NCBI GenBank assembly: GCA_029210695.1
Contig: JARGFH010000027.1
Coordinates: 1 to 48,768 of the forward strand
Origin: Acidimicrobiia bacterium
GTDB taxonomy: Bacteria > Actinomycetota > Acidimicrobiia > Spongiisociales > JAHEDJ01
Direction of reading: 5' to 3'
Length of the DNA stretch: 48,768 nt
In this document: in pieces, positions 1 through 48,768 of the stretch
Position numbering within the stretch: the first letter of the stretch is position 1
Layout: each line of letters starts with the position of its first letter
Program-made: the position numbers and the translations under genes
Notes under the pieces: generated by a model
Database searches by the model: none
What the model was told of the DNA's origin: nothing
The model's input: only the letters and a program-made list of their open reading frames with translations

Positions 1-73
1 CTCCAGTGTGACCGAAAACGACCTCGAACGCGAGCACCCCCGACCCACAACCACCAACTTTTTCGGCAGCCAC

Positions 74-532
74 CTAGAAGAGGGGTTCTTCGACGTACTC
101 TTCCAGACCGGCCACCCACCCGGTGGGTAGTCCCCAGTGCCGCCCGCCTTGAACGATCAAACTCATGTAGTCCCGGGAGGGCCGGCGGTCGTTGGCAACT
201 TCGGTGGCATGGGCATGAGTTACCACCGTATGACGGCGACCTTCCCGATCCACGGCTTTGAAGTCCAGGGTCTGAATGCGGCCTTCTGCGGTCTCAGCCG
301 CGTCAATTGCTTCGAGTGCGCCGTTGGCAAGCTCGAACACGGCGCCCCAAACGGTGTTGCCTGCTTCGGCTCTCACGGAGGGCAGAGATCCCTCCCACTT
401 CCCGTTGGCGAGAGGAAAGATCAGCTTCGTCTCGGGAAGGTGGGCGATGAACTTGAACTCGGCGTCCGCGGTAACGGACTCCAGGCGCTCGGGTGCAATG
501 AGCGCCGTATACGCGAAGTACAGGGTGCTCAG
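74..532 (-). CDS. GGCT/AIG2-like protein
   Basis: A protein of about 152 residues resembling the gamma-glutamylcyclotransferase (AIG2/GGCT-like) fold. It opens with S-T-L-Y-F-A-Y, continues through W-E-G-S-L-P-S-V and V-W-G-A-V-F-E-L, and ends near G-L-E-E-Y. Family members act on gamma-glutamyl amines or peptides, but the usual Y-G-S-N substrate loop after F-A-Y is replaced by T-A-L-I, so enzymatic activity is doubtful. The frame stays open upstream, but that extension reads as low-complexity antisense of the divergent gene. I place the start at a CTG (532-530) because a perfect AGGAGG (544-539) sits 6 nt before it. Divergently transcribed from the DUF3179 lipoprotein. No operon partner is visible at this window edge. 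The family call is moderate, the function unknown. Confidence 0.65.
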   Translation of the reverse strand: MSTLYFAYTALIAPERLESVTADAEFKFIAHLPETKLIFPLANGKWEGSLPSVRAEAGNTVWGAVFELANGALEAIDAAETAEGRIQTLDFKAVDREGRRHTVVTHAHATEVANDRRPSRDYMSLIVQGGRHWGLPTGWVAGLEEYVEEPLF

Positions 533-638
533 TTTGGACCTCCTCGTCTGATCTCTTCGGCCGGAACATTGTAGTGATCCCGACCAGGTTCCAGGTTGTC
601 GGGAACAATCTGCATCGGTCGACGTGTTGACGGAGTGT

Positions 639-1886
639 ATGAGGACCCAGTTTCGGAACGTCAGCGTCATTGCCGCCTTCGGTTTGGTCGTGGTCGCCTG
701 CGGTGCCGGATCCGGCGATTCGACGGTCACCTCGACGACGGCGAGGGCCCCCGTCACCACCGCAACCTCGCAAGACACAACGGTGTCTTCTGCCCAGGAT
801 TCAACATCTGTCTCAACTACCGGCGGCCCATCAGCCCTCGACGCCGCGCCCGACGGGCTGTCCGATGCAGGTTTTCCCGATCCGCTGATCGATACCGATC
901 GCTTGATCCAGGGGCAGGTTCCCGACGGCATACCGGCCATCGACGAACCTCGCTTTGTCGACGTTGCGGCGGCGGACGAGTGGATGACCGACGCGGAAGC
1001 TCTGGTCGTTCTCGACATCAATGGTGACGTGCGTGCCTACCCCGTGCAGATTCTGATCTGGCACGAGATCGTCAACGACACCGTCGGCGACGTGCCGGTG
1101 GCCATCACGTACTGCCCGCTGTGCAATTCGGCCGTTACCTACGAGCGACGAATCGACGGCCGGTCGACGACCTTCGGCACCTCGGGTTTCCTGTTCAGTT
1201 CGGCACTAGTCATGTACGACCGTGACACGGAATCACTCTGGACCCATTTCGATGGAATAGCCGTCGCTGGGGTCCGAACGGGAGCCCGGCTCGAGGCCAT
1301 TTCATCGCCATTGCTGGCGTGGGCGGACTTCAAGGTGGCGTACCCCGACGCCGCCGTCCTGGATGTCGAGCGGACCGGACACAACCGTCCCTACGGGTCC
1401 AACCCGTATGTCGGGTACGACGACATCGTGAGCTATCCGTTCTTGTTCGACGGGGACGTCGACGACCGTGCAGCGGCGCAGCAGCGAGTGGTCGGCGTCA
1501 ACCTCGATGGTGTTGCCCGGGCCTGGACGCTGGAGGCGATAAGTGGTGATGGGCCAACTGCCACCCACGACTCGGTAGGTAACGCCCCGGTTGTCATTCT
1601 CTGGAAACCGGGCCAGTCGAGCGCTCTCGATGCATCAAGCATCGGCGGCGGTCGGGATGTCGGGAGTGTTGGCGTTTTCCGAACTGAGATCGACGGTCGG
1701 ACACTCACACTGGAAGCCAAGGACGACGGTTTCCGGGATGTCGAGACGGGGACCACATGGGATGTTCTCGGTCGAGCCGTTGCCGGCCCGCTGGTCGGAC
1801 AGAATCTGGAGCCAATCGCCCACCTCGACACCTTCTGGTTCGCCTGGTTGTCGTACAACCCGGCCACGGATTTCGTCGGTGGCTGA
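639..1886 (+). CDS. DUF3179 domain lipoprotein
   Basis: A 415-residue predicted lipoprotein. An N-terminal hydrophobic stretch ends in V-V-V-A-C-G, a lipobox, followed by a Ser/Thr-rich linker of about 40 residues typical of actinobacterial lipoproteins. The rest matches DUF3179: V-L-D-I-N-G-D-V-R-A-Y-P, W-H-E-I-V-N-D, Y-C-P-L-C-N-S-A and F-G-T-S-G-F-L-F are all present. The two cysteines of the Y-C-P-L-C motif are conserved in the family; the biochemical role is unknown. I chose ATG 639 over an in-frame GTG at 624 because it puts the signal peptide at the true N terminus; a GGAG lies just upstream with short spacing. Followed on the same strand by whiB. Confidence 0.85.
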   Translation: MRTQFRNVSVIAAFGLVVVACGAGSGDSTVTSTTARAPVTTATSQDTTVSSAQDSTSVSTTGGPSALDAAPDGLSDAGFPDPLIDTDRLIQGQVPDGIPAIDEPRFVDVAAADEWMTDAEALVVLDINGDVRAYPVQILIWHEIVNDTVGDVPVAITYCPLCNSAVTYERRIDGRSTTFGTSGFLFSSALVMYDRDTESLWTHFDGIAVAGVRTGARLEAISSPLLAWADFKVAYPDAAVLDVERTGHNRPYGSNPYVGYDDIVSYPFLFDGDVDDRAAAQQRVVGVNLDGVARAWTLEAISGDGPTATHDSVGNAPVVILWKPGQSSALDASSIGGGRDVGSVGVFRTEIDGRTLTLEAKDDGFRDVETGTTWDVLGRAVAGPLVGQNLEPIAHLDTFWFAWLSYNPATDFVGG

Positions 1887-1921
1887 CTTGATCTTCGTCG
1901 GGCGGTGCCGACAGGTACCGG

Positions 1922-2164
1922 ATGCAGGCACAAGGCTCTGTCCGGCAGTTGCGATGGTCGCAGGCGGCCGCCTGCATTGACGCTGATCCGGGACTCTTCT
2001 TTCCTGGACCCACCCGGAGCGCCGCCCCTGCGCTCCAGGTCTGTGCACAGTGCGCGGTCGAGGAGCGCTGTCTTGAGTACGCCGTCGCAATGGGCGAGCC
2101 GTACGGAATCTGGGGAGGGATGACTGCATCCCGCCGCCGAAGACTGCTCAGCCGCGGAGCATGA
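1922..2164 (+). CDS. WhiB-family iron-sulfur regulator
   Basis: An 80-residue WhiB-like protein, an actinobacterial redox-sensing transcription factor that binds a 4Fe-4S cluster. The four cysteine ligands are visible: one in A-A-C-I-D-A-D-P (about residue 18), two in C-A-Q-C, and one in E-E-R-C-L-E-Y-A. The G-I-W-G-G-M-T turn and the basic R-R-R-R-L-L tail that contacts DNA follow. Length is normal for the family. It sits 35 bp after the DUF3179 gene and 52 bp before gcdH. The subgroup (WhiB1 to WhiB7) cannot be decided here, and the target genes are not evident. This gene is the strongest single indication of an actinobacterium. Confidence 0.93.
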   Translation: MQAQGSVRQLRWSQAAACIDADPGLFFPGPTRSAAPALQVCAQCAVEERCLEYAVAMGEPYGIWGGMTASRRRRLLSRGA

Positions 2165-2216
2165 GACGGTCGCAGGCGCAGTAGCCTCTTTGGGTACATC
2201 TAGTCAGAGGTAACCC

Positions 2217-3404
2217 ATGAAGACGACAACGCCCGCGCCTCCCGACCCCCGTGATTTCCTCGCCATCGATGCACTGCTGTCCGACGAGGAGATCCTGTTG
2301 CGCGACACGGTGCGACGGTTCGTCGGTGACCGGATCTTGCCGGACGTCGGCGATTGGTTCGAAGCCGGTACGTTTCCATCTCGCCAGATGGCCAAGGAGA
2401 TGGGTGCGCTCGGGCTATTCGGCATGCACCTCGAGGGATATGGCTGTGCAGGGACATCGGCAACGGAGTACGGCCTGGCGTGCCTGGAGCTGGAGGCCGG
2501 TGACAGCGGGGCGAGGAGTTTCGTGTCCGTGCAGGGCTCCCTGGCCATGTTTCCAATTTGGGCATACGGATCTGAAGAGCAGAAGCAAGAGTGGCTTCCC
2601 GGCATGGCCGCCGGCGAAACGATCGGCTGTTTTGGCCTGACCGAACCTGATTCGGGCAGCGATCCAGCCTCGATGCGGACTCGGGCACGTCGCGACGGCG
2701 ACGACTGGGTTCTCAACGGGACAAAGATGTGGATCACGAACGGCAGCGTTGCCGACGTTGCCATTGTTTGGGCGCAGACCGACGACGGGGTGAGGGGATT
2801 CATCGTGCCCACCAATCGGGCCGGATTCTCGACGCAGGACATCCACAAGAAGGTCTCGCTGCGGGCATCGATCACGTCTGAACTGATCCTCGACGATGTG
2901 CGCTTGCCCGGCGACGCGGTTCTGCCGGGGGTCAAGGGGATGAAAGGGCCGCTGTCGTGCTTGAACGAGGCCCGCTTCGGGATTCTGTTCGGTGCCATGG
3001 GGGCGGCTCGGGCCTGCTACGAATCCGCGCTGGATTACTCGCTCGCACGAACCCAGTTCGACGTTCCGATCGCGTCGTTCCAACTGACCCAGAAGAAGCT
3101 CGCCGAGATGGCGGTGGCAGTGAACCGTGGCACGCTGCTGGCGCTCCACCTCGGACGAATGAAGGACTCCGGGACCCTCCGTCACGAGCACGTCAGCTTC
3201 GGCAAGTTCGATAATGTCCGGATGGCGCTCGATGTGGCCAGAACGGCGAGAGGCGTGCTTGGTGCCAACGGCATCACCCTCGAGTACCCGGTCATCCGGC
3301 ACATGAACAACCTCGAGTCGGTGTACACCTATGAAGGAACGAACGAGATCCACACGCTCGTCATCGGCGGCGCCCTCACCGGGATTCAGGCGTTCAGAAC
3401 CTAG
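2217..3404 (+). CDS. gcdH: Glutaryl-CoA dehydrogenase
   Basis: A 395-residue FAD-dependent acyl-CoA dehydrogenase most like glutaryl-CoA dehydrogenase, which oxidises and decarboxylates glutaryl-CoA to crotonyl-CoA in lysine and tryptophan degradation. Visible are the FAD/substrate motif G-C-F-G-L-T-E-P-D-S-G-S-D, W-I-T-N-G, the R-T-Q-F-D-V-P-I-A-S-F-Q-L segment, and a C-terminal Y-E-G-T-N-E-I-H whose Glu occupies the position of the catalytic base. The Q-G-S-L region and the I-A-S-F-Q-L-T-Q-K-K-L match favour GcdH over generic short-chain enzymes. It stands alone, without glutarate transport or CoA-ligase genes, 126 bp before trpD. Specificity is inferred from motifs. Confidence 0.85.
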   Translation: MKTTTPAPPDPRDFLAIDALLSDEEILLRDTVRRFVGDRILPDVGDWFEAGTFPSRQMAKEMGALGLFGMHLEGYGCAGTSATEYGLACLELEAGDSGARSFVSVQGSLAMFPIWAYGSEEQKQEWLPGMAAGETIGCFGLTEPDSGSDPASMRTRARRDGDDWVLNGTKMWITNGSVADVAIVWAQTDDGVRGFIVPTNRAGFSTQDIHKKVSLRASITSELILDDVRLPGDAVLPGVKGMKGPLSCLNEARFGILFGAMGAARACYESALDYSLARTQFDVPIASFQLTQKKLAEMAVAVNRGTLLALHLGRMKDSGTLRHEHVSFGKFDNVRMALDVARTARGVLGANGITLEYPVIRHMNNLESVYTYEGTNEIHTLVIGGALTGIQAFRT

Positions 3405-3531
3405 CCGGTCCGGGGGGTCCCAAGGGCCGCCCGGGATACGTGTTTCAGCCCGACCGGCGCTGCTTTGCCGCCTGGGCGACCCGCTCTCCGTAGTCGGGGT
3501 CTGCTGCGCCGGTCCTACACTGTCCCTCTCC

Positions 3532-4566
3532 ATGACTGCAGCACCGTTCTCCTGGCCCGATACGCTCGGTCGAATCACCGCCGGCGAAGACCTCGACCGA
3601 GTGACAGCCCATGCGGCAATGTCCGAGGTCATGCACGGTCGAGCAACTCAGGCCCAGATCAGTGCCTTCATCGTCTCGCTACGAATGAAGGGGGAATCTG
3701 CGGAGGAGATGACCGGGTTTGTCGAGGCGATGCGCGAAGTAGCCGTCACAGTGGATGTGGGCGTTCCGGTGGTCGACACCGTCGGGACGGGAGGTGATCG
3801 ATCGGGCACTTTCAATATCTCGACAACAGCCGGTCTGATTGCGGCCGGAGCGGGAGTTTCCGTTGCCAAGCACGGCAATCGTTCTTCGTCGTCGCAGTGT
3901 GGTTCTGCCGACGTTCTCGAGGCTCTCGGAGTCCAGATCGATCTCGACCCCGAAGCCACGGCCACGCTGGTTCGCGAGGAGCGCTTCGGCTTCTTCTTTG
4001 CTCCGCTCTATCACCCCTCCATGCGCCATGCCGGTCCGGTTCGTAGGGAACTCGGCATCCCGACCGTATTCAATTTCCTCGGTCCGCTGGCGAATCCGGC
4101 CGGAGCAACACGCCAGGCCGTCGGAGTGTCCGACGCCCGCATGGCCGGGAAAATGATCGGAGTGCTCAACAACCTCGGGTCGGATTACGCGTTCGTGTTC
4201 TACGGCGAAGACGGTCTGGACGAGCTGACCACTACCGGACCTTCATTCATCTACCGGCTGCGAAACGGCGAGATCACCCATGCCGAGTTCACTCCAGAGG
4301 ATTTCGGGGTCCCCCGGGCTAATCCCGCAGATCTACTCGGAGGCGACGCCGACCAAAACGCCAGGATCACCCGCGGAATTCTGGAGGGTGCGCCCGGACC
4401 GGCGCGCGACATCGCCCTAGTGAATGCTGCTCCGGCGATCGTGATCGCAGGCTTCGCGCAGGGTTTTGAAGAGGCGACCGCGGTCGCCGCCCAGTCGATC
4501 GATTCCGGCGCGGCCGTAGGAGTGCTCGATCGGGTGATCCGGCGTAGCCGGGAGTTGAAACGGTGA
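3532..4566 (+). CDS. trpD: Anthranilate phosphoribosyltransferase
   Basis: A 344-residue TrpD that transfers phosphoribose from PRPP to anthranilate in tryptophan synthesis. The PRPP-binding loop D-T-V-G-T-G-G-D and the following F-N-I-S-T, the K-H-G-N-R-S-S-S-S anthranilate region, G-S-A-D-V-L-E-A-L-G and F-N-F-L-G-P-L-A-N-P are all intact. I chose ATG 3532, which gives the normal N terminus, over an upstream in-frame start that would overlap gcdH. No other trp genes flank it, so tryptophan genes are scattered in this genome. Nur follows after 75 bp on the same strand. Confidence 0.95.
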   Translation: MTAAPFSWPDTLGRITAGEDLDRVTAHAAMSEVMHGRATQAQISAFIVSLRMKGESAEEMTGFVEAMREVAVTVDVGVPVVDTVGTGGDRSGTFNISTTAGLIAAGAGVSVAKHGNRSSSSQCGSADVLEALGVQIDLDPEATATLVREERFGFFFAPLYHPSMRHAGPVRRELGIPTVFNFLGPLANPAGATRQAVGVSDARMAGKMIGVLNNLGSDYAFVFYGEDGLDELTTTGPSFIYRLRNGEITHAEFTPEDFGVPRANPADLLGGDADQNARITRGILEGAPGPARDIALVNAAPAIVIAGFAQGFEEATAVAAQSIDSGAAVGVLDRVIRRSRELKR

Positions 4567-4641
4567 GCCGATCTCCGGCTACTTTGGGCGGCGATGCCTT
4601 CCATCCGGCGAGCGGACCGACCTGCGTGGATTGACGATCAC

Positions 4642-5076
4642 ATGGTGCACCTCTCGTCGGATGAACTCATCGGCGCTCTTCGGGATCAGGGACTCCGAGT
4701 TACGGCCGCACGGCGAGCCATTTGTCGGGTGCTGGCCGAGAGTCACGAGGATCACCTGTCCGCCGTCGATATCCGGAGCCGAGCTGCGCGCCGGGCCGGA
4801 ATCGAGATCAATCAGTCGACGGTGTATCGCACACTCGACGTGTTCGAGGGCCTCGGCTGGCTGCACCACGTCCACCTTGGCCACGGACCCGGAATCATCC
4901 ATGTCACCGAGCGGACCGATCATCACCATCTCGTCTGTGAATCGTGCGGGCTGTCCGTTGACGTTCCACTGGCGGAACTCGATCAGGTATTCGCAGTCGT
5001 GACCGAACGGCACGGCTTTGCCCCCACCTCAGTGCATTTCGCGCTGGTGGGCACGTGCAAGGCCTGTGCCGACTAA
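4642..5076 (+). CDS. nur: Fur-family regulator, Nur-like (nickel)
   Basis: A 144-residue Fur-family repressor. The N-terminal winged helix (L-R-D-Q-G-L-R-V-T-A-A-R-R and I-N-Q-S-T-V-Y-R-T-L-D) is followed by a metal-binding dimerisation domain. The stretch H-H-V-H-L-G-H-G-P-G, then D-H-H-H-L-V-C-E-S-C, then V-H-F-A-L-V-G-T-C-K-A-C resembles Streptomyces Nur, in which histidines of an H-x-H-L-G-H segment bind nickel. The C-x-x-C pair plus the terminal C-x-x-C would hold structural zinc. A Nur-type operator lies 1.3 kb downstream in front of a Ni/Co ECF transporter, which supports the call. ATG 4642 gives the usual family length; an in-frame ATG at 4594 is an alternative start. Zur or generic Fur are the competing assignments. 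Confidence 0.78.
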   Translation: MVHLSSDELIGALRDQGLRVTAARRAICRVLAESHEDHLSAVDIRSRAARRAGIEINQSTVYRTLDVFEGLGWLHHVHLGHGPGIIHVTERTDHHHLVCESCGLSVDVPLAELDQVFAVVTERHGFAPTSVHFALVGTCKACAD

Positions 5077-5102
5077 ACGTGAGCCTGTTCTAAACTACGG
5101 AA

Positions 5103-5735
5103 ATGCGCCTACTTGCCGCCCTCTTCGTGGTTCTTGCCCTTGTTCTGGCGGCCTGCGGCGGCGCGGCGACCACGACTACGATCGAGGCGGGCAATGCTCC
5201 CGCTCCCACCGATCCGGGTTCGACCGTCGCCGGCCCCGATGACTCCGTGACTCCCGACGATGGTGATGCTTCTACCCCGGCTGACACCGAAGCACCCCCT
5301 CCGATCGCTACCGACTTCGACGGCCCCGTTGCAGCAGATTTCACGATCGACCTCAATAAGACGGGAACCTTCACGCTGAGTGATGAGGCCCGTCCGGTGT
5401 ACCTCGTGTTCTGGGCTGAGTGGTGATCGACCTGTCGACGGGAGTTGCCCGTCGTTGATGCGATTGCCAAGGAATACGGGGACGACATCGCCTTTGTGGC
5501 CATTGCCTGGAAAGGTACCTACGAAGACACCGCGGCGCAGGCCGCCAATCTCATGCAGTCCGGCATGATGGATTGGGCGCTGGACGACGACGCTGAGATC
5601 TTCAGCCTGTACGGGGTGCCGTATCAGCCGGTCTCGTTCCTGATCACCGGTGACGACAAGGTTTTCGACACGTGGCCGGGAGTTCGAGACGAAGCGGCCA
5701 TCCGCCGGGCGCTGGATTCGCTGCTCGATCTCTGA
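5103..5735 (+). CDS. Candidate selenocysteine TlpA/thioredoxin-like lipoprotein (UxxC)
   Basis: One continuous frame of 210 codons if the internal TGA at 5424-5426 is read as selenocysteine (residue 108). The N terminus is a lipoprotein signal ending L-A-A-C-G (Cys18), then a Thr/Pro/Asp-rich linker to about residue 75, then a thioredoxin fold. The active site reads V-F-W-A-E-W-[TGA]-S-T-C-R-R-E-L-P, so the TGA falls exactly on the first cysteine of the family C-x-x-C. The fold continues after the TGA: V-V-D-A-I-A-K-E-Y-G, a Y-Q-P-V-S-F-L-I that supplies the cis-proline, and a terminal helix. A SECIS-like hairpin follows the TGA directly. The other TlpA-like lipoprotein here (31489-31962) has W-A-S-W-C-I-P-C at the same place. 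Likely an extracytoplasmic thiol/selenol oxidoreductase. A point-mutated pseudogene is the alternative. It starts 26 bp after nur. Confidence 0.75.
5426..5459 (+). promoter_or_regulatory. Putative bacterial SECIS hairpin
   Basis: Directly after the in-frame TGA, CGACGGG (5436-5442) pairs perfectly with CCCGTCG (5448-5454) around a 5-nt loop AGTTG. An outer helix of ATCGA (5426-5430) with TTGAT (5455-5459), including one G-U pair, is separated by a CCTGT bulge on the 5' side. The apical loop starts 16 nt after the TGA and has G at its second position. These values agree with the published bacterial SECIS model (loop about 16-37 nt from UGA, G among the first two loop bases). The whole element lies inside the coding sequence, as in bacterial selenoprotein mRNAs. 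Not tested by folding software. Confidence 0.7.
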
Positions 5736-5743
5736 GCGGCTTG

Positions 5744-5771
5744 AAGTTCTAGGTTTTGGGTTCTAGGTTCT
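5744..5771 (+). repeat. Heptanucleotide-period array
   Basis: Four consecutive 7-mers, AAGTTCT, AGGTTTT, GGGTTCT and AGGTTCT, begin 8 bp after the stop of the TlpA-like gene. They are nearly the same as the arrays at 31400-31474, which lie just downstream of the other TlpA-like gene. No coding potential; role unknown. Confidence 0.7.
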
Positions 5772-5804
5772 ACCGCGCCTGGCGGCTGTGGCTAGGTTCA
5801 CGAC

Positions 5805-6332
5805 ATGAATCCCTCTCAGCACACTTCTCTGGATCCACTTCCGGAAGAGCAATGGGATCCGCGACTCGATTCCGTTTTGGATCGGCTTGGGACCGTTCTC
5901 AACGTGCATCGGGTCATGGCCCGTCACCCTGATCTCATGGAAGCCTGGACCCCGCTCCGGCAGCACATCGCCACGGCAGGGTCGCTCGCCCCTCGCCATC
6001 GAGAGCTGGTGATCCTTAGGATTGCGCACCGTTTCGGCGTTGAGTATGAGTGGCACCATCACGTCGCCAGGGGGCGGGTAGTCGGCCTGAGTGACGAAGA
6101 GATCGAAGCCGTTCGACTCGGCCCGGGCGGCGAATGGAGCGACGACGACGCAACGCTCCTCGGCGCCGTGGACGAACTCCTCGACTCGCACTCTCTCTCT
6201 GATGCGAGTCGGACGTCCCTTGAAACGGAGTTCTCTGTGGAGCAGATACTCGACCTCATTGTCACGATCGGGATGTACGTCACGCTGGCGATGCTCATCA
6301 ACACGGCCGGGATCGAGATAGAGGACAACTAG
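5805..6332 (+). CDS. Carboxymuconolactone decarboxylase-family protein
   Basis: A 175-residue all-helical protein of the CMD/AhpD-like superfamily. The core R-H-R-E-L-V-I-L-R-I-A-H-R-F-G-V-E-Y-E-W and the following H-H-H-V-A-R-G-R and L-S-D-E-E-I-E-A-V are typical of the branch without the AhpD C-x-x-C, so an alkylhydroperoxidase role is unlikely. The C-terminal half repeats the helical pattern (E-Q-I-L-D-L-I-V-T-I-G-M-Y). Members include gamma-carboxymuconolactone decarboxylase and many uncharacterised proteins; no aromatic-degradation genes are adjacent. It lies 69 bp downstream of the selenoprotein candidate and 59 bp upstream of the nickel transporter. The Nur box falls in that second gap, so it probably belongs to a different transcription unit from the transporter. 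Confidence 0.85.
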   Translation: MNPSQHTSLDPLPEEQWDPRLDSVLDRLGTVLNVHRVMARHPDLMEAWTPLRQHIATAGSLAPRHRELVILRIAHRFGVEYEWHHHVARGRVVGLSDEEIEAVRLGPGGEWSDDDATLLGAVDELLDSHSLSDASRTSLETEFSVEQILDLIVTIGMYVTLAMLINTAGIEIEDN

Positions 6333-6359
6333 CACTCGGGAGTCCCACTCAAACCTATA

Positions 6360-6376
6360 CTGCAAGTGACTTGCAA
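6360..6376 (+). promoter_or_regulatory. Nur box (nickel-responsive operator)
   Basis: cTGCAA-GTGAC-TTGCAA is an inverted repeat that matches the Streptomyces Nur consensus tTGCaa-N5-ttGCAA. Around the central base the symmetry TGCAAGT-G-ACTTGCA is perfect. It ends 15 bp before the ATG of the CbiM-like gene, so bound Nur would block transcription or early elongation of the transporter operon. The predicted Nur is encoded 1.3 kb upstream. No cobalamin riboswitch is visible in this short gap. Confidence 0.75.
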
Positions 6377-6391
6377 TAAGGTTGGTCCGAC

Positions 6392-7381
6392 ATGCACATT
6401 CCCGATGGGTTTATCAACGGTGTGACGTCGCTGGGGGCCGGTGTCGTTGCAGTGTCGGGACTGGGGGCCAGCCTTCGCCGGGCCGGGAAGGAGCTTCAGG
6501 ATCGTCAGATCCCCCTGGCCGGGCTCATTGCGGCCTTTGTTTTCGTTCTCCAGATGCTCAACTTCCCCGTCGTCGCCGGGATGAGCGGACACCTCCTTGG
6601 AGGTGCGCTGGCGGCCATTCTCATCGGTCCCTGGATGGGGATGGTCGTCGTGTCGGTGGTCGTGATCGTTCAGGCGTTGCTGTTTGCAGATGGAGGGATT
6701 TCGGCGCTCGGGCTCAACATCGTCAACATGGGGCTTCTGACGGTGCTGAGCGGCTGGCTGGCGTACCGGTTACTCATGGCGGTGCTGCCGAAGAAGGCAG
6801 GCTCAGTTCTTCTGGCGGGGTCGTTGGCGGCATGGTTCTCAGTGGTGGTCTCCTCTCTTGGATTCGTGGGGGAGTACGCAATTGGCGGCGCTGGGGGCGC
6901 TCCGTTGTCGACGGTGCTGGCGGCGATGTCGGGGACCCATTCGCTCATCGGGATTGGTGAGGGCTTGATCACCGCCGGCGTGCTCGGCTCGGTCCTGGCA
7001 GTCCGGCCCGATCTCGTGCACGGAGCGCGGCTCTTCGGTATCCGGCACGCCGAAAACGCCGAGCTGAGCCGGCGGGCGGTCGGCGCCTTCATCGCAGGGG
7101 GAGTAGCCGTGGCGATCCTTCTGGTGACCGTGGTTGCGCCACGGGCTTCCAGCGATCCAGATGGTCTGGAACGAGTGGCCATCGATCAGGGATTTGCGGA
7201 AACAGCCACAGAACAACCGCTCGGTGACACGCCGCTTTCGGAGTACAGGCTGGTCGGCGTCGAAGATGAGCAGCTCGGCACCGTCGTAGCCGGGCTCATC
7301 GGCCTTGGGGTCACGTTCGTTGCCGGTGTCGGTCTCGTTCTGCTGGCGAGGCGAAGCCGGGGTCGTGTCGATAGCCGATGA
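6392..7381 (+). CDS. cbiM: ECF Ni/Co transporter S component, CbiM fused to a CbiN/PDGLE-like domain
   Basis: A 329-residue membrane protein. It starts M-H-I-P-D-G-F, the CbiM/NikM signature whose N-terminal amine and His2 coordinate the metal, and has about six hydrophobic segments in the first 220 residues, including N-F-P-V-V-A-G-M-S-G-H-L-L-G-G. The C-terminal part holds a further membrane helix, S-S-D-P-D-G-L-E-R-V-A (the PDGLE motif) and a final helix, so the CbiN/NikN-like component is fused on. Such proteins capture Ni2+ or Co2+ for an energy-coupling-factor transporter. The Nur box in front argues for nickel. It overlaps the next gene by 4 bp (ATGA). Confidence 0.92.
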   Translation: MHIPDGFINGVTSLGAGVVAVSGLGASLRRAGKELQDRQIPLAGLIAAFVFVLQMLNFPVVAGMSGHLLGGALAAILIGPWMGMVVVSVVVIVQALLFADGGISALGLNIVNMGLLTVLSGWLAYRLLMAVLPKKAGSVLLAGSLAAWFSVVVSSLGFVGEYAIGGAGGAPLSTVLAAMSGTHSLIGIGEGLITAGVLGSVLAVRPDLVHGARLFGIRHAENAELSRRAVGAFIAGGVAVAILLVTVVAPRASSDPDGLERVAIDQGFAETATEQPLGDTPLSEYRLVGVEDEQLGTVVAGLIGLGVTFVAGVGLVLLARRSRGRVDSR

Positions 7382-8139
7382 GCGGGACGCACACCCACGC
7401 GCTCTTCGTTCATGGGCACAGTCACCTGCACCGACTTCCTGCCTCGACCAAACTCGGTGCACTCGGTCTCTTTGTGCTGGCCGTCGTCGTTACACCGCGG
7501 GAGGCGTTCTGGGCGTTCGGCGTTCATGCCGGGTTGATCCTGAGCGCCATGTGGTTGGCAGGGTTGAAACCTAGATTCGTGGCAAAACGCCTGGTCATAG
7601 AGGTCCCATTCGTGCTGTTTGCCGTGTTTCTCCCCTTTGTCGGCGGAGGCGACCAGTTGGACATCATGGGACTGTCGCTGTCCATCGAGGGCCTTTGGGC
7701 AGGCTGGAACATCGTTGCCAAGGGAACTCTCGGCCTGGCTGCATCCATCGTGTTGACCGCCACCACGACGGTCCCCGACCTCCTTTCCGGTCTCGAGCGG
7801 CTCCGGGTACCCCGGCTCATCACCTCGATCGCCGGGTTCATGGTGCGATACCTCGATGTCATCGCAGGGGAGATGCACCGGATGCGGCTGGCAATGCTGT
7901 CGCGCGGCCACGACCCGCGCTGGATCTGGCAAGCGAGGGCGTATGCGACCTCGGCCGGTGCCTTGTTCATTCGTTCGTATGAGCGAGGCGAGCGGGTCTA
8001 CTACGCGATGACCGCCCGTGGGTTCGCCGGTCAAATTCCTACTTTCGACACCGAGCGTGCCACCGGGACCGACTGGCTGGGTGCCCTCCTCCTGCCTGCC
8101 GTCGCCTGGACTGCAACCCTGGTGGCGTTGTTCGCATGA
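7378..8139 (+). CDS. cbiQ: ECF Ni/Co transporter T component (CbiQ/NikQ)
   Basis: A 253-residue transmembrane coupling protein. Hydrophobic segments lie around residues 25-50, 65-90 and 110-135 and at the C terminus. The cytoplasmic coupling helices carry the family motifs A-M-L-S-R-G-H-D and A-M-T-A-R-G-F (the two A-x-R-G-type motifs that contact the ATPases). Its first 22 residues are unusually His-rich (T-H-T-H, H-G-H-S-H-L-H), which could bind metal at the membrane face. It overlaps cbiM and cbiO by 4 bp each, so the three genes should be translationally coupled. Confidence 0.92.
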   Translation: MSGTHTHALFVHGHSHLHRLPASTKLGALGLFVLAVVVTPREAFWAFGVHAGLILSAMWLAGLKPRFVAKRLVIEVPFVLFAVFLPFVGGGDQLDIMGLSLSIEGLWAGWNIVAKGTLGLAASIVLTATTTVPDLLSGLERLRVPRLITSIAGFMVRYLDVIAGEMHRMRLAMLSRGHDPRWIWQARAYATSAGALFIRSYERGERVYYAMTARGFAGQIPTFDTERATGTDWLGALLLPAVAWTATLVALFA

Positions 8140-8879
8140 GTGTCCCTGCGCTCGAAGTCGTCGACCTCAACTACCACTATCCAGATGGGACCGAGGTGCT
8201 CCGCAGTGTCGGGTTCCACATCCATCCGGGGGAGCGGGTTGCGTTGCTCGGCCCCAACGGAGCGGGCAAGACAACCCTGGTCTTTCATCTGAACGGCATC
8301 TTCCGGCCAGACTCAGGATCCGTGACGGTGGCCGGTTTGCCCCTCGATGACGAGCACGTCAAGGAAGTCAGGAGACGGGTCGGTATCGTCTTCCAGGACC
8401 CCGACGACCAACTCTTCATGCCGACCGTTCGCCAGGATGTCGCCTTCGGTCCGGCGAACTACGGAGTTGAAGGGGAGGAATTGCAGACCAGGGTGAATGA
8501 TGCTCTCTCGGCAGTCGGAATGCTCGACGTGGCAGGTCGACCGCCTCATCATCTCAGCGTCGGTCAACGCCGTCGGGTGGCGGTTGCGACGGTGCTGGCC
8601 ATGCAGCCGGAGATCGTGGTGCTGGACGAACCATCTTCGAATCTCGATCCCGCCTCCCGGCGAGAGCTCGCCAACATCCTCACCTCGCTGGACATCACCA
8701 TGCTGATGGTGACGCACGACCTGCCCTACGCACTCGAGTTGTGCCCGCGCTCCCTGGTCATGAACGATGGCAGGATCATCGCGGACGGGTCGACCCGTCA
8801 GATCCTCTCCAACCGGGAGCTGATGAAGGCAAACCGACTCGAGCTTCCTCTCGGTTTCGACCCGAATTTCGCTCTCTGA
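8136..8879 (+). CDS. cbiO: ECF Ni/Co transporter ATPase (CbiO/NikO)
   Basis: A 247-residue ABC ATPase that powers the transporter. Walker A is G-P-N-G-A-G-K-T-T, the Q-loop is F-Q-D-P-D-D-Q-L-F, the signature is [10 protein letters not shown], Walker B is V-V-L-D-E-P-S-S with the catalytic Glu, and the switch His is in M-V-T-H-D-L. The F-Q-D-P-D-D-Q-L-F segment is typical of ECF ATPases. Only one ATPase is present, as in other Ni/Co ECF systems, so it would act as a homodimer. Last gene of the Nur-controlled unit; no terminator-like hairpin was found immediately after it. Confidence 0.93.
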
Positions 8880-8932
8880 CTCCCTGCGGCACACTCCCTG
8901 AGTCCCGCCTGATCAGAAAAGGTTGTCTCCGC

Positions 8933-9091
8933 TTATGGGGGCAACTCGGCATCGTGGCAGCCCCTCCGATCTTCGGGTTGTTGCTCGACGTGACGGGGGG
9001 TTACGTCGTTCCGTGGCTGGTCGTCGGTGGGTTCCTGCTGTTGGTCGCAGTTCGCGTTGGTCGAGCGGCCCGACCTCATGAGGACATGTGA
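8933..9091 (+). pseudogene. C-terminal remnant of an MFS transporter
   Basis: About 52 residues that read like the last two membrane helices of a major facilitator: G-Q-L-G-I-V-A-A-P-P-I-F-G-L-L-L-D, then V-P-W-L-V-V-G-G-F-L-L-L and a basic tail ending in a stop. There is no plausible start and no upstream MFS sequence, since cbiO occupies the preceding DNA. It is therefore a decayed fragment. The rest of the 370-bp gap around it (8880-8932 and 9092-9250) holds no gene that I can support; it probably contains the promoter of the next gene. Confidence 0.6.
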
Positions 9092-9250
9092 CGTTTTGCC
9101 CTACCACCGACCGGGGCCCTGACATAATCTGCAGGAAGTCGAACAGGCGTCAGGCATGTGACCTTGTTGTGCTGATCACTCGATCCGATTCACATATCTG
9201 CTCGGCTATCCGTCTCAATCCTGGCGACTTCGCCTACAACGGAGGGATAC

Positions 9251-9601
9251 GTGACAAAGATCGATGAGTTGATGGACAAGGCGCGCGACACGATGACGGT
9301 GAAGCGCGTGTACGGCGAACCCTATGTGAAAGATGGTGTGACCCTCATCCCGGCTGCGTCGGTGAAAGGAGGCGGCGGGGCTGGGGAGGGCGAAGGTGGA
9401 GAGAAGGCACCGGGTGCCGGCGGCGGGTTCGGGGTATCTGCGCGACCGGTGGGTGCCTATGTAATCCGGGGTGACGATGTGTCGTGGATTCCGGCAGCCG
9501 ACACGACGCGGGTGATCATCGTCGGTGAGGTCGTAGGCGTTGTGGCACTTCTGGTCGTCCGTTCGATCTTTCGGGCGCGTCGCAAGCGTGCAAGGTCGTA
9601 G
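9251..9601 (+). CDS. GerW/YtfJ-family protein
   Basis: A 116-residue protein of the GerW (YtfJ) family. It has an N-terminal helix, R-V-Y-G-E-P-Y-V-K-D-G-V-T-L-I-P-A-A, a long glycine/glutamate loop (residues 38-58), then G-F-G-V-S-A-R-P-V-G-A-Y-V-I and a C-terminal hydrophobic helix with a basic end. In Bacillus GerW is linked to spore germination, but homologues are widespread in non-sporulating actinobacteria, where the role is unknown. The start is GTG 9251, supported by GGAGGG at 9241-9246. Its stop codon directly abuts the start of the next ABC ATPase, suggesting co-transcription. Confidence 0.87.
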   Translation: MTKIDELMDKARDTMTVKRVYGEPYVKDGVTLIPAASVKGGGGAGEGEGGEKAPGAGGGFGVSARPVGAYVIRGDDVSWIPAADTTRVIIVGEVVGVVALLVVRSIFRARRKRARS

Positions 9602-10504
9602 ATGGCTCCCGTCGTCGAAGTCGATCACCTGTCGAAGAGCTACGGCAGCTTTGTTGCGATCGAGGATGTCAGTTTCTCCGTTGAAGAAGGTGAGATCTTC
9701 GGGATTCTCGGACCGAACGGAGCCGGGAAGACGACCACGGTTGAGTGCCTTCAGGGGCTTCGGAAGGCCGACGGTGGTGTGGTACGGGTTCTGGGTCACG
9801 ACCCCCGGCACGAAGCATCACAGCTGCGGAGAAGGATTGGTTCGCAACTCCAGGAGTCGGCACTTCCCGACCGGATGAAGGTTTGGGAAGCGCTCGATTT
9901 GTTCTCGTCGCTCATTCCCCACGGACCGCCCTGGGAGGCGGTTCTGGAGCAATGGGACCTGTCGGAGAAGCGCGACGCGAAGTTCGGGAGTCTGTCGGGA
10001 GGCCAGCAGCAGCGCCTGTTCATAGCCTTGGCAGTGGTCAACGCTCCAGAGCTGGTGTTTCTGGATGAGATGACGACCGGCCTCGATCCAACCTCGCGTC
10101 GAGCGACCTGGGACCTCATCCGGCAGATCCGCGAGAACGGTTCGACCGTTGTACTCGTCACCCATTTCATGGACGAAGCTGAGAACCTATGTGATCGAAT
10201 CGCCGTCGTAGACGACAAGCGCGTCGTAGCGTTGAACACTCCCGAGGGGCTCATCCAGGACTTTGCGGGCGATTCAGAGGTCACGTTCTCCACGGATGTC
10301 GATGATCTGAGCTACCTCTTGCGTTTGGAGGAGGTCGACCGAGTCGAAAAAAAAGGTCGACGGGCTACCGTCACCGGGAAGGGGGCGCTGCTGGCGAGGG
10401 TCGCCGCCGAGCTGGTCGGGAATGGGATTGTTCCGCCGGATCTCGAGGTCAAGCGAGCGAGCCTCGAGGATGTGTTCCTCACGATCACGGGCCAGGAACG
10501 CTGA
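9602..10504 (+). CDS. ABC-2 type exporter, ATP-binding protein
   Basis: A 300-residue ABC ATPase of the drug/antibiotic exporter (DRA-like) class. Walker A is [10 protein letters not shown], the Q-loop is S-Q-L-Q-E-S-A, the signature is L-S-G-G-Q-Q-Q-R-L, Walker B is L-V-F-L-D-E-M-T-T-G-L-D-P and the switch His is in V-T-H-F-M-D-E-A. A C-terminal extension of about 85 residues after the ATPase core is usual for this class. It partners with the permease that starts 1 bp after its stop. The substrate cannot be told. Confidence 0.93.
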   Translation: MAPVVEVDHLSKSYGSFVAIEDVSFSVEEGEIFGILGPNGAGKTTTVECLQGLRKADGGVVRVLGHDPRHEASQLRRRIGSQLQESALPDRMKVWEALDLFSSLIPHGPPWEAVLEQWDLSEKRDAKFGSLSGGQQQRLFIALAVVNAPELVFLDEMTTGLDPTSRRATWDLIRQIRENGSTVVLVTHFMDEAENLCDRIAVVDDKRVVALNTPEGLIQDFAGDSEVTFSTDVDDLSYLLRLEEVDRVEKKGRRATVTGKGALLARVAAELVGNGIVPPDLEVKRASLEDVFLTITGQER

Positions 10505-10505
10505 C

Positions 10506-11255
10506 GTGCAGACCCTGGTGAGAATGTCGTGGGTGGAGCTCAAGTTGTTCCTGCGCGAACCGTTGACGGTGATGTTCTCTCTTGCTTTGCCGCTGATCAT
10601 CCTCTTTGTTCTCGGTGGAGTTTTCGGTAATGAGCCTTCTCAACCAGGAGAACAGCTCGTGTACCGGGGGGTCGGAGCGATTACCTATTACGTTCCCGCC
10701 TATCTAGCGCTTGTCGTTGCCTCAGTATGCGTAATCAGTATTCCCACTCACCTCGCCGGCAACAGGGAGCGGGGAGTCCTCAAACGATTCCATGCCTCCT
10801 CGGTCGGTGCCGCGGCCGTGGCAGGTGCCGAGCTGGCGGTGGCGTTCGTTGTTTCGGCGATCAGCGGTGTCCTGCTGCTCATTGCGGCGCAACTCGCCTA
10901 CGACTTCGACCCTCCCGATTCGATACCGGGGGTTGTCGGCGTGTTCGCGCTGCTGGTAATCGGCTTTGCCACATTCGGCATATTCCTGGGGGCAGTTCTC
11001 CCGACCGCCCGGGCTGCACAGGCCGTCGGCATGCTGGTCTGGTTCGTCATGCTGTTTCTTGGGGGAGCGGGGCCTCCGCCGGAAGTCCTCACCGATGCAA
11101 TGCGAACGGTCTCCGATTTCACTCCGCTTTGGCACGCCGTCAGGATGATGCACGATGTATGGCTGGGTCTGGATGCCGGCCTTGCATGGGCGATCTTCGG
11201 TGGGATCGCCGTGGTGAGTGCCGGGCTCGGCCTGCGGTTCTTCCGTTGGGAGTGA
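10506..11255 (+). CDS. ABC-2 type exporter, permease
   Basis: A 249-residue ABC-2 membrane protein with six predicted helices. The amphipathic N-terminal helix W-V-E-L-K-L-F-L-R-E-P is followed by a first membrane span (F-S-L-A-L-P-L-I-I-L-F-V-L-G-G), an extracytoplasmic loop, four central spans and a last span ending in F-R-W-E. The motif R-E-R-G-V-L-K-R-F-H-A-S is the coupling helix typical of the family. GTG 10506 is chosen because it follows the ATPase stop directly; the frame is open further upstream but would overlap the ATPase. The pair forms a simple exporter, probably for a lipid, peptide or drug. Confidence 0.9.
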   Translation: MQTLVRMSWVELKLFLREPLTVMFSLALPLIILFVLGGVFGNEPSQPGEQLVYRGVGAITYYVPAYLALVVASVCVISIPTHLAGNRERGVLKRFHASSVGAAAVAGAELAVAFVVSAISGVLLLIAAQLAYDFDPPDSIPGVVGVFALLVIGFATFGIFLGAVLPTARAAQAVGMLVWFVMLFLGGAGPPPEVLTDAMRTVSDFTPLWHAVRMMHDVWLGLDAGLAWAIFGGIAVVSAGLGLRFFRWE

Positions 11256-11302
11256 CACTGCAAGCACGGTGTTTCACCATCCGGCCAATTGGATCGAATC
11301 CG

Positions 11303-12433
11303 CTACTCGTCTCCCGACAATTCCGTGAGGATCTCGTTGGTGTGCTGGCCGAGTGTCGGTGCCGGCCGTTTCGAGTTACCGGCTCTGAGTGGCCCCTGGA
11401 CGACGCGATACTTGCCGTCCGACGTTTCGACCTCACCCACCATCCCGGTCTCCTTGACGTAGGGCATGGCGATTGCCTGGAGCACGGTATTGAGCGGTCC
11501 GTGGGGCACCCCGGAGACGCTCAGGCGCGCTAGCGCCTCTTCCGTCGAAAAGCGTGCCACGGCCGCCTCAACCGCTGCGTCTACCTCCTCCCGGGCGTCG
11601 GTGCGCTGCGGGTTCGTGCGGAAGCGGTCGTCTCCGGCGAGATGCTCGAGACCGATCGCATTGCAGAGGAGCGGCCAGAATTTGTCGCCGATGACCGCGA
11701 TGACGACCCAGCCGTCGCGCGTGGCAAACGCGCGGTACGGCACGATGTTGTGGTGTCCGGATCCGACCGGTGCAGGATCAACTCCTGTTCCCATGGCCGA
11801 CGTTGCCATGTAGGCCAGGAACGACATGGCCGAATCGAGTAGTGGGACCTCGACGTGGCGTCCCCGGCCGTCGCGCAGGCGCCCGGCATAGGCGGCGACT
11901 CCGCCGAGTGCCGCCCATAATCCGGCCGCCAGGTCGCTGATCGCTACGCCGGCCCGGACCGGTGCTCCACCTTCTTCGCCGGTGATGGACATGATGCCGC
12001 TCTCAGCCTGGGCGATGAGATCGAGTGATCCATCGGCGGCGCGGGAACTGTTTCTGGCATATCCCGAGATTGTCACGATTACGAGGCGTGGGTGGCGAGT
12101 CAGCAGGAGGTCGGGTTCGAGACCGAGTTTCTTGACTGCCGCAGGCCGGTAGTTCTCGAGCAAGATGTCGGCCGTCTCCAGTAGGGCATGGAGAGCCTCG
12201 GTTCCGGCTTCCGTGGTCAAGTCGAGCACGATGCCGCGCTTGCCGGTGTTGAGCGACGAGAAGTAGAGCGATCGGCCGTCGACGAACGGGCCGATACCAC
12301 GGGCCATGTCACCTTCGGGAGGTTCGACCTTGATCACGTCGGCGCCCATCTCGGCGAGCACCTGGCCTGCGTATGGTCCGGCCAGGACCCTGGTCAGATC
12401 GATGACCCTGACCCCGTCGAGCAAGCCGCTCAC
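11303..12433 (-). CDS. Class III (CaiB/BaiF) CoA-transferase
   Basis: A 376-residue class III CoA-transferase, which moves CoA between carboxylic acids. The N terminus shows V-I-D-L-T-R-V-L-A-G-P-Y and G-A-D-V-I-K-V-E-P-P-E-G-D; N-T-G-K-R-G-I follows. Asp167 in A-G-V-A-I-S-D-L-A-A-G sits where the catalytic aspartate of formyl-CoA transferase lies. It is the last gene of a four-gene unit (CitE-like, Mcd-like, MmgE/PrpD, CoA-transferase) with 4-bp overlaps. From context I infer activation of a C5 dicarboxylate such as methylsuccinate, mesaconate or itaconate, probably with succinyl-CoA as donor. The exact substrate is not shown by sequence. Confidence 0.88.
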   Translation of the reverse strand: MSGLLDGVRVIDLTRVLAGPYAGQVLAEMGADVIKVEPPEGDMARGIGPFVDGRSLYFSSLNTGKRGIVLDLTTEAGTEALHALLETADILLENYRPAAVKKLGLEPDLLLTRHPRLVIVTISGYARNSSRAADGSLDLIAQAESGIMSITGEEGGAPVRAGVAISDLAAGLWAALGGVAAYAGRLRDGRGRHVEVPLLDSAMSFLAYMATSAMGTGVDPAPVGSGHHNIVPYRAFATRDGWVVIAVIGDKFWPLLCNAIGLEHLAGDDRFRTNPQRTDAREEVDAAVEAAVARFSTEEALARLSVSGVPHGPLNTVLQAIAMPYVKETGMVGEVETSDGKYRVVQGPLRAGNSKRPAPTLGQHTNEILTELSGDE

Positions 12434-13572
12434 TCGCCCACCACCAACCGGAGGACTTCAGTGGCGGGGAGACGAGGATCATCGAGGATTCCAATGAGAC
12501 GATCGCCGGACAGCGACCGCAGCTTCCAATCCAGTTGCTCGACCGTCATCGGGTGAAGTGGCGATCCGAGTGCGGCGTCGATTTCAATCGAGTCGGAATC
12601 CCACTTCAGAACGGCAGACGACTCAGGCAGTTGCTCGTCGAGTTCCACCCTGATCCGGGTGGCGAGCGTGCGGGCGGCCTCGTCCACTCCGGCGAATGCC
12701 CTCACGTCCGGCGGGCCGTACAACCACCCGAAGGCGGTCGTGTAGGGAATGGAGAACTTGGCCTCCAGGCCTGTGGCGACGTCATCGAGGGGGGCAGCCT
12801 GCCGCGACCGGGGATGAACCACCACCGTGATCGAACCGGCTGAGTTGGCGTCTTGGGAGGCAGACGCCCGGATCGCTGCCTCGATCGCCGCGTGGGTCTG
12901 CAGGCAACACGGAAAGGCCTTGATCCAGTTCTCCTCGATGGCTGGATCATCAGGATCCGGTTCGGCCCATCGGGCGCCGTAGGCGGATTCATACCCGTCG
13001 CGAACGGCTTCGCTCGTGGTGGCGCCGTTGGCGGCGAACCCCGCCGCCTGAACACCCTGGGAGGCGGCCATTCCCACCTGGAGGCTCTTGCCGTCGGTGC
13101 CGAACGCAGTGCGTAGCCCTCCGGCGCCGAGCACGGCCAGGAGTTGGGCATTGGTCGTTTTTTCCGCGTCGAGGCCGAGAAGATGGGCGGCGGCCGTGGC
13201 CGCGCCGACTGTTCCTGTGATCGCGGTCGGGTGCCAGCCGCGCTCATACAGCATCGGGTGGCCGGCCCTGGCAAGTGCGGCCATTGCTTCGAAACCGGCG
13301 GCATAGGCGGCCAGCATCGAACCGACCGAGCTTCCGATATGCGCTCCGAGCACTAGTGCGGCAGGAGCGACCGGTGCACTGAGGTGGGAGAGTCCCGGGG
13401 CGTACGTGTCGTCGTAGTCGAGGACATGTCCCGCCACGCCCAGCCGGATCGTCCGCTCGAGTAGGGAGTCGTCGATCGGGGCCACCGCGTGGACGGCCGG
13501 TTCGTGTCGGCCGGCGAACGCGCACGCCATCCAGTCGAGGAACGCCTGCCGGTATCCGGGATGGTCGGTCAT
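12430..13572 (-). CDS. MmgE/PrpD family protein
   Basis: A 380-residue MmgE/PrpD-fold protein. The superfamily includes 2-methylcitrate dehydratase and cis-aconitate decarboxylase. Visible are V-L-D-Y-D-D-T near residue 52, G-H-P-M-L-Y-E-R-G-W-H-P-T-A with G-T-V-G-A-A-T-A-A-A-H-L-L-G-L-D, and K-S-L-Q-V-G-M-A-A. Family members are usually 440-500 residues, so this one is on the short side. Within a cluster that handles mesaconyl- and citramalyl-CoA, formation or isomerisation of an unsaturated C5/C6 acid such as itaconate is a reasonable guess, but it is only that. Overlaps both neighbours by 4 bp. Confidence 0.85.
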   Translation of the reverse strand: MTDHPGYRQAFLDWMACAFAGRHEPAVHAVAPIDDSLLERTIRLGVAGHVLDYDDTYAPGLSHLSAPVAPAALVLGAHIGSSVGSMLAAYAAGFEAMAALARAGHPMLYERGWHPTAITGTVGAATAAAHLLGLDAEKTTNAQLLAVLGAGGLRTAFGTDGKSLQVGMAASQGVQAAGFAANGATTSEAVRDGYESAYGARWAEPDPDDPAIEENWIKAFPCCLQTHAAIEAAIRASASQDANSAGSITVVVHPRSRQAAPLDDVATGLEAKFSIPYTTAFGWLYGPPDVRAFAGVDEAARTLATRIRVELDEQLPESSAVLKWDSDSIEIDAALGSPLHPMTVEQLDWKLRSLSGDRLIGILDDPRLPATEVLRLVVGE

Positions 13573-15194
13573 TTGTTCCTCGCGGCGGTCTCGAGCAGGC
13601 CCTTGCCGATCACCCGCAGTGCCAGAACCTCTTCGGTGCCCTCGAAGATCGACAACACCCGTGCGTCCACGAAGAGCCTGCTGATCGGGTACTCCTCGGC
13701 GTAACCGTACCCGCCGTGGAGTTGCATGGCGTCACGAGTGATCTCCTCAGCAGCCCGGGAGGCCAGCGCCTTGGCCATGGCTGCTTCGATCTGGCCCTCG
13801 CCTTCTGAGAGCAGCCTGGCCGCCTGGTAGGTGAACTGCCGGTTGGCCTGGATGCGGGCAGCCATCCGGGCGAGAGTATTGGCGGTCAGCTCGAATTCGA
13901 GAAGGGGGCGGCCGAAGACCCGTCGGGTTCTGCAATAGGCGAGCGCCTCATCGAAGGCGGCCTGCATTACTCCCAGCGCCCGGGCGGCCGTCTGAAGGCG
14001 TCCGGAGGCAAAGGCCCCCATCTGCAGGTAGAAGCCCCTTCCCAGCCCCGGCTCTCCGCCGATGAGCGCATCGAACGGCACCAGGTAGTCATCGAAAGTC
14101 AACTCGAAGCTGTGGAGTCCCCGATAGCCGATCGTGTCGATCGCCCGACCCCGCAGGGAGCCGCCGCCCGGTTGTTCGATGGCGAACTCGTGTCCGGCGA
14201 ACGGAGGTTTCTCGACTACGAACAGCGAGAGGCCCCTGGCTCCAGCGGATGAATCTGGATTGGTTCTGGCCAGAAGCATCAGCAGTTCGGCGCGGCCGGC
14301 GAAGGTCGCCCACATCTTGGCCCCATTGAGGACGAACTGATCGCCGTCCGGCCGGGCGGACATTCGCAAGGAGGCGACGTCGGAGCCGATATCCGGCTCG
14401 GTGACCGACACCGCCACCATCTGGGTTCCGGCGGCAATCCGCGGTAGCCAGGTCATCTTCTGCCCGTCGGTCCCACCTTCGAGCAGCGCAGATACCAGGA
14501 TCTCGGGCCTGGTGAGCAGCGACCCTGCCATCAGCGATCCCCGGGAGAGTTCTTCGGTGGCCACAGCCATCGAGAGCAGCCCGGGTGCGTCCGGAACCTG
14601 AAAGCCCCCGTGGTCGGTGGGAATCGACATGCCGAACGCGCCCATTGCCGCCATGCCATTGATCAACTCCTCAGGTACGTCGAGATTGTGGCGGTGCACG
14701 CCTTCGGCGTGGGGAGCCACTTGTTCACGCGTGAATCGTTTGAAGGTCTCGGCCACCAGGGCAATGTCCTCGTCGAGGTGTTGGGGTCCGGTATTCGATT
14801 CCTCAAAGGAGGCGTTGAGCTTTCCGATGACGCCGGGATCAGATCCGGCCACGAGCACACGGTCGCATGGCTCGCCGCGCAGGTCATCGTCGATCCCGAG
14901 GTCCATGCGTCGCCCGTCGACCCTCGCCCGGGCCGAGCGAAGCAGATCGGCCACTGCGATACGCCCGATCTCTAACTCGGACTCTCCGTATTCGGAGTAG
15001 TCGATCATCACTCTGCTCATCGCGGTCTCGGCCGCCAGGAAGGCGAGGTGGTAAACGGCTTCCTGATGTTGATCCAGCATCTCCGTCGAGATCCTGCCGT
15101 CGCGACGCGTCACCGAGGCAAGGTGAGCGGCCGCTGAGTCGACCAGGTCCTGCATCCGTTCGACGGTCCGGCGGGCGTCCTCCTGCCAGCTCAT
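13569..15194 (-). CDS. Acyl-CoA dehydrogenase, (2S)-methylsuccinyl-CoA dehydrogenase-like
   Basis: A 541-residue acyl-CoA dehydrogenase with an extra N-terminal helical domain of about 150 residues before the canonical fold. This size and layout match (2S)-methylsuccinyl-CoA dehydrogenase (Mcd) of the ethylmalonyl-CoA pathway, which forms mesaconyl-C1-CoA. The dehydrogenase part has V-S-V-T-E-P-D-I-G-S-D-V-A-S-L, L-N-G-A-K-M-W, G-R-P-L-L-E-F-E-L-T-A-N-T-L-A, Q-L-H-G-G-Y-G-Y and a terminal I-F-E-G-T-E-E-V with the catalytic-type Glu. The neighbours (Mct-like, Meh-like and a citramalyl-CoA lyase-like enzyme) consume mesaconyl-C1-CoA, which supports the call. It overlaps both flanking genes by 4 bp. 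Another branched dicarboxylyl-CoA substrate remains possible. Confidence 0.8.
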   Translation of the reverse strand: MSWQEDARRTVERMQDLVDSAAAHLASVTRRDGRISTEMLDQHQEAVYHLAFLAAETAMSRVMIDYSEYGESELEIGRIAVADLLRSARARVDGRRMDLGIDDDLRGEPCDRVLVAGSDPGVIGKLNASFEESNTGPQHLDEDIALVAETFKRFTREQVAPHAEGVHRHNLDVPEELINGMAAMGAFGMSIPTDHGGFQVPDAPGLLSMAVATEELSRGSLMAGSLLTRPEILVSALLEGGTDGQKMTWLPRIAAGTQMVAVSVTEPDIGSDVASLRMSARPDGDQFVLNGAKMWATFAGRAELLMLLARTNPDSSAGARGLSLFVVEKPPFAGHEFAIEQPGGGSLRGRAIDTIGYRGLHSFELTFDDYLVPFDALIGGEPGLGRGFYLQMGAFASGRLQTAARALGVMQAAFDEALAYCRTRRVFGRPLLEFELTANTLARMAARIQANRQFTYQAARLLSEGEGQIEAAMAKALASRAAEEITRDAMQLHGGYGYAEEYPISRLFVDARVLSIFEGTEEVLALRVIGKGLLETAARNK

Positions 15195-16084
15195 TCGGCG
15201 GTGTCCGTGCGGGACTTGTCCAACACCCGGCGAGCCAGTCGTACGACCGCTTCGTCAACCATGTGTCCTTCGTCATCGGTGACGGCCCCCCGACCTTCGG
15301 CGAGTGCCGCGTCGTACAAAGCAACCAGCTTGCGGGCTCTAGCCACGGCACCCGGTGTAACGCCGAAGACCTCGTTGTAAACGGGAACCTGGACGGGGTG
15401 GATGGCGGGCCGGCTCCCGAAGCCGAGGGAGGCAAGCTCCTGTGCCTCGTTTCGCAGTGTTTCCAGGTTCGTGAAGTTGGGGGAAACCGGGCCGAGCGGC
15501 GCCTCCAGCCCCAGTGCCGCGGAAGCGACCACAACCTGCATGCGAAGCGGCAGCAACGCCGCCGAATTGGCGGGGTCGATGCCGAGTTCGGCGCTCAAAT
15601 CGAGTTCGCCGATCATCAACTGACTGACCCTCCGGGCGGCACCGAGCTCGCCGACTCCGAGCATCCCCGCCGCCGTCTCAATGATGGGCAGCAGCCGGAT
15701 CGAGCCAGCGGGCAGCCCCTTGGCGATTTCAGCGTCATCAAGGAGATTGGCGGCGTGTTCGAGTTCCGTGCGAGTGGAAACCTTGGGGATCATCACACCG
15801 GTCACACGGGCGTTGGGCACCGCCAGGATCTCCGCCCCGAATGAATCGCCCGGGTGATTGAGACGAACCCAGATATCCGGGACGGGACCGGCGAGGCCGG
15901 CCAGCCAGGAGCTAACCGTTTCTCGTGCCTGTTGCTTCGCCGACGGCGCCACCGCATCCTCGAGATCGATTATCAACGCGTCGGCGCCACGTTTGGTGGC
16001 CTTGGCGAGCATGTCGGGCCGATCACCCGGGACGAACAGGAAGCTTCGAGCTGCCACGATTCGGGGTCCCTCTCCTTCGTTCAT
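15191..16084 (-). CDS. CitE-like CoA-ester lyase, probable citramalyl-CoA lyase
   Basis: A 297-residue member of the HpcH/HpaI-CitE family (Mg2+-dependent malyl/citramalyl-CoA lyases). It shows R-S-F-L-F-V-P-G-D-R-P-D, I-I-D-L-E-D-A-V-A-P, L-L-P-I-I-E-T-A-A-G-M-L (metal-ligand Glu), M-I-G-E-L-D-L-S-A-E-L-G (metal-ligand Asp) and P-A-I-H-P-V-Q-V. The expected reaction here is cleavage of (S)-citramalyl-CoA to pyruvate and acetyl-CoA, because a mesaconyl-C4-CoA hydratase-like gene lies opposite. I chose ATG 16084, with AAGAAGG 9 nt upstream, over an upstream in-frame ATG that would run into the divergent mct. First gene of the minus-strand unit. Confidence 0.87.
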   Translation of the reverse strand: MNEGEGPRIVAARSFLFVPGDRPDMLAKATKRGADALIIDLEDAVAPSAKQQARETVSSWLAGLAGPVPDIWVRLNHPGDSFGAEILAVPNARVTGVMIPKVSTRTELEHAANLLDDAEIAKGLPAGSIRLLPIIETAAGMLGVGELGAARRVSQLMIGELDLSAELGIDPANSAALLPLRMQVVVASAALGLEAPLGPVSPNFTNLETLRNEAQELASLGFGSRPAIHPVQVPVYNEVFGVTPGAVARARKLVALYDAALAEGRGAVTDDEGHMVDEAVVRLARRVLDKSRTDTAE

Positions 16085-16172
16085 TTCGATGTGCCTTCTT
16101 TGTAGCACCTCGAGATCAGGCCGGTCGAGCTGCCCTCGATACAATCCACCACAGTCCGGGAGAGGAGCGTCG
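16085..16172. promoter_or_regulatory. Divergent promoter region of the C5-CoA cluster
   Basis: This 88-bp gap separates the starts of the citramalyl-CoA lyase-like gene (minus) and the mct-like gene (plus) and must hold both promoters. TACAAT at 16140-16145 could be the -10 of the plus unit. On the minus strand TCGACC and TACAAA, 18 bp apart, could serve the other unit. No clear operator palindrome was seen. Confidence 0.4.
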
Positions 16173-17387
16173 GTGGACTCAGGTCTATTGAGCGGCATGC
16201 GAGTCGTTGAAGGGGCGGCCTTTGTGGCCGGGCCGCTCGGCGGTATGACCCTTGCTCAGTTGGGAGCCGACGTCATTCGATTCGACCCGATCGGCGGAGG
16301 GCTCGACTACCGACGCTGGCCGGTCACCGCAGATGGCAACAGCCTGTACTGGGCAGGGCTCAACAAAGGCAAGCGGTCGATAGCCCTTGATCTCCGGTCG
16401 GAAGAAGGCCGGGAGCTGGCCGTGGCCCTCATCACTGCACCGGGTCCGGACGCCGGGATCTTTTTGACCAACTATCCGGCGGGTGGCTGGATCGACTACG
16501 AACACCTGGTGACGCTCCGTCCTGATCTCATCATGTGCCACATTCTCGGCAATTCCGATGGGTCCACCGCGGTCGACTACACGGTCAACGCCGCGGTTGG
16601 TTACCCGGCGATCACGGGACCACAGGAGTTGGACGGGGTGGTCAACTCAGTCCTTCCTGCCTGGGATCTCATCACGGGAACGACCGCGACTACCGGGATC
16701 CTGGCGGCAGAGCGGCACCGTTATCGCACAGGAGAAGGCCGACTGTTGAAGCTCCCGCTATTCGACGTTGCCCTGGCAACAATCGGTCATCTTGGCCAAA
16801 TTGGTGAGGTTCAGGTGAACGGCGAGGATCGTGCGAGGTACGGCAACTACCTATTCGGCGCCTTCGGCCGTGACTTCGTGACCGCCGACGGCCGTCGGGT
16901 GATGGTGGTGGCGATCACCCCCAGACAGTTCCTCGGCATGATCGAAGCGGCCGGCCTCGAGACGGAGATGGCAGCGATCGAAGCGGATCTGGGTCTTGAA
17001 CTGAGGAGCGATGGAGATCTCTTCACTGCAAGAGAGGCCATCGCCGGAATCCTCGAGGTCTGGATAGCGACGCAATCTCTGGCCGAGCTGGCCGCGATAT
17101 TCGACGCTCACCGGGTGCTGTGGGGCCCATATCAGACGATGCGGGAGCTACTCGAGAACGACTCCCGTGCGTCGACCGACAATCCAATGCTCCACGAGGT
17201 TGACCAACCTGGTATCGGTCAATACCTGATGCCGGGATCCCCCATCGACACCGGCCCCGATCGCTTGCCTCCCCAGCCGGCTCCGCGGCTCGGGCAGCAC
17301 ACCGATGAGATCTTGAGTGAAATCCTCGAGCTGAGCGGGTCGGAGATTGGACGACTCCACGACACGAAGGTGGTGGCAAGTGCCTGA
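16173..17387 (+). CDS. mct: 2-methylfumaryl-CoA isomerase (mesaconyl-CoA C1-C4 CoA transferase), Mct-like
   Basis: A 404-residue class III CoA-transferase that looks like Mct of the 3-hydroxypropionate bicycle, the intramolecular transferase moving CoA from C1 to C4 of mesaconate. Stretches I recognise as Mct-like include R-V-V-E-G-A-A-F-V-A-G-P-L-G-G-M, D-P-I-G-G-G-L-D-Y-R-R-W-P, W-A-G-L-N-K-G-K-R-S-I-A, V-D-Y-T-V-N, L-P-A-W-D (Asp aligned with the catalytic site), G-N-Y-L-F-G-A-F-G-R-D-F and S-T-D-N-P-M. The start is GTG 16173, preceded 5 nt away by AGAGGAG. The following meh-like gene overlaps it by 8 bp. This is one of the more specific calls in the cluster, made from memory of the family. 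Confidence 0.87.
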   Translation: MDSGLLSGMRVVEGAAFVAGPLGGMTLAQLGADVIRFDPIGGGLDYRRWPVTADGNSLYWAGLNKGKRSIALDLRSEEGRELAVALITAPGPDAGIFLTNYPAGGWIDYEHLVTLRPDLIMCHILGNSDGSTAVDYTVNAAVGYPAITGPQELDGVVNSVLPAWDLITGTTATTGILAAERHRYRTGEGRLLKLPLFDVALATIGHLGQIGEVQVNGEDRARYGNYLFGAFGRDFVTADGRRVMVVAITPRQFLGMIEAAGLETEMAAIEADLGLELRSDGDLFTAREAIAGILEVWIATQSLAELAAIFDAHRVLWGPYQTMRELLENDSRASTDNPMLHEVDQPGIGQYLMPGSPIDTGPDRLPPQPAPRLGQHTDEILSEILELSGSEIGRLHDTKVVASA

Positions 17388-18216
17388 ACTCGACGATTGG
17401 ATCGGCCGGAGTGAGGTGAAGGAGGATCTCATCACTGCCTGGCCGGTTGAGGCGCTGCGGGCAACCTTCGATCTTCCCGACCAGCCGTTGGTTCCGGGTG
17501 ATCCCATTCCGCCGATGTGGCACTGGTTGTTCTTCCTTTCGACGACCCGGCGGTCAGAGTTGGGTCCCGATGGTCACGCGGAGCGCGGTGGGTTTCTCCC
17601 GCCCGTCGAACTGCCGCGCAGGATGTTCGCAGGGGGTCGCACCGAGTTTCTGGCACCTCTGCGAATCGGTCAAACGGCTCGCCGGACCGGCACGATTACC
17701 GGCATCCAGACGAAGGAAGGGCGCAGCGGTCGCCTGGTGTTCGTCACCGCCCGCTTCGAGGTGGTGACGGATGACGGCCCGGCCATCGTTGAGGAGCAGG
17801 ATCTGGTCTACCGAGAAGCCGCCACAGGGAGCCAGGCTCCTGCCCCGGGAGTTGATCCGATTCCCGATGCGGCCTGGATGCAAACCATCTCGCCAGACCC
17901 CACCATGTTGTTCAGGTTTTCGGCGCTCACGTTCAATGGTCATCGCATCCACTACGACGATCCATACGTGACCGAGTTCGAGGGGTATCCGGGTTTGATC
18001 GTGCACGGGCCGATGACTGCCCTGTGGCTGCTCGGTCTCAGCGTTGCCAACGACCATCGACCGATATCCCGCTTCTCCTTCCGTGGACGGTCGCCGCTGT
18101 TCTGCGACGGCCCTGTGAGTCTGCGCGGTGGCCTCACCAAAGACGGAGCCGCCGAGCTGGCTGCATGGTCCCACGACAACCGCCTGGCTATGACCGCCGA
18201 AGTGGAGTTCGGGTAG
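17380..18216 (+). CDS. meh: Mesaconyl-C4-CoA hydratase-like (FAS1-like/MaoC hot-dog) protein
   Basis: A 278-residue two-part hot-dog protein. The N-terminal half has P-P-M-W-H-W-L-F-F and G-G-R-T-E-F-L-A-P-L-R-I-G-Q, like the FAS1-like dehydratase domain. The C-terminal half carries R-F-S-A-L-T-F-N-G-H-R-I-H-Y-D and Y-P-G-L-I-V-H-G-P, the MaoC-type hydratase motif with catalytic Asp/His. This architecture fits mesaconyl-C4-CoA hydratase (Meh) and itaconyl-CoA hydratases, which give citramalyl-CoA. GTG 17380 starts inside the 3' end of mct (8-bp overlap), so the two should be co-translated. Whether the natural substrate is mesaconyl-C4-CoA or itaconyl-CoA cannot be decided from sequence; the adjacent Mct-like gene favours the former. 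Confidence 0.82.
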   Translation: MPELDDWIGRSEVKEDLITAWPVEALRATFDLPDQPLVPGDPIPPMWHWLFFLSTTRRSELGPDGHAERGGFLPPVELPRRMFAGGRTEFLAPLRIGQTARRTGTITGIQTKEGRSGRLVFVTARFEVVTDDGPAIVEEQDLVYREAATGSQAPAPGVDPIPDAAWMQTISPDPTMLFRFSALTFNGHRIHYDDPYVTEFEGYPGLIVHGPMTALWLLGLSVANDHRPISRFSFRGRSPLFCDGPVSLRGGLTKDGAAELAAWSHDNRLAMTAEVEFG

Positions 18217-18278
18217 CAGGAAAGGAGGGTCTGGGTTGGTGGCTCTGAGTAGCGGCAGAGCCTGACCGGAGCGTGGGG

Positions 18279-18313
18279 GCCAATTGCCAATTGCCAATTG
18301 CCAATTGCCCATT
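18279..18313 (+). repeat. Heptanucleotide array, GCCAATT x4 plus GCCCATT
   Basis: Four perfect head-to-tail copies of GCCAATT and one variant fill part of the 111-bp gap between the meh-like gene and the hydrolase gene, ending 14 bp before the hydrolase start. The period is 7 bp, as in the arrays at 5744 and 31400, but the unit sequence differs. The embedded CAATTG steps are self-complementary. Confidence 0.85.
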
Positions 18314-18327
18314 CCTAGAGTCTCCTG

Positions 18328-19710
18328 GTGCGTTCTCTCGAGATAGTCCTTGCGGTTCTCGCGCTCGCTGCGGCCGTACTCCCGCGGCGCTGGACGGGCG
18401 CACGTATCGCCGCCGCGCTGGCGCTGTTACCCGTCGCGGCCGTTCACCTCACCACCGAAGGCTGGCGGTGGCAGATGGTGCCGCTCTACCTGGTCGGATC
18501 GCTCCTGTTCGCAGTCGCTGCCTGGGAGATGTTGAGTCCGGCCACGGAATCTCCAGAGTCATCCGGGCTGGCCCGGTCGCTCGGCGTGATTGGCCTTGCC
18601 GCGGTCGTTGCGCTGCCGGCGGTGGTGCCGGTTTGGGAGTTGCCGCAACCGACGGGGAAGTACGGGATCGGGACCGTCGAGACCGTGATCACGGACACCG
18701 GTCGCCGGGACCCATACGACCCTGAGGGTCGAGCGCGGCGACTCATGCTCCAGGTCTGGTACCCGGCTGATCCGGCCCGCGACGCCGATCCGGAGCCGTG
18801 GTTGGAGCAGTCGGACATCGTTGGGCCGGCCATCGCCGAGACCTTCGGGTTCCCGTCGTTTGCCCTCGGCCATAGCGCCTTGATCGACTCACACGGCTAT
18901 TCGCAGGCTGCCATTGCCGGAACGGATGAGTTTCCCGTCGTCATCTACTCACACGGATGGAAGGGGTTGCGGGCGGCCGGTCTCGACCAGATCGAGGACC
19001 TGGTCAGTCACGGGTTCATCGTCGTGGCGCCGGACCATACTTACGGGGCGGCCGCCACTGCGTTTCCCGACGGAGAATTGGTGACCTACGAACCTTCTGC
19101 CCTTCCCGAGTTCGGAACGGTCCCCGACGAGGAGTACGACGAAGCTGCCCTAATACTGGTGGCCACTTTCGCGGCAGACCTGGGTTTCGTCATGGATGAA
19201 CTCGAACGACTCAACGGTGACCCCGCCTGGCTGCTATCCGGTCGGATGGATCTGGACCGGATCGGGTTGTTCGGTCATTCCACGGGTGGGGGAGCCGTCG
19301 TCGCGATCTGCGCGGTCGATGAGCGATGCGACGCGGCGGTCGGGTTCGATCCGTGGGTGGAGCCGGTACCGGCGCAGATACTCGAGGACGGCTTCGATGT
19401 CCCGTTCCTGGCCATCAGGAGTGAAGAGTGGCTCGGCTACGACAACGACCCGGTGTTGCAGCGGTTTGCCCTGCGATCGTCAAAGACGGACCTGCTCGGA
19501 TTGATGGGGGCCGGACACCAGGATTTCAGCGTGCTTCCTCGCTTCAGCGCCGTTTCCGTCGTGCTCGACCTGAAGGGCTCGATTGATTCTGATCGAGCCG
19601 CCGAAATCGTCAACACGTATCTGGTGAAGTTCTTTGAGGCAGAATTGAACGGAGGGCCGGACGTGCCGTCCGACCCCCTGTTCGAGGAAGTGTGCATCGG
19701 TCCCTGTTGA
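18328..19710 (+). CDS. Membrane-anchored alpha/beta hydrolase, PAF-acetylhydrolase-like
   Basis: A 460-residue protein with about four N-terminal hydrophobic segments (residues 3-110) followed by an extracytoplasmic or membrane-facing alpha/beta-hydrolase domain. The nucleophile elbow is G-L-F-G-H-S-T-G-G-G, a likely acid is in V-G-F-D-P-W, and the histidine is in G-A-G-H-Q-D-F-S. Together with V-I-Y-S-H-G-W-K-G and F-I-V-V-A-P-D-H these match the platelet-activating-factor acetylhydrolase-like family, which cleaves short or oxidised acyl groups from lipids or esters. It ends with a cysteine pair (V-C-I-G-P-C). The start is GTG 18328 without a strong ribosome-binding site. Converges on the next gene with a 21-bp gap. 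Confidence 0.8.
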   Translation: MRSLEIVLAVLALAAAVLPRRWTGARIAAALALLPVAAVHLTTEGWRWQMVPLYLVGSLLFAVAAWEMLSPATESPESSGLARSLGVIGLAAVVALPAVVPVWELPQPTGKYGIGTVETVITDTGRRDPYDPEGRARRLMLQVWYPADPARDADPEPWLEQSDIVGPAIAETFGFPSFALGHSALIDSHGYSQAAIAGTDEFPVVIYSHGWKGLRAAGLDQIEDLVSHGFIVVAPDHTYGAAATAFPDGELVTYEPSALPEFGTVPDEEYDEAALILVATFAADLGFVMDELERLNGDPAWLLSGRMDLDRIGLFGHSTGGGAVVAICAVDERCDAAVGFDPWVEPVPAQILEDGFDVPFLAIRSEEWLGYDNDPVLQRFALRSSKTDLLGLMGAGHQDFSVLPRFSAVSVVLDLKGSIDSDRAAEIVNTYLVKFFEAELNGGPDVPSDPLFEEVCIGPC

Positions 19711-19731
19711 GAGCCCGATGCCCCCGACCGC

Positions 19732-20148
19732 TCAGTGGTTGGGAATGAGCGGGCAGAGGAACGCTGCCTCAGTAATCGGATCACCCACGATGATGTCACC
19801 GGCCATGGCAGCCGCGTGCACCTCTGCCGACGAGGTCAGCAGATAGGGCGTTGAAACCCACTCAACGGGGGTCGGCAGCCAGCGCCCGCCGTTGTAATCG
19901 GAGTTGCCGGGTGCGGCCTCAGCAACAGGCTCCTGACCGGGGACCAGAAACAGCTGGTCGTAGCTGGCGTTGTTCCCGTTGTAGGGAAGGGCCTTCTGGA
20001 GAATGGTCGCATAGACGTCTCCATCCGCCCGAATGGCATCCACCACAATGGGTGAACCCTTTTCGCCGCCGCGGGCCGCGGAAGCGGGCGCCGCGATCAA
20101 CCCGACAGCCAGCAGGGCGGTAATCGCAATAACGATCGACTTTCGCAT
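19732..20148 (-). CDS. Secreted protein of unknown function
   Basis: A 138-residue protein with a clear Sec signal peptide (M-R-K-S-I, a hydrophobic core, then A-P-A-S-A before the likely cleavage site). The mature part of about 113 residues contains L-P-Y-N-G-N-N-A-S-Y-D-Q-L-F-L-V-P and ends E-A-A-F-L-C-P-L-I-P-N-H; its single cysteine sits near the C terminus. I do not recognise the family. ATG 20148, preceded by AAAGGA, is preferred over an upstream in-frame ATG because it puts the signal sequence at the N terminus. Divergent from the two-component system starting at 20291. Confidence 0.75.
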   Translation of the reverse strand: MRKSIVIAITALLAVGLIAAPASAARGGEKGSPIVVDAIRADGDVYATILQKALPYNGNNASYDQLFLVPGQEPVAEAAPGNSDYNGGRWLPTPVEWVSTPYLLTSSAEVHAAAMAGDIIVGDPITEAAFLCPLIPNH

Positions 20149-20290
20149 TGTCGTTCCTTTCTTCGCCGGTATCTCCGACGGTTTCCACATTGGCGGCCCC
20201 GTCTTTCAGCAGGGGAACGGCAACCGAAACAACCGAGAAACTCGTCGCCGGTCGGGTGCCGTTGCCGCCTCGGGGACGTACGATGGCTCC

Positions 20291-20986
20291 ATGAACCGGA
20301 CCACTTCGGAAGGGCGCGTGCTGGTCGTCGACGACGAACCGATGGTGCGCGAAGTGGTGACCAGGTACCTGGAGCACGATGGGTTCTCAGTGATCGCAGT
20401 TGAGAACGGGCGGGACGCTCTGGTCGCCGTCAAGAAGGCGGCTCCCGATCTGATCATCCTGGACATCATGCTGCCTGAGATTGACGGCCTCGATGTGCTG
20501 ACCCGGCTGCGTCGGAGCGGCGATGTTCCGATCATCCTGCTGACCGCCCGTACCTCGGAGGCAGACCGCGTCCTCGGCCTCGAGCTCGGCGCAGACGACT
20601 ACGTCGTCAAGCCCTTTTCGCCCAGGGAGCTGATTGCCAGGGTCCGGTCTGTTCTTCGCCGCAGCTCCAGGGAACCGGGCGGCCGCCGCCTGGAGTTCGG
20701 CGGGCTTCAGATCGATCCGGCCACGCGCGAGGTAATGGTCGACGGTACACCGGTGGAACTGACAGCCCGGGAGTTCGACCTGCTCGCCTTTCTGGCCGGC
20801 TCGCCCCGGCAGGTGTTCTCGCGTGCCCAACTGCTCTCGCAGGTCTGGGAGTCGTCTGCTGAGTGGCAGGATCCGGCCACCGTGACCGTGCACGTCCGGC
20901 GGGTCCGTCAGAAGATCGAACGTGACCCGGATGATCCACAGCGGTTGGTCACGGTCCGCGGTGTCGGCTACCGGTTCGAACCATGA
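20291..20986 (+). CDS. OmpR-family response regulator
   Basis: A 231-residue response regulator. The receiver domain has the acidic pair V-V-D-D-E, the phospho-acceptor Asp in L-I-I-L-D-I-M-L-P, a Thr in L-L-T-A-R and Lys in V-V-K-P-F-S-P-R-E. The C-terminal winged helix contains L-T-A-R-E-F-D-L-L, T-V-H-V-R-R-V-R-Q-K-I and G-V-G-Y-R-F. It overlaps the start of its histidine kinase by 4 bp, so they form a standard two-component pair. The stimulus and regulon are unknown. Confidence 0.95.
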   Translation: MNRTTSEGRVLVVDDEPMVREVVTRYLEHDGFSVIAVENGRDALVAVKKAAPDLIILDIMLPEIDGLDVLTRLRRSGDVPIILLTARTSEADRVLGLELGADDYVVKPFSPRELIARVRSVLRRSSREPGGRRLEFGGLQIDPATREVMVDGTPVELTAREFDLLAFLAGSPRQVFSRAQLLSQVWESSAEWQDPATVTVHVRRVRQKIERDPDDPQRLVTVRGVGYRFEP

Positions 20987-22203
20987 GACTGCTGATTCCC
21001 CTGGCCGCCATCATGGTGGCGCTCGTGTTGCTGATCACCGAGGCGACGATGCAGCCGACCTCAGCCGATCGCGCACTGCTCTACGGCATCTTCGCAGGCG
21101 CCGCCGTTCTGACACTGCTGGTCGGTTGGCGTCTCCCGGCCATGACCCGAAAGTTCCACACGCTCCGCACCACCCTCCAGATTGTCGGCCTTGCCGCCGT
21201 CGTCATCGCGGCTGCCGCCGTTTCGGTGTCGGCCATCACGATGTTCCTGTCGACCCACGATCTCCGGCTGGTGCTGGTGGCCCTTCTCCTCGGGGTCGGG
21301 CTGGGTGTGGCACTGGCCGTGACGGTCACGAGGCCGCTGGCAGCCGACCTGGCGGATCTGGCGAGGGCCGCCGGCCGGGTGGGTGCCGGTGATCTCTCTG
21401 CCCGGACCAGCATCGAACGGGCAGACGAGGTAGGTGAAGTGGCCAGGGCGATGGACATGATGATCGACCAGCTCGGCGAGGCCCGGCGGATGCAGGAGCG
21501 ATCGGACGAGGTGAGAAGGGAGTTCCTCGCCGCGCTGGGCCATGATCTGAGGACCCCGCTGACCTCAATGCGCGCGGCGGTTGAGGCGCTTCAGGATGGG
21601 CTCGCCCCCGATCCGGATCGCTATCTGAACTCGGTTGCGAAAGACATCGAGAACCTCTCCGTCCTCATCGACGACCTCTTTGAGTTGGCCACGCTCGAGG
21701 CGGGTGAGCGCCCGATGGACAAGATAGAGGTCGATCTCGCCGCACTCGCCGACGAGGTAGCCCATGCGATGGTACCGCTGACCGAGCCGCGCTCGATCAG
21801 CGTCCAGATCGAGGGCTCGGCGATTGTGTCTGCGAGTGAATTGGGGATGATGCGGGTCATGCGAAACCTCATCGAAAACGCCGTGCAGCACTCTCCAAGC
21901 GGCGGAACGGTGACGATCGAGGTGAGTGAGAACCAAGCGCACGCCACAGTGACCGTCGGTGATGATGGCCCCGGGTTCCCAGTCGATTTCAAGGATCGTG
22001 CTTTCGAAAGCTTCACGAGAGCGGATTCCGCGCGACGCCGCGGGGGTGCCGGACTCGGTCTCGCCATTGCCAGAGCGATCGTTGAGGCGCACAATGGAAC
22101 CATCCGGATCAAAGATGGGGACGGCGGGACGATCGAATTCGTGCTTCCGATTAGTGACTCCAACGCCGTCCCGGAATCTACAACAAGTGGCCGAGAGCGC
22201 TAA
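20983..22203 (+). CDS. Membrane sensor histidine kinase
   Basis: A 406-residue kinase. Four hydrophobic segments (about residues 2-20, 32-50, 65-88 and 95-116) are joined by very short loops, so it lacks a large external sensor domain and may sense within the membrane. A HAMP-like linker (R-P-L-A-A-D-L-A-D-L-A-R-A) follows. The phospho-acceptor is His187 in A-L-G-H-D-L-R-T-P-L. The ATPase domain has N-L-I-E-N-A-V-Q-H-S-P (N box), D-D-G-P-G-F-P (G1) and G-G-A-G-L-G-L-A-I (G2). Partner of the response regulator it overlaps. Confidence 0.94.
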   Translation: MRLLIPLAAIMVALVLLITEATMQPTSADRALLYGIFAGAAVLTLLVGWRLPAMTRKFHTLRTTLQIVGLAAVVIAAAAVSVSAITMFLSTHDLRLVLVALLLGVGLGVALAVTVTRPLAADLADLARAAGRVGAGDLSARTSIERADEVGEVARAMDMMIDQLGEARRMQERSDEVRREFLAALGHDLRTPLTSMRAAVEALQDGLAPDPDRYLNSVAKDIENLSVLIDDLFELATLEAGERPMDKIEVDLAALADEVAHAMVPLTEPRSISVQIEGSAIVSASELGMMRVMRNLIENAVQHSPSGGTVTIEVSENQAHATVTVGDDGPGFPVDFKDRAFESFTRADSARRRGGAGLGLAIARAIVEAHNGTIRIKDGDGGTIEFVLPISDSNAVPESTTSGRER

Positions 22204-22258
22204 CTTGGATGTTCTACGGGGTGGTGGGAACCATTCCGCTGATTAGAGGAAGGGACAT

Positions 22259-24001
22259 ATGAGACGATCCATGAAACTCATTTTGCTTTTCGTGGTTTTC
22301 GCCGTGATCGCGGTTGCGTGCAGCAGCGAGACAACCGAGACAACGGAAGCCACGACCGATACCACGACACCTACCGCGACGGAGACCACTACGACTCCGA
22401 CGACAGAACCGACGACCGCAACGACGGAACCTGCAGGGCCGAGGACCATCATCATCGGCACGACCGATGCAGTCTCGAGTCTCGACAGCGCGGACGCCTA
22501 CGCGACCGCCGACTGGGAGCTGATCAAGGCCTTCAACGAGCCGCTGCTGCGGTTCCAGCCGGGAAGCAACTCCGTGCTGGAGCCGGGCATTGCCAGCCTT
22601 CCGGTGGCGAGCGAGGACGGTTTGAGCTGGGAAGTGACGCTGCGTGACGACCTCGTCTTTGGCGATGGGCTCGAGCTCACCGTCGACATGGCGGTCGAAC
22701 AGCTCAACCGTTTGATGGACTCCGATCTCCAGGCGAGTGCTCCGAACCAGGTGGGCAACACGCTGGCGATTCCCTATGTGGAGAGCATCGAGGCTGTCGA
22801 CGACAGGACCATCAGGTTCAATCTGCTGGGACCGGCCGGGTTCTTCCCGCAAATCCTGGCGGGCGCGCCGTATACGATCGCCCATCCGGACTTCTTTGCC
22901 CTGGATGAGATGAACCTGCTGCCGGAGGCGCCGATCTACGGGCTCGGTCCGTGGATCATCACCGAGAACACGGTGGCCGAGCAGACCGTGCTCGAGCCGA
23001 ATCCGTACTACACAGGTGCCTATCCGGCCAAGGTGGATCGGATCATCGTCCAGCGTTTTGCCAATCCGAGCGCGATGGCCGATGCCGTCCGCGAGGGCGA
23101 GATCGACGTCGCCTGGCGCATCCTCGGCTCCCAGGCCGCCGATGAGCTCAAGTCCGTTGATGGTCTGACCGTGGAGACGATTCCTCAGGCGCCGATCCGG
23201 TACCTGATCGTCAACCATGCCGACGGCTTCGTAACGTCAGATCCGCTCGTTCGCCAGGCCTTGGCGGCGGCCATCGACCGCGATGAGCTCTCCGACGTAG
23301 TGTTCGGCGGCGCGGTGACTCCACTGCTGTCGCCGGTGCCGCCAGGGTTCCTTGGTGCCAACGAGGCATTTGAAGATGCCTTTCAAGCGCCAAACATCGA
23401 CCTGGCGGTTGACCTGCTCACGCAGGCAGGCTATTCGGAGACCAACAAGCTGCAACTCGACCTTGGCTATCCGCCCGAGCACTACGGTGTTACCACCGCC
23501 GATGGCGTGCTGCTGGTCGCCCAACAATGGGAGGCCACCGGCCTGATCGATGTCAATGAGATCGCTCAGGAGTGGAGCACCTACGTATCGAACTGCACGA
23601 ATGGGGACACCTATCCGGTCTGCGTGCTCGGTTGGTTCTTCGACTTCCCGGATGCCGAGAACTACCTGCAACCGTTCATCGAGGGTGACGGACTCGGGAC
23701 GATGGTCCTGTGCCCGAACGATTCGTGCGGCGATGCCACCACGACGGGCATTGATCCGCTTCTCGGGCAACTGCTGCTCGACCAGCGGGCCGAGACGGAT
23801 TTGGATGCGCGTGCTGCAATCATCGAGCAGTTGCAGGATGTGTACGCCGATGAGGTCGTCACGATCCCGCTGTGGCTGGAGCCGGAGTTCATCATCTACC
23901 GGGACGGGATCGTCGGGGACGGCTCCCTGCCAAATCCGCAGACACTCAACATCGGACCCGATTTCGAGTTCGTTTACTCGGTGTTGGACATAACCGACTA
24001 A
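22259..24001 (+). CDS. Peptide ABC transporter substrate-binding lipoprotein (family 5)
   Basis: A 580-residue extracytoplasmic solute-binding protein of the DppA/OppA type. The signal ends in A-V-A-C-S-S (lipobox), and a Thr-rich linker runs to about residue 60. The mature domain begins I-I-I-G-T-T-D-A-V-S-S-L-D-S-A and contains E-V-T-L-R-D-D-L-V-F-G-D-G-L, D-P-L-V-R-Q-A-L-A-A-A-I-D-R-D and a closing I-P-L-W-L segment. It binds an oligopeptide or a similar ligand and hands it to the permeases encoded next. An AGAGGAAGGG ribosome-binding site precedes ATG 22259. A strong terminator follows, which would make this component the most abundant of the system. Confidence 0.93.
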   Translation: MRRSMKLILLFVVFAVIAVACSSETTETTEATTDTTTPTATETTTTPTTEPTTATTEPAGPRTIIIGTTDAVSSLDSADAYATADWELIKAFNEPLLRFQPGSNSVLEPGIASLPVASEDGLSWEVTLRDDLVFGDGLELTVDMAVEQLNRLMDSDLQASAPNQVGNTLAIPYVESIEAVDDRTIRFNLLGPAGFFPQILAGAPYTIAHPDFFALDEMNLLPEAPIYGLGPWIITENTVAEQTVLEPNPYYTGAYPAKVDRIIVQRFANPSAMADAVREGEIDVAWRILGSQAADELKSVDGLTVETIPQAPIRYLIVNHADGFVTSDPLVRQALAAAIDRDELSDVVFGGAVTPLLSPVPPGFLGANEAFEDAFQAPNIDLAVDLLTQAGYSETNKLQLDLGYPPEHYGVTTADGVLLVAQQWEATGLIDVNEIAQEWSTYVSNCTNGDTYPVCVLGWFFDFPDAENYLQPFIEGDGLGTMVLCPNDSCGDATTTGIDPLLGQLLLDQRAETDLDARAAIIEQLQDVYADEVVTIPLWLEPEFIIYRDGIVGDGSLPNPQTLNIGPDFEFVYSVLDITD

Positions 24002-24019
24002 TCAGGAATTGGCGAAGGA

Positions 24020-24057
24020 GAACTGGGAGTGGGCTTGGCCCGCTCCCAGTTCTTTTT
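24020..24057 (+). terminator. Intrinsic terminator inside the peptide-transporter operon
   Basis: A 15-bp stem (24020-24034 with 24038-24052, one G-U pair) closes a TTG loop and is followed at once by TTTTT. It lies 19 bp after the stop of the binding-protein gene and 28 bp before the permease start. It probably limits read-through so that the permease and ATPase genes are expressed less than the binding protein. Confidence 0.88.
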
Positions 24058-24084
24058 GGACGCGTCGACTAGCCTCGGGTTCCT

Positions 24085-25182
24085 GTGCACCCGTTGCTGA
24101 TCGTCTTCTTGGTCTTCGGCATCCCGGCCGGGTTGGCCCTGGCATGGGTGTTCTTGCGCGGCAGTGAGTCTTTGCGCCGCTACATCCTCACTCGAATCGC
24201 CCTGACCGTGCCTATGGTCATCATCCTCATCTCGGTCGTCTTCTTTGTGCTGCGGGTCATGCCGGGCGATGTGGTCTCTTCGACACTGGGCCCGAAGGCG
24301 AGTGACGCTGCCCGGGCAAACATCATGGAAGCGCTCGGTCTCGACGATCCGCTCATCGTCCAGTATTTTCGATTCCTCGGGGACGTCGTCACCTTCGATC
24401 TCGGTGACTCTTTCATCGGCGCCCGCCGTCCGATCGTCGACGAGCTGGGAGAGCGGCTCCCGGCCACCCTCGAGCTGATCATCCCGGCTGCGATCGTCGC
24501 CCTGGGAAGCGGACTCCTTCTCGGGACGTTCGCGGCCGTCCGCCGCAAGAAACCGGCCGACTACGGGCTACGCCTCTACAGCGTCATCGTGTATTCGATG
24601 CCAATCTTCTGGCTGGGACTGCTCTTGCGACTCGTCTTCAGCGTTTGGTTGGATTGGACACCTATCGCCGGTCGTATCGACGTGGTGACCAACACCACGC
24701 TCGAGCGAACCACGAACCTGCTCTTTGTCGATGCAATCCTGAGCGGCAATTGGGCGGCCCTCAGCAGCGTTCTTCGTCATATGATCCTGCCGGCTATGAC
24801 TCTGGGGTTGGTGCTGTCTGGCGTGTTCGTTCGTCTGACCCGGATCAACGTCATCGAGGCGCTGCAAGAGGACTACGTAGCGGCCGCCAGGGCACGCGGC
24901 ATTCGCGAGCGCGTCGTGACGTACAGCTATGCCCTCAAGAATGCCATGATCCCCGTGGTGACCGTGATCGGATTGCAGGTGGCGATCTTGCTCGCCGGGG
25001 CCGTGCTCACCGAGACCGTCTTCAACTGGCCGGGCATGGGCCGCTACCTAATTGAACGTATCAGCTCTCGCGACTTCCAGGCAGTCCAATCGACAGTGGC
25101 CGTGTTCGCCTTGTTCGTCGCGATGATCAGTCTGGCGGTGGACGTGATCTACTCAGTCCTCGACCCACGGGTGAAGTACTGA
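24085..25182 (+). CDS. dppB: Peptide ABC transporter permease, DppB type
   Basis: A 365-residue inner-membrane permease. It starts at GTG 24085 with an extra N-terminal hydrophobic segment (residues 2-25) before the usual first helix R-Y-I-L-T-R-I-A-L-T-V-P. The family motifs P-G-D-V, L-G-L-D-D-P-L, F-D-L-G-D-S and L-P-A-T-L-E-L are present, as is the EAA coupling loop D-Y-V-A-A-A-R-A-R-G-I-R-E-R. The C-terminal E-T-V-F-N-W-P-G-M-G motif is standard. Its stop overlaps the start of the next permease by 1 bp. Confidence 0.92.
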   Translation: MHPLLIVFLVFGIPAGLALAWVFLRGSESLRRYILTRIALTVPMVIILISVVFFVLRVMPGDVVSSTLGPKASDAARANIMEALGLDDPLIVQYFRFLGDVVTFDLGDSFIGARRPIVDELGERLPATLELIIPAAIVALGSGLLLGTFAAVRRKKPADYGLRLYSVIVYSMPIFWLGLLLRLVFSVWLDWTPIAGRIDVVTNTTLERTTNLLFVDAILSGNWAALSSVLRHMILPAMTLGLVLSGVFVRLTRINVIEALQEDYVAAARARGIRERVVTYSYALKNAMIPVVTVIGLQVAILLAGAVLTETVFNWPGMGRYLIERISSRDFQAVQSTVAVFALFVAMISLAVDVIYSVLDPRVKY

Positions 25183-26453
25183 TGGCTGCCGAGTTCGAGT
25201 CAGCTCCGGATCCCGGTCAGGTCGCCGATTGGGAGCTCGAACTCCAGAAAGTCGGCTTCGCCAGGCGCGTGCTCATGGCGCGCAAGTGGTACAAGACCGA
25301 CTGGTGGTTCGTCGCCATCTCAAGCGCCATGGTTGTTGCCTTCCTGATCGTCGCGGCCGTTCCCCAGTGGCTGGCAAGCCACGACCCTCTCGAACAGGTT
25401 GGCCCCCGCCTCCTGGCACCCGGCGAGCTCCCCGAACAGGAAATCCTCGTTGTACCGATCGGGGGTGCTTTTGCGGCTATCGCCGAGTTCGAACCGGGCG
25501 TGCGTACGCCTGTGGCGGTGGCCATCGATACCCCCTCGAGTGAGGCGGCTCGTGACGAGGCAGAGCGTGTCACCGCTGAGATAGCTGCAGCAGGTGGAGA
25601 AGGCCGGATCCGCCTGCAGATCGAGCGGTACGAGACTGCAGAAGAGGCGCTGGCCGGCGTTGAAGCAGGCGAAGCCGTGGCGGCTGTGATCTCCTCGAAG
25701 ACCTACGAGTCCATCGCGGCGGAATTCCCGGCGTTGCAGAACTCCGGAGCCGTGTCGAGTGCCGACCAAGACTCCACCAGCTTTCCACTCGGCACGAACC
25801 AGGTGGGTCAGGACGTGTTGAGTCGGCTCATCTGGGGTGCCCGGATCGCCATCATCATCGGGTTCTCAGCCTCTATCGCCTCTTTTGTCATCGGTGTCCC
25901 GCTCGGGTTGCTGGCCGGCTTCGCGGGAGGCAAGCTCGACCGGGCCATGACCCTGGTCATGGACAGCATCTACGCCTTCCCAGGGCTCATCCTCGCCATC
26001 GCCATCACCGCGGTTCTCGGCCCCAGCATCTTCAACATCATCGTGGCCATCGCCGTGCTCTACATTCCCACGTACTATCGGATCGTGCGGGGTCAGACCC
26101 TGCAATCGAAAGAGGAGCTGTACGTGGAGGCGGCTCGCAGCCTCGGTGCCAAATCGAAGGTGATCCTTACCCGCTACATCTTCCCCAATGTCATCCCCTC
26201 GGTGGCCGTGATCTTCTCGGTCAACGTCGCCGATGCCATTCTCACCGGAGCCGGCTTGTCATTTCTCGGGCTGGGCTTGCCGCCGTCTACTCCAGACTGG
26301 GGCATCGACCTCGCCCGCGGCCAGGAATTCATCCGATCTGCCTGGTGGCTCATCACCTTCCCCGGTCTGGCGGTCATGCTGATCGTCCTCGCCTTCACGA
26401 TGATGGGGGAGGGTCTCGTCGAGATCTTCAATCCGAAGTTGCGAGAGCGGTAG
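25182..26453 (+). CDS. dppC: Peptide ABC transporter permease, DppC type with extracytoplasmic insert
   Basis: A 423-residue permease, about 120 residues longer than usual DppC. After a cytoplasmic N terminus and TM1 (about 42-60) comes H-D-P-L, then an inserted region (about 80-198) before the normal F-P-L-G-T-N-Q-V-G-Q-D-V-L-S-R-L. The insert reads as a small alpha/beta domain (I-L-V-V-P-I-G-G, V-A-V-A-I-D-T-P-S-S-E, a long helix, then E-E-A-L-A-G-V-E-A-G-E-A-V-A-A-V-I) facing outward. It resembles the external domains of some ABC-2 permeases. The rest is canonical, with the coupling loop Y-V-E-A-A-R-S-L-G-A and a C-terminal L-S-F-L-G-L-G-L-P-P-S-T-P-D-W-G. The next gene starts directly after the stop. 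Confidence 0.9.
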   Translation: MAAEFESAPDPGQVADWELELQKVGFARRVLMARKWYKTDWWFVAISSAMVVAFLIVAAVPQWLASHDPLEQVGPRLLAPGELPEQEILVVPIGGAFAAIAEFEPGVRTPVAVAIDTPSSEAARDEAERVTAEIAAAGGEGRIRLQIERYETAEEALAGVEAGEAVAAVISSKTYESIAAEFPALQNSGAVSSADQDSTSFPLGTNQVGQDVLSRLIWGARIAIIIGFSASIASFVIGVPLGLLAGFAGGKLDRAMTLVMDSIYAFPGLILAIAITAVLGPSIFNIIVAIAVLYIPTYYRIVRGQTLQSKEELYVEAARSLGAKSKVILTRYIFPNVIPSVAVIFSVNVADAILTGAGLSFLGLGLPPSTPDWGIDLARGQEFIRSAWWLITFPGLAVMLIVLAFTMMGEGLVEIFNPKLRER

Positions 26454-27506
26454 ATGACCGAAGACGCTATCTACGGCCAGCGCATCACACTGGGTGAACC
26501 ACCGCTCAAGGCCGGGGAGGTTCTCTACTCGCTGCGCGATGTTTCAGTGGAATACGGCACCAGGGCTGGGCCGGTGGCGGCAGTAGACCGGGTGTCGCTC
26601 GACATTCGCAAGGGAGAGATTCTCGGCCTGGTGGGAGAGTCGGGTTGCGGCAAATCGACTCTGGGCAAGGCCATGCTGCGCATGATCACCCGGCCCGGAA
26701 AGATCACGACCGGTGAGCTGTGGTTCGACGGAGTCGATCTCCTGACCTTGAGCGAAAGGAGAATGCGCGAGATACGGGGGGCTCGGCTCGGGATGGTGTT
26801 CCAGGATCCGATGACGTCGCTCAACCCGCTCTCGAAGATCGTCGACCACCTCACCGAGACGGTCATGACCCATGAACCCAATGTGTCAGAAGCCGCCGCC
26901 CGCGATCACGCCGCACAGCTCATCGGCCGCCTCGGCCTGCGCGAGGAGCGCATTGACGACTACCCCCACCAGTTCTCAGGGGGGATGCGCCAGCGCATCA
27001 TGATCGCCCTCGCCCTGGCTCTCCAGGCCGACCTCGTTATCGCCGATGAGCCAACCACCGCCCTCGACGTCATCGTCGAAGCGCAGTTCCTCGACCTGCT
27101 GAGGGAACTGCGAGACGAGTTCGACCTCACCATCGTCCTGATCACCCACAACATCGGGGTGGTGGCCGAGGTGGCCGATCGCGTGGCCGTGATGTACGCC
27201 GGGCGGATGGCCGAGCTTGCCTCGGTCAACGACCTGTTCCTCGATACCAAACACCCGTATGGGCAGGGCCTCTTGCGGGCGGTGCCGAATATCGAGCTGG
27301 ACGGTGCCGAGCTCTATCAAATGGCGGGGGCACCACCCAACCTGCTCCACACCCCGTCGGGCTGCGCCTTTCATCCCCGGTGCCCGGCTGTCATGCCGAT
27401 CTGCTCTCAACGTCAGCCGGAATTCCTGCCATTAGAAGGCGATCACTACACCGCATGCTGGCTGTATCAGGATCACCCCGCCAAACCGGGAGGCCACGAT
27501 GCCTGA
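26454..27506 (+). CDS. dppD: Peptide ABC transporter ATPase, DppD type
   Basis: A 350-residue ATPase. Walker A is G-E-S-G-C-G-K-S-T, the Q-loop is [11 protein letters not shown], the signature is [10 protein letters not shown], Walker B is [12 protein letters not shown] and the switch His is in L-I-T-H-N-I. The C-terminal oligopeptide/dipeptide domain shows C-A-F-H-P-R-C-P and later C-S and C-W, the cysteine set that in related ATPases can hold an iron-sulfur cluster. It pairs with the DppF-type ATPase, which overlaps it by 8 bp. Confidence 0.94.
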
Positions 27507-28578
27507 TCCGCAGCCGGTCCGGGAGTTCCATGATGAAGGAGGCGAGCAGGACAACCTCGTTGAGGTTACCCATGTCAAGAAGTGGTTTCCGGTTCAGAAG
27601 GGGTTCATCGCCAGTCTGCTGTCGCGCGGTCACATCGACTACGTGAAAGCGGTCGACGACGTGTCCTTCACGATCAAGCGGGGCGAGGTTCTCGGCCTGG
27701 CGGGGGAGAGCGGCTCGGGCAAGTCGACGGTTGGACGGTTGGTGTTGCGCCTCCTCGACGCCACCGAGGGTCACGTCAAGGTCGACGGTGTCGACCTCGG
27801 GACTCTCAAACGCGAAGACCTCCGTAAGGCTAGGAGCAAGATGCAAGTGGTGTTCCAGGATCCGCTTGCGTCGCTCAACCCGCGCATGACCGTGGGTCAG
27901 GCGATTGAGCACCCGGCTCAAATCCACCTTCCCGACACGACCTTCGAGGAACGCAAGCAGCTCGTGTTCGAGCTCCTCGAGGCGGTCGGGATGTCGCCGC
28001 CGGACTTTTTCTACGACAAGTACCCGCATCAGGTCTCGGGAGGCCAGCGCCAGCGCATCGTGCTGGCTCGCGCCTTGATCACCCGCCCCGAGTTGATCGT
28101 GGCCGACGAACCGATCGCCTCGGCCGACGTTTCAGTGCAGGCGCTGCTCCTGGAGCTCATGATCAAATTGAAGGACGAGTTCGATCTCACCTATCTGTTC
28201 ATCACCCACGACCTTGCCACCACCAAGTACATCTGTGACCGGATCGCCATCATGTACCTCGGCAAGATCGTCGAGATCGGGCTACTCGCCGAAGTCTTCA
28301 ACAATCCTCGCCATCCCTATACGAGATCGTTACTTGCCGCGGTTCCGGTGCCGGACCCACGCCACCGGAGGACTGAGCCGCTGCCCCAGGGCGAGATCCC
28401 GAACCCGATCAACCCGCCGTCCGGATGCCGCTTCCATCCACGGTGTCCGATCGCGGTTGAGGGCGTGTGTGATGTCGAGGATCCTCAAATGGCGCCGTCC
28501 GGGACCTCTGAGGACCATTTCGCGGCGTGCCACCTCCGCACCGGCGCCTATCAGCACCTCGACCGCCGGCCCACCTGA
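27499..28578 (+). CDS. dppF: Peptide ABC transporter ATPase, DppF type
   Basis: A 359-residue ATPase, second of the pair. Walker A is G-E-S-G-S-G-K-S-T, the Q-loop is V-F-Q-D-P-L-A-S-L-N-P, the signature is V-S-G-G-Q-R-Q-R-I-V, Walker B is L-I-V-A-D-E-P-I-A-S-A-D and the switch His is in F-I-T-H-D-L. The C-terminal domain again has C-R-F-H-P-R-C-P. It is the last gene of the peptide-uptake operon and converges on the UPF0316 gene. A long hairpin between the two probably ends both transcripts. Confidence 0.94.
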   Translation: MPDPQPVREFHDEGGEQDNLVEVTHVKKWFPVQKGFIASLLSRGHIDYVKAVDDVSFTIKRGEVLGLAGESGSGKSTVGRLVLRLLDATEGHVKVDGVDLGTLKREDLRKARSKMQVVFQDPLASLNPRMTVGQAIEHPAQIHLPDTTFEERKQLVFELLEAVGMSPPDFFYDKYPHQVSGGQRQRIVLARALITRPELIVADEPIASADVSVQALLLELMIKLKDEFDLTYLFITHDLATTKYICDRIAIMYLGKIVEIGLLAEVFNNPRHPYTRSLLAAVPVPDPRHRRTEPLPQGEIPNPINPPSGCRFHPRCPIAVEGVCDVEDPQMAPSGTSEDHFAACHLRTGAYQHLDRRPT

Positions 28579-28587
28579 CCCCCCGAA

Positions 28588-28641
28588 CTGTTTTCGCGCG
28601 GGGATTGCCCCCTATAGGGTGGAGTTCCCGCGCGAAAACGG
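28588..28641. terminator. Long hairpin between convergent genes
   Basis: A 17-bp stem with 15 Watson-Crick pairs (28588-28604 with 28625-28641; core TTTTCGCGCGGG) surrounds a 20-nt loop that itself contains the palindrome CCCTATAGGG (28610-28619). It fills the 67-bp gap between the stops of dppF and the UPF0316 gene. It likely works as a bidirectional terminator, though U-tracts are weak. It is preceded by CCCCCCGAACT, also found before the hairpin at 40039. Confidence 0.7.
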
Positions 28642-28645
28642 TTTG

Positions 28646-29176
28646 TTACTTGCGGATCAGGCGGCGTTGTTCTTTTATCAGTTCGAGGTTCGGGGTCGAG
28701 ATCTGCTCGTATGTCATGTACGCCTCTGGATTGACCGATTTGACGATCCGCATGGCCTCCCGCGACCGCTTTCGCGGGATCACGGTGAATGTGACCCGGA
28801 CCGCGCCGTCCATGCCCTCGGCGTTGACGACGGTCGCCCCGAAACCGGCCTCCCGCAAGGCGGGCGCCGCCGCCGGGCTTTCGACCGGTGCGACGATCTG
28901 GAGAAGGCTGTCGCCCAGGGCGAGCCAGCGCTCAACGGTTCCACCGAGCATCGTTCCCGCCGAGAACCCACCGGCGAAGGCAACGATCTTGAGGGGTGAA
29001 TCGAGGTTCGTGAGAACCTGACCGGCCGCCAGGACCCAGACCAGCGATTCGAAGAAGCCGAGGGCGCCGGCGAGGAGTCTCCGCCCGCGGACGAGCATCA
29101 CGATGCGCAGCGTACCGAGGGTCTGATCGGTGACGCGCATGAAGAAGATCAGGAGTGCGCTGAGAATGAGGGCCAT
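28646..29176 (-). CDS. UPF0316 (DUF5698/DUF2179) membrane protein
   Basis: A 176-residue protein. The first 90 residues form about three membrane helices (L-I-L-S-A-L-L-I-F-F-M-R-V-T-D-Q-T-L-G-T-L-R is characteristic of the family), followed by a cytoplasmic DUF2179 domain with F-T-V-I-P-R-K and a C-terminal I-K-E-Q-R-R-L-I-R-K. Similar domains occur in YitT-type proteins of firmicutes. The function is not known. Divergent from the DHA2 exporter gene 79 bp away. Confidence 0.85.
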   Translation of the reverse strand: MALILSALLIFFMRVTDQTLGTLRIVMLVRGRRLLAGALGFFESLVWVLAAGQVLTNLDSPLKIVAFAGGFSAGTMLGGTVERWLALGDSLLQIVAPVESPAAAPALREAGFGATVVNAEGMDGAVRVTFTVIPRKRSREAMRIVKSVNPEAYMTYEQISTPNLELIKEQRRLIRK

Positions 29177-29255
29177 GAGGCACTGAGTGTAGGGGCCCGT
29201 CGATCATGACCGGTCGATCGGCCTGGTAGCGTCCCATTCCCGTTCTGGAGAGCAG

Positions 29256-30761
29256 ATGCCCGCCCCCGCAGCCAATGTCACGCCCCCCGAAGGTGTCGAC
29301 TACGCCCGCAAATGGCAGGCGATGGTGGCGGTCGGCCTCGGCATCATCATGTCGACAATCGATGGTTCCATCGTCAACGTGGCTTTGCCGACGCTCGTCG
29401 ATGCATTCGACACGACCTTCCCGGTTGTGCAGTGGGTCGTTCTTGCCTACTCACTCACCCTTGCGTCGCTCTCGCTGATGGTCGGCCGCCTCGGCGACAT
29501 GATCGGCAAGAAACCGATCTACACCGCCGGCTTTGTCGTATTCACGTCCGGATCGGTGCTGGCCGGGCTCTCGCCGAGCATCGGTTGGCTCATCGGATTC
29601 CGGGTGCTCCAGGCGCTCGGCGCGGTGATGGTTCTGTCGCTGGGACTGGCAATCGTGGCGGAGGCGTTCCCTCCCTGGGAGCGAGGCCGGGCACTCGGCA
29701 TCGCCGGCAGCCTGGTTTCGATCGGTATCGTCGTCGGCCCCACCGTTGGTGGCCTGTTGATTCAGACGCTCGACTGGCGCTGGATCTTCTATGTGAATCT
29801 TCCGATCGGCGTGGTGGGGACGGTCGCAGCCTCGCGGTTCGTTCCGGCGGTTCGACCCAGGGGAGGCCAGACGTTCGACCACCCGGGGGCCGTGCTCCTC
29901 TTCTTCACCCTCCTCTGTATCTCCCTGGCGTTGACGGTCGGCCAGACCGTGGGGTTCGCCGATGGGCGGATACTGCTGCTGTTTGCGGGCGCAGTGATCG
30001 GCCTCATCTCGTTCGTGAAGTTCGAACTCAGGCGAGTCCAGCCGATGCTGGACCTGCGGTTGTTCCGCCAGCGCCTGCTATCGGTCAGCGTCGGCACCGG
30101 ATATCTGACCTTCGTGGCAGTTGCCGGATCATTCATCCTCTTTCCGTTCTACCTTCAGAATGTGCTCGGGTATGAACCGGGCGCCGTCGGTGTGATGCTG
30201 GCCGGACCATCGGTGGCAATCGCGCTCATCGCACCGATCAGCGGAAGCCTGTCGGATCGATTCGGCTCCAGGCCGATGACGGTGGTCGGGCTGGCCGTTC
30301 TCGTTGTCGGCTATGCGTCTCTGCGGACGCTGGGTGTCGACACGTCCGCCATCGGGTTTGTCCTCTTGACGGTGCCGATCGGTGTCGGCATGGGCATGTT
30401 CCAATCGCCCAACAACAGCGCCATCATGGGATCCGTGCCTCCCGAGCAATACGGGGTCGCTTCCGGCCTACTGTCGATCACTCGCATACTCGGCCAGGTG
30501 ACAGGTATCGCTCTCCTGGGCGCATTCTGGGCGATACGGGTGGCGGCCAATTCCGGAAGCGAGTACCGGGGTGCGGCCACCACGGCCGGGACAGGTGCAC
30601 AGGTGGCGGCCTTTCGTGATGTGATGCTGGTGGTCTCGGTGGCGATCGCCCTAGGCCTCGGGGCGGCGATCTGGGGATTGGCGGAAGAACGCCGTAGCCG
30701 CCAGGACGGCACCCACCAGAAGACCAGCCGAGTACCACCAGATCGGGCCGGAACCGAGTGA
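29256..30761 (+). CDS. MFS drug exporter, DHA2 (EmrB/QacA) family
   Basis: A 501-residue major facilitator with 14 predicted membrane segments. Motif A appears as G-R-L-G-D-M-I-G-K-K, and the DHA2 N-terminal pattern S-T-I-D-G-S-I-V-N-V-A-L-P-T-L is clear, as is G-P-T-V-G-G-L-L-I-Q. Such pumps expel drugs, dyes or metabolites by proton antiport. Its last 111 bp overlap the 3' end of the convergent Lgt-like gene. There is no adjacent TetR-type regulator, so control is not evident. Confidence 0.93.
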   Translation: MPAPAANVTPPEGVDYARKWQAMVAVGLGIIMSTIDGSIVNVALPTLVDAFDTTFPVVQWVVLAYSLTLASLSLMVGRLGDMIGKKPIYTAGFVVFTSGSVLAGLSPSIGWLIGFRVLQALGAVMVLSLGLAIVAEAFPPWERGRALGIAGSLVSIGIVVGPTVGGLLIQTLDWRWIFYVNLPIGVVGTVAASRFVPAVRPRGGQTFDHPGAVLLFFTLLCISLALTVGQTVGFADGRILLLFAGAVIGLISFVKFELRRVQPMLDLRLFRQRLLSVSVGTGYLTFVAVAGSFILFPFYLQNVLGYEPGAVGVMLAGPSVAIALIAPISGSLSDRFGSRPMTVVGLAVLVVGYASLRTLGVDTSAIGFVLLTVPIGVGMGMFQSPNNSAIMGSVPPEQYGVASGLLSITRILGQVTGIALLGAFWAIRVAANSGSEYRGAATTAGTGAQVAAFRDVMLVVSVAIALGLGAAIWGLAEERRSRQDGTHQKTSRVPPDRAGTE

Positions 30762-31352
30762 GGGTCGGATCGGCTCGGTGATCAGCCGGATCGCGCCGGC
30801 GGTGGCCAGAGCACCGGCCGCCACCACACCGGGACGGGTGAGCCGACGGAGCAGAAATAGCGCACCGAGAGCGGCGGCCGCGAAGACAAACGCCGCATAG
30901 AGCTCGGTTGGATGTCGGGTGAGGGAAGAGCCGGGCTCCGCAAACGCCCAGGGGACCTCCGAGCGAGTACCGAGACATGTCCCCCTGAACACGCACCCAC
31001 CGTGCCAACCGGCCAGCCCGGCGAGCACCGCCGGTGAGACGAGGTCCAGCGCGGCGGGCAGCGAGCGGCGGATTGCCCAGATGAGGAACAACAGCGCGCC
31101 GATGCTGGCGAAACCGGTGTCGACGCCACCCCTGATCAAGATGATGTCGGCCGGGTGAGTCAACGGATTCGTCCCGGTGAGGAGCATCGCGGCGATACGC
31201 CCGGCCACCAATCCAAAGACGGCCGCGCCCAGGAGGGTATCGAACCAATCGGACCGATCGTCCGGAAGGAGGCCAAGGCGCCGTTCGAGTCGCAGCATCA
31301 GCCATAGAGCGCCGACTGCCAGCAATGCCGCCCAGAGCAGGGTGAACTCCAT
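30651..31352 (-). CDS. Lgt-family (prolipoprotein diacylglyceryl transferase-like) protein
   Basis: A 233-residue membrane protein with seven hydrophobic segments. The central stretch A-G-W-H-G-G-C-V-F-R-G-T-C-L-G, then V-P-W-A and R-H-P-T-E-L-Y-A-A, corresponds to the Lgt signature (G-R-x-G-x-F-x-x-G ... H-P-S-Q-L-Y). The normally conserved Arg of the signature is replaced by Trp-His, so it may be a diverged paralogue and not the housekeeping enzyme. It lies downstream of a TlpA-type lipoprotein gene, which links it to lipoprotein or redox maturation. The C terminus overlaps the MFS gene by 111 bp on the other strand. Confidence 0.72.
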   Translation of the reverse strand: MEFTLLWAALLAVGALWLMLRLERRLGLLPDDRSDWFDTLLGAAVFGLVAGRIAAMLLTGTNPLTHPADIILIRGGVDTGFASIGALLFLIWAIRRSLPAALDLVSPAVLAGLAGWHGGCVFRGTCLGTRSEVPWAFAEPGSSLTRHPTELYAAFVFAAAALGALFLLRRLTRPGVVAAGALATAGAIRLITEPIRPSLGSGPIWWYSAGLLVGAVLAATAFFRQSPDRRPEA

Positions 31353-31399
31353 CAGGCGTTCACAGAGATACTGCGGTTGAGCCGCGTTGGTCGATCGGG

Positions 31400-31474
31400 A
31401 GGTTCTAGGTTGTAGGTTGTAGGTTCTGCCGGCGTCGTACGTGCCCGGAACCTAGAACCCAAAACCCAGAACCT
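31400..31474. repeat. Inverted pair of heptanucleotide arrays
   Basis: Four 7-mers (AGGTTCT, AGGTTGT, AGGTTGT, AGGTTCT; 31400-31427) face four inverted 7-mers (31447-31474, on the minus strand AGGTTCT, GGGTTTT, GGGTTCT, AGGTTCC) across a 19-nt spacer. The inverted block differs from the array at 5744-5771 at only three positions. The two blocks can pair as a long hairpin just downstream of the TlpA-like gene (31489-31962) and upstream of the Lgt-like gene. Confidence 0.8.
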
Positions 31475-31488
31475 CGAACGTCTCTTTG

Positions 31489-31962
31489 TCATCGGTTCAG
31501 GATCTCGTCTATCTGGAGTGAGAGGGTGCGCTCGTCGATCACGCCGTTGTGCCGGTAGACGAGCTCGCCTCCCGGTGCGAAGAAGTAGGTGATGGGCACT
31601 CCGACCCCGCCCAGCCTTGCCCGCACCGTTCCGGACCTATCGAAGTAGTTGTCGAATTCGAGGCCGTACTCGGAGATGAACTGGCGGGCGTTCTCTTGGG
31701 TGTCTTCAATATCAACACCGATGAAGCTCACCCGGTCACCGAACGCCTCATAGGCCGCGAAGAGCAGAGGGGCTTCAGATCGGCAGGGAATACACCAGGA
31801 AGCCCACACATTCAGCACGATCGGATCCCCGGATTCGAGGAGGCTGCTGAGGATCGCATCATCGATCGGGGGCAACTCAGGCACCTCGAGCGGAGCAGAC
31901 GTGGTTCCACAGGCGGTCAGGATCACGATGATGCTCAGCACTGTCGCCGCCATTCGTCTCAT
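31489..31962 (-). CDS. TlpA-type thiol-disulfide lipoprotein (CxxC)
   Basis: A 157-residue thioredoxin-fold protein exported as a lipoprotein (signal ending I-L-T-A-C-G, lipid-anchored Cys18). The active site is V-W-A-S-W-C-I-P-C-R-S-E-A-P (Cys57, Cys60), followed by G-V-D-I-E-D-T-Q-E-N-A and a cis-proline in G-V-P-I-T-Y-F-F. TlpA-like proteins reduce or supply electrons to exported proteins such as apocytochromes. It overlaps the sensor kinase gene upstream by 4 bp, so it belongs to the same transcript as the two-component system and could be a target or modulator of it. It is the Cys counterpart of the candidate selenoprotein at 5103-5735. Confidence 0.93.
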   Translation of the reverse strand: MRRMAATVLSIIVILTACGTTSAPLEVPELPPIDDAILSSLLESGDPIVLNVWASWCIPCRSEAPLLFAAYEAFGDRVSFIGVDIEDTQENARQFISEYGLEFDNYFDRSGTVRARLGGVGVPITYFFAPGGELVYRHNGVIDERTLSLQIDEILNR

Positions 31963-33419
31963 GGGTCCGCTCTCGGAAGTCGAATCGTGAAGGTCGATCC
32001 CCGGCCGGGGCCGGCTGAGCCGACAGTCAGCTCGCCGTCGTGTGAGCGTACGATCGTGCGCGAAATCGTGAGTCCGATTCCCGACCCGGCAGAGGTCTTC
32101 CCTTCGCCCTCAACGCGATGAAAGCGCTCGAAGATCTGCTGGAGTTCGTCCGGCGGGATGCCCTCTCCGGTGTCGTGAACGGACACCTCGCACGAAACCT
32201 CATCGCATGAGGCCGTCAACCACACGCGTCCTCCCTCCGGTGTATGGACGAGCGCGTTGCCCACGATGTTGGTGAAGGCCTGCGCCAGGCGATCGGCGTC
32301 TCCGTGGATCGGCAAGTCGGGCGCCGGCCCGATCGAAAGCTCGACTTCCTTGTCGAGGAACTGTGGCCGGAGCCGCTCGGCTGCCCGGGCGGCGACCTCG
32401 CCGAGGTCCGCATGCTGTAGGTCAAGGACCAGTGCCCCCTCCTCAGCGCGCGAGAGCAGTGCGAGGTCGGCGGTGAGTCGCTTCAGTCGGGTTGCCTCCT
32501 CGGCTACTTCGAGGTAGACCTCTGGAGTCGGTTCGAAGACGCCGTCGATCAAGCCCTCCATGTAACCCTGGATGGTGGTGAGCGGGGTGCGGAGCTCATG
32601 AGCGAGGTCCGACATGAGCCTGCTTCGCTGCTGCTCCGTCCTGGCGAGCGTGTCGCCGAGCGCGTTGACATCCGTGGCGAGTTTGGCGAGTTCCACCTCA
32701 CGGGGAACCGGTACCCGTTCGTCGTATCGACCGTCGGCAAGTCGCCGCGTGGCTGCCTGTACGTTGCGCAATGGTCGCAGAATGCGTCGTGACGTCAGCG
32801 CAGCCAGGGCGGTCGCCAGGACGAGGCTGGCGAGGAGAGCTATCCACAAGCCCTTGTTGAGGGCATCGTCGAAGGCGTTCTCGAGGTCTATGACGATCGT
32901 CTCAGTGCCGCCGACTCCTCTTGGCCCCTGCTGGGCCGCCTCGAATTCGGTCGGGTTCAGCGCTTCTGCTCCATGAGACCGAGTTCCTCCGTCGCCCGAT
33001 CGTGGGGCCGCATCGCTTCCGCTACCACCGGTACCACCGGTACCTCCTGTTCCACCTGTTCCACCTGCGCCTCCGGTTCCACCCGGCCCGCCCGGACCGC
33101 CCGGACCGCTCCCGTCGTTGCCGGGGCCCATTCCGGGGGTGGTGGCAGCGGTCGTCGGGGTCGCGCCGTCGCTGGTCGGTGAGGAGTCGCCGGTCTGACC
33201 CGCAGTCGGGTCCGTGGTCCCGCTCAAGACTGTTGAATCAGTGGTCTCCGGAGTGGCCTGCCTTCCGAATCCGTACTGCTGTCCGATCGTCGACACCTGC
33301 GCTTCGAACTCGGACGGCGCCAGGAGTTGCAGCGTCACCGTCATGACGGTCAACGTCACACCGATCACTCCTACATACGACAGGAGGAGGCGAACATCGA
33401 GGCGGCGGAGGACCTTCAT
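31959..33419 (-). CDS. Sensor histidine kinase with Gly-rich extracytoplasmic region
   Basis: A 486-residue kinase. TM1 covers about 11-33 and TM2 about 189-209. The 155-residue external region between them is low complexity: Thr/Ser-rich, then a glycine run at 100-135 built of G-G-P and G-G-T units. HAMP follows (R-R-I-L-R-P-L-R-N-V), His274 lies in D-L-A-H-E-L-R-T-P-L, N-I-V-G-N-A-L-V-H-T-P is the N box, and D-T-G-E-G-I-P and G-S-G-I-G-L-T-I the G boxes. ATG 33419 overlaps the response regulator stop by 4 bp; the open frame upstream is antisense-like and rejected. What the unstructured sensor detects is unknown. Confidence 0.93.
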   Translation of the reverse strand: MKVLRRLDVRLLLSYVGVIGVTLTVMTVTLQLLAPSEFEAQVSTIGQQYGFGRQATPETTDSTVLSGTTDPTAGQTGDSSPTSDGATPTTAATTPGMGPGNDGSGPGGPGGPGGTGGAGGTGGTGGTGGTGGSGSDAAPRSGDGGTRSHGAEALNPTEFEAAQQGPRGVGGTETIVIDLENAFDDALNKGLWIALLASLVLATALAALTSRRILRPLRNVQAATRRLADGRYDERVPVPREVELAKLATDVNALGDTLARTEQQRSRLMSDLAHELRTPLTTIQGYMEGLIDGVFEPTPEVYLEVAEEATRLKRLTADLALLSRAEEGALVLDLQHADLGEVAARAAERLRPQFLDKEVELSIGPAPDLPIHGDADRLAQAFTNIVGNALVHTPEGGRVWLTASCDEVSCEVSVHDTGEGIPPDELQQIFERFHRVEGEGKTSAGSGIGLTISRTIVRSHDGELTVGSAGPGRGSTFTIRLPRADP

Positions 33420-34108
33420 GACTCGAGCAAGAACTTGTAGCCGACACCGCGAACCGTCCCGATGATGGTTGGCTGAGTGGCATCGTCGCCGAGTGCCTTG
33501 CGAAGATTCCGAACGTGGACATCGACAACGCGTTCGTCTCCGAAGAAATCCCAACCCCAGACGCGTTCGAGGAGCTGGCGTCTGCTGAACACTCTCCCCG
33601 GTTCGGAGACGAGCGCAGCCAGAAGGTCGAATTCGAGCGCCGTGAGTTCCACCGGCGCTCCAGAACGGGTGACCTCACGGCGGTCTCCGTCCAGGGTGAG
33701 CCCATCAAAGCGGAAGGCGTTGGCTTCTGGTTTCGGAAGACCACGATCGCGTCTGAGCACGGCTTTGATGCGGGCGAGGAGTTCGCGCGGGCTAAACGGC
33801 TTGGAGAGGTAATCGTCGGCGCCGACGGAAAGACCGATCAGTTTGTCGACCTCCTCAGTCTTGGCCGTCAGCATCACAACGTAAACGTTTGAGAACGTTC
33901 GCAACTCGCGCAGGACCTCAATGCCATCGAGGCCCGGGAGCATGACATCCAGCACGATCAAATCAGGGTTATGGGACCGTGCTTTGTCTAGCGCCTCCCG
34001 GCCGCCGGCCGCCTCAATGACCGTGTAGCCGTCCTTTTCGAGATAGGCGCGAACGAGTTGACGGATCTTGCGTTCGTCGTCGACGACCAGGATCGTTCGA
34101 TCGCTCAC
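33416..34108 (-). CDS. OmpR-family response regulator
   Basis: A 230-residue regulator. V-V-D-D-E, the phospho-acceptor Asp in L-I-V-L-D-V-M-L-P-G, L-T-A-K-T and Y-L-S-K-P-F-S-P-R-E make up the receiver. The winged-helix domain shows L-T-A-L-E-F-D-L-L, V-F-S-R-R-Q-L-L-E-R-V-W-G, V-D-V-H-V-R-N-L-R-K-A-L and G-V-G-Y-K-F. It heads the unit regulator, kinase, TlpA. The secreted repeat protein upstream on the same strand is separated by a strong hairpin. Confidence 0.95.
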   Translation of the reverse strand: MSDRTILVVDDERKIRQLVRAYLEKDGYTVIEAAGGREALDKARSHNPDLIVLDVMLPGLDGIEVLRELRTFSNVYVVMLTAKTEEVDKLIGLSVGADDYLSKPFSPRELLARIKAVLRRDRGLPKPEANAFRFDGLTLDGDRREVTRSGAPVELTALEFDLLAALVSEPGRVFSRRQLLERVWGWDFFGDERVVDVHVRNLRKALGDDATQPTIIGTVRGVGYKFLLES

Positions 34109-34149
34109 AGGGCCATCCTAGGGATGGCATGAAGGACCACGGGCATAGC

Positions 34150-34182
34150 CCAACCTCCCCCGAGGGGAGCGGGGGAGGTTGG
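34150..34182. terminator. Palindrome between secreted repeat protein and response regulator
   Basis: CCAACCTCCCCC (34150-34161) and its perfect complement (34171-34182) surround a 9-nt loop. It lies 18 bp after the stop of the secreted protein gene on the minus strand. Stem strength suggests termination or mRNA stabilisation, but no U-tract follows. The sequence resembles the GC-rich palindromes around hisIE. Confidence 0.6.
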
Positions 34183-34199
34183 CGCCGGGGACACGATGC

Positions 34200-34874
34200 C
34201 TACTTGCGGCCGCCCGGTCCGGCTCCGTTCTGATTGGCGGATCCGCCCGGGGAGGCAGAGGCGTTTCCACCCGGTCCGGGGCCGAACTCGTTTCCGATAC
34301 CGTCCCGGGTTCCAGCTTGGATTGGGCCGGTGCCGTCCTGGGGTCCTGGACCGTTTCCGGTCGTTGCAGGCCCGTAGCCGGCTCCGTCGCCATCCTGGTC
34401 ACCGAACGGACCGTATGGGGCTTCTTCGGCAGTCGGTCCGAATGGTCCGAATGGTCCATCACCGTCGCACTCGCCGTCGCATTCACCTGGCCCGTAGCCG
34501 ACTCCGTCGCCATCCTGGTCACCGAACGGACCGTATGGGGCTTCTTCGGCAGTCGGTCCGAATGGTCCGAATGGTCCATCACCGTCGCACTCGCCGTCGC
34601 ATTCACCTGGCCCAAAACCCTGGCGCTGGAATGGGGCCGCTGCGGAGCCCATCGGGCCTGCACCAAAGCGGGAGCCGGTCTGTGATTGTGCTCCGGCCTG
34701 GAGCCTGATCATCTGGGGCTCGCCCTTCTCGATGTAGTACGAGCAGTCCGAAGGGTCGCCGCCGCCGAGCCTGATCTGCTTGGTTTGGGGGGCGTCGTCC
34801 GCTTGTGCTACTGCGATCGAGGCGGGAATCATCAATGCCGCTACCAACCCGAAAACCGTCACGATTCGTTTCAT
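34200..34874 (-). CDS. Secreted Asp/Gly-rich repeat protein
   Basis: A 224-residue exported protein with a signal peptide ending S-I-A-V-A-Q-A. The mature part begins with a short region containing one cysteine and Y-Y-I-E-K-G-E-P-Q-M-I-R-L, then two almost identical 40-residue repeats. Each repeat has G-P-G-E-C-D-G-E-C-D-G-D-G, P-F-G-P-F-G-P, E-E-A-P-Y-G-P-F-G and D-Q-D-G-D-G. The D-x-D-G-D-G pattern looks like Ca2+-binding loops, and the paired cysteines could form disulfides or bind metal. The tail is Gly/Pro/Asn-rich and ends basic. I do not recognise a family. It is upstream of a two-component system whose kinase also has a Gly-rich external region. Confidence 0.8.
   Translation of the reverse strand: MKRIVTVFGLVAALMIPASIAVAQADDAPQTKQIRLGGGDPSDCSYYIEKGEPQMIRLQAGAQSQTGSRFGAGPMGSAAAPFQRQGFGPGECDGECDGDGPFGPFGPTAEEAPYGPFGDQDGDGVGYGPGECDGECDGDGPFGPFGPTAEEAPYGPFGDQDGDGAGYGPATTGNGPGPQDGTGPIQAGTRDGIGNEFGPGPGGNASASPGGSANQNGAGPGGRK
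34371..34610 (-). repeat. 120-bp tandem duplication, two copies
   Basis: Positions 34371-34490 and 34491-34610 are near-identical 120-bp units; the difference I see is one base near the unit start. The unit encodes 40 residues of the secreted Asp/Gly-rich protein, so the duplication keeps the reading frame. The high identity implies a recent duplication or ongoing copy-number change. Confidence 0.92.
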
Positions 34875-34984
34875 ATGCTTGCTCCTTCCTTCATGTTCAG
34901 TGCATCACCTGCAGGTGAAGGACCAACGGCCCGGCGTATGAAGGTTTCGTGAAGAAGGGGCAATGCTCCGCTAGGTTGAACACC

Positions 34985-36217
34985 ATGGCGCGTAGACCAC
35001 ATATCATTGCGATGGTTCTGGCGGGAGGGAAAGGCAACCGCCTGTTCCCGCTCACCAGGGCACGAGCGAAACCGGCCGTCCCATTTGGCGGGCACTATCG
35101 ATTGGTGGATTTCGTCCTCTCCAATCTGGTCAACGCCAACTACCGTCGCATAGCTGTGCTCACCCAGTACAAGAGCCACAGCCTCGACGTGCACCTCTCG
35201 CAAACGTGGCGCCTGTCACCGATTCTGGGAAGCTACGTGACCCCGGTTCCGGCACAGATGCGTCGTGGTCCTCATTGGTATGCGGGCAGCGCCGACGCGA
35301 TAGCGCAGAACCTCAATATCCTCAGCGACGAGCGCCCCGACTACGTGATCGTATTCGGAGCCGACCACATCTACCGGATGGACCCGGCTCAGATGGTGCA
35401 ACAACACATCGACTCGGGTGCAGGCGTCACCATCGCAGCCATCCCGGTCCCGATCGAAGGCGCCTCGGATTTCGGGATCATCGACGCCGATGCAGACGGC
35501 AAGATCAAACAGTTCCTCGAGAAGCCGGCGGACCCTCCTGCCATGCCCGGACGACCCGACATGGCGCATGCATCAATGGGCAACTACGTGTTCACCGCCG
35601 ACATCCTGAGAGAAGCGGTTTTGTACGACGCAGAGGACGAGGAGTCCCGTCACGATCTTGGCGGGAACGTCATGCCGTATATGACGGAACGCGGCCTCGC
35701 CCGTGTGTACGACTTCGCCGGGAACGACGTACCGGGACAGGAGGAACAAGAACGCGGGTACTGGCGCGACGTTGGGACGCTCGATGCCTACTTCGAAGCC
35801 TCAATGGACCTGATCGCCACATCGCCGGTCTTCAACCTGTACAACGAGGAGTGGCCGATCTTCACCTGGCACTTCCCGTATCCGCCCGCGAAGTTCGTTC
35901 ACGATGAAGACGGCCGGCGCGGCCATGCAATCAACTCGATTGTCTCCAACGGAGCGATCGTTTCCGGTGCGACGGTGCGCCGGTCGATTCTGTCACCCGA
36001 TGTGCGGGTGCGTTCCTACACGGTCGTTGAGGACTCCGTGCTGTTGGACGGCGTGACCGTCGGGCGTGGTGCTGTGATCCGGAGGGCGATCATCGACAAG
36101 GACGTGATGGTCCCGGACGGGTTCCAGATCGGTGTCGACCTCGAGGCGGATCGGCAACGGTTCACGATCTCCGAAGGCGGGATCGTCGTAGTTGGCAAGG
36201 GCCATCTGATCGAGTAG
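34985..36217 (+). CDS. glgC: Glucose-1-phosphate adenylyltransferase
   Basis: A 410-residue ADP-glucose pyrophosphorylase for glycogen synthesis. The nucleotidyltransferase N terminus has [14 protein letters not shown] and K-P-A-V-P-F-G-G, then [13 protein letters not shown] and the sugar-phosphate region [11 protein letters not shown]. The C-terminal left-handed beta helix carries hexapeptide repeats ([19 protein letters not shown]). ATG 34985 gives the standard N terminus; an in-frame start at 34949 is possible but adds an unlikely extension. No other glg gene is adjacent. Confidence 0.95.
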
Positions 36218-36277
36218 GGCAGGTCGCCCGCGGGGCCGATTCCCGATTGGCGTGTGCCGTGTCGTAGCCTGCGGCCG

Positions 36278-38116
36278 ATGACCTCTCGCCAGACCGTTGA
36301 TCCGCCCCCCTTCGATGCCGCCCTGCTCGGACGCGGCCGGGCGCTGATCGTCCGCCAGCTTCGACGTGCTCCCCGGCAGTTCGCCATCGGTGGGGCGGGA
36401 ACGATGTTGTTCGCGGCGATGACCATCCTGTCCTCCTATGTGATCGGGTGGATCACCGACGACATCCTTCTGCCTTCTGTGGCCGCCGGAGAGGTCCGGG
36501 TGGCCTCACTCGTCGGCGCGGCGCTGGCGGTCATCGGGGTCGCCCTGGCGCGAGGGATCGGCATCACCTTTCGTCGGTACGGAGCGTATGCCGCCCAATA
36601 CAGACTCCAGGCGCGTGACCGGATCGAAATCACCGATCGATACCTGCAACTGCCGATCGAGTGGCACAGGCGGCACCCGACCGGTCAGCTGTTGTCGAAC
36701 GTCAACGAAGACGTCGAGGCCGCCTCGTTCATTGCCGCCCCGCTGCCGATGGCGTTCGGTGTCATCGTCATGCTCGTCGTTACCGCCACGCTGCTGGTGC
36801 TCACCGACCCGTTTCTCGCCCTCGTTGGATTCGCAGTAGGGCCGGCAATACTCATCGTGAACTTCTTTTACCAGCGCCGGATGCGGGCGGTCGCCGCCTC
36901 GGCCCAGCGTTTGCGCGCAGAAGTAGCCGAGATTGCCCACGAGTCGTTCGATGCCGCCTTGGTCGTCAAGACCCTGGGACGCGAAGACCAGGAGGTGGGC
37001 CGGTTCGGGGATCGATCCGATGCATTGCGCGATCGCATGGTCGAGGTCGGTTCGCTTCGTGCGATGTTCGACCCGCTCATGGAAGCCCTCCCCAACATCG
37101 GAGTCCTGGCCGTGCTGGCCGTCGGAGCATGGCGTGTCCAGCAGGGTGCGGTTACTCCCGGGACCATGATCACTTTTGCGTACCTGTTCCGGCTGGTAGC
37201 GCTGCCGATGCGTGTGTTTGGCTGGCTGCTCGGCGAGATGCCCCGTTCGGTGGTCGGCATGGATCGGATCGAAGGCGTTTTGGGCGAGCAGAGCAAAGTT
37301 GAATACGGAGGGCAGGCGACCGGGAACGGTGGAGGGGCGGCAACCAGTGTGGAGGCGGTCGGTTACCTCTATCCGGAGACCCAGACCGACGACCTCTCCG
37401 CGCAGGCGCAATCGCACAGGTCGGACAACGGCGGCCGGCGCGGTGTCGAGTCGGTGACATTGAGTGTTGCGCCCGGTCGGACCGTGGCGCTCGTTGGCCC
37501 GACCGGTTCTGGGAAGTCGACGCTCGCTCACCTGATGGTCAGGCTCTTTGACCCCGACCGCGGCGAGATCTGCCTGGACGGCCATGGTCTCGCCGAACTC
37601 GAACGGTCTGAGTTGGCTGATTCGGTCAGCCTGGTATTCCAGGAGGTGTTCCTATTCGACGACACCGTCTATAACAACATCACGCTCGGCGGGCAGTACG
37701 ACCTGGCGGAAGTGCAGGAGGCGGCCGAATTGGCCCGGGCCGACGAGTTCATCTCTCAACTGCCGGAGGGATTCGACACTCTGGTGGGGGAGCGGGGTGC
37801 GTCGCTGTCCGGCGGTCAGCGTCAGAGGATCGCGCTGGCCAGGGCGCTCATTCGCCGTCCGCGACTGCTGGTGCTGGACGATGCCACCTCGGCCGTTGAC
37901 CCATCCGTTGAGCAGGAGATCCTGGCCGGCCTGGCCGAACTCGACACCACGGTCGTTATCGTCGCGTACCGGCGTTCCTCGATCGTGTTGTCCGACGAGG
38001 TCATCTACATCGAGGACGGCAGGGTCATGGGCCGGGGACATCACGACGAGCTGTATCAGACGCTGGCGCCGTATCGGAGTCTGATAGACGCGTACGAGCA
38101 AGAGGAAACCCGATGA
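36278..38116 (+). CDS. Heterodimeric ABC exporter, half with degenerate ATPase site
   Basis: A 612-residue exporter half-transporter with an N-terminal six-helix domain and a C-terminal ATPase. Walker A is G-P-T-G-S-G-K-S-T and the signature is L-S-G-G-Q-R-Q-R-I-A. The catalytic Glu after Walker B is replaced by Asp (L-V-L-D-D-A-T-S-A-V-D), and the switch His is replaced by Tyr (I-V-A-Y-R-R-S-S). Such changes mark the degenerate site of heterodimeric exporters like BmrC/D or TM287/288. A stretch at about residues 350-390 between the membrane domain and ATPase is low complexity. It overlaps the second half by 4 bp. ATG 36278 is used. The substrate is unknown; lipids or drugs are usual. Confidence 0.93.
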   Translation: MTSRQTVDPPPFDAALLGRGRALIVRQLRRAPRQFAIGGAGTMLFAAMTILSSYVIGWITDDILLPSVAAGEVRVASLVGAALAVIGVALARGIGITFRRYGAYAAQYRLQARDRIEITDRYLQLPIEWHRRHPTGQLLSNVNEDVEAASFIAAPLPMAFGVIVMLVVTATLLVLTDPFLALVGFAVGPAILIVNFFYQRRMRAVAASAQRLRAEVAEIAHESFDAALVVKTLGREDQEVGRFGDRSDALRDRMVEVGSLRAMFDPLMEALPNIGVLAVLAVGAWRVQQGAVTPGTMITFAYLFRLVALPMRVFGWLLGEMPRSVVGMDRIEGVLGEQSKVEYGGQATGNGGGAATSVEAVGYLYPETQTDDLSAQAQSHRSDNGGRRGVESVTLSVAPGRTVALVGPTGSGKSTLAHLMVRLFDPDRGEICLDGHGLAELERSELADSVSLVFQEVFLFDDTVYNNITLGGQYDLAEVQEAAELARADEFISQLPEGFDTLVGERGASLSGGQRQRIALARALIRRPRLLVLDDATSAVDPSVEQEILAGLAELDTTVVIVAYRRSSIVLSDEVIYIEDGRVMGRGHHDELYQTLAPYRSLIDAYEQEETR

Positions 38117-39918
38117 CCATCGCCGCCCAGCAGGCGGAGCGTCGGGGCGCCACCGCCACCATACGTCGGGGTCTGAGCCTTTCCCCCGAACTGAGACGAG
38201 GCCTCCCGGCAACGTTGACGCTGGCGCTCATCGCCACCGCCGGACGTGTCATCGTACCCGTGGCGGTGCAGCAGATCATCGACAGTGGTTTCGCCGACGG
38301 CGGAGTCGACATGGGCTTCGTGTTGTCGATGACGGCATGGGCGCTGCTGGCGGTGGCAGTCACCGCCGGTTCCACCGGAGCCATGCATCTACGACTTGCC
38401 CGGGTGTCCGAAACCGCCCTTTCGCTGCTACGCGTGCGCGCCTTCCGCCACATACATGACCTCTCGATGCTCCACCAGGCATCGGAACAACGCGGCGTTC
38501 TGGTCGCCCGGGTGACTTCGGACGTCGATCAGATCAGCCGGTTCATGCAATGGGGCGGCCTCATGTTGATCATCAACGGGGGGCAAGCCTTGCTGTCGCT
38601 GCTCGTCATGTTTGTGTACTCGGTGCCGATGGCGATGGTCGTCGTGGTCCTGGGTCCTGTGATCGTCCTGACGATCAAGTGGTTCCAGTCGCGGCTCGAG
38701 GTGGCCTACCTCACCGTGCGGGAGCGGGTCGGTCGGATGCTGGCGATACTGGCGGAAGTAGTGGTCGGCGCCCCGGTTATCCGTGCGTACGGGATCGAAG
38801 ACCGGATCCGGCAACGACTGGGAGAATCTATCGACCAGCACCGTCGCTCCGGCGTGAGAGCAGGGGCGCTGTCTTCGTCGTTTTCGGGGGCCGGCGAACT
38901 GCTTTCGGCCATGGTCGTGGCTGCGGTGCTGGTGGTCGGCACTGTTCTGGCGGTGAACGGCTCTACATCGGTCGGTACCGTCGTGGCGTTCCTGTTCCTG
39001 GTGCAGTTGTTCGTGCAACCGGTCCAGATGCTCGGAGAGGCTGTGAACGAGGCCCAGACGGCCGTGGCCGGATGGCGGCGAGTGCTGGACGTACTCGACA
39101 TCGCGCCCGACGTCGCCGATCCCGGTGCGGAAGGAGTGGACCTGCCGGCCGCTTCGCTCGGCGTCTCGTTCGAGGGGGTTTCGTTCCGATATCCACGGCC
39201 GGGAGAAACGGCCGGGGAGGCGAGCGGTCCCCCGGTGCTCGTCGATGTCGATGCCTCAATCGAGCCGCGCAGCCGGGTCGCCATCGTTGGAGAGACCGGT
39301 TCGGGGAAGACCACGTTCGCCAAATTGCTCACCCGGCTGATGGACCCCACGGCGGGACGGATCGTGATGGGAGGGCTCGACCTGCGAACCGTCCGGTTCC
39401 GGTCGCTCCGGGACCGGGTCGTGATGGTGCCGCAGGAAGGGATGCTGTTCAGCGGCACTATCGCCGACAACGTCAGGATGGGCCGGCCGGAAGCAACGGA
39501 CGCCGAACTCGAATCGGCGTTCCGGAGATTGAAACTCAGCGACTGGCTCGGCGAACTCAGCGGAGGATTGCTGACACAGGTGGGGGAGCGGGGCGGCGCA
39601 TTGTCGGTGGGCGAGCGACAACTGGTGACCCTCGTCCGGGCTGCCATTGCCGATCCTGATCTATTGGTACTCGACGAAGCGACTTCAGCCGTTGATCCGG
39701 TAACCGAGGTTCGGATCAACCGGGCTTTGTCGGGATTGACGACTGGTAGAACTGTGGTCACCATCGCGCACCGGCTCTCGACGGCCGAGGCCGCCGAACG
39801 GGTGATCGTGTTCGAAGGCGGTCGGATCGTTCAAGACGGCACCCACGACGCGCTGGTGATGGAAGGCGGGATCTACGGTCGCCTTTACGACAGCTGGCAG
39901 CGCGGAACGAGCGTCTAG
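38113..39918 (+). CDS. Heterodimeric ABC exporter, catalytically competent half
   Basis: A 601-residue exporter half-transporter with the same layout. Walker A is G-E-T-G-S-G-K-T-T, Walker B with catalytic Glu is L-L-V-L-D-E-A-T-S-A-V-D, and the switch is I-A-H-R-L-S-T. Its signature is L-S-V-G-E-R-Q-L, slightly divergent, as expected because in the heterodimer it faces the degenerate site of the partner. The consensus composite site thus uses this protein's Walker motifs and the partner's L-S-G-G-Q. The gene ends at the left tip of a MITE-like element, whose first 4 bp include the stop codon. Confidence 0.94.
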   Translation: MTIAAQQAERRGATATIRRGLSLSPELRRGLPATLTLALIATAGRVIVPVAVQQIIDSGFADGGVDMGFVLSMTAWALLAVAVTAGSTGAMHLRLARVSETALSLLRVRAFRHIHDLSMLHQASEQRGVLVARVTSDVDQISRFMQWGGLMLIINGGQALLSLLVMFVYSVPMAMVVVVLGPVIVLTIKWFQSRLEVAYLTVRERVGRMLAILAEVVVGAPVIRAYGIEDRIRQRLGESIDQHRRSGVRAGALSSSFSGAGELLSAMVVAAVLVVGTVLAVNGSTSVGTVVAFLFLVQLFVQPVQMLGEAVNEAQTAVAGWRRVLDVLDIAPDVADPGAEGVDLPAASLGVSFEGVSFRYPRPGETAGEASGPPVLVDVDASIEPRSRVAIVGETGSGKTTFAKLLTRLMDPTAGRIVMGGLDLRTVRFRSLRDRVVMVPQEGMLFSGTIADNVRMGRPEATDAELESAFRRLKLSDWLGELSGGLLTQVGERGGALSVGERQLVTLVRAAIADPDLLVLDEATSAVDPVTEVRINRALSGLTTGRTVVTIAHRLSTAEAAERVIVFEGGRIVQDGTHDALVMEGGIYGRLYDSWQRGTSV

Positions 39919-40025
39919 TGGTCCGTCGCGGATTTGGTGACTTGGTCTCCTGCCGGACGATCCCCGCTGTGGCAGGGTTCGTGGCACTGCCTACCCCGGT
40001 CATCAAATAGCAGACAGACCACTAG
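39915..40025. mobile_element. MITE-like element with 28-bp imperfect terminal inverted repeats
   Basis: The outer ends are a perfect 10-bp inverted repeat, TCTAGTGGTC (39915-39924) and GACCACTAGA (40016-40025). The symmetry extends inward to ATTTGGTGAC (39933-39942) against GTCATCAAAT (39998-40007), for 22 matches of 28. The 111-bp size, lack of coding capacity and CTAG-containing tips (a possible TA target duplication) suggest a non-autonomous IS derivative, perhaps IS630/Tc1-like. The left tip supplies the stop codon of the ABC exporter gene. No second copy is in the window. Confidence 0.6.
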
Positions 40026-40038
40026 AAGGTCCCCCCGA

Positions 40039-40091
40039 ACTTTCTGCGCAATACTCTGGCGCGTAGCGCGCCATTGCATTGCGCAGAAAGT
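40039..40091. terminator. Long hairpin between convergent genes
   Basis: ACTTTCTGCGCAAT (40039-40052) pairs perfectly with 40078-40091. The 25-nt loop contains a second hairpin, GGCGCG-TAG-CGCGCC (40058-40072). It ends 11 bp before the stop of the minus-strand oxidoreductase gene and probably terminates both converging transcripts. Preceded by CCCCCCGAACT, as is the hairpin at 28588. Confidence 0.7.
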
Positions 40092-40102
40092 CTGAGGGAC
40101 GG

Positions 40103-42142
40103 CTAGATCCTCGCTACCTCCACCAGCGTGTCCAGATATGCCACTCCGCCGCCCCAATCGGTGAGTGTGTCGCTGGTCAGAGAGTTGGCGGTCATCGGTT
40201 CTCCGTGGTCATCGCTCCACCAGCCGAACGGCACGGAGACCACGCCCGGTCGCAGGCGATCGGAGATCACGGCCGGAAGAGTGAGTCGTGCTCGGTCGTT
40301 CCACACTGCGACCTTGTCCCCGTCGGAGATTCCTCGGGATTCGGCGTCGGCCCGATCCATCTCGACGAACGGCCCGGTCTCTCTGGGCCCATGCTTCGGG
40401 AGATGCGAGTACGAGGAGTTCAAGAACCTCGTGTGGTGTTTCGGCGTCATCAAAGACAGCGGATAACGCTCGGCGAGCGGCCCGGTCGGCCCCTCATTGG
40501 GCGGGTGGTAGGTCGGAAGCGGATCCAGACCCCCGGCAGCCAGTGTTTCCGAATAGAGCTCGGCGCGTCCGCTGGCGGTGCGGAAACCGCCTTCGGCGTA
40601 GGGGAGGAGTTCGGTCGGGACGTCGACGCGCACCATTCCCTTGCTTTGCAGTAGATCGAGGTCAACACCGGACACGGCCGACTCGATCAGACTTCGGTCT
40701 GACTCGAAGAGATCCTCATCCTCGAATCCCAAAGAAAGGGCGAGGCGGCGCCACAGCTCCGTGTTGGGAACGGCTTCTCCGAGGGGGGCGATGGCCGGCT
40801 CATTCCATCCCAGGTACAGATGGCCCCAGGCAGTCACAACGTCGACCTGCTCGAGTTGGGTGGTCGCCGGGAAGACCACATCGGCATAGCGGGCCGTATC
40901 GGTCATGAACTGCTCGCTCACCACCGTGAAGAGATCGTCTCGCTCGAGACCCTTTCGAATGAGCGAAGCATTCGGAACAGTCACCACCGGGTTCCCGTTC
41001 CACACGAACAACGCTTTCACCGGCGGATCCATCGAAGGATCGGTGAGGGCACGGCCCAGGTGGTTCATGTTGATTCCGCGGCGTTCCCGGCCCGACGGTG
41101 CAGGATCGAACACGCCGTCGTCCACATTGGAATTTGCCCACGAGTGGGTGCTCTTCGACAAACCGCCGCCCAGGTCGCGCCATGACCCGGTCAGAACCGG
41201 CAGGCAAGTGAGCGCCCGGAAGAACATCGCCCCGTTCTCGCGGTGTTCGGCGCCGATCAGCGTGCGGATGTGGGCCGGTCGGGCAGCCCCATAACTGCGG
41301 GCTAGCTCCTCGATGACCTCGGCGGAAAGACCACACTCGGAGGCAGCTCTCTGTGGCGTCCACCCGGCTACGTGCTCGCGCAACGCCTCGAAGCCCGTCG
41401 AGTAGCTGTCGAGGTAGTCGTGATCGAGCAGATCGTCCCGAATCAACACGTGCATCATCCCGAGCATCAGGGCAACGTCGGTGCCGGGCAGGGGCTGGAT
41501 GTGCCGGTCGGCAGCCGCGGCGGTTGCTGTCTGAATCGGATCGATCGCCACCACTTCTGCACCATTCCTCCTGGCCTCTTCGATGAATGGCCACAAGTGC
41601 CGGTTGGTCAGCTTGGTGTTGGTTCCCCACAACAGAATGAACCGGGCATGTCGCACATCCATCGGGTCGGCCGCGTGCGAGGATCCGTAGGTGGACGCTG
41701 TCCCATCACTGGCAGTGCCGCCGCACAGGGACCCCGTCAGTTGTGAAGCGCCGATCCGGGCGAACAACCGGCGGTCCAGGGAACTCATCTGGATGAGCCC
41801 TTGGGTTCCCGCATCCCACCAGGGAAGGATCGACTCACCTCCCCATCGGTCCTTCGTCTCGTGGAGGCGCTCGGCCACCACTGCCAGGGCCTGTTCCCAA
41901 GTGGCACGTTCGAAGCGACCTTCGCCCTTCGGCCCGGTCCGGACTAACGGATGCAGCAGACGATCGGGGCTGTAGACGCGGTCGATGAAGTGGTTGACCT
42001 TCGGACATAGTTCGCCCTGCGAGAAGGGGTGATCCGGGTTGCCGCGCAGCCTCACTGCGACGCCGTCCTCGACGGTGGCGATCCATCCGCACGAGTCCGG
42101 ACAGTCGTGGTGGCAGGTTCCGAGAACTGTCTTGGTGGTCAT
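40103..42142 (-). CDS. Molybdopterin-dependent oxidoreductase
   Basis: A 679-residue catalytic subunit of the DMSO-reductase superfamily. The N-terminal 4Fe-4S motif reads C-H-H-D-C-P-D-S-C with the fourth Cys in G-E-L-C-P-K (residues 10, 14, 18 and 46). The molybdopterin domains show F-I-L-L-W-G-T-N-T, V-A-I-D-P-I-Q-T, F-V-W-N-G-N-P-V-V-T, Y-A-D-V-V-F-P-A-T-T-Q-L-E and a C-terminal dinucleotide-binding domain with P-K-H-H-T-R-F-L-N-S-S. The metal-ligand region is G-S-L-C-G-G-T-A, where Cys or Ser could ligate Mo/W. There is no TAT signal and no beta or gamma subunit gene, so it is a stand-alone cytoplasmic enzyme, like uncharacterised FdhF/YoaE-type proteins. ATG 42142 is used. The substrate is unknown. 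Confidence 0.88.
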   Translation of the reverse strand: MTTKTVLGTCHHDCPDSCGWIATVEDGVAVRLRGNPDHPFSQGELCPKVNHFIDRVYSPDRLLHPLVRTGPKGEGRFERATWEQALAVVAERLHETKDRWGGESILPWWDAGTQGLIQMSSLDRRLFARIGASQLTGSLCGGTASDGTASTYGSSHAADPMDVRHARFILLWGTNTKLTNRHLWPFIEEARRNGAEVVAIDPIQTATAAAADRHIQPLPGTDVALMLGMMHVLIRDDLLDHDYLDSYSTGFEALREHVAGWTPQRAASECGLSAEVIEELARSYGAARPAHIRTLIGAEHRENGAMFFRALTCLPVLTGSWRDLGGGLSKSTHSWANSNVDDGVFDPAPSGRERRGINMNHLGRALTDPSMDPPVKALFVWNGNPVVTVPNASLIRKGLERDDLFTVVSEQFMTDTARYADVVFPATTQLEQVDVVTAWGHLYLGWNEPAIAPLGEAVPNTELWRRLALSLGFEDEDLFESDRSLIESAVSGVDLDLLQSKGMVRVDVPTELLPYAEGGFRTASGRAELYSETLAAGGLDPLPTYHPPNEGPTGPLAERYPLSLMTPKHHTRFLNSSYSHLPKHGPRETGPFVEMDRADAESRGISDGDKVAVWNDRARLTLPAVISDRLRPGVVSVPFGWWSDDHGEPMTANSLTSDTLTDWGGGVAYLDTLVEVARI

Positions 42143-42157
42143 GCAGGGATTGTAAGT

Positions 42158-42208
42158 GTCGGTCCCCCCTCGGGGGAAGGTTCCTGCGCCGGAGCGGAGC
42201 GGAGGCGC
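42158..42208 (-). repeat. GC-rich palindromic element, copy between genes
   Basis: The sequence tcggtcccccc-tc-gggggaaggttcc, followed by a short GC-rich hairpin (cgccggagcggagcggaggcg), is the same type of element as the two inside hisIE. It starts 1 bp beyond the hisIE stop and fills the gap to the oxidoreductase gene. It may act as a terminator or mRNA-end stabiliser. Confidence 0.65.
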
Positions 42209-42209
42209 G

Positions 42210-42998
42210 TCAGCCCTCACGTTCCTTGAGCACATCGAATACCTCGGCGATCGAGATGTCGCGCTCGGCGAGTAATACGAGGAGGTGGTAGATCAAATCC
42301 CCAGCCTCTTCGGCGACCCGTCGATCGTCGGCGGTTCCGATGGAGTGATCCTTGGCGGCCATCAGGACTTCGCCTGCCTCTTCGAGCACCTTGCGGCCGG
42401 TGAAGTCGACTCCGCCGTCAATCAACTGCACGGTGTAGGACCCGTCGGGCCGCTTCACCTTGCGTTGCTGAATGGTCTGCCACAACGGACTCAGCGAATG
42501 TGCATCGGTCCCCCTTTGGGGGAAAGGTTCCTGCGCCGAGCGACGCGAAGGCGGAGGTAGGGGGGCCGACTCGTGACTCGCGACGAGCAACTCGCGACCA
42601 TCGAAACAACTCACCTCACCGGTATGGCAGGTGGGCCCATCTGGACTGGCCAGGATGAGCAAGGCATCCGAATCGCAATCCTCGGCCATGCTCACGAGAC
42701 GAAGGGTGTTCCCACTGGTCTCACCCTTCTTCCAGATTGCGCGGCGGGAGCGACTCCAGAAGTGAACGAACCCGGTCTCGAGAGTTAGGTCCTTGGCTTC
42801 CTGGTTGAGATAACCCAGCATGAGGACGCGTCCGGTATCGGCATCTTGCACGATCCCCGGAACCAGATCGGTCTCCCCTTGGGGGGAAGACGCAACAGCG
42901 GAGCCGCTGGGGTTGGGGGTCTTGTCGGTCCCCCCGGAGGGGGGAAGGTACCGCCGACCCGAAGGGTCGGGGGTAGGGGGGCTCAGGCCATCGTTCAT
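42210..42998 (-). CDS. hisIE: Bifunctional HisIE with repeat-derived insertions
   Basis: A 262-residue fusion of phosphoribosyl-AMP cyclohydrolase (HisI) and phosphoribosyl-ATP pyrophosphatase (HisE), steps 3 and 2 of histidine synthesis. HisI spans about residues 45-134, with [14 protein letters not shown], the metal motif D-C-D-S-D-A-L and C-H-T-G-E-V-S-C-F. HisE starts near 168 (L-W-Q-T-I-Q-Q-R-K), with [11 protein letters not shown] and [10 protein letters not shown]. Two segments are foreign to the family: residues 5-44 directly after M-N-D-G, and 145-167 between the domains. Both are Pro/Ser/Arg-rich translations of GC-rich palindromic repeats kept in frame. ATG 42998 overlaps the hisF stop by 4 bp. 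Confidence 0.93.
42498..42566 (-). repeat. In-frame palindromic element between HisI and HisE domains
   Basis: About 69 bp reading (plus strand) tcggtccccc-ttt-gggggaaaggttcctgcgcc, then gcgacgcgaaggc, then ggaggtaggggggcc. It has the same module order as the elements at 42158 and 42928. It is translated as about 23 Pro/Ser/Arg-rich residues linking the two enzyme domains. Confidence 0.75.
42571..42598 (-). repeat. Heptanucleotide-period array within hisIE
   Basis: On the plus strand four 7-mers follow one another: TCGTGAC, TCGCGAC, GAGCAAC and TCGCGAC. They adjoin the palindromic element and are translated as part of the tail after the HisI C-H-T-G-x-x-S-C-F motif. The period equals that of the intergenic arrays at 5744, 18279 and 31400. 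Confidence 0.55.
42867..42986 (-). repeat. Two tandem in-frame palindromic elements at the 5' end of hisIE
   Basis: This 120-bp segment starts at codon 5 of hisIE. It contains two related units (about 42866-42922 and 42928-42986). The second holds tcggtcccccc-gga-ggggggaaggta, a hairpin GCCGACCC-GAAG-GGTCGGgg, and gggtaggggggc. It adds 40 residues before the normal HisI N terminus (L-V-P-G-I-V-Q-D) without breaking the frame. Confidence 0.75.
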
Positions 42999-43756
42999 GA
43001 CACCCTCCTCACCGGCACACCGGCCTCTTCCAGCCCTGCCTTCACAGTGTCGATCTCGATCTCTTTGCGGTGAAAGATCGAAGCGGCCAGCACGGCAGCG
43101 GCGCCGCCCTCGGTGACGGCCGCCACGCAATGTTCGACTGTTCCGGCGCCACCGGAGGCAATGACGGGAACCGGAACGGCGTCGCCGACCGCCCGGAGCA
43201 ACTCCACATCGAACCCATTCTTGGTGCCATCCCGATCCATCGAGGTGAGCAGGATCTCGCCGGCACCCAGGCGGACACCTTCGGTCACCCACTCGATGGC
43301 GTCGATGCCGGTCGGAGTGCGCCCACCGTGCGTGTAGACCTCCCACGACTCTCCGGTTCGCTTGGCATCCACAGCTAGCACCACACACTGACGGCCGAAC
43401 TCGGCAGCACACTCGGCGATGAGCGACGGCCGCTCTACAGCGGCGGTATTCACGGACACCTTGTCGGCGCCGGCCCGCAACACCGAGCGCATGTCGTCTA
43501 CCGATCGAACCCCGCCTCCAACCGTCAGGGGCACGAAAACCTCGGAAGCCGTCCGGTGCACAACGTCCAGGAAGATGTCTCGCTCGTCCGATGAGGCGGT
43601 GATGTCCAGATAGACGATTTCGTCTGCTCCCTCGGCCGCATACCTGGCGGCCAGTTCGACAGGATCGCCCTCATCTACCAGATCGACGAAATTGACTCCC
43701 TTGACGACTCGCCCGTGATCGACGTCGAGGCACGGGATGATCCGGCTACGCAGCAT
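42995..43756 (-). CDS. hisF: Imidazole glycerol phosphate synthase, cyclase subunit
   Basis: A 253-residue TIM barrel that, with HisH, makes imidazole glycerol phosphate and AICAR from PRFAR. The N terminus [16 protein letters not shown] has the first catalytic Asp, and V-V-L-A-V-D-A-K-R the second. The phosphate-binding loops G-G-G-V-R-S and A-S-G-G-A-G-T are intact. ATG 43756 overlaps the 3' end of hisH by 11 bp. It directly follows hisH, with no hisA between, unlike the common order hisH-hisA-hisF. Confidence 0.96.
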
Positions 43757-44363
43757 CGGCAGCCTCCGCACACTCCCGCACGAAGTTCCCGAGCACCCTG
43801 ACACCGTCCGGGCCACTGCGCTCCGGGTGGAATTGCACTCCAACCCGTATTCCGTCCCGGGCGGCCGCTACGAAGGGATTGCCGTAGGTAGCGCGCGCAA
43901 CGACGACGGTCTCATCAATCGGCACCGCCGCGTAGGAGTGGACGAAGTAGAAAGGTGCATCATCAGCAACTCCGGCGAAAAGGGGGTCTTCCCTCTGGAA
44001 GGTGAGATCGTTCCATCCGATGTGCGGCAACTTGGGAGTTTCCTGAAGCTGTTCCACCCGGCCCCGCATCAGACCGAGGCAGGCGGTTGCGTCTTCGTCG
44101 CTGGATTCGAAAAACAACTGCAGGCCAACACAGATCCCCAACAACGGCCGGTCAAGTTCGAGAAGCGGATCAACGAATCCGCTCTGTCTCAGGCGGCGCA
44201 TGGCAACTCCGGTGGATCCGACGCCGGGAAGAACCACACCATCGACTCCTGCCAGCCCGGCTGGAACATCCGCAACGGTGACGTCGGCTCCCGAGCGCTC
44301 GAGTCCCTGAGCTATCGAGACGAGATTGCCCGCCCCATGGTCGATGACGGCGATTCTGGTCAC
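43746..44363 (-). CDS. hisH: Imidazole glycerol phosphate synthase, glutaminase subunit
   Basis: A 205-residue class I glutamine amidotransferase that supplies ammonia to HisF. It has D-H-G-A-G-N-L at the N terminus, the oxyanion strand L-P-G-V-G-S-T, the nucleophile Cys in [12 protein letters not shown], the interface region P-H-I-G-W-N and the catalytic pair in V-Q-F-H-P-E-R-S-G. Overlaps hisB by 4 bp and hisF by 11 bp. Confidence 0.96.
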
Positions 44364-44944
44364 AACGTCCCTTTGGTCGACGGCACGCCCGACCGGCGCG
44401 GATCAAAGGCCACCGCACCCCGGAGGGCTCTGGCGAGGGCCTTGAAAGCCGCCTCGGCGATGTGGTGGTCGTTGGCGCCTCGTGCCCGGAGGTGGAGAGT
44501 CAGTCCGGCGGTGCGAGTGAATGCTTCGAGGGCATGGGGAATGTTCTGCGTTGTCAGGTTTCCGATTCGGTCGGTTGTGAATGGAAGTTCGATCACCGCA
44601 TAGGGCCGGCCGCTCACGTCTATCACTGCCTCGGCCACAGCTTCATCCATCGGCACCCGGGCCTCTGCAAATCGAGATATGCCCGATCGGTCGCCGAGTG
44701 CCGCCGCCAGCGCCTCGCCGAGAACCAGGGCAGTGTCTTCGACCGTGTGGTGGTCGTCCACGTGGAGGTCGCCCTCTGTCTCGACGGTCAGGTCGATCAG
44801 TGAGTGGTGGGAGAGAGACGTGAGCAGGTGATCGAAGAACCCGACTCCCGTCGAGATGTTCCCATCACCGGAGCCGTCTAGATCGAGCTTCACGGACACT
44901 GTTGTTTCTCTGGTCGAGCGCTCGACGGCAGCGGTGCGGGTCAT
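44360..44944 (-). CDS. hisB: Imidazoleglycerol-phosphate dehydratase
   Basis: A 194-residue monofunctional IGP dehydratase (no phosphatase domain). The duplicated metal-binding motifs are H-V-D-D-H-H-T-V-E-D-T-A and A-N-D-H-H-I-A-E-A-A-F-K-A; F-F-D-H-L-L-T-S-L-S-H-H near the N terminus is also typical. I used ATG 44944, which overlaps the hisC stop by 4 bp; the frame upstream is the antisense-like 3' end of hisC. Histidinol-phosphate phosphatase must be encoded elsewhere. Confidence 0.96.
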   Translation of the reverse strand: MTRTAAVERSTRETTVSVKLDLDGSGDGNISTGVGFFDHLLTSLSHHSLIDLTVETEGDLHVDDHHTVEDTALVLGEALAAALGDRSGISRFAEARVPMDEAVAEAVIDVSGRPYAVIELPFTTDRIGNLTTQNIPHALEAFTRTAGLTLHLRARGANDHHIAEAAFKALARALRGAVAFDPRRSGVPSTKGTL

Positions 44945-45996
44945 GGCAGCCTCCTGGACAGTGTGGTGATCAGACGGTCGTTCTCGGCGGGGGAGCGAAC
45001 AGTAAACCTCAAGTAGAAGGTGAGGGTGTGGGTCTGTGGAAAGGAACGAACGACGATTCCATCTTCCCACATGAGAGTTTCTGCCAGGTCACGGGCTTCG
45101 GGTCCGACCCGGGCAAGGACGAAGTTGGTGACCGTCGGAGACATCTCGAAGCCGAACTCTGAGAGCCGATCTGCGAGCGAGTCTCTTTGGGCGGCGACCC
45201 GCTCAACGTTGGCGGCGGCCCAGTGTGGCTCTGCGAGGGCGCGTTCGGCTAACGCGGCGGAGAGCGTTGAGATGCTGCCCGGTGGGCGCTGCCGGTGGAG
45301 TTCAGCCGCCAGGGTGGGTGATGAGAGCGAGTAACCGACGCGCGCACCGGCCAGAGCGAAGGCTTTCGACATCGTTCCGAGTACAACCAGGTTGGGGTAT
45401 TCGTTGAGCCACTTCGACCAGCGGTCTCCGGTGAACTCAGCGTAGGCCCCGTCGAGGACCACGATGGCGCTGGTCGACTCGATGATTGCGCGGATCTCGT
45501 CATCCGGATCGCGATGACCGGTCGGGTTGTTGGGCACGCACAGCCAGACGAGATTCGCGGTCCGGGATGCCGACTTCATCGTATCGACGTCGAGGCCGAA
45601 GTCGGAAGTCCGTCTTGGCACCTCAATCAGTGTGGCGTCGCGCTGGCCGGTGGCGACTGCGTAGAGCGTGTAGGTGGGTGGGGCGCTCACTGCGGTTCCG
45701 CCGGCGGCGAGGAAGGCACCGGCGGTAAGCAGGATCAACTCGTCTGCTCCTGCGCCGGGCACCACCTGATCCGGGTCTGTTTCCGTGTAGGCGGCGATCG
45801 CTTCTCGCAGCGGCCGGTAGTCGGCACCCGGGTATTCGTTGAGGCCGCTCGCAACTGTTGCCGCCGCCTCTCCTGCCCAATTGAAGGTGGCCGACGACGT
45901 GTTGTGGTCGAAGCGGATGACATCACCCGGGTCGATCCCGGCGCGGGCCGCGATCTCGAGAGTGGTCGGTTGCCACTGATAGACGGGAGTGGTCAC
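44941..45996 (-). CDS. hisC: Histidinol-phosphate aminotransferase
   Basis: A 351-residue class I/II PLP aminotransferase. The N-terminal F-D-H-N-T-S is followed by E-Y-P-G-A-D-Y-R-P-L-R, the cofactor-binding region G-A-G-A-D-E-L-I-L, C-V-P-N-N-P-T-G, D-G-A-Y-A-E-F, the PLP lysine in G-T-M-S-K-A-F-A-L-A-G-A-R-V-G-Y and a C-terminal L-R-F-T-V-R. It starts at GTG 45996, overlapping the hisD stop by 4 bp (GTGA). Its place in the his operon settles the substrate. Confidence 0.95.
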   Translation of the reverse strand: MTTPVYQWQPTTLEIAARAGIDPGDVIRFDHNTSSATFNWAGEAAATVASGLNEYPGADYRPLREAIAAYTETDPDQVVPGAGADELILLTAGAFLAAGGTAVSAPPTYTLYAVATGQRDATLIEVPRRTSDFGLDVDTMKSASRTANLVWLCVPNNPTGHRDPDDEIRAIIESTSAIVVLDGAYAEFTGDRWSKWLNEYPNLVVLGTMSKAFALAGARVGYSLSSPTLAAELHRQRPPGSISTLSAALAERALAEPHWAAANVERVAAQRDSLADRLSEFGFEMSPTVTNFVLARVGPEARDLAETLMWEDGIVVRSFPQTHTLTFYLRFTVRSPAENDRLITTLSRRLP

Positions 45997-47303
45997 GACT
46001 CCTCCCCGGCTTCGAAGCGGAGGTCGGCGGCGAGCTTGTGGGCGGTGAGCCCTTCGGCATCGGCCAGGCAGGTGATGGTTGGTCGCAACCGGCCGAGTCC
46101 GGCGCGGGTCAGGGTCTGCACCTGCCGCCACGAACCGAAGTCCTCGATCCCCAGTGGCCCGTAGGCTCTGGCGAGTCCGCCGGTGGGGAGAACGTGATTG
46201 GCCCCGGTGGCGTAGTCGCCGGCTGACTCGGGCGACCAACGGCCCACATACACCGAACCTGCCCCCCGGATCCGCTTGGCGTCCGCCTGAGGGTCGGCGG
46301 TAAGGATCGTGGCGTGTTCGGGGGCGTAGTCGTCGACGAACGAGATTGCGTCTTCGTGGGAAGGTGCGAGCACCATCAGGCCGTGGTCGGCCAGGGCTAC
46401 TTCGAGGATGTCGGAGCGGGACAGTTGGGTGAGCAGTGCTTCCAATTCCACCTCGACCCTGTCGAACAGCGTGCCGTCGGCAGTGACCAGCACCGCCGGC
46501 GAGTCGGGACCATGTTCGGCCTGTGACAGCAGATCGACGGCGACCAGACGAGGGTCCGCAGTCTCATCGGCCAGTACGCACACTTCGCTGGGCCCGGCCG
46601 GGAGGTCGATGCCGCACTCCCCGAACACATACAGTTTGGCGGCGGTCACCCAGGCGTTGCCGGGTCCGACGATCTTGTCTACCGGACGGATCGTCTCCGT
46701 GCCGTAGGCGAGAGCCGCGATGCCCTGTGCTCCGCCCACGATGTACATCTCGTCGACTTCCAGCAACGCGGCTGCGGCCAGCAGGGTGTCCGATACTTCG
46801 CCGTCCGGCCCGGCTGGGCTGACCACGACGACTTCCTCGACCCCGGCGAGGCGGGCAGGCGTGACGGTCATGATCAGCGTCGATGGGTAGGCCGCCTTGC
46901 CGCCGGGTACGTAGGCGCCGACCCGCTGCAATGGAGACCAGCGGCGGGCGATTTCCACTCCGGGGACGGTTTCGATGATCCGATCCTCTGGTATCTGTGA
47001 TCGGTGATAGGTGGAAACATTGGAGATGGCGGTCTCGAGCGCCAGACGCTCCTCGGACGAAATTGAGGCGAGCGCCGTATCCATCTCGGCGCGGGTGACC
47101 TGCATCCGGCCCGGCCGTCCGCCGCCGAAACGTTCGGAGGTGGCCGCCAGGGCCGCGTCGCCGCCGCTTCGTATCTCTTCGCAGATGACCGCCGCCCCCG
47201 CCCGCACGTTCGGGTCGACTACTGCCGAGCGGCGAACGATCCGCCGTCTGGCGGCCGGGGACAGGTCGCCGAGGACGATCCGCTGCATGATCGGGGTGCT
47301 CAT
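45993..47303 (-). CDS. hisD: Histidinol dehydrogenase
   Basis: A 436-residue Zn2+/NAD+-dependent enzyme catalysing the last two oxidations to histidine. Visible are Y-V-P-G-G-K-A-A-Y-P-S-T-L-I-M, G-G-A-Q-G-I-A-A-L-A-Y-G-T, D-K-I-V-G-P-G-N-A-W-V, G-P-S-E-V, the zinc-site stretch D-L-L-S-Q-A-E-H-G-P-D-S, A-P-E-H and G-A-N-H-V-L-P-T-G-G. ATG 47303 overlaps the hisG stop by 4 bp; the upstream open frame is an artefact. Confidence 0.97.
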   Translation of the reverse strand: MSTPIMQRIVLGDLSPAARRRIVRRSAVVDPNVRAGAAVICEEIRSGGDAALAATSERFGGGRPGRMQVTRAEMDTALASISSEERLALETAISNVSTYHRSQIPEDRIIETVPGVEIARRWSPLQRVGAYVPGGKAAYPSTLIMTVTPARLAGVEEVVVVSPAGPDGEVSDTLLAAAALLEVDEMYIVGGAQGIAALAYGTETIRPVDKIVGPGNAWVTAAKLYVFGECGIDLPAGPSEVCVLADETADPRLVAVDLLSQAEHGPDSPAVLVTADGTLFDRVEVELEALLTQLSRSDILEVALADHGLMVLAPSHEDAISFVDDYAPEHATILTADPQADAKRIRGAGSVYVGRWSPESAGDYATGANHVLPTGGLARAYGPLGIEDFGSWRQVQTLTRAGLGRLRPTITCLADAEGLTAHKLAADLRFEAGEES

Positions 47304-48160
47304 GCGATCAACTGCTGGATGCGGAGGACGAGGATGTCGCGCCCGCCCAGTGCTTTGAGGTCGGGGAGGACGTTCCACACGTCGTCGGCGTCGACCACTG
47401 AGTGGACGGCTACCCATCCTTCTTCGGCGAGGGGAACGACGGTGGGGGACTCCATGCCGGGGATGATCTCTGCCATCTTGTCGACGGCGCCTGCCGGAGC
47501 GTTGAGGAGTAGGTAGCGTTTGCCGCGGCCGGCCACGACCGCGGAGAGGGCGGTGACCACTTGCTCGACCTCCGTGGAACGCTCGCGAATCGCAGTGGGA
47601 TTCGCTGCCAGAACGGCCTGGGATTCGAGGATCGTTCCGACCGGTTGGAGACCGTTCACCATCAGCGTGCTGCCGGTGGAGACGAGATCCACCACCGCGT
47701 CCGCAACGTCGAGTTTGGGAGCTACCTCAACGGAACCTTTGAGCGGAACGATCGTCACGTCGATGCCGCGGCCGGCGAAGAAGTCGGCCGTCACCCGGGG
47801 GTGCGATGTCGCCACCCGGAATCCGGCGAAGTCCTCTGCCTTGTCGGCTTCGACGGCACGGGGGACGGCGGCAACCAGGCGGCAGCGGCCGTAGCCCAGT
47901 TCGGCCAGCACGGGCAGTCCATTGCCGTGTTCGGCCAGAAGGTCCTGACCGGTGATCCCCAACTCGGCAACGCCGTCGGCGACCATCTCCGGTATGTCGT
48001 CTGCCCGGACGAAGAGCAGTTCGAGGTCGACGTTGTGGACGACGACCGACAGGGCTCGTTCCGTCTTCTCGAAGACGAGCCCGGCGTCGCGCAGCAAGGT
48101 GGCGGTTGGCTGCTCGAGGCGTCCCTTGTTGGGGACGGCGAGTCTGAGGGTGCGGGTCAT
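47300..48160 (-). CDS. hisG: ATP phosphoribosyltransferase, long form
   Basis: A 286-residue HisG, the first enzyme of histidine synthesis. It has A-V-P-N-K-G-R-L at the N terminus, E-L-G-I-T-G-Q-D-L-L, the PRPP loop in D-L-V-S-T-G-S-T-L, and a C-terminal regulatory domain of about 75 residues ending I-L-V-L-R-I-Q-Q-L-I-A. The length marks the long form with an ACT-like histidine-binding domain, so feedback inhibition by histidine is expected and no HisZ is needed. ATG 48160 overlaps the regulator stop by 4 bp. Confidence 0.97.
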   Translation of the reverse strand: MTRTLRLAVPNKGRLEQPTATLLRDAGLVFEKTERALSVVVHNVDLELLFVRADDIPEMVADGVAELGITGQDLLAEHGNGLPVLAELGYGRCRLVAAVPRAVEADKAEDFAGFRVATSHPRVTADFFAGRGIDVTIVPLKGSVEVAPKLDVADAVVDLVSTGSTLMVNGLQPVGTILESQAVLAANPTAIRERSTEVEQVVTALSAVVAGRGKRYLLLNAPAGAVDKMAEIIPGMESPTVVPLAEEGWVAVHSVVDADDVWNVLPDLKALGGRDILVLRIQQLIA

Positions 48161-48462
48161 GAGGGTTCCGATCCGGCCAGGCGGTCTAGTACCAGGCGAT
48201 AGCCGCTCATTCCGTGCTGGCGCCACTGGTTGACCCGAGTGATGGTGGCGGTCGAGACGCCCATGTCTTCGGCGATCTGCCGGTAGGGGACACCATCTTC
48301 GAGCTTGCGCACGATCGCCCATCGCTGTCCCAGTTCGGTGAGTTCGTTGAAAGTGAGGAGGTCGCGGAAGAACCGGGCTACCTCATCGGTGTCCTCGAGG
48401 GTGAGCACTGCTTCGAACAGCGCCTCGGTGTCGGGGTTCCTCCACTCGTCACGGGGGTCCAT
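48157..48462 (-). CDS. TrpR/YerC-YecD family regulator of the his operon
   Basis: A 101-residue helical protein of the TrpR-like YerC/YecD family. F-N-E-L-T-E-L-G-Q-R-W-A-I-V-R-K-L-E-D-G and Y-R-Q-I-A-E-D-M-G-V-S-T-A-T-I-T-R-V form the DNA-binding helix-turn-helix of Trp-repressor type. Family members are often found next to his genes and some act as histidine-operon repressors. Here it is the first gene of the his operon and overlaps hisG by 4 bp, which makes autoregulation of the whole operon likely. AGAGGAT is the ribosome-binding site. Two direct repeats upstream are candidate operators. Confidence 0.88.
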   Translation of the reverse strand: MDPRDEWRNPDTEALFEAVLTLEDTDEVARFFRDLLTFNELTELGQRWAIVRKLEDGVPYRQIAEDMGVSTATITRVNQWRQHGMSGYRLVLDRLAGSEPS

Positions 48463-48487
48463 CTGGATCCTCTTCAGTAAGCTGTGA

Positions 48488-48513
48488 TAGCAGACTAGCG
48501 TTTTAGCACACTA
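48488..48513 (-). promoter_or_regulatory. Candidate operator direct repeats of the his operon
   Basis: On the minus strand TAGTGTGCTA (48513-48504) and TAGTCTGCTA (48497-48488) match at 9 of 10 positions and are spaced 16 bp start to start. They lie 26-51 bp upstream of the regulator ATG, in the only AT-rich stretch nearby, where the promoter should be (TTGTGT lies just upstream). They are natural binding-site candidates for the TrpR-like protein. Confidence 0.5.
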
Positions 48514-48526
48514 ATACACAACATTT

Positions 48527-48768
48527 ATGGAAAGACACAGAAGGAGCGATCGGTCCCCCGCAGGGTGTCACGTCGCGGGTTCGTGCGAGACACTTCCATT
48601 CAACGTGTCCTCTCCCGCGAAGCGGGGGAGGTGGTTTCGCCGAAAGGCGAAAGCGGAGGGGGCTACCAGACAAAGAACCAACGAAGGCAAGGTGTCGCCC
48701 GCCAGCGGGATGGGACCACCTTGAGATGAGTTTCGCCAGGGGGATGGGACCACCTGCTCGCCAGTGAT
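48527..48768. repeat. Repeat-rich intergenic DNA at the window end
   Basis: Most of the 306 bp upstream of the his operon holds no gene I can support. It contains CCTCTCCCGC-GAA-GCGGGGGAGG (about 48609-48632), TTTCGCC-GAAA-GGCGAAA (about 48635-48652) and two 21-bp direct repeats (48701-48721 and 48735-48755, 20 of 21 identical). A further GCCAG begins at 48760, so a repeat series may continue past the window. These are the same GC-rich palindrome style seen around hisIE. Confidence 0.6.

Follow-up and report, generated by a model that had tools for sequence, protein, structure and literature searches.

A TlpA/ResA-like lipoprotein with a probable selenocysteine at its first redox position, from an apparently undescribed branch of a known selenoprotein kind in Acidimicrobiia

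ResA (NF002854; PDB 1st9, 4nmu) and the pneumococcal Etrx/TlpA proteins, which use cysteine, share a full-length extracytoplasmic thioredoxin-like domain with the protein described here. It differs from them in scoring under the ResA cut-off and in having a glutamine before the cis-proline position. The Etrx proteins are surface lipoproteins (PMC3914529). The curated model NF041057, the Rcas_1661 (seleno)lipoprotein, resembles our protein in combining a lipoprotein signal with a thioredoxin-like domain and an optional selenocysteine (Sec), but our protein matches only its N-terminal half, at 24.2 bits against a cut-off of 190, and is not a member; a literature search on Rcas_1661 found nothing. 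NF041054 (ResA-like WAxxUGC) is likewise ResA-like with Sec at the first redox position, but its motif is UGC rather than UxxC, its model spans 354 positions, and our protein reaches 20.8 bits against a cut-off of 300. UxxC selenoproteins of the thiol-disulfide isomerase-like (cd02966) and thioredoxin-like 1 (COG0526) kinds are known from marine metagenomes, as described in parts of PMC1088965, PMC2398784 and PMC13188914. Like the present clade they have a TlpA/thioredoxin-like fold with Sec first and Cys second, and their Cys homologues are widespread; in those parts they are described at superfamily level, and the comparison is by description only. In passages of the three papers we found no mention of Acidimicrobiia or of lipoproteins, and a search on selenocysteine and Acidimicrobiia gave one paper that has both, which by title and abstract is not on this protein.

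The gene lies in the window, ie the whole stretch of 48,768 nucleotides that was analysed, which is contig 27 of a 3.91-Mb genome (98% complete). Its parts are as follows.

5103-5735, + strand: TlpA/ResA-like selenolipoprotein gene, 210 residues, predicted Sec at 108 (one in-frame TGA; Pfam matches; orthologues in 5/5 genomes of the genus)
5103-5156, + strand: putative lipoprotein signal peptide, MRLLAALFVVLALVLAAC, with lipobox L15-A16-A17-C18, conserved within the genus
5157-5324, + strand: low-complexity linker rich in T, P and D, recognised by composition and variable among relatives
5325-5732, + strand: thioredoxin-like domain of TlpA/ResA type (whole-domain profile matches to PDB 4evm, 4hqs, 2yp6 and to ResA 4nmu/1st9)
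5424-5426, + strand: TGA, predicted Sec codon, residue 108, first redox position of UxxC (TGA in 93 of 100 homologues, TGC or TGT in 7)
5433-5435, + strand: codon of the resolving Cys, C111, invariant in 93/93 Sec forms
5625-5630, + strand: Q175-P176, cis-proline position of the thioredoxin fold (P176 in 93/93 and Q175 in 88/93 Sec forms)

The first-pass annotation described a frame open for 210 codons except for a TGA at 5424-5426, on the first Cys of a WCxxC site, and translation confirmed it: with TGA read as U, the frame contains that single internal TGA, at residue 108, and terminates in another TGA at 5733-5735. The surrounding motif is WAEW-U-STC (W107-U108-S-T-C111), with U at the position of the first redox cysteine. 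It had also been stated that the downstream part lacks a sensible start of its own; among the listed starts only one lies downstream, a TTG within the loop of the hairpin described below (5445-5735). We read the TGA as a selenocysteine codon, and the gene as a predicted selenoprotein gene, with a probability of roughly 95%.

Pfam cut-offs were passed for AhpC-TSA (35.2 bits, cut-off 26), Redoxin (30, cut-off 26.6) and Thioredoxin (33, cut-off 23.5). A profile of 46 members, compared with PDB sequences, gave whole-domain matches, the best being 4evm, 4hqs, 2yp6, 4hqz and ResA. The first four of these we take to be the pneumococcal Etrx/TlpA lipoproteins of PMC3914529. The best NCBIfam match was also ResA (NF002854), over the full domain at 47.1 bits, under the cut-off of 170. 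An AlphaFold model built from six sequences was poor (pLDDT 47). The family signatures are WAEW[U/C]xxC, W158, Q175-P176 and G193; the fold suggests that P176 would be the cis-proline. The lipobox LAAC, residues 15-18 after a hydrophobic signal, was read by eye and points to lipidation at C18.

A wider profile search found a more distantly related TlpA-like lipoprotein in family f61, which belongs elsewhere in the phylum. It carries WESW[TGA]xxC, with Sec forms at L158 and L159 and a Cys form at L160, and shares the YQP motif; its TGA is followed by a 4-bp hairpin, GCGG/CCGC. UAG-encoded Sec was considered for distant relatives and rejected, the in-frame TAGs being terminal stops when the loci were read.

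The genes on either side of the selenolipoprotein gene are the following.

3331-4566, + strand: thymidine/pyrimidine-nucleoside phosphorylase-like gene, upstream (Pfam Glycos_transf_3, 8.6e-83), near the gene in many families
4594-5076, + strand: FUR-family regulator, upstream (Pfam FUR, 1.2e-22), a conserved neighbour in many relatives
5805-6332, + strand: CMD-domain (AhpD-like) protein, downstream (Pfam CMD, 3.9e-12)
6392-8879, + strand: cobalt transporter of cbiM, cbiQ and ABC ATPase, downstream (Pfam CbiM, CbiQ, ABC_tran), conserved beside the gene in several families

The order phosphorylase-FUR-selenolipoprotein-CMD-cbiMQO is conserved in parts of the order and names no client. A second AhpC-TSA/thioredoxin-like gene, of Cys type, lies in the window at 31489-31962 (- strand), beside a histidine kinase.

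The protein is probably a disulfide reductase, to judge from its motif and relatives. The main functional rival is that it is a Sec-containing thiol peroxidase, ie an AhpC/Prx-like peroxide scavenger. The AhpC-TSA and Redoxin matches and the CMD/AhpD-like and FUR neighbours would fit that function, and Prx-like UxxC selenoproteins are known (in part of PMC13188914). However, the motif has the form UxxC, not TxxU, its resolving cysteine never varies, and the full-domain relatives are ResA, TlpA and Etrx, with ResA also the best NCBIfam match though under its cut-off; we consider a peroxidase unlikely. A dedicated ResA/CcsX-type apocytochrome-c reductase is more doubtful still. ResA is indeed the top-scoring subfamily, but at 47 bits against 170, and no cytochrome-c maturation genes were found among the tested neighbours or in the conserved synteny. 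The source genome has CcdA/DsbD-like genes, and a separate ResA-like Cys protein adjoins CcdA at C25; a cytochrome-c role is therefore not indicated for the selenolipoprotein.

All four parts of the selenocysteine machinery, which the first-pass annotation had proposed to look for, were found in the same genome. SelA is present at 367.7 bits, and selB directly adjoins it on the same contig (298 bits, or 328 including the C-terminal part). SelD scored 398.6 bits and carries its own Sec-type TGA, in the motif GUACKL (L018:2398-2400, - strand), a known situation in which selD is itself a selenoprotein gene. The tRNA-Sec scored 73.3 bits and has the anticodon TCA. The window also contains, at 624-1886, a DUF3179 lipoprotein-like gene with CPLC, this copy having Cys; part of PMC13188914 names DUF3179 among the families that include Sec proteins.

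The gene is present with exactly one TGA in 5/5 genomes of the genus, and roughly a hundred homologues with exactly one TGA were found across 138 genomes of the order. Codon 108, compared in 100 genes across the order, is TGA in 93, TGC in 6 and TGT in 1, so that only TGA or Cys occurs there; the TGC genes include a distant paralogue (L080:1123). No second stop occurs in the matched domain among the close homologues listed, where random stops would have spoken against the selenocysteine reading. Over the 94-102 codons past the TGA, the differences from three relatives at codon positions 1/2/3 number 2/2/29, 8/5/45 and 6/7/32; they fall mostly at the third position, which marks a translated protein under selection. 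Among 395 sampled genomes of the class, matches at E <= 1e-22 were found only in this order, and a phage search gave only generic matches of 25-30% identity. Genus g45 has three tandem paralogues with one TGA each (L089, L090, L092 and L094, in genomes G110, G109, G108 and G105), and in three of those genomes the most diverged copy is without the perfect stem register of the hairpin. Genome G052 (C29 and C20; L060, L134) has the Sec form plus a diverged Cys paralogue with the motif CHTC.

The hairpin that follows the TGA was found exactly as first described in its position, stem, loop and geometry.

5436-5454, + strand: bacterial SECIS (bSECIS) hairpin, 7-bp stem CGACGGG (5436-5442) and CCCGTCG (5448-5454), loop AGUUG (5443-5447), recognised by pairing and by covariation in 91 sequences

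The spacer between TGA and stem is 9 nt (5427-5435). A fold of 51 nt gave -17.8 kcal/mol, with a z of -2.2. In the consensus of PMC13188914 (Fig. 2A, the part of that source used here) the apical loop has 3-9 nt with G in the first two loop positions, the upper stem has 4-16 bp, the distance from UGA to apical loop is 16-37 nt, and the minimum free energy is at most -7.5 kcal/mol. The present loop of 5 nt, stem of 7 bp and energy of -17.8 kcal/mol lie within these limits, and the distance of 16 nt (9 of spacer plus 7 of stem) is at its minimum. G occurs in the first two loop positions in 86/91 genes, as it does in AGUUG here. No Rfam family matched the region. As evidence in one gene the hairpin is nevertheless weak: when synonymous codons were drawn at their local frequencies for an unchanged protein, 5.6% of the sequences had a stem of 7 bp or more at the exact site, and 25% had some bSECIS-like hairpin of 7 bp. 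The case for selenocysteine therefore rests on comparison across the family.

The 91 Sec genes were aligned ungapped over the element. The stem is kept and covaries, which was the proposed check on its conservation: 89.5% of the stem cells are paired, and both sides have changed in 38 cells. Covariation was 0.227 compared to 0.124 for shuffled alignments, none of 500 shuffles was as high, and every slid register was lower. In 83/91 genes the loop is closed by an unbroken stem of 5 bp or more; the exact register is missing in 8/91, some of which have a shifted one. Compensation is seen, for example, in GAC..GTC to AAC..GTT and in CGGGGGG..CCCTCCG. The choice of codons in stem and loop fits the RNA: the loop Leu is TTG or TTA in 78/90 genes (compared to 108/719 for Leu codons later in these genes), the stem Arg is CGG in 85/87, and the stem Pro is CCC in 82/90. 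A covariance model of the element scored this site at 65 bits and the next site in the source genome at 22 bits. Beyond the SECIS, 15/91 Sec genes, at 15 loci between L099 and L140 in family f5 and part of f7, have another perfect hairpin of 5 bp at nt +33 to +46, numbered from the beginning of the TGA. Its sequence is GATGCggtcGCATC or GACGCagttGCGTC, and one difference is compensatory. This hairpin may serve as an accessory element or result from the DAVAS codons.

UGA readthrough or reassignment is found in some lineages, and the codon might accordingly be read as another residue, by a reassigned code or by Trp or Cys suppression. However, TGA serves as an ordinary stop here and also ends the selenolipoprotein gene itself, codon 108 encodes Cys wherever it is not TGA, and the genome has the Sec machinery along with a SECIS that covaries; this reading is very improbable. 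A true stop, in a Cys-type TlpA gene that is a pseudogene or carries a sequencing error, would look alike in one genome after a single change from TGC or TGT to TGA, but it is already refuted by the order-wide conservation, with TGA at the same codon in 93 homologues from many separate assemblies, purifying selection past it and no other stop in the matched domain of the close homologues listed, and its probability is close to nil. The earlier proposal of selenocysteine is thus supported by the machinery, by a site that is only TGA or Cys, and by the covarying SECIS.

The Cys homologues mostly lack the SECIS base pairs, and in three of them, from one genus, the region folds no better than shuffled sequence. 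Most come from genomes without SelA. SelA was not found in the Cys-form genomes G035, G047, G135 and G137, whose completeness is 93% or more, and tRNA-Sec is missing or scores weakly in the same four; the Cys-form genome G136 has both SelA and tRNA-Sec. Among genomes at least 90% complete, with counts compiled by hand, the Sec form occurs in 59/72 with SelA compared to 2/9 without it (Fisher p = 5.7e-4, ignoring shared ancestry). The two exceptions, G032 and G098, have tRNA-Sec and no SelA match, and the missing SelA may be due to assembly gaps. In the tree the Cys forms are nested within the Sec genes; those of G135-G137 join Sec genes from the same family in a well-supported grouping. Parsimony gives five changes between Sec and Cys, of which at least two are forced by well-supported branches; the deeper forks are poorly resolved. 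tRNA-Sec-like matches near 50 bits occur without a SelA match in G131, G132 and G135; they may be what is left of a decaying Sec trait, or else the result of assembly gaps.

The selenolipoprotein would, from its lipobox and fold, be an exported, lipid-anchored, extracytoplasmic thiol-disulfide oxidoreductase of TlpA/ResA type with Sec as the attacking residue. On strong comparative support, SelB and tRNA-Sec(UCA) would decode UGA at 5424-5426 as Sec under the direction of the hairpin, the loop of which starts 16 nt downstream. Sec108 would most likely attack an oxidised sulfur of a client, Cys111 would resolve the mixed selenenylsulfide, and a membrane electron carrier of CcdA/DsbD type, for which the genome has candidates, may re-reduce the protein. 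We infer the reductive direction, the clients and the electron donor; a general surface disulfide reductase, Etrx-like, is the favoured role.

The first-pass annotation guessed that a UxxC selenoprotein in the form of a TlpA-type lipoprotein was new in this lineage. TlpA/thioredoxin-like UxxC selenoproteins and NF041057 were already on record, so the kind is not new, but the guess holds for this clade, which is widespread in one order. No description of the clade was found in the literature, covered in part and with the published families compared by description. It scores far under the cut-offs of the curated models and is therefore called a new family of an already known selenoprotein kind. 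That it is an apparently undescribed branch of that kind, present in most of the order, is well supported. We further think it fairly likely that this is an order-wide family of surface Sec-dependent reductases dating from the ancestor of the order, with selection on both protein and SECIS, replacement by Cys in several lineages (mostly where the Sec machinery was lost), triplication in one genus and a Sec-containing WESWUxxC lipoprotein relative in another class of the phylum.

This gene, present in about a hundred genomes, would be truncated wherever annotation takes UGA for a stop, and the compact, well-aligned SECIS family could be used for a curated annotation model. The replacements by Cys, with the accompanying decay of the SECIS, amount to a natural test of the benefit of Sec over Cys. 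For this order of uncultured Acidimicrobiia as a whole, the family points to a redox protein, probably at the cell surface, that makes stable use of selenium.

Follow-up and report, generated by a model that had tools for sequence, protein, structure and literature searches.

Six intact, overlapping genes arranged in two divergent operons occupy positions 11303-18216 of the window, the 48,768-nucleotide stretch of DNA from an Acidimicrobiia bacterium that was analyzed here. The minus-strand operon comprises genes for a family III (CaiB/BaiF) CoA-transferase (11303-12433; PF02515, 384 bits), an MmgE/PrpD-family protein (12430-13572; PF03972/PF19305), a predicted methylsuccinyl-CoA dehydrogenase (Mcd; 13569-15194), and an HpcH/HpaI (CitE-like) lyase (15191-16084; PF03328). 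On the plus strand lie genes for an Mct-like CoA-transferase (16173-17387) and a predicted mesaconyl-C4-CoA hydratase/itaconyl-CoA hydratase (Meh/Ich; 17380-18216). Neighbors in the minus-strand operon overlap by 4 nt, the Mct and Meh genes overlap by 8 nt, and the two operons are separated, between their start codons, by an 88-bp divergent intergenic region (16085-16172) that presumably carries the promoters. Given these overlaps and the short divergent region, the cluster genes are probably co-expressed. The mechanically listed ORFs of Mct and the lyase were too long at their starts; the likely starts are GTG at 16173, behind GGGAGAGGAG, and ATG at 16084. No transporter or specific regulator was recognized beside the cluster. 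The same arrangement was found again in relatives, with 57-95% protein identity per gene, indicating that it did not arise by chance. An earlier note on this DNA had described a single divergent cluster with CoA-transferase, Mcd-, CitE-, Mct-, and Meh-like genes; all five are indeed full-length open frames, and the list is extended here by the MmgE/PrpD gene, which it had left out.

The 541-aa Mcd-like protein matched (2S)-methylsuccinyl-CoA dehydrogenase 8ciw best among PDB entries (460 bits), followed by 6es9 (304 bits). It has the N-terminal extension of known Mcds, in which ~170 residues precede the ACAD core: the Pfam core starts at residue 143, and the alignment with 8ciw starts at residue 6. 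The signature described in PMC5798300, consisting of three substrate arginines and a catalytic glutamate (R252/R376/R421/E535), is present; R421 by itself is not diagnostic, since FadE3 has it too. Dehydrogenases of the C4 type, from P. aeruginosa, Variovorax, Burkholderia, and P. luteola, lack the arginine signature. The methyl pocket of the P. denitrificans enzyme (Ala285/Phe287) is replaced by Val/Val. Because 8ciw, itself named a methylsuccinyl-CoA dehydrogenase, has Ile/Ile at these positions, Ala285/Phe287 is a trait of Paracoccus-type enzymes rather than of the whole Mcd family. Phylogenetic analysis grouped the protein with 6es9 and 8ciw in one clade, apart from the C4 type and FadE3 (SH-aLRT 98). 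The best reading of these sequence features is a C1-type Mcd, predicted to act on (2S)-methylsuccinyl-C1-CoA.

TIGR04253 was by far the best model for the Mct-like protein, scoring 551 bits over its full length, under the equivalog cut-off of 725, and the best PDB matches were 8apq and 7xkg (532 and 530 bits). Of the substrate and catalytic residues reported in PMC9813914, the Asp165 nucleophile and the free-carboxyl binders Arg47 and Tyr136 are kept, as is N100; among the CoA 'cork' residues, R75 is kept and two are changed (F101Y and R104G). The protein fell within the clade of 8apq, and we file it by its sequence as a member of the Mct clade, without certified equivalog status. The earlier note had proposed phylogeny as a test of both enzymes, and in the trees the dehydrogenase branches among the Mcds and the isomerase among the Mcts.

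The lyase grouped with citramalyl-CoA lyases and away from lyases linked to the ethylmalonyl-CoA pathway (SH-aLRT 99), which rules out a beta-methylmalyl-CoA lyase; its best NCBIfam model was RipC_Ccl, with a score below the cut-off. We predict that it is an (S)-citramalyl-CoA lyase (Ccl). Meh/Ich matched itaconyl-CoA hydratase 8khg best (245 bits) and is 46% identical to P. aeruginosa Ich. All seven residues of the mechanism proposed for methylsuccinate isomerase (Msi) and IDS epimerase (PMC12290011) are aligned in the PrpD protein (H49, D52, H63, Y109, H114, K162, and K218, corresponding to His88, Glu91, His102, Tyr148, His152, Lys202, and Lys266 of P. aeruginosa Msi), with Asp in place of Msi Glu91, as in IDS epimerase. 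Identity to P. aeruginosa Msi is only 25%, and the predicted role is that of a methylsuccinate epimerase. Its AlphaFold model was middling (pLDDT 63, pTM 0.70), and a Foldseek search with it gave significant matches to MmgE/PrpD-family folds only, which adds little. CaiB, with an aligned catalytic Asp, is predicted to fill the role of the itaconate/methylsuccinate CoA-transferase Ict. Its identity to the Ict proteins of P. aeruginosa, Variovorax, and Burkholderia is 32-36%, a low value that counts against this role. Ict makes C4 esters (PMC12290011), and an Mcd of the ethylmalonyl-CoA pathway type would not be expected to take C4 esters from an Ict-like enzyme directly.

We propose, with a probability of roughly three in four, that the six genes form a catabolic cluster converting methylsuccinate, as well as itaconate, via C1-CoA esters to acetyl-CoA and pyruvate. 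Its core would be CaiB, Meh/Ich, and Ccl, a trio expected to degrade itaconate (or mesaconate) to acetyl-CoA and pyruvate; itaconate is the likely substrate of this core. The PrpD protein would interconvert (R)- and (S)-methylsuccinate, and CaiB would activate the acid, either making the C1 ester directly or making a C4 ester that Mct then isomerizes. Mcd would next oxidize (2S)-methylsuccinyl-C1-CoA to mesaconyl-C1-CoA, passing electrons to ETF. With a C1-type dehydrogenase, Mct would be required: it would shift CoA intramolecularly from C1 to C4, yielding mesaconyl-C4-CoA, which Meh would hydrate to (S)-citramalyl-CoA for cleavage by Ccl into acetyl-CoA and pyruvate. The chain from methylsuccinyl-C1-CoA through mesaconyl-C1-CoA, mesaconyl-C4-CoA, and citramalyl-CoA had in outline already been drawn in the earlier note and is still the best reading, in agreement with the Mcd and Mct clades; the degradative alternative offered there gains support and is sharpened to methylsuccinate by the PrpD gene and the known cluster (PMC12290011). 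Our analysis covered which genes are present, their families and clades, their active-site residues, and co-retention and co-loss in relatives; we infer the substrates, stereochemistry, CoA regiochemistry, and ETF coupling of the enzymes. Counting against the proposal are the low identities of CaiB to Ict and of the PrpD protein to Msi, the TIGR04253 and RipC scores under their curated cut-offs, the lack of a recognized transporter or specific regulator, and the gene content of two relatives, G148 and G343, described below.

Patterns of retention and loss were compared among relatives, which, like the sister genome G098, are draft genomes, probably metagenome-assembled; gene calling around neighbors in high-GC loci gave mostly unrelated or false ORFs. 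At the same locus, G098 keeps CaiB, lyase, and hydratase, whereas PrpD, Mcd, and Mct are reduced to relics, that of Mct being a 58-codon ORF with residues 1-20 and 377-404. G098 is thus a natural deletion strain that has lost, through separate deletions, precisely the three genes predicted to serve methylsuccinate use, and the retained trio is a minimal itaconate set equivalent to Ict-Ich-Ccl. PrpD homologs occurred in seven of 395 genomes of the class, all seven among the nine with adjacent Mcd and Mct. G148 and G343, from one genus, keep Mcd, Mct, and PrpD, but of CaiB only relics remain; no lyase was found beside Mcd-Mct and no close hydratase was found in these two genomes, and the module may therefore feed something else there. 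On the Mcd tree, the Mcd-Mct neighborhood was gained or lost at least seven times, and a single clade of Mct-linked Mcds was rejected. Independent sets of Mcd, Mct, Meh, lyase, and CoA-transferase were found in Nocardia sp. BSTN01 and Paraburkholderia sp. D15, and the closest relatives of the 8ciw Mcd group in our analysis lie mostly beside Mct.

An endogenous origin of the substrate is a much less probable alternative. Mcd, Mct, Meh, and Ccl would then be a sink for methylsuccinyl-C1-CoA released by thiolysis of a 4-methyl-branched dicarboxyl-CoA, itself derived from methylaromatics via 4-methyl-3-oxoadipyl-CoA or from terpenoid or branched diacids, and PrpD and CaiB would only salvage leaked methylsuccinate. 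According to PMC6449761, which refers to Marin 2010, such thiolysis yields methylsuccinyl-CoA in methylcatechol degradation, and on chemical grounds the product is the C1 ester; Mcd-Mct pairs also occur within beta-oxidation-type clusters of Variovorax SRS16 and Sphingomonas, and protocatechuate and vanillate genes adjoin the cluster in G241. However, no thiolase, ECH, or HACD genes lie next to the cluster of the window, and the itaconate-type core trio persists alone in G098. Methylaromatic ortho-cleavage, hinted at by the pca and ligM neighbors in G241, is ruled out as a source here, no intradiol dioxygenase having been found in the genome of the window. That persistence of CaiB-Meh-lyase, a minimal Ict-Ich-Ccl set, would also fit degradation of itaconate or mesaconate only, with Mcd and Mct auxiliary or acting on other substrates, but we consider this most improbable given that the genes for Mcd, Mct, and PrpD are intact and conserved and are retained together in relatives.

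The earlier note had also raised a CO2-incorporating version, a hybrid acetyl-CoA assimilation in which methylsuccinyl-CoA would come from crotonyl-CoA carboxylation (Ccr, Ecm, and Epi) and yield pyruvate. This version fails in the genome of the window (97.85% complete), where searches found no Ccr (best score 96 bits against a cut-off of 378.55) and no mesaconyl-C1-CoA hydratase (Mch), and where isocitrate lyase is present; two MM-CoA mutase domains, Mcm or Ecm, were also found. In its favor, Ccr accompanies most other members of the Mcd clade (146 of 162 genomes) and is present in two of nine same-order genomes bearing the Mcd-Mct cluster; the remaining seven lack it. The carboxylating reading is already refuted for the genome of the window, unless Ccr is encoded in the ~2% that the assembly lacks, and its overall probability is very small; the cluster is not a CO2-fixing pathway there. 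In G086 and G241, the two cluster-bearing genomes with Ccr, the same genes might complete a natural route from acetyl-CoA and CO2 to pyruvate, with degradation alone in the genome of the window, although we regard this as very unlikely. That route would run from crotonyl-CoA through ethylmalonyl-CoA, methylsuccinyl-C1-CoA, mesaconyl-C1/C4-CoA, and citramalyl-CoA to pyruvate and acetyl-CoA and, if true, would be a new anaplerotic pathway.

For the degradative cluster proposed here, the closest known system is the itaconate-methylsuccinate cluster of Pseudomonas and Cupriavidus (Ict, Ich, Ccl, C4-Mcd, and Msi; PMC12290011, PMC9875883). Both have the same roles, namely a CoA-transferase, a hydratase (46-47% identical), a lyase (31-36%), an acyl-CoA dehydrogenase, and an MmgE/PrpD protein (25% identical to Msi), and both occur in three-gene and extended versions, in hosts from different phyla. 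They differ in the dehydrogenase: that of the window is non-orthologous to the C4-type PA0879 (29% identity over the core), which lacks the arginine signature and Glu535 and has no active-site signature in common with it. The window cluster adds Mct, whereas the pseudomonadal cluster, with its C4-type enzyme, needs none. By its sequences, the window cluster would function like the pseudomonadal one but is not a member of it. With the ethylmalonyl-CoA pathway (6es9, PMC5798300; 8ciw) it shares the Mcd clade, extension, and signature residues; however, the genome lacks Ccr and Mch, Mcd has V/V for A285/F287, and the Mcd product would go to Mct and citramalyl-CoA instead of methylmalyl-CoA. The Mct and Meh steps and citramalyl-CoA cleavage recall the second cycle of the 3-hydroxypropionate bicycle (Mct, Meh, and trifunctional lyase; PMC9813914, PMC9196870), except that mesaconyl-C1-CoA would come from Mcd, not Mch, and that the analysis gave no sign of autotrophy. 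ThnO/ThnP of naphthalene degradation (PMC11659651) likewise pair an acyl-CoA dehydrogenase with an intramolecular CoA transferase acting on dicarboxyl-CoA, but ThnP belongs to family I of the transferases, and its step precedes that of the dehydrogenase.

The known methylsuccinate pathway runs on C4-CoA esters, C1 esters having been described as leading nowhere in Cupriavidus necator, and 96% of the isomerases in that study came from Pseudomonadota (PMC12290011). The cluster is likely a second, independently assembled solution to methylsuccinate use, running via C1 esters and enabled by Mct, in a phylum for which such use was hardly known before. Parts known from two carbon-assimilation pathways, the dehydrogenase and the CoA-moving enzyme, would here be recombined for breakdown, a natural precedent for the enzyme chains of synthetic carbon pathways. 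For metagenome surveys, this cautions against taking Mct and Meh as a sign of the 3-hydroxypropionate bicycle. Mcd and Mct, including the 8ciw Mcd group, thus likely have a physiological role beyond acetate assimilation and CO2 fixation.

Six intact genes on two strands occupy positions 11303-18216 of the window, which lies in contig C27 of a draft genome (3.9 Mb, 97.85% complete). The minus-strand operon, transcribed from 16084 to 11303, encodes a lyase (15191-16084), an Mcd-like dehydrogenase (13569-15194), an MmgE/PrpD protein (12430-13572) and a family III CoA-transferase (11303-12433), with 4-nt overlaps between successive genes. The plus-strand pair encodes Mct (16173-17387) and Meh (17380-18216), which overlap by 8 nt. 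The genes named in the earlier note were all intact, but that note had missed PrpD. In our best model, the cluster serves catabolism of methylsuccinate, and also itaconate: the Mcd, of the ethylmalonyl-CoA pathway (EMC) type, would oxidize C1 esters, Mct would then shift CoA to C4, and the route would end in acetyl-CoA and pyruvate. In the known methylsuccinate system, by contrast, the dehydrogenase acts on C4 esters, and C1 esters are regarded as dead ends in C. necator (PMC12290011). Searches of open-licence papers found no report of a natural gene cluster of this C1 type. The window also carries cobalt ECF-type transporter genes (6392-8879; CbiM with a PDGLE domain, CbiQ and an ATPase) and an oligopeptide-type ABC transporter operon (22259-28578; a solute-binding protein, two permeases and two ATPases).

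Among solved structures, the dehydrogenase best matched 8ciw, a (2S)-methylsuccinyl-CoA dehydrogenase (460 bits), followed by the Paracoccus Mcd 6es9 (304 bits), with all ordinary acyl-CoA dehydrogenases scoring lower. It has the N-terminal extension and, by alignment, all of R252, R376, R421 and E535 (residues from PMC5798300); at the Ala285/Phe287 sites it has Val/Val, and 8ciw has Ile/Ile there. The C4-type dehydrogenases of Pseudomonas-type clusters are a different enzyme (29% identity), reading TQMVVTIEP or AQMVVTIEP at nine aligned positions where the window protein has SRVVRSTRE. Trees of 102 and 43 proteins bore out the proposed Mcd assignment, placing the protein inside the Mcd clade, in a subclade of eight that all adjoin Mct. 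A single clade of Mct-linked Mcds was rejected (p-AU 1e-73) and at least seven changes in linkage are needed on the Mcd tree, indicating that Mcd and Mct were brought together or separated several times.

Mct matched its C. aurantiacus and R. castenholzii counterparts at 532 and 530 bits and scored 551 on TIGR04253, under the equivalog cut-off of 725. D165, R47, Y136, N100 and R75 are conserved, with F101Y and R104G substitutions in the cork region (functional residues from PMC9813914). Meh shares 46% identity with the itaconyl-CoA hydratase of P. aeruginosa. The lyase groups with experimentally supported citramalyl-CoA lyases and most lyases adjoining Mct-Meh, divided (SH-aLRT 99) from most of those adjoining Mcd without Mct, presumably EMC lyases. 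PrpD is only 25% identical overall to P. aeruginosa Msi, the methylsuccinate isomerase, and has all the residues on which a two-base epimerase mechanism has been proposed (PMC12290011); it occurs in seven of 395 class genomes, all among the nine with Mcd adjoining Mct. The CoA-transferase (CaiB) is a generic family III protein, 32-36% identical to the Pseudomonas-type Ict and aligned with it at the catalytic Asp; we infer the substrate of CaiB.

Decayed loci were found in draft genomes of relatives. The G098 locus (same genus) is syntenic, with CaiB (85%), lyase (72%) and hydratase (79%) followed by the same hydrolase and two-component genes, and holds no intact Mct, Mcd or PrpD. DNA comparison revealed that a 58-codon ORF joining Mct residues 1-20 and 377-404 separates the lyase from the hydratase. 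The stretch from lyase to CaiB holds a remnant of the Mcd N-terminus (E 1e-9) and, after it, a short segment that weakly matches the C-terminus of PrpD. These relics indicate that the three predicted methylsuccinate-branch genes were lost by separate deletions that spared a minimal itaconate trio, a pattern in agreement with the three-gene versus five-gene split of Pseudomonas-type clusters (PMC12290011). CaiB relics occur in G148, G343 and G241, and a Meh relic in G086. Short relics in sister genomes lie at L229 11467-11640 (plus) and 10240-10491 (minus), L233 8739-8986 (minus), L232 2599-2694 (minus), L070 8495-8566 (plus) and L071 5041-5124 (minus). Some are nearly in-frame internal deletions keeping the original start, as in G098 Mct and in G148 CaiB (residues 1-41 fused to 278-324), perhaps preserving translational coupling. 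G148 and G343 retain intact Mcd, Mct and PrpD, with CaiB only as a relic, no Meh homologue in the genome beyond weak similarity, and no lyase adjoining Mcd-Mct (loci L067, L068 and L233). This gene content is the main observation that the model does not account for, as it leaves mesaconyl-CoA without an evident fate in these two genomes. Beyond the cluster in G241 (L071 11902-18190) come genes of the protocatechuate pathway (PcaD, PcaB, a CoA-transferase and protocatechuate 3,4-dioxygenase) and a vanillate O-demethylase, which suggests a link to aromatic degradation in that genome; no intradiol dioxygenase was found in the window's genome.

For the carboxylating route that it raised, the earlier note suggested looking for ccr and mch, among other genes; neither Ccr nor Mch was found in the window's 97.85% complete genome, and isocitrate lyase was. 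Class-wide, Mcd and Ccr occur together in 148 genomes. Ccr is present in only two of the nine genomes with adjacent Mcd-Mct (G086 and G241) versus 146 of the 162 other Mcd genomes (Fisher p ~1e-5, phylogeny ignored), indicating that the cluster is uncoupled from the EMC. Paraburkholderia sp. D15 has a comparable Mcd, Mct, Meh, lyase and CoA-transferase set with ETF genes, and Nocardia sp. BSTN01 (L158 7004-12888) carries Mct, lyase, Meh, Mcd and CoA-transferase in an independent arrangement. Mct-clade proteins occur in 32 more class genomes lacking a strong Mcd match (L046-L065, L074-L085), mostly not adjoining a recognizable Meh or lyase. Mct is no marker for the 3-hydroxypropionate bicycle.
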